Shown: positions 1 through 39,622 of the stretch, piece by piece | How positions within the stretch are numbered: the first letter of the stretch is position 1 | Layout of the letters: every line of letters starts with the position of its first letter | Assembly (NCBI GenBank): GCA_021845965.1 | Contig: JAJZUZ010000011.1 | Coordinates: forward strand, 1-39,622 | DNA from: Pseudomonadota bacterium | Lineage (GTDB): Bacteria; Pseudomonadota; Gammaproteobacteria; Burkholderiales; Burkholderiaceae_C | Direction: 5' to 3' | DNA: 39,622 nucleotides | Made by a program: the position numbers and the translations under genes | Notes under the pieces: generated by a model | Told to the model about the DNA's origin: nothing | Database searches by the model: none | What the model saw: only the letters and a program-made list of their open reading frames with translations

Positions 1-164
1 GGCAGCAGACCGTCCCACCAGGGCAGCAGGGCCTGCAGTTCAGGCAGCGCGCAGCCGCTGAGCTGGCTGACTGTGGCGGCATCGAGCACGGCGTAGCCCT
101 GGCGCTGCAGGGTGGCATCCAGCTCGGATGCACGGACAAGCGGGGGCGGGAACAGGAAACTCAT
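1..164 (-). CDS. N-terminal fragment of a possible 2OG-Fe(II) dioxygenase-family protein
   Basis: An open frame runs on the minus strand from an ATG at 164 off the left edge, giving about 54 residues that begin MSFLFPPPLVRASELD and contain LQRQGYAVLDAATVSQL. An in-frame ATG at 173 is an alternative start. The 'QGYAVLD' pattern near the N terminus followed by a leucine-rich helix and 'ALLPWWDGLLP' recalls, from memory, the start of 2OG-Fe dioxygenase-family proteins in Burkholderiales. The iron-binding residues would lie outside the window, so the function is only a suggestion. The gene is separated from the pilin gene by that gene's terminator and does not share its transcript. Confidence 0.4.
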   Translation of the reverse strand, partial: MSFLFPPPLVRASELDATLQRQGYAVLDAATVSQLSGCALPELQALLPWWDGLL

Positions 165-197
165 GGCTGGCATTTTGCCCGTCCCGAGCGCCGCAGC

Positions 198-225
198 AAA
201 AAAAACGCCCCGGATCGGGGCGTTT
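198..225 (-). terminator. Rho-independent terminator of the pilin gene
   Basis: Read on the minus strand, a perfect 7-bp stem (CGCCCCG / CGGGGCG, 206-222, three-base loop) is followed at once by eight T residues (198-205). It lies about 25 bases after the pilin stop codon, exactly where a terminator for that gene is expected. This is the clearest intrinsic terminator in the window. Confidence 0.85.
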
Positions 226-247
226 GGTTACCTGCTCTCGGGCGCGC

Positions 248-745
248 TCAGCAGCCGGCGGTATCCGTCAGCGCGATGACCGGCGCGCTGCCCACCGCCG
301 TGGACGAGGTGTAGGTGGCGCGGCAGGTCGCCGGGTTGGTGGAACCCGTGACGTCGAAGGTGATGGCCACGCCGGCACCGGCGCCGCCGGCGGCGATGGT
401 CAGGCCATCGGCGGCCGCATTCAGGTTGGCCGCCGCCACGATGCCCGCGGCATCGGCCGTGGGATAGCGATTGACCATGGTGACCGCCACACCATCCATA
501 TTGGCGGTGCCGCCGGCATTGGTGCAGGTGCCGGCACCGGCCACGGCCGCGAGATCGAGTTCGCAACGGGCCTTGGCCAGGGCTGAGGCGGAGCGGATGG
601 CACCCAGCACGCCCTGGATCTTGGCGATGCGCGCGTCGCGCTGCATGGCGATGTAGCGCGGCAGGGCGATGGCCGCCAGGATGGCGATGATGGTGATGAC
701 GATGACCAGTTCGATCAGCGTGAAACCTTTTTGCGACTTGTTCAT
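248..745 (-). CDS. Type IV pilin-like protein (MshA/PilA type)
   Basis: A 165-residue prepilin. From the ATG at 745 the protein reads MNKSQKG then FTLIELV, the prepilin-peptidase site: cleavage after Gly7, N-methylation of Phe1 and the conserved Glu5 of the mature protein. A hydrophobic helix follows (IVITIIAILAAIALPRYI). The rest is a small Ala/Gly/Thr-rich head with Cys residues near positions 50-65 and a C-terminal pair (ATCRATY and the last residue Cys) that could form the D-loop disulphide. The 'ALPRYIAMQRDAR' stretch and disulphide spacing resemble MSHA-type pilins. A frame opening at 778 would add 11 residues before the leader and is less likely. No other pilus genes are nearby, so it stands as a single-gene unit ended by its own terminator; it may be a major or minor pilin or a pseudopilin. 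Confidence 0.85.
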   Translation of the reverse strand: MNKSQKGFTLIELVIVITIIAILAAIALPRYIAMQRDARIAKIQGVLGAIRSASALAKARCELDLAAVAGAGTCTNAGGTANMDGVAVTMVNRYPTADAAGIVAAANLNAAADGLTIAAGGAGAGVAITFDVTGSTNPATCRATYTSSTAVGSAPVIALTDTAGC

Positions 746-817
746 AGGTAGTTCGTAGGCAAGTGGAATTTCCGGCATTGTGCGCCCCCCAACCCGGGCG
801 GTGAAAATTTCATAGCA

Positions 818-834
818 GCAAAGCCTGGCTTTGC
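818..834. other. Short hairpin between the pilin and hydrolase genes
   Basis: A perfect 7-bp inverted repeat (GCAAAGC-CTG-GCTTTGC). On the plus strand it is followed after seven bases by a T run (841-846), but no plus-strand gene precedes it. On the minus strand, where it lies downstream of the hydrolase gene, no T run directly follows. It may slow transcription leaving the hydrolase gene; its role is unclear. Confidence 0.3.
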
Positions 835-871
835 GTGATATTTTTTGCGCTTTCCCGGCCGGCCCGGCACT

Positions 872-2101
872 TCAGTCGATCAGCGCCGCATACACCAGGC
901 TGCGGAACAGGGGGCGGTAGTAGTCGCGCTGGTTGGGCGCCTGGATCATCATCAGCGCGAACAGGTCCTCGGCCGGGTCCACAAAGAAGGTGGTGCCGGC
1001 GATGCCGCCCCAGTAGTACATGCCGACCGAGCCCGGCACCGGGGCCAGCCCGGCCGCGGTGCGCACCGCAAAGCCCAGGCCGAAGCCGTGCCCCGGCGGC
1101 AGCAGCGTGGAAGCCGCACCGCCGTGGATGGGGATGCTGCCCAGGTGGTCGCTGGTCATGAACTCCACCGTGCGCGGGCCGAGCAGGCGCACGCCATCGA
1201 GTTCGCCCTTGTTCAGCATGAACTGCAGGAAACGCGCGTAGTCCATGGCGGTGCCCGCCAGGCCGCCGCCGCCGGATTCCAGGGCCGCCTCACGCCGGAT
1301 GTCGATCAGGCGCATGGGGGTGCCACCGTCCGGATCGTGGGCAAAGGCTTCGGCAATGCGGCCGTGCTGCGCGGGCGGCACGGCAAACGCAGTGTCATGC
1401 ATGCCCAGGGGCCCGAGGATCTGCGTGCGCAGGAAGTCGCCCAGTGTCTGGCCGCTGATCACCTCCACCAGGCGGCCCAGCACGTCGGTCGCCCGGCTGT
1501 ACTCCCACAGGCTGCCCGGCTCGGCCATGAGCGGCAAGGCCGCCAGGGTGCGGGAGAATTCGGCATTGCTGCGCTCGCGTGAACCGATCCGGGCCTCGGC
1601 ATACCGGCGCTGCACCGGCCCGTCGCCGAGGAACTCGTAGCTCAGGCCGGCGGTGTGGCGCAGCAGGTCCTGCACCGTGGCGGCGCGGGCCACCGGTCGC
1701 AGGACGTAGCCGCCCTGCCCGTCCGGCACCACCAGCTGCTGCGCGGCAAACTCCGGCAGGTGCGTGGCAACGGCGTCGCTCAGCAGCAGGCGCCCCTGCT
1801 CCACCAGCATCATGATGGCCACCGAGACGATGGGCTTGGTCATGGAGTAGATGCGAAAGATCGAATCGACCGCCATGGGCGCCCCCGAAACGGGATCCTG
1901 CAGGCCCAGGCTCTCCAGCAGCGCCAGCCGGCCGTGCCGTGCCACGGCGACGACGGCACCCGGCAGGCGCTGGCGGTCGATCTCGCCTTGCAGCACGTCC
2001 AGCAGCCGCTGCGTGCGCTGCGCACACAAGCCCAGTTCGCCGGGGGTGGCGCGCGCCAGGGTGGCGTCGTGGCTGCTGGCCGTCGTAGTGGCTTGGATCA
2101 T
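872..2101 (-). CDS. Serine hydrolase of the beta-lactamase / esterase EstB family
   Basis: A 409-residue protein of the class C beta-lactamase-fold family (Pfam beta-lactamase), which mostly holds esterases and D-aminopeptidase-like hydrolases rather than antibiotic-resistance enzymes. The Ser-x-x-Lys motif is SMTK at residues 86-89 (Ser86 nucleophile, Lys89), inside 'FRIYSMTKP'. The second motif tyrosine is Tyr201 in 'WEYSRATDVLG', typical of the EstB-like group (YSxx). A glycine-rich 'HGFGLGF' near residue 325 is the likely third-motif region. No signal peptide is seen, which points to a cytoplasmic esterase. The start at 2101 is preceded by AAGGA. It is followed by a separate pilin unit and preceded by the channel gene. 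The substrate cannot be told from sequence. Confidence 0.88.
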   Translation of the reverse strand: MIQATTTASSHDATLARATPGELGLCAQRTQRLLDVLQGEIDRQRLPGAVVAVARHGRLALLESLGLQDPVSGAPMAVDSIFRIYSMTKPIVSVAIMMLVEQGRLLLSDAVATHLPEFAAQQLVVPDGQGGYVLRPVARAATVQDLLRHTAGLSYEFLGDGPVQRRYAEARIGSRERSNAEFSRTLAALPLMAEPGSLWEYSRATDVLGRLVEVISGQTLGDFLRTQILGPLGMHDTAFAVPPAQHGRIAEAFAHDPDGGTPMRLIDIRREAALESGGGGLAGTAMDYARFLQFMLNKGELDGVRLLGPRTVEFMTSDHLGSIPIHGGAASTLLPPGHGFGLGFAVRTAAGLAPVPGSVGMYYWGGIAGTTFFVDPAEDLFALMMIQAPNQRDYYRPLFRSLVYAALID

Positions 2102-2189
2102 GGGAAGTCCTTCGGGGAAGATATGCTGAACCGGGCCGCGTTTTGCGTCGACCCCAGGCGCGGCCGGACAGGCCCTTGTGCCACGAGCG

Positions 2190-3080
2190 TCAGGGGCCTC
2201 CGCCTTGTGGCAGGGGCGGCAGCGCCGTGCCGCAGTGCAGGCAGTAATGCGCCTCGGGCGCGTGCCCTTCGCGCAGGCATTCCGGGCAGATGCGCGACGC
2301 CGGCTGGGCGCCGATGCGCCGCGCCGTCATCTCGGCAGTGACGATGCCGGTGGGCACGGCCAGCGTGCCCCAGCCCAGCAGCATCATGACGGAGGAGATG
2401 AAGCGCCCGAGCTCGGTCTTGGGTGTGATGTCGCCAAAGCCCACGGTGGTCATGGTGGTGATGGCCCAGTACACCGACGTGGGGATGCTGGTGAACCCGT
2501 TGGCCGGCCCCTCCACCACGTACATGACCGTGCCCATGACCAGCACGATCATCAGCACCGCCGTGATGAAGACCAGGATCTTGCGCCGGCTGGCGCGCAG
2601 GGCCAGGCCCAGGGCCTGGTACTCGGCCAGGTAGGCGGTGAGCTTGAAGATGCGGAACACGCGCAGCAGGCGCAGCACCCGCACGTCGATCAGCGCATGC
2701 ACGCCCGGTACCAGCAGCGCCAGGTAGGTGGGCAGCAGGGCCAGCAGGTCAATGAGGCCGTAGAAGCTGAGAGCGTAGCGCCAGGCATGGCGCACGCTGA
2801 CCAGACGCGCCACGTATTCGAGGGTGAAGAGCGCGGTGAACACCCACTCCAGCACGTCGAAGACCGCCTGCAACTGCGCCGACTGACCCGGCAGGCTGTC
2901 GAGCATCACCACCGCCACGCTGGCGAGGATGAGCACGATGAGCCAGATGTCGAACAGGCGGCCGGCCCGGGTGTCGGACTCGAAGATGACGGTGTACAGC
3001 GCCAGGCGCCAGCCCGCCTGGGGGCGGGCCTCCGGCGCGGGGGTGGCAGCGGGCGGGTGGGCTGGCTGGGGAGTGGACAT
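2190..3080 (-). CDS. Voltage-gated K+ channel with a C-terminal zinc ribbon
   Basis: A 296-residue six-helix ion channel. Hydrophobic segments S1 (about 43-60), S2 (about 74-92), S3 (about 105-124), a voltage-sensor S4 with Arg/Lys every third residue (R134, R137, R140, R143, K146), S5 (about 167-189), a pore helix, the K+ selectivity filter TTVGFGD (211-217) and S6 (about 226-248) are all visible. After S6 comes a short tail with two Cys pairs (C265/C268 and C280/C283), a zinc-ribbon pattern. The frame extends upstream to 3653 through the adjacent synthetase gene, but the ATG at 3080 fits the family N terminus. The stop of the upstream acyl-CoA synthetase gene lies 14 bases before this start, so the two are probably co-transcribed. 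The physiological role is unknown. Confidence 0.92.
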   Translation of the reverse strand: MSTPQPAHPPAATPAPEARPQAGWRLALYTVIFESDTRAGRLFDIWLIVLILASVAVVMLDSLPGQSAQLQAVFDVLEWVFTALFTLEYVARLVSVRHAWRYALSFYGLIDLLALLPTYLALLVPGVHALIDVRVLRLLRVFRIFKLTAYLAEYQALGLALRASRRKILVFITAVLMIVLVMGTVMYVVEGPANGFTSIPTSVYWAITTMTTVGFGDITPKTELGRFISSVMMLLGWGTLAVPTGIVTAEMTARRIGAQPASRICPECLREGHAPEAHYCLHCGTALPPLPQGGGP

Positions 3081-3094
3081 ACAACGATTATTCT

Positions 3095-4783
3095 CTAGGC
3101 GTTCTCCGCCTCCTGCAGCGCGCGCCACATCACCTTGCCGGTGCCGCTCTTGGGCAGGGCGCTGACGAACTGCACCACGCGCGGCACCTTGTAGGCGGCC
3201 ATGTGCTCGCGGCACCAGTCGATCAGGTCCTGCTCGCTCAGCTGGCCCTGGTGCGTGGCGCGCAGCACCACCACGGCCTTGACCGATTCGCCGCGGTAGG
3301 CGTCTTTCGTGCCGATGATGCAGGCCTCCTGGATGGCGGGGTGCCTGTACATCAGCGCCTCCACCTCCGCCGGCCAGACCTTGAAGCCGGAGGCATTGAT
3401 CATGCGCTTGAGGCGGTCGGTCATGAAGAAATAGCCCTCCTCGTCCACGCGGCCCATATCGCCGCTGCGGAAGAAGCGCTTGCCGTCCAGTTCGATGAAG
3501 GCCTGGGCCGTGGCCTCGGGGCGGCGCCAGTAGCCCTGGAACACCTCGGGGCCGTGGATGACGATCTCGCCCTGCTCGCCGGTGGGCACTTCCTGCAGCG
3601 TCACCGGGTCGATCACGCGCGCGTCGGTGCTCATGTAGGGGATGCCCAGGCACTGCTGCTTGGGTCGGTCGGGCGGGTTGCTGTGCGAGGGCGCGGCCGT
3701 CTCGGTCAGGCCGTAGCCCTCGACATAGCGCAGGCCGAACTGCTCGAACAGGCGCTGCGCCACCGCCTGCGGCATGGCGGCACCGCCGCCGCCGATGTGC
3801 ACCAGACTGGAGAGGTCGAACTGGGCGAAGTTCGGGCTACCCATGAGGTCGATCACCATGGTGGGGATGTTGGTCCAGGTGGTGACGCCGCGGCGCGAGA
3901 TCAGGCGCCCGGCCAGCTCACGGTCCCAGCGCGGCATGATGACCAGCGTCGCGCCCAGGTAGATGCTGCCATGCATCACCACCACCATGCCGGTGATGTG
4001 GAACATGGGCACCACCGCCAGCACCACGCCCTCGGCCGAGCCGTTGGCCCACAGGCCGCCGGCCACGGCGTTGTGCATCAGGGTCGCGTGCGGGTGCATG
4101 CAGCCCTTGGGCAGGCCGGTGGTGCCGCTGGTGTAGGGCAGCACGGCCAGGTCGGCCGGGCCGACCTGCAGCGCCGGCACGGCGGCGCTGCAGGCCAGCG
4201 CCTGTTCCCAGGCATGCACCTGGCCGCCGGCCAGCGCCGGCAGCGGGTGGCGCGTCAGCAGCCAGTCGCGCCAGGCCTCGGGCGGCGCCTCGTCGCCGGC
4301 CTGGGCCGGGTCGAAGGCATCGGTGAACTGCGTCACGACCAGGTGCGTCAGGCCCTGGCCGTCGCCCAGCGCGGCGCTGGCGCGCGCCAGCTCGGGTGCC
4401 AGATCGCCGCTGGTGATGGCCACTTTGGCCTCGGGGTCGCGGATGTAGTGCTGCAGCTCCTCGCTGCGGTTCATGGGATTGACCGGCACCACCACCGCGT
4501 TGGCACGCAGGATGGCGAAGTGCGCGATCACCAGCTGCGGGCAGTTCTGCAGGTTGAGCAGCACGCGGTCGCCCGGGCGCACGCCCAGCTCCTGCAGGAA
4601 GGCCGCCAGACGCTCTGCTTTTTGTAGCACCTCGGCGTAGCTGAAGCTCCGGCCGAAGAAGACCAGCGCGGCCTTGTCCGGGTAGCGGCGCGCGCTCACG
4701 GCCAGGTTGTCCCACAGGGACGTGGCCGGCGGCGTGATGGCGTGCGGCAGGCGGGCGGGCCAGAACTTGTGATGGGGACGCAT
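3095..4783 (-). CDS. Acyl-CoA synthetase (AMP-binding, long/medium-chain fatty acid-CoA ligase)
   Basis: A 562-residue member of the ANL superfamily. It would activate a carboxylic acid with ATP to an acyl-AMP and then form the CoA thioester. The P-loop-like motif YTSGTTGLPKG is at 217-227, the A5 motif is 'VEGYGLTETAA', the A7/A8 region reads 'RSGDMGRVDEEGYFF' and 'RLKRMINASGFKVWP', and the A10 lysine lies in 'PKSGTGKVMWR'. The length is normal for fatty-acyl-CoA ligases. The start at 4783 has a strong ribosome-binding site (AGGAGGT, 6-7 bases away). The gene is divergent from the aap operon and is followed closely by the channel gene. The exact acid used (medium-, long-chain or aromatic) cannot be assigned. 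Confidence 0.92.
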   Translation of the reverse strand: MRPHHKFWPARLPHAITPPATSLWDNLAVSARRYPDKAALVFFGRSFSYAEVLQKAERLAAFLQELGVRPGDRVLLNLQNCPQLVIAHFAILRANAVVVPVNPMNRSEELQHYIRDPEAKVAITSGDLAPELARASAALGDGQGLTHLVVTQFTDAFDPAQAGDEAPPEAWRDWLLTRHPLPALAGGQVHAWEQALACSAAVPALQVGPADLAVLPYTSGTTGLPKGCMHPHATLMHNAVAGGLWANGSAEGVVLAVVPMFHITGMVVVMHGSIYLGATLVIMPRWDRELAGRLISRRGVTTWTNIPTMVIDLMGSPNFAQFDLSSLVHIGGGGAAMPQAVAQRLFEQFGLRYVEGYGLTETAAPSHSNPPDRPKQQCLGIPYMSTDARVIDPVTLQEVPTGEQGEIVIHGPEVFQGYWRRPEATAQAFIELDGKRFFRSGDMGRVDEEGYFFMTDRLKRMINASGFKVWPAEVEALMYRHPAIQEACIIGTKDAYRGESVKAVVVLRATHQGQLSEQDLIDWCREHMAAYKVPRVVQFVSALPKSGTGKVMWRALQEAENA

Positions 4784-4915
4784 GCGACGGAACCTCCTGT
4801 GCGCAGGCTAGCGTGCCACGCGCCCGGCCGCATCCGGGTCGCCCCGTATTCCAGTCGCCCAGGCGACGTGCGACGCCCACGCAATTTCCCCAATGCCCGC
4901 GCCGGACATCCCGCG

Positions 4916-4934
4916 CTACAGTTCAAGGCTGTAG
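4916..4934. other. Small inverted repeat ahead of aapJ
   Basis: CTACAG and CTGTAG (6-bp arms, 7-base loop) lie 20-38 bases before the aapJ start, in the 170-base divergent region between the acyl-CoA synthetase and aapJ. It may be part of the mRNA leader or an operator; no clear -35/-10 pair could be placed in this GC-rich region. Confidence 0.25.
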
Positions 4935-4953
4935 CCACGCCATGGAGACGACG

Positions 4954-5979
4954 ATGAAACACCGCCTTGCCGCCCTGGCCAGCCTTGCCGCGCTTGCCTT
5001 CTGCATCAGCCCGCCCGCCTGGGCCGGCAAGACCCTGGACGCCATCAAGGCCCGCGGCCAGCTGGTCTGCGGCGTCAACACCGGCCTGGCCGGCTTCAGC
5101 ATGGCCGACTCGGCCGGCCGCTGGAGCGGGCTGGACGTGGACATCTGCCGCGCCGCCGCCGCGGCCGTGCTCGGCGACGGCAACCACGTCAAGTACGTGC
5201 CGCTCAGTTCGCAGCAGCGCTTCACCGCCCTGCAGTCGGGCGAGGTGGACCTGCTGTCGCGCAACACCACCTTCACGCTCTCGCGCGACGCCGCGCTGGG
5301 CCTGCACATGACGGCCGTCACCTACTACGACGGCCAGGCCTTCATGGTGCCGGCGAAAAGCGGCATCCGCAGCGCGAAGCAGCTCAAGGGCAAGACCATC
5401 TGCGTGCAGTCCGGCACCACCACGGAAAAGAACCTGAGCGACTACTCGCGCGCGCATCGGCTCAACCTCAAGCCGGTGGTGTTCGAAAAGCTCGAAGCCG
5501 CCACCGGCGCCTACCTGGCAGGCCGCTGCGCCGCCTACACCACCGACGCCTCGGGCCTGGCCTCGATCCGCAGCAAGGAAGCGAAGAACCCGGCCGATCA
5601 CCTGATCCTGCCCGAGCTGATCTCCAAGGAGCCGCTGGGCCCCCTGGTACGCCGCGGTGACGACGACTGGCTGGCCATCGTCACCTGGGTCATCTACGGC
5701 CTGCAGGAGGCCGAGGAATACGGCATCACGCAGGCCAATCTGGAGCAGATGAAACGCAGCGACGACCCGGTGGTCAAGCGCCTGCTCGGCACCGGCGAGG
5801 ACATGGGCAAGCTGCTGGGGCTGGATCGCGAATGGCTGCTGCGCGCCCTGCGCACCAGCGGCAACTACGGCGAGATCTTCGAGCGCAATGTGGGCGCCCA
5901 GTCCACCCTCAAGCTGCCGCGCGGCGCCAACCGGCTCTGGAACCAGGGCGGGCTGGTCTACCCGATGCCGATCAGATGA
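4954..5979 (+). CDS. aapJ: General L-amino-acid ABC transporter, periplasmic binding protein
   Basis: A 341-residue family-3 solute-binding protein. A signal peptide is clear: MKHRLAALASLAALAFCISP, cleaved after AWA at about residue 24. The mature part holds the family pattern 'VCGVNTGLAGFSMADSAGRWSGLDVDICRAAAAAV' and 'SGEVDLLSRNTTFTLSRDAALGL', very like AapJ/BztA, which bind many L-amino acids. The ATG at 4954 is chosen because GGAGA sits 5 bases upstream; an in-frame ATG at 4942 would overlap that site. It is the first gene of the aapJQMP operon, and the 111-base gap before aapQ carries a strong hairpin repeat, a usual way to keep binding-protein mRNA more abundant than that of the membrane subunits. 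Confidence 0.93.
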   Translation: MKHRLAALASLAALAFCISPPAWAGKTLDAIKARGQLVCGVNTGLAGFSMADSAGRWSGLDVDICRAAAAAVLGDGNHVKYVPLSSQQRFTALQSGEVDLLSRNTTFTLSRDAALGLHMTAVTYYDGQAFMVPAKSGIRSAKQLKGKTICVQSGTTTEKNLSDYSRAHRLNLKPVVFEKLEAATGAYLAGRCAAYTTDASGLASIRSKEAKNPADHLILPELISKEPLGPLVRRGDDDWLAIVTWVIYGLQEAEEYGITQANLEQMKRSDDPVVKRLLGTGEDMGKLLGLDREWLLRALRTSGNYGEIFERNVGAQSTLKLPRGANRLWNQGGLVYPMPIR

Positions 5980-6019
5980 AGCACCCCCAGGCTCCGCTCC
6001 CATCGTTCGCTACGCCACC

Positions 6020-6070
6020 CCCCTCAAGAGGGCGACACCAGCGGCCCGGCAAAGCCGGTTCCGCGGTGTC
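6020..6070 (+). repeat. Intergenic nested-hairpin repeat (REP-like) between aapJ and aapQ
   Basis: A small hairpin (CCCT-CAAG-AGGG, 6021-6032) is followed by a nested stem: GACACC/GGTGTC (6034-6039 with 6065-6070), GCGG/CCGC (6041-6044 with 6061-6064) and CCGGC/GCCGG around an AAA loop (6046-6058). The surrounding wording (a run of Cs, CTCAAGAGGG, CCGGCAAAGCCGG, CGCGGTGTC) resembles, from memory, a repeat dispersed between genes in Comamonadaceae. Only one copy was noticed in this window. Within the operon it probably acts as an mRNA stability or partial termination element. Confidence 0.6.
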
Positions 6071-6090
6071 CCTCGCTTGGTGGATCCGGT

Positions 6091-7047
6091 ATGCAAGCGT
6101 TTCCTCTTCTTATGCGCAAACCTGAGAAGTCGTCGCGCACCGTACGCGCGTTGTTCTGGCAGCTGCTGGCGATGGCCGCGGTGCTGGCGCTGCTGGGCTG
6201 GCTCGCCTTCAACACCGCGCAGAACATGCAGGCGCGCGGCATCCAGAGCGGCTTTGACTTCCTTTCGCAGCCGGCCGGCTTCGACATCAGCGAGACGGTG
6301 CTGTATTTCGACGCCGATCGACCCTACTGGCAGGCCTTTGCCGCCGGCGCGCTCAACACGCTGCGTGTGGCCGCGCTCGGCTGCGGGCTCATCACCGTGC
6401 TGGGCACGGCCATCGCGCTGGGCCGGCGCTCGCGCAATCCGCTGCTGCGCGGGCTGTGCGCCGCCTACGTGGAGCTGTTTCGCAACATTCCCGTGCTGCT
6501 GCAGCTGCTGATGTGGTACCTGCTGCTGGCCCAGGCGCTGCCACCCATCGGCGAGGCGCGCACGCTGGGGCCGCTGGCGCTGGACAAGAGCGGGCTGGCC
6601 TGGGTGCTCAACGCGGACGGCGACACGCTCTTCACCGCCACGCCCGAGTTCCTGGCCGTGCTGCTGGGCCTGACGCTGTACACCGCGGCCTTCGTGGCCG
6701 AGGTGGTGCGCGCCGGTCTGCAGGCCGTGCCGCGCGGCCAGGTCGAGGCGGCGGCCGCGCTGGGCCTGTCGCGCGCGCAGGCGCTGCGCCGGGTGGTGCT
6801 GCCGCAGGCGCTGCGCGTGATCATCCCGCCGCTGACCAACCAGTACCTCAACCTCACCAAGAACTCCTCGCTGGCCGTGGCCATCGGCTACCCGGACGTG
6901 GTGTCCATCGCCAACACGGCCCTGAACCAGACCGGCCGCGCGCTGGAATGCATCGCCCTCATCATGGCGGTCTACCTCTGCACCTCGCTGGCGACCGCCG
7001 CCTTCATGGGTTGGTTCAACGCCCGTGCGGCCATCCGGGAACGCTGA
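6091..7047 (+). CDS. aapQ: General L-amino-acid ABC transporter, permease subunit AapQ
   Basis: A 318-residue inner-membrane permease of the HisM/GlnP type. The N-terminal helix is at about 23-46, followed by the long periplasmic stretch typical of AapQ/BztB ('FDFLSQPAGFDISETVLYF'), then the membrane core. The EAA coupling loop is 'GQVEAAAALGLSRAQALRRVVLPQA', which docks on the ATPase. Start ATG 6091 is tentative; ATG 6112 is in frame and neither has a good ribosome-binding site, as expected if translation depends on upstream mRNA. It pairs with AapM, whose start lies 13 bases after this stop. Confidence 0.9.
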   Translation: MQAFPLLMRKPEKSSRTVRALFWQLLAMAAVLALLGWLAFNTAQNMQARGIQSGFDFLSQPAGFDISETVLYFDADRPYWQAFAAGALNTLRVAALGCGLITVLGTAIALGRRSRNPLLRGLCAAYVELFRNIPVLLQLLMWYLLLAQALPPIGEARTLGPLALDKSGLAWVLNADGDTLFTATPEFLAVLLGLTLYTAAFVAEVVRAGLQAVPRGQVEAAAALGLSRAQALRRVVLPQALRVIIPPLTNQYLNLTKNSSLAVAIGYPDVVSIANTALNQTGRALECIALIMAVYLCTSLATAAFMGWFNARAAIRER

Positions 7048-7060
7048 GGGAGTACCCGCC

Positions 7061-8152
7061 GTGAGCACCTACGCCCCCATCGCTGCCCGGCCGGCGCCTG
7101 CCCGGCGCGGCGGCATGCGCGCCTGGCTGCGCGCCCATCTGTTCGCCGACGTGCCGACCACGCTGGCCACGCTCGCCATCGCGGCCGGGCTGGTGTGGGC
7201 GCTGCCGCCGCTGCTGGACTGGGCGATCTGGCGCGCGCACTTCGCGGCCCAGGTCGCGCCCTGCAGTGCCGAAGGCGCCGGCGCCTGCTGGGGCGTGGTG
7301 GCCGCGAAGTACCGCTTCATCCTGCTCGGGCGCTACCCCTTTGACGAACAGTGGCGCCCGCTGCTGGCCACCGCGCTGCTGCTGGCCCTGCTGGTGGCGA
7401 GCTGCCTGCGCCGCTGGTGGCGCCGCCCCCTGGCGCTGGCCTGGGTCGGTGGCCTGGCCCTGTACTTCGCGCTCATGCGCGGCGGCGTCGCCGGCCTGAC
7501 CCGGGTGGAGACCGAACTGTGGGGCGGCCTGCCGCTCACCCTGCTGCTGTCCACGCTGGCCATCGGGCTGGCCTTCCCGCTGGCGCTGCTGGTGGCGCTG
7601 GGGCGCCGCTCGCAGCTGCCGGCCGTGCGCGCGCTGTGCACGGTGTATATCGAAGGGGTGCGCGGTGTGCCGCTGGTCTCGGTGCTGTTCACCGCCTCCT
7701 TCCTGTTTCCGCTCTTCCTGCCCGCGGGCAGCCAGATCGACGTGCTGCTGCGCGTGGTGGCGGGCATGACCCTGTTTTCCGCCGCCTACATGGCCGAGGT
7801 GATCCGCGGCGGCCTACAGGCCGTGCCGCGCGGCCAGGTGGAAGCCGCGCAGGCGCTGGGGCTGTCGTGGTGGCAGACGCAGCGGCGCGTGGTGTTGCCG
7901 CAGGCGCTGGCCGCGGTGCTGCCCGGGCTGATGAACAACTTCATCGCCATCTTCAAGGACACCTCGCTGGTGACCATCGTCAGCCTGTACGAACTGACCG
8001 GGGCGCTGAGCCTGGCGCTCAACTCGGATGCCGACTGGCGCCCGTACAAGCTGGAGGCCTATCTTTTCATTGCCGCCATCTACTTCGTCTTCTGCCACGC
8101 CCTGTCGCGCTACAGCGGCTGGGTGGAAGGGCAGCTGGCGCGGGGGCGCTGA
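7061..8152 (+). CDS. aapM: General L-amino-acid ABC transporter, permease subunit AapM
   Basis: A 363-residue permease, partner of AapQ. The GTG at 7061 is taken as start because GAGGGAG lies 8 bases upstream; an earlier in-frame codon at 7025 would overlap aapQ. Several membrane helices are visible (about 40-58, 107-120, 128-141, then the core from about 165). The EAA loop is 'GQVEAAQALGLSWWQTQRRVVLPQAL'. The N-terminal extension with three extra helices before the core matches AapM/BztC rather than simple polar amino-acid permeases. It ends six bases before aapP. Confidence 0.9.
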   Translation: MSTYAPIAARPAPARRGGMRAWLRAHLFADVPTTLATLAIAAGLVWALPPLLDWAIWRAHFAAQVAPCSAEGAGACWGVVAAKYRFILLGRYPFDEQWRPLLATALLLALLVASCLRRWWRRPLALAWVGGLALYFALMRGGVAGLTRVETELWGGLPLTLLLSTLAIGLAFPLALLVALGRRSQLPAVRALCTVYIEGVRGVPLVSVLFTASFLFPLFLPAGSQIDVLLRVVAGMTLFSAAYMAEVIRGGLQAVPRGQVEAAQALGLSWWQTQRRVVLPQALAAVLPGLMNNFIAIFKDTSLVTIVSLYELTGALSLALNSDADWRPYKLEAYLFIAAIYFVFCHALSRYSGWVEGQLARGR

Positions 8153-8158
8153 TCCGCC

Positions 8159-8899
8159 ATGTCCGAACCCATCCTTCTGTTCGAGCAGGTCAACAAGTGG
8201 TACGGCGAGCACCACGTGCTGCGCGACATCGACCTGACCGTGCAGCGCGGCGAGCGCCTGGTGGTCTGCGGTCCCTCGGGCTCGGGCAAGTCCACCCTGA
8301 TCCGCTGCATCAACCGGCTGGAAGAGCACCAGAGCGGCCGGCTGGTGGTGGACGGCCTGACGCTGGGTGACGACCCCAAGGTCATCGACGCCGTGCGCCG
8401 CCGCGTGGGCATGGTGTTCCAGCAGTTCAACCTGTTCCCGCACCTCACCGTGCTGGACAACCTGACGCTGGCGCCCATGCAGGTGCACAAGCTGCCACGC
8501 AAGCAGGCCGAGGCACAGGCGCTGGCCCAGCTGGAGCGCGTGCGCATCGCGGAGCAGGCGCACAAATACCCGCTGCAGCTCTCCGGCGGCCAGCAGCAGC
8601 GCGTGGCCATTGCCCGCGCCCTGTGCATGCAGCCGCAGATCATGCTGTTCGACGAACCCACCTCGGCGCTGGACCCGGAGATGGTGCGCGAGGTGCTGGA
8701 CGTGATGGGCGAACTCGCCACCCAGGGCATGACCATGCTGGTGGTGACGCACGAGATGGGCTTTGCCCGCGCCGTCGCCGACCGCGTGGTCTTCATGGAC
8801 GAGGGGCAGATCGTCGAGCAGAACACCCCCGACGAATTCTTCAGCCATCCGCAGAGCGAACGCGGGCGCGACTTTATTTCCAGGATTCTCGGGCATTGA
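8159..8899 (+). CDS. aapP: General L-amino-acid ABC transporter, ATP-binding subunit AapP
   Basis: A 246-residue cytoplasmic ABC ATPase of the GlnQ/HisP class. Walker A is GPSGSGKST, the Q-loop is in '[13 protein letters not shown]', the ABC signature is LSGGQQQR, Walker B is [12 protein letters not shown] and the switch histidine is in 'VVTHEMGFA'. The length is standard and no regulatory domain is added. It closes the aapJQMP operon, which would import a broad range of amino acids using ATP. No intrinsic terminator with a T run is seen after the stop. Confidence 0.95.
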
Positions 8900-9237
8900 G
8901 CGGGCGCCCGGCCGACATCGGCACTGCGCGGCTTCGCCCGGTTCCTTGTCCGACAGGCATGCCAGGCGAATTGGCCCAACTCATTGATCTGCCTGGGACG
9001 TGGGCAGATTGCCACGACTGTTGTGAGCCGGCAGACCGCCCTGTCGATCCGACAGGGTGGCCGGGTTTCGTTGACTTTGTGATGGGTCCGGGAAGGTGGC
9101 CTTAAAAGGAAAAGGCTGATATATATCGGGTGCTCATCACACTGCACGGGAAGACAAGGTGATGAGCTGCACTCTTGTTGGTCAGACCGGTCGGCCGCCC
9201 CGGCCCAGCCAGGCGGCGCAAGCAGAGGAGCATGCCC
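8900..9237 (+). other. 338-base gene-free region with inverted repeats upstream of the methyltransferase
   Basis: No supported gene. The first half is GC-rich like its neighbours. The second half is more AT-rich and holds TTGACT (9071), a 10-bp palindrome GATATATATC (9118-9127) and a perfect 9-bp inverted repeat GCTCATCAC / GTGATGAGC (9132-9140 with 9159-9167, 18-base loop). These lie 70-120 bases before the methyltransferase start and are probably its promoter and operator or leader region. No clean -35/-10 pair with standard spacing could be fixed. Confidence 0.5.
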
Positions 9238-10068
9238 ATGTCGACTCAAATCAACGAAACGATCCAGACGCACTACACCCGTACCGATTTGGGAAGTGCC
9301 ATCCTCGCTGCGCTGGCACAAGCGGGCAAGGATCCGGACCGGCTCAGTCCTGAAGACCTGGCGCCTGTGGACGAATTTCACATCCGCGGCCGCGCGGCAA
9401 CGCTTGAGCTTGCACGGGCCGCCGGTCTCGATGCCACGAAACGCGTGCTGGATGTCGGCAGCGGCGTTGGCGGCACCTCCCGGTGTCTCGCCAAGGAGTT
9501 CGGGTGCCGAGTCACCGGCATCGATCTCACTGACGAGTACTGCGACGCCGCTGCCATGCTCTCCGCCAGGATCGGGCTCTCCCCGCTTGTGGAATATCGC
9601 CAGGGCGACGCGACCAGTCTCCCCTTCGATGACGCGTCATTTGATGTCGTCTGGACCGAGCACGTGGCCATGAATATCCCGGACAAACCGCGCCTTTACA
9701 GCGAGATGCATCGGGTGCTCAAGCCGGGGGGAACGCTCGCCATTTATGACATTCTCGCCGGCCCGGCCGGTCCGGTTCTCTTCCCTGTGCCCTGGGCGCG
9801 GACCCCGGATACCAGCTTCCTGGTGCGGCCGGACGAACTGCGCCAGCTCCTCGAAGAGGCCGGCTTCAAGATCGCCGACTGGACAGACACCACCGACGCC
9901 GCGCGCACCTGGTTCGTGTCGCTCGCCGAGAAGATCCGCAAGGAAGGTTTGCCGCCGCTTGGATTTCACCTACTGATGGGATCTGATTTTCAGGCGATGG
10001 CGCAGAATCAGCGGCGCAATCTTGAGGAGGAACGGATAGTCCTCGCCCAGGTGATCGCCAGAAAATAG
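9238..10068 (+). CDS. Class I SAM-dependent methyltransferase (sarcosine/dimethylglycine methyltransferase-like)
   Basis: A 276-residue Rossmann-fold methyltransferase. The SAM-binding motif I is VLDVGSGVGGTSR at about 70-82, the acidic residue ending strand 2 is in 'VTGIDLTDEYC', the motif II region is 'GDATSLPFDDASFDVVW' and the later 'MHRVLKPGGTLAIYDI' is motif III. The 'DEFHIRGRAAT' segment before motif I is shared, from memory, by UbiE-like and sarcosine/dimethylglycine N-methyltransferase-like proteins, but the acceptor substrate is unknown. ATG 9238 is chosen because GAGGAG lies seven bases upstream; ATG 9232 is too close. Codons use more A/T in third positions than the neighbours, so it may be a later arrival. 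It seems to be transcribed alone. Confidence 0.85.
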   Translation: MSTQINETIQTHYTRTDLGSAILAALAQAGKDPDRLSPEDLAPVDEFHIRGRAATLELARAAGLDATKRVLDVGSGVGGTSRCLAKEFGCRVTGIDLTDEYCDAAAMLSARIGLSPLVEYRQGDATSLPFDDASFDVVWTEHVAMNIPDKPRLYSEMHRVLKPGGTLAIYDILAGPAGPVLFPVPWARTPDTSFLVRPDELRQLLEEAGFKIADWTDTTDAARTWFVSLAEKIRKEGLPPLGFHLLMGSDFQAMAQNQRRNLEEERIVLAQVIARK

Positions 10069-10101
10069 GCGCCACCTGACGCCGGCGGGCGTGCCGGACT
10101 C

Positions 10102-10118
10102 CGACCGTCAGGCGGTCG
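10102..10118 (+). terminator. Possible weak terminator hairpin after the methyltransferase
   Basis: A 6-bp stem (CGACCG-TCAGG-CGGTCG) lies 34 bases after the methyltransferase stop. No T run follows, so it is at best a weak or factor-dependent stop site. Confidence 0.25.
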
Positions 10119-10261
10119 ATCGTCCACAGTGGGTCGAACCCTGACGCACGCGCACAGCCTTCATCCGCCTCCGACCGCAACGGCATTCTTTGCAGCATCA
10201 CGCCAAACGATAATGCCGGCCAGACGCAATCTCTCGCGCGCTAGCAGCGCGAACACCTACC

Positions 10262-10654
10262 TTGACGAAGACCAAAGCCAAGCCCGCGACCAGCCGCCCC
10301 CCGGCCCGGGGCTCCACCTGGCAGTTCGCCGCGGCCATCCTGCTCGTATTGACAGCGGCAGCCGATGCCGCCTACCTGCTCCATGCCGAATGGCCGCATT
10401 TCGGCAACCCGGACATGGGCTCCATGGCGATTGCCGCTGCCGTGCTGGGCACTGCCTTGTGCGGCGGCTACAGCCTGTTCACGCGACAACCCGGTGAGCA
10501 GCTGGCCATGGCCAGCCTGGCGCTGCTCTGCGTCGCCACGGCCCATGGGGTGCTCCTGTCCGGCCGGCTGAATTACCGGGCGCCGTGCGAGGGCGGGCAG
10601 TACGAATGCGCGCGCACGGGCCTGAACCGCACCATGGTCGCTTACCACCGATGA
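10262..10654 (+). CDS. Small membrane protein of unknown function
   Basis: A 130-residue frame with a TTG start at 10262. No ATG or good ribosome-binding site is available between the in-frame stop at 10211 and this point, so the start is uncertain. A basic N terminus (TKTKAKPATSR) is followed by two to three hydrophobic segments (about 21-41, 53-71, 81-100) and a hydrophilic tail with two Cys (C108, C115). The family is not recognised. Its stop overlaps the next start (ATGA), so the two genes are translationally coupled. It lies just upstream of the nitric-oxide defence operon but before the candidate NsrR box, so it may not share that control. Confidence 0.55.
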   Translation: MTKTKAKPATSRPPARGSTWQFAAAILLVLTAAADAAYLLHAEWPHFGNPDMGSMAIAAAVLGTALCGGYSLFTRQPGEQLAMASLALLCVATAHGVLLSGRLNYRAPCEGGQYECARTGLNRTMVAYHR

Positions 10655-10926
10655 CCTCACCGCTCCTCACCCCCCTGCAAGCCGGCCTCGACGCCCTGCG
10701 CCAGGGCAGCGGCAGCCCCGCCGCCTTCAGCCAGCTGGCCCGCACGCAGAACGCGCTGCTGGCCGCACTGCCGCCGCGCTACGCCGAGGTGCTGCACGGC
10801 CTGCTGGACCGGCTGGAGAGCAGCGCCCTCTTTGCCGAGGAAAGCTGCTCCTTCAGCCAGACCGATCTGCTGGACAGCCTGCAGCTCTGGCTGGACAAGG
10901 CGGCGCAGCAGCTGGCCCCGCGATAG
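10651..10926 (+). CDS. Small soluble helical protein of unknown function
   Basis: A 91-residue protein starting at ATG 10651, which overlaps the previous stop by four bases. It is Leu/Ala-rich and probably all helical, with the pattern 'RYAEVLHGLLDRLESS' and one Cys (SCSFSQTDLLDSL). No signal peptide or known motif is seen and the family is not recognised. The coupling suggests it works with the small membrane protein, perhaps as a cytoplasmic partner. Confidence 0.6.
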   Translation: MTSPLLTPLQAGLDALRQGSGSPAAFSQLARTQNALLAALPPRYAEVLHGLLDRLESSALFAEESCSFSQTDLLDSLQLWLDKAAQQLAPR

Positions 10927-10974
10927 ACCCCGCCGCCGGCAGGCACACGCTGGCAGGATTCGGGTTTTCCCGAT

Positions 10975-10997
10975 AAGATATATGCGTATTCAATCTT
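10975..10997 (+). promoter_or_regulatory. Candidate NsrR operator upstream of the haemoglobin-nnrS-fdxA-nsrR operon
   Basis: A 23-base site reading AAGAT-N13-ATCTT, in the 11-1-11 layout of known NsrR operators. Compared by eye with the consensus half-site AAGATGTATTT, the left half matches 8 of 11 bases and the right half 7 of 11. It lies in the only AT-rich patch of the 84-base gap and ends 13 bases before the truncated haemoglobin start. nsrR itself is the last gene of the operon, which suggests autoregulation and relief by nitric oxide. Confidence 0.6.
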
Positions 10998-11010
10998 ATA
11001 GGGGCCACTC

Positions 11011-11421
11011 ATGCCCGATCCGCAGCTGTGCAGTGAAGAGGAAATCACCGAGCTGGTGCAGCGCTTCTACGCCCGCGTGCGCCGCGACGCCACGCTGGGC
11101 CCGATCTTCAACGCGCGCATCCACGACTGGCCGGCCCATGAAGCCAAGCTGGTCGACTTCTGGTCCTCCGCCCTGCGCGGCACGCGGCGCTTTCGCGGCA
11201 CGCCCATGCCGGTGCACGCGGCGCTGCCCAACCTGAGCGCCGAAATGTTCGGCCACTGGCTGCAGCTGTTCGAGCAGACGCTGGCGACGCTGCCGAACGC
11301 GGCCTTGCGCGAGCGCGCCCGCGATCTGGCGCACCGCATCGCCGAAAGCCTGTGGTACGGCTACCAGCTCGCCCACCCCGCGCCCGAGACCCAGACCGGG
11401 CTGCAGGAGCTGGCCTCGTGA
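11011..11421 (+). CDS. Group III truncated haemoglobin
   Basis: A 136-residue truncated globin. The N-terminal 'ITELVQRFYARVRRDATLGPIFN' is the A/B-helix region with the B10 tyrosine-type segment. 'HDWPAHEAKLVDFWSSALRGTRRFRG' is the E-helix/CD region typical of group III. The proximal (F8) histidine is expected around 'MPVHAALPNL', with 'FGHWLQLFEQTL' as the G helix. These proteins bind O2 and NO and are linked to nitrosative stress. The start at 11011 has a weak AGGGG site. Its stop overlaps the nnrS start (GTGA), so translation is coupled. It is the first gene of the NsrR-linked operon. Confidence 0.9.
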   Translation: MPDPQLCSEEEITELVQRFYARVRRDATLGPIFNARIHDWPAHEAKLVDFWSSALRGTRRFRGTPMPVHAALPNLSAEMFGHWLQLFEQTLATLPNAALRERARDLAHRIAESLWYGYQLAHPAPETQTGLQELAS

Positions 11422-12647
11422 GCACGCTGCTGCAGATCGACGAGCCGGCGGCCAGCCCGCGGGTGCCACCGTCGCTGCGCGCCTTTCTGGAGATGGGCTT
11501 TCGCCCGCTCTATCTGGCCGGCACCGGCTGGGCGCTGCTGGCCGTGGCGCTGTGGATCTTCGCGCCGCAGCTGCTGCAGGGCCCGCTGGCCGGTGTGGCC
11601 TGGCATGCGCACGAGATGATGTGGGGCTATGTGGCCACCATCGCCGTGGGTTTCCTGATGACGGCCGGCGCCAACTGGACCGGCGTCAACCCCATGCCGC
11701 GCGCCGTGCTGCTGGCCGCCTGCGTGCTGTGGCTGCTGGCGCGCATCGGCCTGCTGGGCCACGGGCCGGCCTGGTTCTGGCTCGGCTTTGGCGCCGAGGC
11801 GGCCTTCTTCCTGCTGGCCGCGCTGGCCATGGCGCGCAGCGTCTATGGCACACGCAACCGGCGCAACTACGCCGTGCCGCTGCTGCTGCTGGGCCTAGGC
11901 GGCAGCGACGTGCTCTACCTGCTGGCGGCCCTCGGCGGCGACTACGGCCTGCTGATGCAGCGCTTCAACGCCGGCCTGCTGGTGATGGCGGTGATCGCAC
12001 TGCTGGTCAGCCGGCGCGTCATCCCCTTCTTTGCCATGCGCGCCGTGCCGGGCCTGCAGATTCCCATGCACGAGAAGAGCAGCTGGGTGCAGCTCATCGC
12101 GGGCACGCTGGCCGTGCTGTTCGGGCTGCTGCAATGGTCGGGGCCGCAGGCCCTGGCGTTGGCCGTGGCCGGCACGCAGCCGCTGTGGCAGCTGTGGAGC
12201 TGGCAGCCGCGGGCCGTGCGCCGCAAGCCGCTGCTGTGGATCCTCTACCTCGGCTACGCGGGCCTGGGGCTGGGCCTGTTGACGGCCGCGGCGCAGGCGG
12301 CCGGTACGCCGCTGCGCAGCGCGGTGCACGTGCACGTGATCGCCATGGCCGGTTTCTCCGTGCTCATCATCGGCATGGTCACGCGCACGGCCCTGGGCCA
12401 CCTGGGCCGGCCGCTGGCGACCGACCGCAGCATGGTGACGAGCTATGGGCTGGTGCTGGCGGCCGTGCTGTTGCGGCTGGCGGCACTGCATCCGACCGTC
12501 GTGAGCGGGCTGCTGCTGCAAGGCGCGGCGCTGTGCTGGATCGGGGCCTTCGCGCTCTACCTGTGGCGCTTCTTTCCCTGGATGATCCGGCCGCGGCCCG
12601 ACCAGCCGCCGCCGGTGGTCACCCTGACAGCGGGCCGCAAGAAATGA
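11418..12647 (+). CDS. nnrS: NnrS family haem-copper membrane protein
   Basis: A 409-residue integral membrane protein with about 12 hydrophobic segments. The GTG at 11418 is chosen because it overlaps the previous stop and gives the family start ('PSLRAFLEMGFRPLYLAGTGWALLAV'). Family marks include 'AHEMMWGYVATIAVGFLMTAGANWTG' (His in an early helix), 'MQRFNAGLLVMAVIALLVSRRVIPFF' and 'VHVHVIAMAGFSVLIIGMVTRTALGH', which hold the His residues thought to bind haem and copper. NnrS protects cells against nitric oxide, partly by limiting iron-nitrosyl formation, and is a usual NsrR target. It overlaps the ferredoxin start (ATGA). Confidence 0.93.
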   Translation: MSTLLQIDEPAASPRVPPSLRAFLEMGFRPLYLAGTGWALLAVALWIFAPQLLQGPLAGVAWHAHEMMWGYVATIAVGFLMTAGANWTGVNPMPRAVLLAACVLWLLARIGLLGHGPAWFWLGFGAEAAFFLLAALAMARSVYGTRNRRNYAVPLLLLGLGGSDVLYLLAALGGDYGLLMQRFNAGLLVMAVIALLVSRRVIPFFAMRAVPGLQIPMHEKSSWVQLIAGTLAVLFGLLQWSGPQALALAVAGTQPLWQLWSWQPRAVRRKPLLWILYLGYAGLGLGLLTAAAQAAGTPLRSAVHVHVIAMAGFSVLIIGMVTRTALGHLGRPLATDRSMVTSYGLVLAAVLLRLAALHPTVVSGLLLQGAALCWIGAFALYLWRFFPWMIRPRPDQPPPVVTLTAGRKK

Positions 12648-12988
12648 CCCACGTCGTCACCGAGGCCTGCATCAGGTGCAAGTACACCGACTGCGTCGAC
12701 GTCTGCCCGGTGGATGCCTTCCGTGCCGGCAAGAACATGCTGGTCATTGATCCGGATGACTGCATCGACTGCGCGCTGTGCATTCCCGAGTGCCCGGTGG
12801 CCGCCATCTTTGTCGAAGAGGACGTGCCGGCCGACCAGCAGTCCTTCATCGACCTCAACGCCCGCCTGGCCAAACGCTGGCCGCTCATCACCCGCAGCCG
12901 GCCGGCGCCGGCCGATGCCGATGCCTGGGGCCAGGTGAAGAATAAAATGGACCAGCTCGACGAACGCGCCGACAACGAGAAAGACTAG
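12644..12988 (+). CDS. fdxA: 7Fe ferredoxin ([3Fe-4S][4Fe-4S])
   Basis: A 114-residue ferredoxin of the Azotobacter FdI / FdxA type. The first Cys set is C9, C12, C17, C21 in 'CIRCKYTDCVDVCPVDAF'; the second is C40, C43, C46, C50 in 'CIDCALCIPECPV'. The Cys found five residues after C17-x3-C in FdI is replaced by Ala, which is common in FdxA. The C-terminal half ('FIDLNARLAKRWPLITR') matches the long-chain 7Fe form. Placement between nnrS and nsrR suggests it supplies electrons to, or is itself a target of, the nitrosative stress response. The start overlaps the nnrS stop. Confidence 0.92.
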   Translation: MTHVVTEACIRCKYTDCVDVCPVDAFRAGKNMLVIDPDDCIDCALCIPECPVAAIFVEEDVPADQQSFIDLNARLAKRWPLITRSRPAPADADAWGQVKNKMDQLDERADNEKD

Positions 12989-12994
12989 GACACC

Positions 12995-13444
12995 ATGCGC
13001 CTGACCAGCATGACCGACTACGCCCTGCGCCTGCTGATGTACCTGGCGCAGCACCCGGACCGCCTGTGCACCATCGCCGAGATCGCCACGGCGCACGGCA
13101 TTTCCGAAGCCCACCTGATGAAGATCACGCACCAGCTCGCGCTGGCCGGCTGGATCGAGACCGTCCGCGGCAAGGGTGGCGGCATGCGCCTGGCGCTGCA
13201 GCCGGCGGACATCAACCTCGGTGAGGTGGTGCGCAGCATGGAGAGCGACTTCCAGCTGGTGGAGTGTTTCGGGCCGGCCAACGAGTGTGTCATCGTACGC
13301 CAGTGCCGGCTCACTTCCGTCATGCGCGGCGCGCTCGACAGCTTCATGGCGCACCTGGACAAGTACACCCTGGCCGATCTGTTTCCAGGTAAACCCGTCG
13401 CGCGGAAGATCACCCGCCGCACGGTAAGCATCAAGGCCGCCTGA
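12995..13444 (+). CDS. nsrR: Nitric-oxide-sensing Rrf2 family repressor NsrR
   Basis: A 149-residue Rrf2-type winged-helix regulator. The N terminus MRLTSMTDYALRLLMYLA, recognition helix 'GISEAHLMKITHQLALAGW' and wing 'TVRGKGGGMRL' fit NsrR closely. Three cysteines, C91, C98 and C104 ('ECFGPANEC' and 'RQC'), are the usual Fe-S ligands, and Asp8, a cluster ligand in Streptomyces NsrR, is also present. NO attack on the cluster releases DNA. It is the last gene of the operon, six bases after fdxA, and a matching operator lies upstream of the first gene. Confidence 0.93.
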   Translation: MRLTSMTDYALRLLMYLAQHPDRLCTIAEIATAHGISEAHLMKITHQLALAGWIETVRGKGGGMRLALQPADINLGEVVRSMESDFQLVECFGPANECVIVRQCRLTSVMRGALDSFMAHLDKYTLADLFPGKPVARKITRRTVSIKAA

Positions 13445-13458
13445 AACCGCCCGTCTCC

Positions 13459-13494
13459 GCCGCCGCGACACGGCGGCTCGAATTGGCATATAAA
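13459..13494 (+). promoter_or_regulatory. Hairpin and candidate promoter of the molybdenum hydroxylase genes
   Basis: A 7-bp stem (GCCGCCG-CGACA-CGGCGGC, 13459-13477) follows nsrR and may end its transcript. Overlapping it is GCGACA (13465-13470), then 18 bases, then TATAAA (13489-13494), a plausible sigma-70 promoter 57 bases before the small-subunit start. A termination hairpin and a -35 element sharing bases is unusual but possible. Confidence 0.45.
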
Positions 13495-13550
13495 ACAGCA
13501 TGCACCGGAACCCACCGGGCATGCAAGCCAACCACAGGAGGAGACAGGCC

Positions 13551-14051
13551 ATGGCGAAACTCACCGTCAACGGCAAGGAGCACGAATTCCAGGCCGAGCC
13601 GGCCACACCGCTGCTGTGGGTGCTGCGCGAGCAGCTCCAGCTCACCGGCACCAAGTACGGCTGCGGCATCGCGCAGTGCGGCGCCTGCACCGTGCACATC
13701 GACGGCGTGGCCACGCGCAGCTGCGTGCGCCCCCTGTCCTCGCTCAAGCCCGAGCAGGAAGTGGTCACCATCGAGGGCCTGTCGCGCAACGGCACCCACC
13801 CGGTGCAGCGCGCCTGGCGCACGCTGGACGTGCCACAGTGCGGCTTTTGCCAGAGCGGCATGATCATGGCGGTGAGCGCCCTGCTCAAGCACAAGCCCCA
13901 GCCCACGGATGCGGAGATCGACGCGGCCATCACCAATATCTGCCGCTGCGGCACCTACAACCGCGTGCGCGCTGCCATCCATTGGGTGGCCCGGGGCAAC
14001 GCGACCAGGGCCGAGCGCGCCGTCCAGCCGTCCGAAGGGAGTGCCGCATGA
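13551..14051 (+). CDS. [2Fe-2S] small subunit of a molybdenum hydroxylase (IorA type)
   Basis: A 166-residue xanthine-oxidase-family iron-sulphur subunit. The plant-type [2Fe-2S] ligands are C38, C43, C46 and C58 ('[17 protein letters not shown]' and 'RSCVRP'). The second, helical cluster domain has '[10 protein letters not shown]' and '[11 protein letters not shown]'. It passes electrons from the Mo site to an external acceptor. The start at 13551 has a strong AGGAGGA site. The stop overlaps the next start (ATGA). There is no FAD subunit, as in isoquinoline 1-oxidoreductase and related quinone- or cytochrome-linked aldehyde dehydrogenases. It has no Tat signal and would be exported bound to the large subunit. 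Confidence 0.92.
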
Positions 14052-16231
14052 GTACCGATCTGCTGCAGGCCCCGGTCTCGCGCCGCGGCTTCCTGGCCAC
14101 CACCAGCGCTGCCGCGGGTGGCCTCATGGTGGGCTTTCACCTGCCGCTGGCCGAGGCCGCCACCCCCACGCCCGAGATCAACGCCTGGGTGGTGATCAAG
14201 CCCGATGACACGGTGGTCATCCGCATTGCCCGCTCCGAGATGGGCCAGGGCACCCTGACCGGCCTGGCGCAGCTGGTGGCCGAGGAGCTGGAGTGCAACT
14301 GGGCACGCGTGACGACCGAGTACCCCACACCGGGCCAGAACCTGGCGCGCAAGCGCGTCTGGGGCAGCATGGCCACCGGCGGCAGCCGCGGCATCCGCGA
14401 TTCGCACGACTATGTGCGCCGCGGCGGCGCCACGGCGCGCATCATGCTGGTGCAGGCCGCCGCCGAACACTGGGGCGTGCCGGCCGCCGAATGCGTGGCG
14501 GGCAGCGGCATCATCACGCACACGCCCAGCGGGCGCAAGACGCTGTATGGCCGCGTGGCTGCGGCGGCCGCCCGTCTCGCACCGCCCGACCCGGCCACCC
14601 TCCAGCTCAAGGACCCGTCGACCTGGAAGATCGCGGGCAAACGGCTGGCGCGGCTGGACACCTTCAAGAAGACCACCGGCGCACAGGACTACGGCATCGA
14701 CCTGCAGCTGGGCGGCATGCTCAACGCCGCGATCAAGGACTGCCCTGTGTTTGGCGGCAAGGTCAAGAGCTTCAAGGCGGCCGCCGTGCTGCGCCGGCAC
14801 GGCGTGAAGAAGGTGGTGCAGGTGGGCGACAGCGCCGTCGCCGTGGTGGCCGACACCTGGTGGCGCGCCAAGAGCGCGCTGGACGCGCTGCCCATCGAGT
14901 GGGACTACGGCCCCAACGCCAGCGTCTCGCAACTCGACATCCGCCAGATGCTCAAGGACGGCCTGGACAGCGCGTCCGCCACCGCCGTGGGCAACGCGAT
15001 CGGCGACGCCCCGGCTGCGATTGCCGGCGCGGCGCGCAGGATCGAGGCGGTGTATGCCTGCCCCTACCAGAACCACGCCACCATGGAGCCCATGAACGCC
15101 ACGGCGCGCTGGACGCCCGCGCGCTGCGAGGTCTGGGCACCGACGCAAAACGGCGACGCCGCCCTGGCCGCCACCGCCGAAGCCGCCGGCCTGCCGCCGG
15201 CGCAGTGCGAGGTCTACAAGCTGTCCCTGGGCGGCGGCTTCGGCCGGCGCGGGCGCAGCGACTACATCACGCAGGCGGTGCAGATCGCCAAGGCCCTGCC
15301 CGGCACGCCGGTCAAGCTGATCTGGTCGCGCGAAGAGGACATGCAGCACGGCTACTACCACCCGATCACCAGCGCGCGGCTCACGGCCGGCCTGGATGAG
15401 CAGGGCAACGTGACCGGCCTGCACATGCGTCTCTCGGGCCAGTCCATCCTGGCCACGGTGGCGCCCACCGCCATGAAGGACGGCAAGGACATGCTGGTCT
15501 TCCAGGGCCTGAACCCGCCCGGGCCCGAGGCCTCCATCGGCTACAGCTTCCCCAGCCTGCTGATCGACCACGCCATGCGCAACCCGCATGTGCCGGCCGG
15601 CTTCTGGCGCGGCGTGAACCTGAACCAGAACACGATCTACCTCGAGTGCTTCATCGACGAGATCGCGCACGCCAGCGGCCAGGACCCGCTGGCCCTGCGC
15701 CGCAAGCTCATGGCCCAGCACCCCAAACATCTGGCCGTGCTCAATGCCGTGGCCGAGCGCGCCGGCTGGGGCACACCGGCGCCGGCCGGCATCTACCGCG
15801 GCCTGGCGCAGACCATGGGTTTCGGCAGCTACGTGGCGGCCTGTGCGGAGGTCTCGGTCAGCGAGGCCGGCCAGCTGAAGATCCACCGCATCGTCGCCGC
15901 CACCGACCCCGGCCATGCCGTCAACCCGCAGCAGATCGAGGCGCAGGTGGAAGGCTCCTTCGTCTACGGCCTGTCGGCGGCGCTGTTCGGCGAGATCACG
16001 GTCAAGGACGGCGCGGTGGAGCAGACGAACTTCGACACCTACCCCGTGCTGCGCCTGGCTGACATGCCGAGGGTGGAGACCCTCGTCATGCCCTCGGGTG
16101 GCTTCTGGGGTGGCGTGGGCGAACCCACCATCGCCGTGGCTGCGCCCGCGGTGCTCAACGCCGTCTTCGCCGCCACCGGCAAGCGCATCCGCGAACTGCC
16201 GCTGCGCGCGCAGGACCTGCGCCGCGCCTGA
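14048..16231 (+). CDS. Molybdopterin-binding large subunit, isoquinoline 1-oxidoreductase / aldehyde dehydrogenase type
   Basis: A 727-residue Mo hydroxylase subunit with a twin-arginine signal ([15 protein letters not shown] at 11-25), so it acts in the periplasm. Visible marks are '[21 protein letters not shown]', the Mo-pterin segment '[20 protein letters not shown]', '[21 protein letters not shown]' and the catalytic glutamate in '[18 protein letters not shown]'. These fit the IorB-like group that hydroxylates N-heterocycles or oxidises aldehydes, with electrons going to a cytochrome or quinone. The substrate is not decided by sequence. The Mo cofactor insertion gene (XdhC-like) and electron acceptor genes are not next to it. 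Confidence 0.92.
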
Positions 16232-16352
16232 GGCCGGCATGCGGGCCCGGCGAGAGGCCCTGGCGGTGCGCATGCGCGGCGTGGCGGCCCGCCACCCGGC
16301 CTTCGATGTCCGGACCCAGGGGCCGATCCGTCTGGCGCAGCGTAGCAACGCT

Positions 16353-16381
16353 GCCGGCAGGCGCAGCCCCGGCCTGCCGGC
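16353..16381 (+). terminator. Strong GC hairpin after the molybdenum hydroxylase genes
   Basis: A perfect 9-bp stem (GCCGGCAGG / CCTGCCGGC) with an 11-base loop lies 120 bases after the large-subunit stop. No T run follows, so it may be a factor-dependent stop or RNA 3'-end stabiliser rather than an intrinsic terminator. Confidence 0.4.
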
Positions 16382-16395
16382 GCGCCTGAGCTGGT

Positions 16396-16426
16396 GGCGC
16401 GGGAACTATTTCTCAGAAATCGCGCC
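16396..16426. promoter_or_regulatory. Nested dyad upstream of the GGDEF-EAL gene
   Basis: A 13-base perfect dyad ATTTCT-C-AGAAAT (16408-16420) is flanked by GGCGCG (16396-16401) and CGCGCC (16421-16426). It lies 75-105 bases before the GGDEF-EAL start in an otherwise featureless gap and looks like a protein-binding site; the binding protein is unknown. Confidence 0.4.
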
Positions 16427-16500
16427 AGCGGCATGTTTTCCGAGGCGCCTGGGGTGAGACCCTGAGCCGTCGCCCCGTCGATTCACGTTATATATATGGG

Positions 16501-19275
16501 ATGCCGTCTGCCCGCCTGCGCGCCCTCAGCCTCAAGACCCGCGTGGCACTCGCGGTCACCCTCCTGTTCGTCAGCTTCGCCGGCCTGCTGACCTGGCTCA
16601 CCCTGCGCCACATCGACCGCCAGTTCCACGAGACGCTCTATCGCCACCAGTTCGCACTGGCCAGTGCGCTGGCGGACGATATCGACGGCAAGCTGCGCAC
16701 CTATCGCGAGATGGTGATCCGGACAGCACGCCAGCTGCCCCGGCGCGCGCTCGAAGACCCCCAACTCGCGCAGCAATACCTGGGCCAGCAGTCCGCACTG
16801 CTTTCCGTGCTCGACAACGGCCTGTTGCTGGTGTCGGCGCGGGGCATCATCATTGCCGACTCCCGCGGCGCGCCCGGGCTGCGCGGACGGGACGTCTCGC
16901 AGCTCGACGTGTTCCAGGGTGTCAGCGCCAGCCGCGCGCCCTATATTTCCCGGCCCTTCGTCTCGCTGCGCGCCGGTCGCCGTTATGCCCTCAGCATCGG
17001 CGTGCCGATCACCGATGCGCGCGGCGAGATCGTGGGCCGGCTGCACGGCAGCTTCGACCTGCATGGCGAGAATTTCCTGTCCGAACTGGGAGCCTACCGG
17101 GTCGGCCAGACCGGCTACGTGAGCATCATCACCCGCGACCGCCTGCTGATCTCACACCGGCAGATGGAGCGCGTCATGGGCCCCAGCGCCCAGTTGGGGG
17201 AGAACCCGCTGCTGGACCGCGCCATTGCCGGCTTCGAGGGCAGCGGCCGCACCCATAGCTCGCGCGGCATCGATCTGCTGAGCAGCTTCAAGCGGATCGC
17301 CAGCACGGACTGGATCCTCAGCGTGAACATGCCGGTGGCCGAGGCCGAAGCCCCGTTGTACGAGATCCGCCGCAACCTCATCCTCTCCGTCGCCATGCTG
17401 ACCGGGGTGGTACTCGGGCTGGCCTGGCTGTTCATGCACGCTGCGCTCGCCCCGCTGGCCCGGCTCACGGAGCATCTGCGCCGTCTGCCCGCCAAGCACG
17501 GGGCCGAGCGCCAGTTGCCGCTGAAGGCCAGCGGCGAGGTCGCCACCCTGGTGCAGGCCTTCAACGAGCAGGTCGCCGCCATGGACCGGCAGCAGCAGGA
17601 GCTGCGCGACAGCGAGGCGCGCTTTCGCAGCCTGGCGGAGCTGTCGACCGAGTGGTACTGGGAGCAGGACGCCGAATTCCGCTTCACGCTCATGTCCCAG
17701 GGCCTGTACCAGACCGGCGTCGCGGCCCTGGCCGGCAAACGCCGCTGGGAGCTGCCGCTGCTGAACGTGACGCCCGAGCAATGGGCCGAGCACCGCGCCA
17801 CGCTGGAGCGGCACGAACCCTTTCGCAACTTCAGCTACCAGGTGCGTGCCCAGGACGGCACCGTGCGCACCTTCCTCATCAGCGGCACGCCGATCTTCGA
17901 CGAGCAGGGGGTGTTCCGCGGCTACCGCGGCATCGGCTCGGACATCACCGAACGCGAGGCCGACAAGCAGCGCATCGAGTACCTGGCCTACCATGACGCC
18001 CTGACCGGCCTGCCCAACCGCCTGCTGGTGCAGGACCGCTTCGTGCAGGCCATGGCCCAGGCCGACCGCCACCACACCCGCGTCGCGCTGGTCTACCTGG
18101 ACCTGGACAATTTCAAGACCATCAACGACACGCTGGGCCACGCCGCGGGCGATGCCTTCCTCAAGGAGGTGGCGGCCCGCCTGCGCCGCTGCGTGCGCGA
18201 CACCGACACCATCAGCCGCGAGGGCGGCGACGAGTTCCTGCTCGTGCTGTGCGACCTGCCCGACCTGGAGATCGTCTCGGCCATCGTGCTGAAGATCATG
18301 GAACAGCTGCAGCAGCCGTTCCAGCTCGGCACGCACGAGGTCTCCTCCTCGGCCTCGCTCGGGGTGGCCATCGCACCGCAGGACGGCCGCGACTTCGACA
18401 CCCTGCGCAAGAAGGCCGACATGGCCATGTACCGCTCCAAGGAGGCCGGGCGCAACGCCTACCACTTCTTCGATCCCGGCATGGATGCCGAGGCCGGCGA
18501 ACATCTGCTCATGCGCAACGGTTTGCGGCGTGCGCTGGAGCGGCAGGAGTTCGTGCTGCACTACCAGCCGCAGTACGAACTGATCGACGGCCGCCTGATC
18601 GGCATGGAGGCGCTGCTGCGCTGGCAGCACCCCGAGCTTGGCACCGTGCTGCCCGGCCGCTTCATCACCGTGGCCGAGGAGAGCGGCCTCATCGTCCCCA
18701 TGGGCGACTGGGTGCTGCAACAGGCCTGCCGCCAGGCCGCACAGTGGTGGCGCGCCGGGCTGCCGCCCGTCACGGTCTCGGTCAACCTGTCGGCGATCCA
18801 GTTCCGGCGTGGCCAGGTCGAGGAATCGGTCCGGCGCGCCCTCGACGCGTCCGGCCTGGACCCCGCCCTGCTGGAGCTGGAGCTGACGGAATCCATCCTG
18901 ATCCAGAACGCCGAGAGCGTACTGGCCAGCGTGCGCCAGCTCAAGCAGCTGGGCGTGAAGCTGGCCATTGATGACTTCGGCACCGGTTACTCCAGCCTGT
19001 CCTACCTCAAGCGCTTCGACATCGACCGCCTCAAGATCGACCGCAGCTTCGTGCGTGACCTGACCACCGACGCGGACGACGCCGCCATCGTGCGCGCCAT
19101 CGTCCAGATGGCGCACAGCCTGAACCTGCAGACCGTCGCCGAGGGCGTGGAGACCGCCGAGACCGCAACGCGCCTGCGCGAATTCGGCTGTGACCAGGCC
19201 CAGGGCTACCATTACGCCCATCCCCAGCCCGCGCCGGACATCGAGCGCCTGTTGCGCGAAACGCGGCGCACATGA
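16501..19275 (+). CDS. Membrane dCache-PAS-GGDEF-EAL protein (c-di-GMP synthesis/breakdown)
   Basis: A 924-residue bifunctional-looking c-di-GMP enzyme. Layout: TM1 about 14-35; periplasmic dCache-type sensor about 40-285; TM2 about 292-313; HAMP-like linker about 314-366; PAS about 370-485; GGDEF about 490-658; EAL about 668-920. The GGDEF motif is intact at 575-579, with an inhibitory RxxD site at 566-569, so synthesis is possible. The EAL motif (703-705), 'ELTES', 'DDFGTGYSSLSYL' and 'EGVET' are present, so breakdown is also possible. The start is uncertain: ATG 16501 is directly preceded by TATATATATGGG with no ribosome-binding site, so the mRNA might be nearly leaderless. It is a single-gene unit converging with the chemoreceptor gene. 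Confidence 0.93.
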   Translation: MPSARLRALSLKTRVALAVTLLFVSFAGLLTWLTLRHIDRQFHETLYRHQFALASALADDIDGKLRTYREMVIRTARQLPRRALEDPQLAQQYLGQQSALLSVLDNGLLLVSARGIIIADSRGAPGLRGRDVSQLDVFQGVSASRAPYISRPFVSLRAGRRYALSIGVPITDARGEIVGRLHGSFDLHGENFLSELGAYRVGQTGYVSIITRDRLLISHRQMERVMGPSAQLGENPLLDRAIAGFEGSGRTHSSRGIDLLSSFKRIASTDWILSVNMPVAEAEAPLYEIRRNLILSVAMLTGVVLGLAWLFMHAALAPLARLTEHLRRLPAKHGAERQLPLKASGEVATLVQAFNEQVAAMDRQQQELRDSEARFRSLAELSTEWYWEQDAEFRFTLMSQGLYQTGVAALAGKRRWELPLLNVTPEQWAEHRATLERHEPFRNFSYQVRAQDGTVRTFLISGTPIFDEQGVFRGYRGIGSDITEREADKQRIEYLAYHDALTGLPNRLLVQDRFVQAMAQADRHHTRVALVYLDLDNFKTINDTLGHAAGDAFLKEVAARLRRCVRDTDTISREGGDEFLLVLCDLPDLEIVSAIVLKIMEQLQQPFQLGTHEVSSSASLGVAIAPQDGRDFDTLRKKADMAMYRSKEAGRNAYHFFDPGMDAEAGEHLLMRNGLRRALERQEFVLHYQPQYELIDGRLIGMEALLRWQHPELGTVLPGRFITVAEESGLIVPMGDWVLQQACRQAAQWWRAGLPPVTVSVNLSAIQFRRGQVEESVRRALDASGLDPALLELELTESILIQNAESVLASVRQLKQLGVKLAIDDFGTGYSSLSYLKRFDIDRLKIDRSFVRDLTTDADDAAIVRAIVQMAHSLNLQTVAEGVETAETATRLREFGCDQAQGYHYAHPQPAPDIERLLRETRRT

Positions 19276-19298
19276 AAAAGGCCGGCATGGCGCCGGCC
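19275..19298 (-). terminator. Terminator between the GGDEF-EAL gene and chemoreceptor 1
   Basis: A GC-rich stem (GGCCGGC / GCCGGCC around a short loop, 19280-19298) is followed on the minus strand by five T residues. It lies 18 bases after the chemoreceptor stop and fits an intrinsic terminator for that gene. Its A run overlaps the stop codon of the convergent GGDEF-EAL gene, and it may stop both transcripts. Confidence 0.65.
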
Positions 19299-19316
19299 TC
19301 TTCGGAGCGGGTCAGC

Positions 19317-20942
19317 TCAGAAGCTTTCCCAGTCACCATCGGCCGGGGCCGCCGTCGCAGGCAAGCTCGCCGGCTTGGCGGGCGCCGGCGCCAGACGCCG
19401 GGCGGCGGTGGGCTGCACCGGCGCGCTGGCCCGGGCCGGAGCGGGCGCACGCCGCGGCGCCACGGCGGCCCGGGTGACGGGTGCCGCGGCAGGGCCGGCA
19501 CCCGACGCCTGCTGGAACACGCTGACCGCCTGCACCAGATCCTGCGCCTGGCCTTTCAGGCTGGCGGCGGCCGCCGCCATCTCCTCCACCAGCGCGGCGT
19601 TCTGCTGCGTGGCCTGGTCCATCTGCGTCACCGCCTCGCCCACCTGGCTCACGCCCTGGCTCTGCTCGGCGCTGGCGGCGCTGATCTCGCCCATGATGTC
19701 GGTCACGCGGCGGATGCTGGCCACCACCTCGTCCATGGTGTGGCCCGCCTGGTCCACCAGCGCACTGCCCTGGTCCACCCGGGTGACACTGTCGGTGATG
19801 AGCTGCTTGATCTCCTTGGCCGCTTCCGCACTGCGGCTGGCCAGCGAGCGCACCTCACCCGCCACCACCGCAAAGCCGCGCCCCTGCTCGCCGGCGCGGG
19901 CGGCTTCCACCGCAGCGTTGAGCGCCAGGATGTTGGTCTGGAAGGCGATGCCGTCGATGACGCTGATGATGTCGTGGATCTTGCGGGCCGATTCGTTGAT
20001 GCCCTTCATGGTGTCCACCACCTGGGCCACCACCTCACCGCCCTGCACGGCCACGCCGGACGCGCTCTGGGCCAGCTGGTTGGCCTGGCGTGCGTTGTCG
20101 GCGTTCTGGCGCACCGTGGAACCCAGCTGCTCCATCGACGACGCCGTCTGCTGCAGCGCGCTGGCCTGGTTCTCGGTGCGCGCGCTCAGGTCCTGGTTGC
20201 CGGAGGCGATCTCGGCACAGGCGACGTCGATGCTGCCGGCGGAATTGCGCACCGCGGCCACGGCCACCTCCATGCGCTTGAGCGTGCTCTTGAGCGTCTG
20301 CGCGGTGGGCGTTCTGACCGGCACCTGCTCCACGCTGTCCAGCGCGATGCCATCCGGCCGATCGACCGCCGCGACCAGCTGCCCCAGCTCCACGCCTTCA
20401 CGCGCCTTGTGGCCCATCATCACGGCCAGCACGACTTCCAGCGCGGTCTGGATTACCACGTAGATCGCATGGATGACGACGACGCCAAAATTGGGCTGGG
20501 TCAGGCAGTACAGCCCATAACCCGCCGCCTGCAGCCGGTCAAAGGCCACGTGGTGCACGGCAATGGCGACCGCCGCCAGCAGGATGGGCCGCCAGTCCAG
20601 GTACACCAGCAGCAGGGCCAGCGTGACGAAGACGCCAAAGTGGAACTCGGTCATGCCCCGCGCCAGCTGGATATGCAGCTCGACAAAGGTCATCTGCACG
20701 AAGGCCAGCACCAGGCTGGACGTGAGTGTGCCCCGGGCCGTGGCATACACACCCAGGGCGACCGCCAGCAGCACCGCCGCGGCCATCCACGCCAGGCCGG
20801 ACTCGACGAAGCTCGCGCCCAGGATGACCGCGGCCACGGCACTCAGTGCGATGGCAGCCAGCATGATCTTGTCGCCCAGCAGGCCCTGCGCCTGCCGGCC
20901 GGCGGTGTTTGCCGAATGGATGTGTGGATTTGAATTGCTCAT
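19317..20942 (-). CDS. Chemoreceptor 1: methyl-accepting protein with multi-helix, His-containing membrane sensor
   Basis: A 541-residue receptor. Instead of a periplasmic sensor it has about six hydrophobic segments in residues 25-195. These hold several His residues near helix ends: '[10 protein letters not shown]', 'EFHFGVF', '[12 protein letters not shown]' and 'VVIHAIYVV'. The cytoplasmic part has methylation helices, the conserved hairpin tip '[21 protein letters not shown]', then an Ala/Pro-rich linker and a C-terminal WESF, a CheR/CheB-tether-like end. No clear HAMP is seen. ATG 20942 is chosen since the frame before it is low-complexity Arg/Ser and lacks family features. The signalling domain is nearly the same as that of chemoreceptor 2. 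The ligand is unknown; the His pattern hints at a metal or haem site (inference). Confidence 0.88.
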
Positions 20943-21163
20943 GGTGTGGACTCGAACTACCTCGGATTTCCTGCTCGCCAACCCACCGCGTGCGTAATGC
21001 CGCAGCCGGCTGGAGCCATCCACTCCCTGCCCGCCCCGTGACGATCGTGCCCGCGCACGACCTGGGCTTCTATCTGGTGACAGACTAGCGCCTCGCACCA
21101 AGGCTTGTAAAGCCGGCGGGAATTGAATGGGCCGTCAAACGCCAACTATTCACGTTGGTCGCT
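20943..21163 (-). other. 221-base intergenic region between chemoreceptors 1 and 2
   Basis: No gene is supported. A small hairpin (CCAAC-N7-GTTGG, about 21142-21158) follows the chemoreceptor 2 stop on the minus strand but has only a short T run. No copy of the GTAGGA-N4-TCCTAC dyad found upstream of RR1 and RR2 is present here. Confidence 0.4.
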
Positions 21164-22894
21164 TCAAAAACTCTCCCATTCGCCGCCGGCCTCGGCCGTC
21201 GCCACCGGCGCAGGCTTGCCGGCCGCAGCTGCCGCCAGCTTGGCCACCGGGGCCGGCCGGGCGCTGGCGGGCTTGGACTGGAAGGCCGGTGCCGCCGGGC
21301 GCGGCACCGCAGCCGCGGCGCTCTTGCGCACGGCCTGGCCGCCGTTCTGCTCAAGCTTGAACACCGCCACCGCCTGCACCAGCTCCTGCGCCTGGCCCTT
21401 CAGGCTGGAAGCCGCGGCCGCCATTTCCTCCACCAGCGCGGCGTTCTGCTGCGTGGCCTGGTCCATCTGCACCACCGCCTCGCCCACCTGCGCCACACCG
21501 GCGCTCTGCTCGGCGCTGGCGGCACTGATCTCACCCATGATGTCGGTCACGCGGCGGATGCTGGCCACCACCTCGTTCATGGTGGTGCCGGCCTGGTCCA
21601 CCAGGGCACTGCCCTGTTCCACGCGGGTCACGCTCTCCGTGATGAGCTGCTTGATCTCCTTGGCCGCTTCCGCGCTGCGGCTGGCGAGGTTGCGCACCTC
21701 ACCCGCCACCACCGCAAAACCGCGGCCCTGTTCGCCGGCGCGCGCCGCTTCCACCGCGGCGTTGAGCGCCAGGATGTTGGTCTGGAAGGCAATGCCGTCG
21801 ATGACGTTGATGATGTCGGCGATTCGGCGCGAGCTGTCGTTGATGCCCTTCATGGTGTCCACCACCTGGGCCACGACCTCGCCCCCCTGCACCGCGACGG
21901 TGCTGGCGCTCTGCGCCAGCTGGTTGGCCTGGCGAGCGTTGTCGGCGTTCTGCTTGACGGTCGAACTCAGCTCTTCCATGGAAGCGGCGGTTTCTTCCAG
22001 CGCGCTGGCCTGACTTTCGGTGCGGGCCGAGAGGTCCTGGTTGCCCTGCGCGATCTCGGCGCTGGCAGTGGACACGGACTCGCTGCCCTGGCGCACGGCG
22101 GAGACCACCCCGGCCAGGCTCTCCTGCATCCGCTGCAAGGCCAGCAGCAGCTGGGCCGTCTCACTGTTGCGGCCCTGCACGTCAACACGATGGGTCAGGT
22201 CGCCACCGGCCACCGCCTGGGCCACCTCCACCGCCTGGTTGATGGGCCGGGTGATGGCGCGGATGATCCAGAGCGCCATGGCGACCGCGATGGCAATGGC
22301 CGCCAGGCTGGTGGCCCAGACCGTGATCTGGATGGCCTTGGCCGCCGCACGCGCGCCGTCCACGGAACTCTCGGCGATACGGGTCTGCAATGCGCTCTGA
22401 TCGTCAATGAGCTTGAAATAGGCGAGCTGGACCGGGCGCAAGGATTCATAGAGCGCCAACACAGCCTCGTCCCGCTTGCCCTGCGCCACGAGAGCGAGGA
22501 AGCGATTCAGTTCCTCGCCGTATTTGCCGCGCGCCGTCTGCATGTCGGCCAGCAGGGCGCGCCCTTCCTGAGATTTGATCTGGCGATCCAGCTGGGCGTA
22601 GATCTCTTCGGCCTTCTTGCGCGAGGTCTGGACGCGCTCCTCTTCCGCCTTCACATCACTCGGCCTGTTCATCAGCACCATGTTCCGGGCCGAGCGCGCC
22701 TGCACATTCGCTTCGTCCCGCAGCCGGCCCAGTTCGACCATGGTCGGCATCCGGCGCTGAGCAATATCCTCGACTGCGGCTTCCATGGCGGCATCTTTCA
22801 CCAGGGTGACGCCGCCGAGTACGGTCAACAGCAACACCACCACGCCAAAACCCAGGGCCAGGCGGGTCGAGATTTTCATGTCCTTGAAATTCAT
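21164..22894 (-). CDS. Chemoreceptor 2: 4HB-HAMP methyl-accepting protein with WESF tail
   Basis: A 576-residue classical receptor. TM1 is about 10-33 ('[22 protein letters not shown]'), followed by a four-helix-bundle periplasmic domain (about 34-190, '[35 protein letters not shown]'), TM2 about 193-214, HAMP ('[26 protein letters not shown]'), methylation helices and the conserved tip. The tail is an Ala/Pro linker ending EWESF, as in receptors that tether CheR/CheB. ATG 22894 is chosen for the AGAGGTT site seven bases upstream and for the [12 protein letters not shown] start common in this family. It follows cheW by 35 bases and is the last gene of the RR1-cheW-chemoreceptor unit. Confidence 0.93.
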
Positions 22895-22929
22895 GTCGAT
22901 AACCTCTTTTCTTTTATCTGTAACGGCGC

Positions 22930-23433
22930 TCACTGCACCGCCGAGGCCACCAGGCCCATGTTGGCGCCGCCCATGACCTGCTCGATATCGAGCAGGATCA
23001 GCATGCGCTGCCCCACCGAGCCGATGGCCAGCACACCGCGCGCATCGATGGCGCCCGAGAACTCCGGCACCGGGCGCAGCTGTTCGGGCGCGAGCGTGAT
23101 GACGTCGGACACGGCATCCACCACCATGCCGATCACCTGCTGGCCGATGTTGAGCACGATGACCACGGTGAAGTTGTCATACCTCACCTCGTCCATGCGG
23201 AACTTGATGCGCATGTCGATGATGGGCACGATGACCCCGCGCAGGTTCACCACACCCAGGATGAAGTCCGGGGCGTTGGCCATGCGCGTGGGCGGCTCGT
23301 AGGAGCGGATCTCCTGCACGCGCAGGATGTCGATGCCGTATTCCTCCTGGCCAAGCTTGAAGGCAAGGAATTCACGGATGGCGGTCGGCGTGCCAGCGAC
23401 GGCGTGACCGGGGGCGTTTGTATGGGTGGTCAT
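22930..23433 (-). CDS. cheW: Chemotaxis coupling protein CheW
   Basis: A 167-residue CheW with the usual two-lobe SH3-like pattern: '[55 protein letters not shown]' and '[11 protein letters not shown]' are diagnostic. It links receptors to CheA. The ATG at 23433 is preceded by GGAG, and the residues before it in the open frame are low-complexity. It is 13 bases from the RR1 stop and 35 bases from chemoreceptor 2, so all three are one transcript. No CheA lies in the window, so the signalling complex must use a kinase encoded elsewhere. Confidence 0.95.
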
Positions 23434-23446
23434 GGAAGGCTCCGGA

Positions 23447-23845
23447 TCAGCTGTGAAATAGCGGTGAGAGGGGGTTGTGCGGAGGGCGGGCGTGGGTGCG
23501 CACGGCATCCAGGAGTTGCTCGAACTCGCGCGACTTGTCGTAAAAGGCATCGGCCCCGGCCTTGAGACAGCGGGCGCGGCTGAACTGGCTGGCGTCGTTG
23601 CTCAGCATGAAGATGCGGGCGGCGGGCGCCGCTTTCCTGAGCGCACCCAGCACCTGCACCGCATTGCCATCTGGCAGATGCTGGTCCAGGATGAGCAGGG
23701 AAGGCGCCGCGCCTTGGATGCGGTCCATCAGCTGGGATAGGGTGGCCACGGCCTCGACCTCGCCCACGCCCGGCACCGCGCGCAGGTGGTCCGCCAGGCG
23801 TTCGCGTATCAGTTCGGAATCGTCAACAACAAGCGTTTTCAACAT
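23447..23845 (-). CDS. Single-domain response regulator RR1 (CheY-like)
   Basis: A 132-residue receiver domain with no output domain. The acidic pocket is D8/D9 ('LVVDDS'), the phospho-acceptor is Asp54 ('LLILDQHLPDG') and the lysine is in 'DAFYDKS'. It is clearly a paralogue of RR2, with shared 'VEAVATLSQ', 'LPDGNA', 'SRARCLK' and 'GADAF' blocks. The start at 23845 fits the family N terminus MLKTLVVDDSELIRERL. It leads the RR1-cheW-chemoreceptor 2 operon, and its upstream block is shared with RR2. It may relay phosphate within a sensory circuit or take part in chemotaxis adaptation; the motor-binding face of CheY is not obvious. Confidence 0.9.
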   Translation of the reverse strand: MLKTLVVDDSELIRERLADHLRAVPGVGEVEAVATLSQLMDRIQGAAPSLLILDQHLPDGNAVQVLGALRKAAPAARIFMLSNDASQFSRARCLKAGADAFYDKSREFEQLLDAVRTHARPPHNPLSPLFHS

Positions 23846-23922
23846 GACGCCATCGTCGCGCACTGTTACCCGCCAGGGTATCGTCCGGTTCGGATTCCGG
23901 TGTCCGAATATCCTGTCGCGGG

Positions 23923-23938
23923 GTAGGAATCGTCTGAC
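23923..23938. promoter_or_regulatory. GTAGGA-N4-TCCTAC-type dyad upstream of RR1 (copy C)
   Basis: GTAGGA-ATCG-TCTGAC: a perfect left arm and an imperfect right arm. It starts 78 bases before the RR1 start codon, the same distance as in the other two copies (77). Between it and the gene, an element on the minus strand (TTCGGACA, then GATACC after 18 bases) lines up with the matching blocks of copies A and B and could be the promoter. Confidence 0.6.
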
Positions 23939-24062
23939 ACAGGTCCGTGCGAATTGCACGGTCGCCCCTTTCTTTCGCAGGGACCTCAAGCCGAGAGCCC
24001 CTGCGCCGTCGCGATGGGGACTGTCAGATCCGGTGGGAGCCCGCGCGATACGGGGATGCCAA

Positions 24063-25607
24063 CTACTTGAAGGCCTTGACGGCCTGCACCAGCTGCTCGG
24101 CCTGTTCGCTCAGGCTGTCAGCCGCGGCGGCGCTTTCCTCGACCAGCGCGGCGTTCTGCTGCGTGGTCTGGTCCAGCAGGGTGATGGCCTCGCCGACCTG
24201 GGCGACACCGGTGTTCTGCTCCTTGCTGGCGATCGTGATCTGGCTCATGAGCTCGGTCACCCTGCGGATGCTGGCCACGACCTCTTCCATCGTCTGACCG
24301 GCCTGGTCCACCTGCTGCGTCCCCCGCTCCACCCGCGCCACGCTGTCGGTGATGAGTTCCTTGATCTCCCTGGCCGCCCCGGCGCTGCGACCGGCCAGCG
24401 AGCGCACCTCCCCCGCCACCACGGCAAAGCCGCGCCCCTGCTCGCCGGCACGGGCGGCCTCCACCGCAGCATTGAGCGCCAGGATATTGGTCTGGAAGGC
24501 GATGCCATCGATCACGCTGATGATGTCGCTGATGCGGCGTGAAGACTCGTTGATGTCCTTCATGGTGCTCACCACCTGCCCCACCATCTCTCCGCCGCGC
24601 ACCGCCACCGCACTGGCCTGCTGTGCAAGGGTGTTGCCCTGCTGCGCGTTGTCGGCGTTCTGCCGCACGGTGGAACTGAATTGCTCCATCGACGCCGCGG
24701 TCTGCTCCAGTGCGCTGGCCTGGCTCTCGGTGCGTGCGCTCAAGTCCAGGTTGCCGCCGGCCATCTGTTCGCTGGCCGAAGCCACGACCTCGGAACGGCC
24801 GGCCACGTCATCCACGAGGGCGCGCAGGTTGAGGCCGGACTGGTTGACCGCGCGCAGCAGCATGCCGATCTCGTCGACACGATGCAGGTCGATGTGGTCG
24901 GCCGCCTGGCCGCTGGCCACTTTCTGCGCCTGCTGCAGGATGCGCTCCAGCGGCCTGACGATCTGCTGCTGCAACATGAGACAGACCAGCACAGCAGCAA
25001 GGCCCAGACCCGCAGCGGTAATGCCCAGCGCCGCGCCGCTCACGCCAGCGAACACGGCCGCCAGCAGCCCGATCAGCACCGCCAGGAAGATGGGCAGACG
25101 GATGCGCCAGCGCAGTGGCAGCACCTGGAACAGGGACGTCCACGCCATGAGGCCGGTACGTACGATGATGCCCTTGCGGAAGGCCAGACCCTGGGCACGT
25201 CCCTCGCGAAAACGCCGGTACAACGCTTCGGCCGCCACTACTTCCTCGCGCGTCGGCGTGGTCCGCACCGACATGTAGCCGGTCACCTGCCCGTTGCGCT
25301 CCACCGGCGTGGCGTTGGCACGCACCCAGTAATGGTCACCGTCCTTGCGGCGGTTTTTCACCAGTGCCGTCCAGGAGTGCCCGGCCTTGAGCGTGGCCCA
25401 CATGTCGGCAAAGGCCTCGGACGGCATGTCCGGGTGGCGCACCAGATTGTGAGGCTGGCCGATGATCTCCTCGCGGTCAAAACCGCTGACCGAGACAAAG
25501 GCCTGATTGGCGTAGGTCACATGGCTGCGCGTGTCCGTGGTGGACATGAGGGTGACACCCGCGGGAAACCGGTACTCGCGCTGGGTCACGGGCTGGTTGT
25601 CTCTCAT
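24063..25607 (-). CDS. Chemoreceptor 3: Aer-like PAS energy/redox-taxis receptor
   Basis: A 514-residue receptor without a periplasmic domain. The N-terminal PAS (about 8-115) reads 'SHVTYANQAFVSVSGFDREEIIGQPHNLVRHPDMP', the FAD-binding pattern of Aer. It is followed by 'KNRRKDGDHYWVRANATPV', a membrane anchor (about 160-215), a HAMP-like region and the signalling domain with the conserved tip '[21 protein letters not shown]'. The tail ends 'VKAFK' with no WESF pentapeptide, unlike the two neighbours. Aer-type receptors sense the redox state of the electron transport chain. The ATG at 25607 has AAGG upstream. It is 10 bases after RR2 and so belongs to the RR2 transcript. Confidence 0.92.
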   Translation of the reverse strand: MRDNQPVTQREYRFPAGVTLMSTTDTRSHVTYANQAFVSVSGFDREEIIGQPHNLVRHPDMPSEAFADMWATLKAGHSWTALVKNRRKDGDHYWVRANATPVERNGQVTGYMSVRTTPTREEVVAAEALYRRFREGRAQGLAFRKGIIVRTGLMAWTSLFQVLPLRWRIRLPIFLAVLIGLLAAVFAGVSGAALGITAAGLGLAAVLVCLMLQQQIVRPLERILQQAQKVASGQAADHIDLHRVDEIGMLLRAVNQSGLNLRALVDDVAGRSEVVASASEQMAGGNLDLSARTESQASALEQTAASMEQFSSTVRQNADNAQQGNTLAQQASAVAVRGGEMVGQVVSTMKDINESSRRISDIISVIDGIAFQTNILALNAAVEAARAGEQGRGFAVVAGEVRSLAGRSAGAAREIKELITDSVARVERGTQQVDQAGQTMEEVVASIRRVTELMSQITIASKEQNTGVAQVGEAITLLDQTTQQNAALVEESAAAADSLSEQAEQLVQAVKAFK

Positions 25608-25617
25608 GGTGCGCCTT

Positions 25618-25998
25618 TCAAAGTTCTGGGGAGGGAATCTGCGCCTGGCGCGCACTCCATCGCAGCGCGTCCTCGAATTCTGTGGACTTGTCGAAGAAGG
25701 CGTCGGCGCCGCCCTTGAGGCAGCGCGCGCGGCTGAACTCGCAGGCGTCGTTGCTCAGCATCGCGATGCGCATCTGCGGCGCCATGTTCTTGAACACGCC
25801 CAGCACCTGCAAGGCGTTGCCGTCGGGCAGGTGCAGATCCAGGATCAGCAATGCAGGGGGCGCCTCGTAGACGCGATCCAGGGCCTGCGACAACGTGGCC
25901 ACAGCCTCGACCTCGTCCACGCCTGGCAGGCCTTGCAGGAAGGCGACCAGGCGCTTGCGGATGAGATCGGAATCGTCAACGACCAGCAGCTTTGTCAT
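25618..25998 (-). CDS. Single-domain response regulator RR2 (CheY-like)
   Basis: A 126-residue receiver with D8/D9, phospho-acceptor Asp54 ('LLILDLHLPDG') and a lysine in 'DAFFDKS'. It is the closest relative of RR1 in the window and shares its start (MTKLLVVDDSDLIRKRL). ATG 25998 is chosen because it matches RR1 and because the upstream duplicated block begins there. It leads a two-gene unit with the Aer-like receptor. A decayed copy of its 5' end and upstream region lies at 27423-27694. Confidence 0.9.
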   Translation of the reverse strand: MTKLLVVDDSDLIRKRLVAFLQGLPGVDEVEAVATLSQALDRVYEAPPALLILDLHLPDGNALQVLGVFKNMAPQMRIAMLSNDACEFSRARCLKGGADAFFDKSTEFEDALRWSARQAQIPSPEL

Positions 25999-26090
25999 GC
26001 CGGCATGGTGCCGGCGTGGCTTCTTGCGCACCATCGGACGGTGCCGGTTCTGTTGTCGGGAAAGGCCGGCTCAGGTAAGACAATTCCTAC
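25994..26090 (-). repeat. 97-base upstream block, copy A (RR2)
   Basis: From three bases inside the RR2 gene to the end of the dyad, this block aligns without gaps to 27598-27694, with about 78 of 97 bases equal by hand count. The similarity continues 41 bases further into the coding region (29 of 41). The RR1 upstream region (23843-23938) is a more distant third copy. Confidence 0.8.
26075..26090. promoter_or_regulatory. GTAGGA-N4-TCCTAC-type dyad upstream of RR2 (copy A)
   Basis: GTAAGA-CAAT-TCCTAC: the right arm is perfect and the left arm has one mismatch. It starts 77 bases before the RR2 start. Palindromes of this shape are typical targets of NarL/FixJ-type response regulators, for example the RcsB and EvgA sites; such a regulator (27721-28350) is encoded nearby. 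Confidence 0.6.
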
Positions 26091-26265
26091 AACAAAGGCA
26101 TGAAAGACCAACTCGAAACGCGCGACGTGGCAGGATGCCTCGAGGCACCAGCCACGCTCCGAGCCGCGTCAGGAGCAAACCGCAGGACGGCAGGACTGCG
26201 CCTCGCGCCATCGCCAGTCCAGCAGGGATATGGAGAGTGGAAGCCCGCGCCGGAGGGCGTGCGTC

Positions 26266-27387
26266 CTATCGGGCGCAGACGAGCGAGGCGTTGTGGAACT
26301 CGGGCATCCCGACAACGGAATCAGTGCCGATCTCGCCCAGCGAAAGTGCACCGACCACCTCGGCCCCGCCAAACGCGGTCGCAAGCTCGCTGAGCTCGAC
26401 CCCCGCATCGGCGCCGAAATGCATGCGCCGGCCCGCGCAATAGAACACGGTCAGGGGCCCGGGCGAGGCGCCAAGTCGTGCCGCCATGCGGTTCACGCAC
26501 TTGCTGTCGCCGAGATGAGGGGCGTGCAGGAGCCTAAGGTAGGAATTGGGAGGAATCTCGCCGATGCAGTAGATCGCCCCGTCCGGGGTCACACCCACTG
26601 GAATTCTGACCAGCACATCGTGGGTTGAAATGAGACCCAGCGGATAGTGCACTGCGTGTTGGTAGAAATTCTCAGCGGTCAGCTCCACCCCGAATTCGGC
26701 CCGGAGCAGTTCCTGGTAGACCGTCATCGCCGGTCTGCCATCGATCTGTTCGATGCGATTGGCCAGTGTGGACGTTGCACGAAAGATGGGATTGGAAACC
26801 GGGTAGCAATGTTCGACGGCAACCTGAACCGTGCTCGGGATGAGCATGGCGATGCAACCGCCAGCGACCTTGCGGTCCTGGTCAAACAGACACGGCATCG
26901 GCTGAAAGGTCTCGCTTCCCGCGTTGATCCCGGCATACCGAACATGGTTGCCTGCAAGCTTGAAGATGGTATTCAGCAGCGTTCCGATATTGGGCAAGAG
27001 ACCGTCGAAGACCAGAAAAAGCGTGGACGGGCTGTCTGCCGCGCTGCCAGCGCACTCTTGTTCAACGAATCGGCTGATGCACGCCATGCCTGCGTCTGCA
27101 CTGACGTCCAGTCGATCCACCAGCAGCCATGGGGGACAGGTTTCCATTCGCAACAAGAGCACACCCGACGTATGAAATGCGCTCCGGGCGATCAGCGCAG
27201 GAAAGACGGCCCCGACCAGGGGAATTCCATGCGCGCGGGCCGCAGCCTGCAACAGGCCGACCTGGGCATCCTCTGCCTTCGGCAGCAGGGCCAGCAAGCC
27301 GCCCTCCGGGAATGCCCGTTTCCAGTCCGCAAAGAGCGCGTTCAAGCGCTCGGGACTGATCTGGGGAAGGTGAAGACTCTGAAACAT
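26266..27387 (-). CDS. FIST domain sensory protein
   Basis: A 373-residue soluble protein with FIST N and FIST C domains, proposed to bind small ligands such as amino acids and to act with signal-transduction proteins. The N half holds 'LLALLPKAEDAQVGLLQAAARAHGIPLVGAVFP'; the middle has 'LFLVFDGLLPNIGTLLNTIF' and 'YAGINAGSETFQPMPCLFDQDRKVAGGCIAML'; the C domain includes 'IEQIDGRPAMTVYQELL' and ends 'GALSLGEIGTDSVVGMPEFHNASLVCAR'. ATG 27387 is preferred, though no good ribosome-binding site is present; upstream GTG codons are possible. Codon use is less GC-biased than in the flanking genes, which suggests later gain. It lies between the kinase/regulator pair and the RR2 unit, and its leader holds a decayed regulator copy. 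Confidence 0.85.
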   Translation of the reverse strand: MFQSLHLPQISPERLNALFADWKRAFPEGGLLALLPKAEDAQVGLLQAAARAHGIPLVGAVFPALIARSAFHTSGVLLLRMETCPPWLLVDRLDVSADAGMACISRFVEQECAGSAADSPSTLFLVFDGLLPNIGTLLNTIFKLAGNHVRYAGINAGSETFQPMPCLFDQDRKVAGGCIAMLIPSTVQVAVEHCYPVSNPIFRATSTLANRIEQIDGRPAMTVYQELLRAEFGVELTAENFYQHAVHYPLGLISTHDVLVRIPVGVTPDGAIYCIGEIPPNSYLRLLHAPHLGDSKCVNRMAARLGASPGPLTVFYCAGRRMHFGADAGVELSELATAFGGAEVVGALSLGEIGTDSVVGMPEFHNASLVCAR

Positions 27388-27422
27388 GCGGGGATGGCTG
27401 GGCGCAGGGCTTTGATATTCTG

Positions 27423-27602
27423 TCACGCAGCCCACGTGCAGGGGTCGCGACGTACCGGGGCGAGGCCTGTTCTGCCGGCGGCGACGGTCCATCTCTTCGA
27501 CGGCAACGCCACCGGCGGCCGCACCGTCGCAACCCGCCGCAGGCAGTGGACACCACGCCTGCGGATGCAACTGGATTCGTCAGCGACCAACGATTCTGTC
27601 AT
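27423..27602 (-). pseudogene. Decayed 5' fragment of a CheY-like response regulator
   Basis: From an ATG at 27602 the frame reads MTESLVADESSCIRRR, against MTKLLVVDDSDLIRKR in RR2; the DNA aligns without gaps for the first 46 coding bases (27557-27602). Beyond that the likeness fades, and the frame stops after 59 codons at 27423, before any phospho-acceptor site. The match continues upstream through the whole RR2 promoter block, so this is a remnant of a full promoter-plus-gene duplication. Whether the 59-residue peptide is still made is unknown. Confidence 0.7.
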
Positions 27603-27694
27603 GCCGGCATGGTGCCGTCATCCCCCCCTGGGTACCATCGGACGGTGCCGGTTCTGCTGTCGGAATCGGCCGGTCAGGGTAGGACGATTCCTAC
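27598..27694 (-). repeat. 97-base upstream block, copy B (FIST leader)
   Basis: Ungapped partner of 25994-26090 (about 80% equal by hand count). The first 20 bases and the stretch around ACCATCGGACGGTGCCGGTT are identical. It has kept its dyad better than its coding part, which suggests that the regulatory part is still selected. Confidence 0.8.
27679..27694. promoter_or_regulatory. Perfect GTAGGA-N4-TCCTAC dyad (copy B)
   Basis: GTAGGA-CGAT-TCCTAC, the only fully symmetric copy. It starts 77 bases before the ATG of the decayed regulator, as in copies A and C, and 27 bases after the stop of the NarL-type regulator gene. It probably drives the FIST gene. Confidence 0.6.
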
Positions 27695-27720
27695 CTCGGC
27701 TCGGCGCATTGCCCGGCGAC

Positions 27721-28350
27721 TTAGATCGGGCCGTGCTCCAGGGCGTAGCGCACCAGCTCGGCCGTGCTGCCCAGGTTGAGCTTCTCCATGAGGCGTGTCT
27801 TGTGCGTGCTCACGGTCTTGTTGCTGATGCACAGCTCGGCCGCAATCTCGTTCACGCCCTTGCCGGCCACCAGTAGGCGGAACACCTCGCGCTCGCGCTC
27901 GGACAAGGCGGCGTGGGCCGGCTTGTCGCCGGCCAGGGATTGCTCGAAGACGAGTTTCTCGGCCAGCTCCGGCACCAGGTAGCGGCCACCGGCGGCGACC
28001 TTGCGGATCGCTGCCAGCAGCACGTCCATCTCGCTGTCCTTGGTGACGTAGCCGCTGGCACCGGCCTTGAGCACGCGCGCGGCCACCGGCGCTTCGTTGT
28101 GCATGCTCAGCACCAGCACGGGCAGGGCCGGCCAGTGCGACTTGATGCGCGCAATCAGGTCCGGTCCGCTCAGGCCCGGCATGTTGATGTCCAGCAGCAG
28201 CAGATCGGGCAGCTCGCGGCGCAGGCGCTCCAGCAGCTGGCCGCCGTCGACCGCCTCGCCCACGACCTGCAGGTCCGGGTTGAGGGAAAACAGCTGCTTG
28301 AGACCGCTGCGCACGATGGCGTGGTCGTCGGCCAGCATCAGACGGATCAT
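27721..28350 (-). CDS. NarL/FixJ family response regulator
   Basis: A 209-residue DNA-binding regulator. The receiver domain has D8/D9 ('LADDH'), phospho-acceptor Asp54 ('LLLLDINMPG') and the lysine in 'GYVTKDS'. The LuxR-type helix-turn-helix is at about 149-190 ('LSEREREVFRLLVAGKGVNEIAAEL', 'ISNKTVSTHKTRLMEKL'). The start at 28350 overlaps the stop of the upstream kinase (ATGA), so they form a cognate pair. This class binds short palindromes, and the GTAGGA-N4-TCCTAC dyads in the same island are natural candidates for its sites (inference). Confidence 0.94.
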   Translation of the reverse strand: MIRLMLADDHAIVRSGLKQLFSLNPDLQVVGEAVDGGQLLERLRRELPDLLLLDINMPGLSGPDLIARIKSHWPALPVLVLSMHNEAPVAARVLKAGASGYVTKDSEMDVLLAAIRKVAAGGRYLVPELAEKLVFEQSLAGDKPAHAALSEREREVFRLLVAGKGVNEIAAELCISNKTVSTHKTRLMEKLNLGSTAELVRYALEHGPI

Positions 28351-29816
28351 GCTTGCTCCTGCCAATGGCTGGCGTAGTGTAGGGGGATGGTGGCGCGGAT
28401 GCAGGTGCCCTGGCCGGGTGCGCTCTGCACGTCCAGCGTGCCGCCCAGGGCCATGGCGCGTTCCTGCATGCCGAGCAGGCCGAAGGATTTGCCGCGCGCA
28501 GCCTGCGTGGTGTCAAAGCCGCGCCCGTCGTCCTGCACCTGCAGCCGCAACGCATCGTCGTCCGGCTGGTGATGCAGGCTCACCTGCACCTGGCGGGCCT
28601 GCGCGTAGCGCGTGACATTGGTCAAGGACTCCTGCACGATGCGAAACAGGCCGATGGCCCGGTCCTCGGGCAGGTCGATGCTGCCGCCCACCGCGTCGAA
28701 GTCGCAGGCGATGCCGGTGTTGCGGCGGAACTCGCCGCACAGCCATTCGATGGCCGGGACCAGGCCCATGTCCAGCGCGGCCGGACGCAGGTTGGTGGCC
28801 ACATTGCGCACGCCCTGGATGGCGCGGTCCACCAGGCCGCGCATGTCTTGGAACTTGGCCTGCAGCTCCGGCTGCCGGGCGCCATAGCGCATGTCCAGAA
28901 AGGTGAGGTCCATGCGCAGGGCGGTCAGCACCTGGCCCAGCTCATCGTGCACCTCGCGCGCGATGCTCTTGCGTTCATATTCGCGCATGGCCTCGCTCTG
29001 CGCCGCCATGTCACGCAGACGCTGGCGCGAGGCGCGCAGCATTTCCTCCTGCTGCTGGCGTTCGGTCACATCCCGCACCACGGCGATGAGCAGCTCACCG
29101 CGGTTGGTCTGCAGGGTACCCACGCTGACCTCGCCGGCGAACTCGCTTCCGTCCTTGCGCAGGCAGCGGGTCTGCGATCCGAAGCTCGAACCGCGCGCCT
29201 GGCCGAGAACGGCGGCGCGGCGCTCCTGGTGTTGCCCGCGCACATCCGGCACCAGCAGGGCTTCGGTCGCCAGCCCCAGCAGCTCGGCCCGCGAATAGCC
29301 GAACAGCTCCTGCGCACGCGCGTTGGCCTGCACGATGCGCCCGTCGCGGTCGCTCAGGATGAAGGCATCGGGCGCGAACTCGATGACGTCGCGGAACATG
29401 CCCTCCAGGCTGCGCCGCTGCGCGTACAGGGCCAGATGCGTCTGCACGCGCGCCAGCAGCACTGCCAGGTTGATCGGCTTGGTGACGAAGTCCGCCGCGC
29501 CCAGGGCCAGGCCACGGGTCTCGGTCTCGCTGTCGTCCAGCGCGCTGATGAAGATGACGGGAATGGCGCGGGTCGCTTCATCGGCCTTGAGGCGGGCGCA
29601 GACCTCGAAGCCATCCACCTCCGGCATCATGGCGTCGAGCAGGACCAGGCTGGGCAGCTCCCGCTGCGCCAGCGCCAGGCCTTCGGCGCCGCCGTAGGCC
29701 GTCAGGACCTGATGGCCGGCGCCTTGCAGCATCAGGCGGATCCAGTCGACCATCTCCGGGGTATCGTCGACCACCAGGATGCGGGCAGGGGCGTTCGACG
29801 CGGGCGTAGGGGTCAT
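28347..29816 (-). CDS. REC-PAS-HisKA_3 sensor histidine kinase (NarX-type)
   Basis: A 489-residue soluble kinase without membrane segments. An N-terminal receiver (about 11-130, Asp61 in 'LVLLDAMMPEVDG') is followed by PAS (about 138-252, 'FAPDAFILSDRDGRIVQANARAQELFGYS'), a coiled linker, the HisKA_3 dimerisation domain with phospho-His290 ('IAREVHDELGQ') and the ATPase domain ('VQESLTNVTRYAQA', 'DDGRGFD', 'SFGLLGMQERAMALGG'). The N-terminal receiver suggests that another kinase or a phosphorelay feeds it. ATG 29816 is chosen because longer starts would run into the divergent copper promoter. It is the first gene of the pair with the NarL-type regulator. Confidence 0.93.
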   Translation of the reverse strand: MTPTPASNAPARILVVDDTPEMVDWIRLMLQGAGHQVLTAYGGAEGLALAQRELPSLVLLDAMMPEVDGFEVCARLKADEATRAIPVIFISALDDSETETRGLALGAADFVTKPINLAVLLARVQTHLALYAQRRSLEGMFRDVIEFAPDAFILSDRDGRIVQANARAQELFGYSRAELLGLATEALLVPDVRGQHQERRAAVLGQARGSSFGSQTRCLRKDGSEFAGEVSVGTLQTNRGELLIAVVRDVTERQQQEEMLRASRQRLRDMAAQSEAMREYERKSIAREVHDELGQVLTALRMDLTFLDMRYGARQPELQAKFQDMRGLVDRAIQGVRNVATNLRPAALDMGLVPAIEWLCGEFRRNTGIACDFDAVGGSIDLPEDRAIGLFRIVQESLTNVTRYAQARQVQVSLHHQPDDDALRLQVQDDGRGFDTTQAARGKSFGLLGMQERAMALGGTLDVQSAPGQGTCIRATIPLHYASHWQEQA

Positions 29817-29839
29817 GGACAGGGCGGGGCAGAATTTCG

Positions 29840-29857
29840 GTTCATTCTTGCATGAAC
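29840..29857. promoter_or_regulatory. Dyad GTTCAT-N6-ATGAAC in the divergent kinase/copper promoter region
   Basis: A perfect 6-bp inverted repeat with a six-base spacer, 35 bases before the first copper-operon start and 24 bases before the kinase start on the other strand. Its place and shape fit an operator for a copper-responsive regulator, but no such regulator is encoded in the window and the sequence is not a recognised consensus. Confidence 0.45.
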
Positions 29858-29891
29858 TGAACTTTCCACGGTTGGCCCTTATCATTCAGGC

Positions 29892-30296
29892 ATGCGCACC
29901 CTGTTCCTGGCCCTGATGATCGCCCTGCTGCCCCTGCGCGGCTGGGTGGGTGACGTCATGGCCATGGAGTTGGCCGCGCCGCCGGCGCCGACCCAGCAAG
30001 GGATGGCGATGGCAGCGCCAGCCGCCATGCCGGGCTGCCACGAGGCGCCCGCCGCGGCGCACGCGGGCCACGTCATGGGCGACGTGGCCGCATCCCATGC
30101 CGCCGATGCAGACCCGGACACGGCCCACGCCGGCGACGGCCATTGCACGCTCTGCCAGATCTGCCACTCGGTGGCGCTGGCGCCCGTGCTGCCACCGCTG
30201 CCCGCCGCCAGACTGCCGATGCCTGCACCGGCCGCGGGTCAGCCGCTCTACACCAGCGCCGAGCGCGCCCTGGGCGACAAACCGCCCATTTCCTGA
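29892..30296 (+). CDS. Small exported Cys/His/Met-rich protein of the copper operon (DUF2946-like)
   Basis: A 134-residue protein with a hydrophobic N-terminal segment (MRTLFLALMIALLPLRGW), which may be a signal peptide. The mature part is rich in Ala, Met and His ('GMAMAAPAAMPGCHEAP', 'AHAGHVMGD') and has a 'CTLCQICHSVALAP' motif, the Cys pattern of DUF2946-like proteins found in copper loci. It probably binds Cu(I) in the periplasm or membrane. It is the first gene of the copper operon and starts just after the dyad at 29840. Confidence 0.75.
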   Translation: MRTLFLALMIALLPLRGWVGDVMAMELAAPPAPTQQGMAMAAPAAMPGCHEAPAAAHAGHVMGDVAASHAADADPDTAHAGDGHCTLCQICHSVALAPVLPPLPAARLPMPAPAAGQPLYTSAERALGDKPPIS

Positions 30297-30384
30297 CCTT
30301 CCCACCCGTAGTCCGTCCGCAGTGGCCCCAAGCAGGGTGCGCTGCACGTTCCAGTCTTGTGCGCAAGACGGTTGAGGAGTTTTC

Positions 30385-30669
30385 ATGAAGAAGCATTTCG
30401 CACTGCTGGTGCTGGCCTGGCCCCTGCTGGGCCTGGCGCAGACCGTGCAGCAGGAGGCGGCCGCCGCCGTGGCGCCGCAGGCGCCGGTGCCGCCCGTACC
30501 CTACCGGCCCATGGCGCCGGCGGGCGCCAGCACCCTGGTCCAGCAACTGGACGACTGGAAGGCCGCCAACGACACGGTCGGCCAGTACCGCGGCCACAGC
30601 GGCATCGTCCGCTGGGAGCGCGCGCAAGAGGCCGAGCGCGCCAAGGCCGCGCAGGAGCCGGCACGATGA
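30385..30669 (+). CDS. Small exported protein of the copper operon
   Basis: A 94-residue protein with a signal peptide (MKKHFALLVLAWPLLGLAQ, cleavage near LAQ-T) and a Pro/Ala-rich then helical mature part ('STLVQQLDDWKAANDTVGQYRGHSGIVRWE'). The start has a GAGGAG site seven bases upstream. It overlaps the TolC-like gene (ATGA). The family is not firmly recognised; short proteins like this often precede the TolC-like component in copper or heavy-metal operons of betaproteobacteria. Confidence 0.7.
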   Translation: MKKHFALLVLAWPLLGLAQTVQQEAAAAVAPQAPVPPVPYRPMAPAGASTLVQQLDDWKAANDTVGQYRGHSGIVRWERAQEAERAKAAQEPAR

Positions 30670-32075
30670 GATACCCTGCCCTGACCCTGCTCGCGGCCGC
30701 CGCGCTGGCCGGCTGCGCCACGCCGGACCCGCAGCGCAATCTGGCCGACCTGCAGCAGCTCAGCAGCGGCCGCACCGCCGGCGTGGCGGTCGATCTGCGC
30801 CGCCCCGACCCGGCCAATGAAGCCGCCGTGAGCGCGCTGCTCCAGCAGCCGCTCAGCGCCGAAAGCGCGGTGCGCATTGCCCTGCTCAACAGCCCGGCCA
30901 TGCAACAGGCGCTGGTGACGCTGGACCTGAGCGACGCCTTGCGCGCACAGGCCGGCCGCGCACCGAACCCGCACTTTTCGATCGCCGACCTCGCCGAGGG
31001 CGACCGACGGGAACTGGAGCGCGCGCTGCGCTTCGACCTGGTCGGCCTGCTCTTCCTGCCCTGGAAGAGCGAATGGCAGAACCGCCAGCACGAGCTGGCC
31101 AAGCTGCAGGCGGCGCAGGACATCGCGCGCCTGGCCACCGACGTGCGCAAGGCCTGGATCAACGCCGTGGCGGCGCAGCAGAGCGCGCAGTACCTGGGTG
31201 ACGTGAAGGAAGCGGCCGAGGCTGGCGCCGAGCTGGCGCGGCGCATGACCCGCGTGGGCAACTTCAGCAAGCTGCAGCAGGCGCGCGAGCAGACCGTGCT
31301 GGCCGATGCCGCCGCCCAGCTCGCGCGTGCGCAGCAGCGCGCCTACAGCGAACGCGAGAAGCTCACGCGCTTGCTCGGCCTGTGGGGCACGCAGGCGCAA
31401 TACACGCTGGCCGAGCGCCTGCCGGATCTGCCGGCTGAGCCCACGGCGCTGAACGATGTCGAGGCACGGGCATTGCGCGAGCGGCTGGACGTGCGCGCCG
31501 CTGTGGCCGAGACCACCTATGTCGCCGATTCCCTGGGCATGGTCAAGACGACGGGCTACCTGGACGGCCTGACGCTGGCCTACAAGCACACCACGACCAC
31601 CGACGGCAGCGGCGCGCGCGACGAGAAGCACGGCTGGGAGCTGGAGCTGCCCCTGCCCCTCTTCGACTGGGGCACGGCGCGCAACGCGCGCGCCGAGGCG
31701 ATCTACCTGCAGTCGGCCGTGCGTGTGCGCCGCGTGGCCGTGCAGGCCCGCAGTGAGGCGCGCGAGGCCTACTATGGCTGGCGCTCCGCCTGGGACCTGG
31801 CGCACCACTACCGCGACGAGGTGCTGCCGCTGCGCCGCTTCATCAGCGACGAGGTGCTGCTGCGCTACAACGGCATGCTCCTGAGTACCTGGGACCTGCT
31901 GGGCGAGATCCGTGCCCAGAGCCTGGCCGTGAACCAGGCGCTGGACGCCCAGCGCGACTTCTGGCTCGCCGACGCCGACCTGCAGCTCACCCTCACCGCG
32001 ACCTCGCCCGGCGCCCTGAGTGCCTTGCGCACCTCATCGGAGCCCGCCGTGACCGCCTCCTCCGGAGGCCATTGA
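30666..32075 (+). CDS. TolC-family outer membrane efflux lipoprotein
   Basis: A 469-residue outer-membrane factor. The lipobox is LAGC, with the acylated Cys at residue 17 (MRYPALTLLAAAALAGC). Two OEP repeats are visible: 'SAESAVRIALLNSPAMQQALVTLDLSDALRAQAGRAPNPHF' starts the first and 'ALRERLDVRAAVAETTYVADSLGMVK' the second. Long helices ('WQNRQHELAKLQAAQDIARLATDVRKAW') form the periplasmic tunnel. No RND pump or adaptor is nearby, so it may dock with a pump encoded elsewhere or have a pump-free role in copper handling. Its stop sits only two bases before the multicopper oxidase start. Confidence 0.9.
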   Translation: MRYPALTLLAAAALAGCATPDPQRNLADLQQLSSGRTAGVAVDLRRPDPANEAAVSALLQQPLSAESAVRIALLNSPAMQQALVTLDLSDALRAQAGRAPNPHFSIADLAEGDRRELERALRFDLVGLLFLPWKSEWQNRQHELAKLQAAQDIARLATDVRKAWINAVAAQQSAQYLGDVKEAAEAGAELARRMTRVGNFSKLQQAREQTVLADAAAQLARAQQRAYSEREKLTRLLGLWGTQAQYTLAERLPDLPAEPTALNDVEARALRERLDVRAAVAETTYVADSLGMVKTTGYLDGLTLAYKHTTTTDGSGARDEKHGWELELPLPLFDWGTARNARAEAIYLQSAVRVRRVAVQARSEAREAYYGWRSAWDLAHHYRDEVLPLRRFISDEVLLRYNGMLLSTWDLLGEIRAQSLAVNQALDAQRDFWLADADLQLTLTATSPGALSALRTSSEPAVTASSGGH

Positions 32076-32077
32076 AC

Positions 32078-33472
32078 ATGGACATGAAACGACGCAATTT
32101 TTTCGCCGGCGCCGCCATGACGGCCGTGGCCGCCGCCTCGGTCAGCAAGGTCGCCCTGGCCGCCCTGCCCGAGCCGGTGCTGATGGACAAGCCCGACACC
32201 GCCCCGCCGCTGCACCCCGAGACCGGCCGGCCCTACAACCCCGTGGTCACGCTCAATGGCTGGACCCTGCCCTGGCGCATGAACAACGGCGTCAAGGAGT
32301 TCCACCTGGTGGCCGAGCCGGTGGTGCGCGAGATCGCGCCCGGCATGAAGGCGCACCTGTGGGGCTACAACGGCCAGAGCCCGGGCCCCACCATCGAGGT
32401 GGTGGAGGGCGACCGCCTGCGCATCTTCGTCACCAACAAGCTGCCCGAGCACACCTCCGTGCACTGGCACGGCCAGCGCCTGCCCAATGGCATGGACGGT
32501 GTCAGCGGCCTGACGCAACCGTGGATCGCCCCGGGCAAGACCATGGTGTACGAGTTCGTGGCGCGGCGCCCCGGCACCTTCATGTACCACCCGCATGCGG
32601 ACGAGATGACGCAGATGGCGATGGGCATGATGGGGATGTGGGTCACGCATCCGAAGGGCAGGCATCCGCTGATCAGCGAGGTGCAGCGCGACTTCTGCTT
32701 CCTGCTCAATGCCTTCGACATCGAGCCCGGCAGCGCCACCCCCAAGGTGAACACCATGCTGGACTTCAATCTGTGGACCTGGAACAGCCGCGCCTTTCCC
32801 GGCATCGACAGCCTGAACGTGCGCAAGGGCGACCGGGTACGCATCCGCGTCGGCAACCTGACCATGACCAACCACCCCATCCACCTGCACGGCCACGAAT
32901 TCGAGGTGACGGGCAGCGACGGCGGCCCCTGGCCGCTGGCCGCGCGCGTGCCGGAAGTGACGACCGATATCGCCGTGGGCCAGATGCGCCAGGTCGAGCT
33001 GATCGCCAACGAGGAGGGTGACTGGGCCTTCCATTGCCACAAGAGCCACCACACCATGAACGCCATGGGCCACGCCGTGCCCACCATGATCGGTGTGGAC
33101 CACCGCGGCCTGGTCGGCAAGATCCAGAAGCTGGTGCCGGACTACATGGTCATGGGCGAGCGCGGCATGGCCGACATGGGCACGATGGAAATGCCCATCC
33201 CCGAAAACACGCTGCCCATGATGACCGGCACCGGCCCCTACGGTTCGCTGGAGATGGGTGGCATGTTCTCGGTGCTCAAGGTGCGCAAGGACCAGAAGCC
33301 GGGCGACTACAGCGACCCGGGCTGGTACGCACAACCGGCCGGCACCCAGGCCTGGGAATGGACCGGCCCGCAGCCGGCCTCTGCCTCGGCGCCCCCCGCG
33401 GCGACCCCCGACAGCGGCCAGCCCGCCGTCGAGCTCAAGGCTGTGAAACCCACCACGCACCAACATGAATGA
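32078..33472 (+). CDS. Tat-exported multicopper oxidase (copper resistance)
   Basis: A 464-residue multicopper oxidase with a twin-arginine signal (KRRNFFAGAA, residues 4-13). The four copper motifs are HWHG (129-132), HPH (171-173), HPIHLHGHEF (266-275) and HCHKSHHTMNAMGH (319-332); Cys320 and the flanking His/Met are type 1 copper ligands. It would oxidise Cu(I) to Cu(II) in the periplasm with O2 as acceptor. A Met-rich stretch ('MTQMAMGMMGM', 177-187) may bind extra Cu(I). ATG 32078 is chosen for the GGAGG site nine bases upstream; a TTG at 32072 overlapping the previous stop is an alternative. Confidence 0.93.
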   Translation: MDMKRRNFFAGAAMTAVAAASVSKVALAALPEPVLMDKPDTAPPLHPETGRPYNPVVTLNGWTLPWRMNNGVKEFHLVAEPVVREIAPGMKAHLWGYNGQSPGPTIEVVEGDRLRIFVTNKLPEHTSVHWHGQRLPNGMDGVSGLTQPWIAPGKTMVYEFVARRPGTFMYHPHADEMTQMAMGMMGMWVTHPKGRHPLISEVQRDFCFLLNAFDIEPGSATPKVNTMLDFNLWTWNSRAFPGIDSLNVRKGDRVRIRVGNLTMTNHPIHLHGHEFEVTGSDGGPWPLAARVPEVTTDIAVGQMRQVELIANEEGDWAFHCHKSHHTMNAMGHAVPTMIGVDHRGLVGKIQKLVPDYMVMGERGMADMGTMEMPIPENTLPMMTGTGPYGSLEMGGMFSVLKVRKDQKPGDYSDPGWYAQPAGTQAWEWTGPQPASASAPPAATPDSGQPAVELKAVKPTTHQHE

Positions 33473-33482
33473 GGACTCCACC

Positions 33483-33950
33483 ATGCATCGACGCCTTTTC
33501 CTGCGCGGCACCACCCTCCTGGCCGCGACAGCCATGGCCGGCCTCGCCACGGCCAGGCCGCAGCGCCCCCTGATTGAAGTCTGGAAGACCGCCAGCTGCG
33601 GCTGCTGCCACGACTGGATCGCCCACCTGCAGGCCAACGGCTTTGCGGTGACGGCCCATGACGTGAGCGACGCCACCAAGCGCGACTACCGCCAGCGCCT
33701 GGGCCTGGCGGACCCGTTCGGCTCCTGCCACACGGCACTGGTCAGCGGCTACGTACTGGAAGGCCACGTGCCGGCGCGCGAGATCCAGCGCCTGCTGCGC
33801 GAGAAACCGCGCGCCCTGGGCCTGGCCGTGCCGGGCATGCCCGTGGGCGCACCCGGCATGGACGGCGCCGTCTATGGCGGCCGCAAGGATCCCTACGACG
33901 TGCTGCTGGTGCAGCGCGACGGCCGTTACACCACTTACCAGTCCTACTGA
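33483..33950 (+). CDS. DUF411 metal-binding protein, Tat-exported
   Basis: A 155-residue DUF411 protein. A twin-arginine-like leader (MHRRLFLRGTTLLAATA) is followed by the family core: 'VWKTASCGCCHDWIAHLQANGF', with the CGCC thioredoxin-like cluster, and 'SCHTALVSGYVLEGHVPAREI', then 'VPGMPVGAPGMDG', rich in Met. These proteins bind copper and are common in copper operons. ATG 33483 is favoured by GAGGA eight bases upstream; ATG 33465 would overlap the oxidase gene. Confidence 0.9.
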   Translation: MHRRLFLRGTTLLAATAMAGLATARPQRPLIEVWKTASCGCCHDWIAHLQANGFAVTAHDVSDATKRDYRQRLGLADPFGSCHTALVSGYVLEGHVPAREIQRLLREKPRALGLAVPGMPVGAPGMDGAVYGGRKDPYDVLLVQRDGRYTTYQSY

Positions 33951-33976
33951 AACCCTGAAACCGAAAGGAAGACACG

Positions 33977-34321
33977 ATGAAAAAACTGGCACCGCTCGCC
34001 CTGGCTTGCGCCACCCTGCTGGCCGCCCCGGCCTGGTCCCAACACACCGGCATGAACCAGCCGGCCGCCCCGGCGGCCGCGGCGGCGGCCGGCGACAACA
34101 TCGCCGAGGGGGTGGTGCGCACGGTGGACAAGACCGCGCGCAAGATCACCATCAAGCACGGCGAGATCAAGAACCTGGACATGATGCCCATGACCATGGT
34201 CTTCCACGTCGCCCAGCCGGCCCTGCTGGACAAGGTCAAGGCCGGCGACAGGATCCGCTTCACCGCCGAGGAGATCAAGGGCACGCTGGTGGTGCAGACG
34301 CTGGAAGTCGTGGGCAAATAG
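33977..34321 (+). CDS. CusF-like periplasmic copper-binding protein
   Basis: A 114-residue exported protein: signal peptide MKKLAPLALACATLLAAPAWS, Ala-rich linker, then the small beta-barrel of CusF. The Cu(I)-site region is 'IKHGEIKNLDMMPMTMVFHV', with His, Met and Met-x-Met; the tryptophan that caps copper in E. coli CusF is replaced here by a Leu/Asp stretch. It may carry Cu(I) to an efflux system. A GGAAG site precedes the start. It is the last gene of the copper operon and converges with the HD-GYP gene 31 bases away. Confidence 0.88.
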   Translation: MKKLAPLALACATLLAAPAWSQHTGMNQPAAPAAAAAAGDNIAEGVVRTVDKTARKITIKHGEIKNLDMMPMTMVFHVAQPALLDKVKAGDRIRFTAEEIKGTLVVQTLEVVGK

Positions 34322-34352
34322 CCCCGGGCACGCGACGTCGTGGCTGCCCACT

Positions 34353-35534
34353 TCAGGCGGGCGCGGCGTCGGCCGGCGGCACGCCGTCGGCCATCTGGCG
34401 ATAGGCCACCTTCTTTTCCAGGTCGGCATCCGTGTCCGCGTAGGCCACGGCGATGGCACGGAAGGTTTCGTGCAGCTCCAGGAAGGCCGCCACCACGTCC
34501 GGATCGAAGTGCCGGCCGGCCGTCTGGCGGATGACCTCCACCGCCTGCTCGTGCGGCATGGGCTCTTTGTAGATCCGCCGGCTGATCAGTGCGTCATAGA
34601 CGTCCGCCACCGCCATCAGCCGGGCCGAGATGGGAATGGCATCGCCGCGCAGGCCCTGCGGATAGCCGGAGCCGTCCCACTTCTCCTGGTGCGAGTAGGC
34701 GATCTCCTTGGCGAAGGTCAGGAAGCTCACCTCGACCCCGAGCTGCTGCTCGGCGTGCTCGATCGCGTCGCGGCCCAGCGTGGTATGGGTCTTCATGATC
34801 TCGAACTCTTCCGGCGTCAGCTTGCCGGGCTTGAGCAGGATGCGGTCCGGAATGCCGACCTTGCCGATATCGTGCAGCGGCGCCGACTTGTAGAGCAGCT
34901 CGATGTTGTGCAGCGTCAGGAAGGCCGCGAAGCGCGGGTGGGTGGACAGCTTGCGCGCCAGCGCCCGCACATAGTTCTGCGTGCGCCGGATGTGGTTGCC
35001 GGTGTCGCTGTCGCGCGTCTCGGCCAGCGAGGTCAACGCGAGGATGGTCACGTCCTGGATCGCCATCACCTCGCGCGTGCGCCGCGCCACCTCCTGCTCC
35101 AGGAACGCGTTCTGGTCGCGCAGGAAATCGGCCGAGGCCTTGAGCGTCAGGTGCGTCTTCACGCGCGCCAGCACGAGGGGCGGGCTGATGGGCTTGGTGA
35201 TGTAGTCCACCGCCCCGAGCTCGAAGCCGAGCTGCTCGTCCTCCACCTCGGCCTTGGCGGTCAGGAAGATGACCGGGATGTCGCGCGTGGCGGCATCGGC
35301 CTTCAGGCGGCGGCACACTTCGTAGCCGTCGATGCCGGGCATCATGATGTCCAGCAGGATGAGGTCCGGCGGATGGCCGGAGGCGGCGATCTTGAGCCCG
35401 CGCTCGCCGTTGTTGGCGCCCTTGACCTTGTACAGGTCTTTCAGCAGGGTCTGCATCAGCGCCAGGTTGTCCGGCGTGTCGTCGACGACCAGGATGGTCG
35501 GTTTGTCCAGAGTCGGGGGCGCGTCGTCGTTCAT
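34353..35534 (-). CDS. REC-HD-GYP response regulator, c-di-GMP phosphodiesterase
   Basis: A 393-residue regulator. The receiver domain (about 13-130) has phospho-acceptor Asp in 'LILLDIMMPGIDGYEVCRRL' and lysine in 'DYITKPIS'. A coiled linker leads to HD-GYP (about 175-360): 'TGNHIRRTQNYVRALA', the HD pair in 'APLHDIGKVGIPDRILLKPG', 'HTTLGRDAIE', and the GYP motif in 'HQEKWDGSGYPQGL'. It should break c-di-GMP down to pGpG or GMP when phosphorylated. The ATG at 35534 overlaps the kinase stop (TGATG), so it is the direct output of the hybrid kinase. AGGAG lies five bases upstream. Confidence 0.95.
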   Translation of the reverse strand: MNDDAPPTLDKPTILVVDDTPDNLALMQTLLKDLYKVKGANNGERGLKIAASGHPPDLILLDIMMPGIDGYEVCRRLKADAATRDIPVIFLTAKAEVEDEQLGFELGAVDYITKPISPPLVLARVKTHLTLKASADFLRDQNAFLEQEVARRTREVMAIQDVTILALTSLAETRDSDTGNHIRRTQNYVRALARKLSTHPRFAAFLTLHNIELLYKSAPLHDIGKVGIPDRILLKPGKLTPEEFEIMKTHTTLGRDAIEHAEQQLGVEVSFLTFAKEIAYSHQEKWDGSGYPQGLRGDAIPISARLMAVADVYDALISRRIYKEPMPHEQAVEVIRQTAGRHFDPDVVAAFLELHETFRAIAVAYADTDADLEKKVAYRQMADGVPPADAAPA

Positions 35535-38500
35535 CACTGCTCCTGGGTATCGGGCGCCTGCCGCAAGGCCAGCAAGGCCGCTTCAAAGTCGAACGCCCGC
35601 ATGGCCTGCTCCAGCGCGGGGTAGCCACCGCCCAGGGCATGGCGCAACAGGCCGGCATGCTGCTGGAACAGCTCGACCGACTCCATGTCGTCCTCGGCCA
35701 GCAGGCGGTCCAGCTGCGCGCGCACCTCGGCCCACTGCCGGCGGTCGTAGCCGCCCGGCTCCGCAACACGCTCGACGGGCGGCAGCGCGCGTTCCAGCGC
35801 CACCACGAGCGGCTGCAACAGGGTTTCGCAGCGCTGCTGCAGCGCCGGCAGCTGTGCCTGACTTGCCTGGGCACAGGCCTGCTCCAGCTCGCCGGCCGCC
35901 TGCTGCAGCGCAGTGGCGCCGATGTTGCCCGCCACGCTCTTGAGCGTGTGGGCGTGCCGCTGCGCGGTCGGCAGATCGCCCCCGTCCACGGCCTGGGCCA
36001 CGCGCGCCATCGCATCGCACTGGCCGTCCACGAACTTGCTCAGCAGCGCGAGGTAGCGGTCGCGCCGGCCCAGCACGCGGCGCAGGCCCTGCGCCGTGTC
36101 CAGGCCGGCAATTTCCGGCAACGCCATGGCGGCGGTCGCCGGCGCGACCCGCGCCGGCGGGCGTCGCGCCGGCTGGATCCAGCGTGCCAGGCTGTGGAAC
36201 AGCAGCTCCGGCTCGATCGGCTTGGCCACGTGGTCATTCATGCCCGCACCGAGGCAGGCGCGCCGGTCCTCTTCGGTGGCGTTGGCCGTCATGGCGACAA
36301 TGGGCAGGCCGGCCTTGCCCGGCAACTGGCGGATCAGCCGCGTGGCCGCCAGCCCGTCCATCACCGGCATCTGCATGTCCATGAGCACGAGGTCGTAGGC
36401 GCGGGCTTGCACCTGGTCCACCGCCTCCTGGCCGTTGACGGCCAGGTCCACCACCAGGCCAGCGTCGCGCAGGATGTCGAGTGCGACCTCCTGGTTCAGT
36501 TCGTTGTCTTCCACCAGCAGCACGCGGGCGCCGCCGAAATCCGGCGTGGCGGCGGCCTGCGCGTCGGCAGCGTGGCTTGCAGGTGACGCGCCGGTCGTCG
36601 GCGCGCCCAGCGCGCGCACCACGCCCTCGAACAGCAAGGACGGACTGACCGGCTTGATCAGCACGTCCTGGATGCCGGCCTCCTCGGCGCTCTTGAGCAC
36701 CTCCTCGCGGCCGTAGCCGGTGACCAGCACCAGGCGCGGCTGGCGGCTCAGCGGCCGGCCCTGGATGCGGCGCGCCACGTCCACGCCGTTCATCATCGGC
36801 ATCTGCCAGTCGAGGAAGACGATCTCGTAGGGCCGGCCCTGCGCCTCGGCACGGTCGATCAGCCGCAGCGCGTCGGCACCGGAGGCCACCGTGTCGGGCT
36901 GCAGGTTCATGCCGCCCAGCATGCTGCCCAGCAGCTGGCGGGCACTCTCGTTGTCGTCGACCACCAGCACGCGGCGCCCTGCCAGGTCCTGGCTCAGCGC
37001 CAGCGTGCGCGCCTGCGAGCTGCCGATGCCCAGCCGGGCCGTGAACCAGAAGGTGCTGCCCTGCCCGGGCACGCTGGACACGCCCACTTCGCCGCCCATC
37101 AGGCGTGCCAGCTGACGGCAGATGGCCAGGCCCAGGCCGGTGCCCCCGAACTGCCGTGTGGTGGAGCTGTCGGCCTGCTGGAAACTCTGGAACAGCAGGG
37201 CCTGCTGCTCCGGCGTGATGCCGATGCCGGTATCGACGACGGCGCCGTACAGCACCACCTCGTTGTCGGTACGCCCGCGCAGGCGCAGCTGGATCTGGAT
37301 CTCGCCACGCTCGGTGAACTTGACCGCGTTGTTGGCGTAGTTGACCAGGATCTGCCCCAGGCGCAGCGGATCGCCCACCAACTGCCGCGGCAAGTCGCGG
37401 TCGACGTCGAACAACAGCTCCAGCCCCTTGGCGGCCGCCTTCTCCGAGATCAGGTTGGCCACGTCATCCAGCACCTTGTCGAGCTGGAACTCGATGTGCT
37501 CGACGTCCAGCTTGCCGGCCTCGATCTTGGAATAGTCCAGGATGTCGTTGATGATGCCCAGCAGGTGCTGACTGGCGCCCTGGATCTTGCGCAGGTACTC
37601 GCGCTGGCGCAGGTTGAGCTCGGTCTTGAGCATCATGTAGGACATGCCGATGATGGCGTTCATCGGCGTGCGGATCTCGTGGCTCATATTGGCCAGGAAG
37701 GCACTCTTGGCCTGGCTCGCCTGCTCGGCCTGCACCTTGGCCTGCTGCAGCGCGTCGCGCGCCGCGCGCTCGTCGCTGATGTCCTCCATGATGCCCAGCA
37801 GCCCCGGCGCTTCGGCGCTGCCACCGAAACGCCGGCCCGTGACCCGGACCCAGATCAGGCTGCCGTCGCGGCGCTGCATCTGCAGCTCATCGTGGTGCAG
37901 GCGGCCGGCGCGCACGGCCTCGTAGACCTCGCTGCCGACGCGTTGCCACTGCGCGTCGCTGGCATACAGCACACGCACCGACTGTCCGATCATGCCGCCG
38001 GGTTCGTAGCCGAAGATCTCCTCCAGCCGCCGGTTGCAGGAGACGATGGTGCGCTGCTCAAAGCGAACGATGCCCACCGGCACCGACTCGATGATGAGCT
38101 GCAGTTCCTCATTGACCGACGCCAGCTGGGCCGTGCGCTCCTGCACCAGCTGTTCCAGGCGGCTGTTGAGCGTGAGGATCTCCTCCTCGGCGCGGCGGCG
38201 CTCCGTGATGTCGCGCACCATGGCCGTGAGCAGGAGCTCGCCGTCGATGCGCTGGTGGGAAATCGAGACTTCGACCGGAAACGCCTCGCCGTTCTTGCGT
38301 CGTCCGTAGACGGCCGCCTCGCGACCGATCACGCGCCGATCCTCCGCACCGCGCGCAAAAGCCTGCATCGTCGGGCCATGCGCCGCACCGGAGCCCTCCG
38401 GCAGCAGTTCGTACACCGCCATCCCGACCATCTCCTGCGCCGCATAGCCGAACATGGCCAGCGCCGCCGGGTTCGCGTCGGTGATGCGCTGGTGCCGGTC

Positions 38501-39340
38501 GACGGTGATGATGCCGTCCAGCGCCGTCTCGACGATCGCCGCGTTGCGGGCCCGGCTGTACTCCAGCTGCAGCCGCGCCTGCCGGATGCGCTCGCTCATG
38601 CGGTTGAAGCCGCGCGCCAGCGCCACCACCTCCTGCGGTCCCGCTTCCGCCACCTGCAACTCGGCATCCGGCTGCGCCGACAGCTGCCGCGCCGCCTGCT
38701 CGACCAGGGCCAGCGGCCGGGTCACGTAACGGCGCAGCAACCAGCCCAGCACCAGCACCAGCCCAGCGGCCACCAGCAGCTGCAGCAGCAGGCGCTGCAC
38801 CGCACGGTAGTACACCAACTCGTACTCATGCGTCAGGTCGAACTCCAGGTAGATGGCGCCACGCGCGAGCGAACGCAGCACCGGCCCCTCGTAAACCACG
38901 AAGTAGGGCGCCATCACCTGGATACGGCGTGCCTGGACATTCGCCCGCAATTCGGGCTGACGCCCCTGGGTCACGCGATCGAACCAGGCACGCGAAAAGC
39001 GGGGCACAACGTCCGCCGCGTCGTGCCCTTGCAAGGCCAGACGGTGCGCCAGCTCGACGGCGCCGTCGGCGTTGATCACCACCAGCGCGCGCATGCGCGG
39101 CTCGGTCATGGCCACAGAGAGGTCGGCGCCGACAGCGGCGCGATCGCGCAGCATGTCGCGCTGCGCACTGCGCGCCATATGCTCCGCCTGCAGCAGCGCA
39201 TCGCGCTGCGCGCGTTCCAGCACGTCGGCCTGCCCGCTCGACACGGCATCCCAGAACAGCAGGCCCAGCAGCAGGACAAACACCCCCAGCAGGCTCAGCG
39301 GCAGGGCATTGCGCAGGCTGGCGCGGCGGGTCGTGGCCAT
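35534..39340 (-). CDS. Hybrid sensor histidine kinase with PAS-PAS-HisKA-HATPase-REC-REC-Hpt layout
   Basis: A 1268-residue membrane kinase. TM1 is about 13-31, a periplasmic sensor about 32-180, TM2 about 182-201, HAMP about 203-255, PAS1 about 262-382, PAS2 about 410-525, HisKA with phospho-His554 ('[15 protein letters not shown]'), the ATPase with '[10 protein letters not shown]', 'DTGIGI' and 'GGTGLGLAI' (about 655-772), REC1 (phospho-Asp844, '[12 protein letters not shown]'), REC2 (phospho-Asp988, '[12 protein letters not shown]') and Hpt with His1131 ('HTLKSVAGN'). A full internal phosphorelay is thus present. ATG 39340 lies one base after the stop of the upstream binding protein, which suggests ligand-loaded binding protein signals to it. 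The HD-GYP protein downstream is the likely partner. Confidence 0.94.
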
Positions 39341-39341
39341 G

Positions 39342-39622
39342 TCAGTCGGGCAGGAAGGAGGCGTCAGCGATGTCGCTCGCCGCCATGCGCTGGCCCAGCA
39401 GGGCATCGCGCTGCATCGCGGCCTGCAGATCCTGCAGGGTGCGTTCGAGCCGGCCGCCGCGGCGCATCCAGGCCCGGTTGTCCTGCACACCGGGCAGGCT
39501 CAAGCCCTTGAAGGCCCGTGCCACCTCGGACGGGCCGAGCTGCAGCCGCGGTGCCATCTGGCGCGCGGCGGCCTCGGGCTGCTGGCGCCAGTAGGCCTGG
39601 GCGCGGAAGTTGGCGCTGACGA
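39342..39622 (-). CDS. C-terminal part of an ABC-type periplasmic substrate-binding protein
   Basis: The frame enters from the right edge and gives 93 residues before its stop (TGA at 39342-39344). The sequence ('[34 protein letters not shown]', later '[14 protein letters not shown]') is the helical C-terminal end of NitT/taurine-type substrate-binding proteins. The stop is separated by one base from the kinase start, so translation is coupled. A binding protein placed directly before a sensor kinase usually presents its ligand to the sensor domain. Confidence 0.65.

Follow-up and report, generated by a model that had tools for sequence, protein, structure and literature searches.

A repeated dyad module as the likely operator and promoter of an AgtR-like NarL-type system at a chemosensory locus

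A regulatory module occurs in three copies in the window, the stretch of 39,622 nucleotides from a Pseudomonadota bacterium of the Burkholderiales that was analysed here. The module is very likely the operator and promoter of an AgtR-like histidine kinase (HK)-NarL system governing chemosensory operons. Its ligand is very probably the adjacent NarL-type protein, and the chemosensory operons are the predicted targets of the module here. The box GTAGGR-N4-YCCTAC, its spacing, its conservation, its co-occurrence with the regulator and the presence of the same box ahead of agtA were computed directly. Control of the AgtSR type is already known; the predicted chemoreceptor regulon under an AgtR-like system is what is new. 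No description of the GTAGGR-N4-YCCTAC box or of a NarL-type chemoreceptor regulon of such a form was recognised in the open-licence literature.

The features of the locus are collected in Table 1. The proposed binder matched the Pfam models Response_reg (1.9e-28) and GerE (7.5e-21), which places it in the NarL/FixJ family. Among solved structures, the top sequence matches of RR2 were NarL/LuxR-type regulators, and other receiver families ranked lower. The top NCBIfam models of both RR1 and RR2 were also NarL/LuxR-type regulators, all below the cut-off. The third regulator is decayed, as the sequence-only reading had described it: about ten RR-like codons are followed by an unrelated frame, and a stop appears after 59 codons. 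The FIST gene starts 215 bp past the ATG of this remnant. When the 25 other genomes of the genus were searched for it, a single weak match (28%) was obtained. The gene is possibly controlled through copy C.

Table 1. Positions of the genes, dyads and module elements in the window.
Feature	Positions	Strand	Remarks
NarL/FixJ-type response regulator (REC + GerE/LuxR HTH)	27721..28350	-	proposed binder; Pfam
Hybrid histidine kinase REC-PAS-HisKA_3-HATPase	28347..29885	-	proposed cognate kinase; Pfam
RR2, receiver-only, no HTH	25618..25998	-	best matches NarL/LuxR-type receivers
Aer-like PAS-HAMP-MCP receptor	24063..25607	-	downstream of RR2
RR1, receiver-only protein	23447..23845	-	
CheW	22930..23433	-	downstream of RR1
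Chemoreceptor (4HB-HAMP-MCP)	21164..22894	-	downstream of cheW
Decayed third receiver gene, remnant	27423..27602	-	ATG at 27602 to in-frame stop
FIST_N/FIST_C gene	26266..27387	-	follows copy C; only inferred to belong to the regulon
Dyad C	27679..27694	-	GTAGGAATCGTCCTAC; 0 mismatches to GTAGGAN4TCCTAC; between NarL-type gene and RR remnant
Dyad B	26075..26090	-	GTAGGAATTGTCTTAC; 1 mismatch to GTAGGAN4TCCTAC; upstream of RR2
Dyad A	23923..23938	-	GTCAGACGATTCCTAC; 2 mismatches to GTAGGAN4TCCTAC; weak copy, ahead of RR1
Promoter module C (dyad to remnant ATG)	27603..27694	-	R1 80.4 bits, training member
Promoter module B (dyad to RR2 ATG)	25999..26090	-	R1 77.2 bits, training member
Promoter module A (dyad to RR1 ATG)	23846..23938	-	R1 49 bits, training member; most diverged
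TTCCGACA of copy C	27658..27665	-	possible third half-site / -35 region
TTCCCGACA of copy B	26054..26062	-	
TTCGGACA of copy A	23901..23908	-	
CCGAT of copy C	27637..27641	-	conserved downstream element; -10-like by position only
CCGAT of copy B	26033..26037	-	

Matches to GTAGGANNNNTCCTAC with up to two mismatches number three in the window against 0.31 expected, and one of 100 shuffles reached three. As had been claimed, the dyads of copies A, B and C lie 78, 77 and 77 bases before the minus-strand ATGs at 23845 (RR1), 25998 (RR2) and 27602 (remnant), and an element of the TTCnGACA type is placed alike in them (TTCGGACA, TTCCCGACA and TTCCGACA). Dyad C is 26 bp past the NarL-type gene. Four of the eight pairs are symmetric in copy A, five in copy B and six in copy C. 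The agreement of about 80% over 97 bases that had been given for the copies of RR1 and RR2 was not reproduced. Anchored on the ATG, the ungapped identity of A and B is 49/97, and the figure fits the copies of RR2 and the remnant (74/97; 78/97 in their best 97-base window). Copies A and C share 47/97, and random 97-mers of the window gave 27.5 matches on average with a maximum of 45 (2000 pairs). Copy A is the divergent copy of the three and the sole one of 16 sites in the genus without CYGAT. The bare dyad is not in excess in the genome: with up to two mismatches the 3-Mb draft contains it at 46 places and the reversed control at 173, and with up to one mismatch the reversed control exceeded or tied the pattern in all 14 genomes examined. 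Therefore, the position beside the NarL and RR genes, rather than the number of dyads, carries the evidence.

Orthologues of the NarL-type gene with 76-81% identity are present in seven congeners, and the kinase gene is kept beside it in all seven. In 7/7 of them, a dyad follows where the NarL match ends, at a distance of 30-66 bases; that of G008 has one mismatch to GTAGGRN4YCCTAC. Loss of the dyads from orthologous regions had been named beforehand as a finding against the proposal that the regulatory module is repeated and that the NarL-type regulator next to it is its probable binder. The dyad is conserved there, and this supports the proposal. The gene order in the congeners is HK-NarL-module, followed by RR-cheW-MCP, RR-MCP, MCP or RR-Aer-like. 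RR-cheW-MCP is seen in G013, G003, G008 and G014, and RR followed by an Aer-like gene in G024 and G002, as in the window. The alignment of 16 module copies has 23 invariant columns, and the ATG follows 92-93 bases after the dyad start in 14/14 copies listed.

A sequence-only model of the module of about 95 bp (R1) was built on the 16 copies and run on 26 genomes of the genus. Matches at E 0.01 or better appeared in eight genomes, and these are precisely the genomes whose NarL orthologue reaches 76% or more. Of the 17 strong sites, 16 belong to the training set, and the single added site is in G008. In the other 18 genomes, there was no R1 match at E 0.01 or better and no regulator homologue above 47%; the best homologue in G041 reached 43-45%. 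G003 carries six sites, two of which are far from the regulator. These distant sites precede RR-cheW-MCP and an RR gene with an RND efflux operon about 120 bp later. The predicted regulon of G003 is wider than the one that the sequence-only reading had delimited for the window. One weak R1 match in G003 (E 0.008) resembles chance.

The resemblance of RR1, RR2 and the remnant to paralogues, along with the 74/97 identity of copies B and C, could also mean that the RR genes were duplicated with their upstream DNA and that the block is a passenger without special function. The pattern of conservation makes this highly improbable. It was measured on 70 between-genome pairs of 13 sites, a set that leaves out copy C, the remote G008 site and the two sites with a lost RR (G003_3 and G003_4) but includes G003_1, whose RR is broken. 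The identity was 0.81 in the dyad and 0.29 in the flank (random 0.26). Downstream, it was 0.57 at +16-40, 0.69 at +40-64, 0.41 at +64-78 and 0.77 at +78-90, and the RR coding sequence gave 0.55 and 0.43. The dyad, +40-64 and +78-90 are therefore more conserved than the RR coding sequence. Besides, the module is retained despite a broken or lost RR in G003_1, G003_3, G003_4 and copy C of the window, so duplication along with the gene is not a sufficient explanation. The box also recurs before unrelated genes beside NarL homologues, as described below.

Downstream of the dyad, CYGAT was found at +49..62 from the dyad start in 15/16 genus sites (0.4 expected) and in 25/30 relatives (1.0 expected), at offsets of +52 to +57. 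As the presence of GATTT had served to orient the 30 agt sites, their CYGAT count of 30/30 is circular, and it was not used. A third half-site TCCTAC with up to one mismatch was present in 19/46 sites against 8 expected, a mild enrichment. If the GAT of CYGAT belongs to a -10 element, the dyad centre would lie near -60 and the 5' UTR would be about 25 nt. No sigma-70-like promoter was called in 23400-28400. The -10 core of FliA is GCCGATAA. The likeness of CCGAT to it, and the chemotaxis genes that are the targets here, would suit a sigma-28-like chemotaxis promoter made of TTCCGACA and CCGAT, or the operator of some other regulator, with the NarL gene as a coincidental neighbour. Such an assignment is very unlikely, since the module was not found in the 18 congeners without a NarL orthologue and the same box with CYGAT precedes genes of other kinds next to NarL homologues. 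Binding of the NarL-type protein to the dyad could in principle repress the operons, with which the position alone is compatible. Repression seems very improbable in view of the dyad lying upstream of the inferred core promoter and of AgtR being described in PMC12051497 as an activator of agtABCD and cspC.

The dyad might instead act as RNA, either as a terminator of the NarL operon or as a hairpin in the 5' UTR, given that copy C follows 26 bp behind the NarL gene and that its six-base arms could pair in RNA. Five terminator-like calls were made in 23400-28400, none of which overlaps a dyad; two of them, on the opposite strand, overlap one another within module B. There was no Rfam match in 23000-29000, and neither conserved base pairing nor a T-tract, the marks of an RNA element or an intrinsic terminator, was found at the dyad. 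A double change was seen in just one of 12 consensus pairs. Of 28 exact boxes, four have A..C and four have G..T at the inner position, which indicates that the half-sites vary independently. These two observations favour a DNA site bound by a dimer over an RNA stem. When a gene intervenes in the agt loci, the box stays with agtA rather than with agtR. A role of the dyad as an RNA element is extremely improbable.

The best 80 relatives of the regulator were listed from named genomes at 50-69% identity, a list from which near kin may be missing. In 19/80 of the best relatives listed, an exact GTAGGRNNNNYCCTAC lay no more than 450 bp beyond the NarL match; the others had one mismatch (11), two (9) or three or more (41, among them L053, whose sequence ends 23 bases past the regulator gene). 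The box is thus not universal beside the protein family of the regulator. As a control, 3499 windows taken at random from these loci and 3950 shuffles were scanned; exact GTAGGRN4YCCTAC occurred in 0.46% of the former and 0.03% of the latter. The 19 relatives with an exact box among the best 80 listed include Rhodoferax, Rugamonas, Massilia, Hydrogenophilus and Pseudomonas. The genes after the box vary. It is followed by an RR and then a receptor gene in L034 and L060, by an ABC transporter with SBP_bac_8 (Pfam) in L061, by BcsE and cellulose synthase (bcs) in L043, and by a GGDEF-EAL protein (Pfam) in L098. Exact boxes were also found in Pseudomonas genomes with no AgtR-like gene within 1.5 kb (L115, L119 and L120) or with a NarL match of 34% only (L118). 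Regarding the recognition helix, the box accompanied the type ISNKTVST in 26/37 cases and LSAKTIST in 2/24. With relatedness allowed for, the median p of this association is 1, from only four pairs and so with no power.

R1 was also run on 300 genomes of the order. Five matches were obtained outside the genome of the window, all in other families. In three of the five, an HK-NarL pair immediately precedes the match, and in one of these three agtA/agtB homologues come next. Two matches (L031 and L032) were set aside as chance-like; no reference protein matched within their 3.1-kb loci. G031, with a regulator homologue of 59%, gave no R1 match.

In Pseudomonas, AgtSR activates agtABCD. AgtR also binds the promoter of cspC; relative to the start codon, its published footprint covers -167 to -143, and the start point is at -106 (PMC12051497; see also PMC11113362). 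For the present comparison, an agtR locus was defined by its order, the regulator followed by AgtA and AgtB homologues. Of 398 genomes of the P. otitidis family, 316 matched, and the loci of the best 30 were taken; these 30 loci are closely related to one another and are not independent. The box is ahead of agtA in 30/30 of these best loci, exact in 29 and with one mismatch in one. In 26/30, agtA is next after agtR with the box between them. In the remaining 4/30, a solute-binding gene lies between agtR and agtA, and the box is ahead of agtA, not after agtR. The box is therefore tied to the known target of the regulator and not to the end of the regulator gene. No further exact box was found in the 114,801 bp of the 30 loci. 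The earlier statement that no system of this form had been described was too strong: AgtSR of P. aeruginosa is a described relative, and the agtA promoters of its family carry the box.

We infer binding, activation, the kinase pairing and the start points from these data, and the following mechanism is proposed. The kinase (28347-29885) would phosphorylate the NarL/FixJ-family regulator, a relative of Pseudomonas AgtR. A dimer of the regulator would bind GTAGGR-N4-YCCTAC, with the inferred start point about 60 bp downstream, and a further subunit may bind the degenerate TTCCGACA half-site near -35. The bound regulator would activate a promoter whose downstream core includes CCGAT. The predicted targets are the RR1-cheW-MCP and RR2-Aer-like operons, which encode receiver-only RRs, CheW and chemoreceptors, and possibly the FIST gene via copy C. 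A separate copy of the module stands before each operon. More speculatively, RR1 and RR2 may be NarL-type receivers without a DNA-binding domain that are phosphorylated by the same kinase and compete, as a phosphate sink, with their own activator, so that each operon under the box would yield such a competitor together with new receptors. Such a self-limiting system would set the receptor composition of the chemotaxis array, and the module would be a portable cassette that brings new receptors into the regulon, as well as an RND efflux operon in one congener. This extension of the mechanism is rather doubtful.

With the module, a response-regulator subfamily of both beta- and gammaproteobacteria gains an operator that can be tested and used to predict regulons from genomes. 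The module suggests that the set of chemoreceptors produced is determined by a dedicated two-component system and not by the flagellar cascade alone. For Pseudomonas, it predicts the sequence of AgtR sites.

Palindromic half-sites for NarL-type regulators are known from the operators of ComA of Bacillus and of GacA. These systems resemble that of the window in this respect, but their half-site sequences differ from those of the window, and membership in either is not claimed. The acetate system CrbS/CrbR (MxtR/ErdR) likewise combines a hybrid kinase and a response regulator with an inverted-repeat site, and the imperfect inverted repeat is required for activation (PMC5715377). CrbR sites given there, such as TAAGACCTTGGTCTATC, are unlike the GTAGGR of the window, and the CrbR motif was rejected as the identity of the dyad. 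The ErdR model gave 90 bits on the window regulator against a cut-off of 390.

AgtS/AgtR of P. aeruginosa (PA0600-PA0606) shares with the window a NarL/FixJ-type regulator, a kinase gene upstream of it and a box-bearing target. Regulators assigned to the agt context (L061, L066, L067, L070 and L087-L089) are 56-60% identical to that of the window, the context itself being observed for L061, L070 and L089. The window has GTAGGR-N4-YCCTAC ahead of the predicted target operons, the mark by which the AgtR subfamily was defined in the present analysis. The targets of AgtR are a GABA/5-aminovalerate transporter and cspC, whereas the neighbours in the window are RR, CheW, MCP and FIST genes and not agtABCD. 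AgtS contains an SBP_bac_3 sensor domain along with two transmembrane regions (PMC11113362), whereas the window kinase is of the REC-PAS-HisKA_3 type. Because of these differences in target and sensor, membership in AgtR proper is not claimed. The gene order HK-NarL-box-chemosensory genes is shared with Pseudomonas loci L058, L077, L079 and L090 and with Hydrogenophilus L101, where the labels of L077 are from Pfam and those of L101 were assigned by eye. In L077, the box is followed by genes for an MCP-domain protein, CheY, STAS and CheA, whereas the operons of the window encode receiver-only RRs, CheW and receptors.

The large hybrid kinase, whose gene overlaps that of an HD-domain response regulator (Table), carries two receivers and an HPt domain. 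A similar kinase C-terminus was also found upstream of the HK in four congeners. Therefore, a phosphorelay is conceivable. The copper-type cluster of the window comprises an outer-membrane efflux protein, a multicopper oxidase, a DUF411 protein and a CusF-like protein. Homologues of the dCache-GGDEF-EAL protein flank the RR/CheW/chemoreceptor cluster in the congeners G014, G024 and G002 as well.

Features of the window and of two related loci
Feature	Location	Remark
dCache-GGDEF-EAL protein	window 16501-19275	convergent with third chemoreceptor
Copper-type cluster	window 30660-34321	Pfam
HD-domain response regulator and large hybrid kinase	window 34353-39490	overlapping genes, upstream of HK-NarL pair
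RR gene and RND efflux operon	L009:6050-11061	congener G003
AgtR-like, BcsE and cellulose synthase genes	L043:9730-16882	Pseudomonas citri

In G003, an RR gene follows a copy of the promoter module, and about 120 bp past this gene starts an RND efflux operon encoding HlyD/CusB-type and AcrB-type proteins. A weaker module counterpart (60 bits) is present at L125 of G008, and a similar efflux gene lies about 5 kb from it.

The Paraburkholderia and Cupriavidus homologues at L074, L057 and L080 have LSAKTIST as the recognition helix. Their dyads, CTAAGGAAATCCCTAC, GTCAGGATTTTCCTAC and CTCAGGAAATCCTTAC, differ from the box (GTAGGR-N4-YCCTAC) yet are related to it. Perhaps the specificity of these homologues has shifted.

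Four Pseudomonas loci (L115, L118, L119 and L120) contain an exact box and lack an AgtR-like gene within 1.5 kb; at L118, a distantly related NarL-type gene is the neighbour. These boxes are possibly additional regulon members, or chance occurrences. In Pseudomonas citri, the box stands between an AgtR-like gene and the downstream genes for BcsE and cellulose synthase, and this order suggests that cellulose would be under box control.
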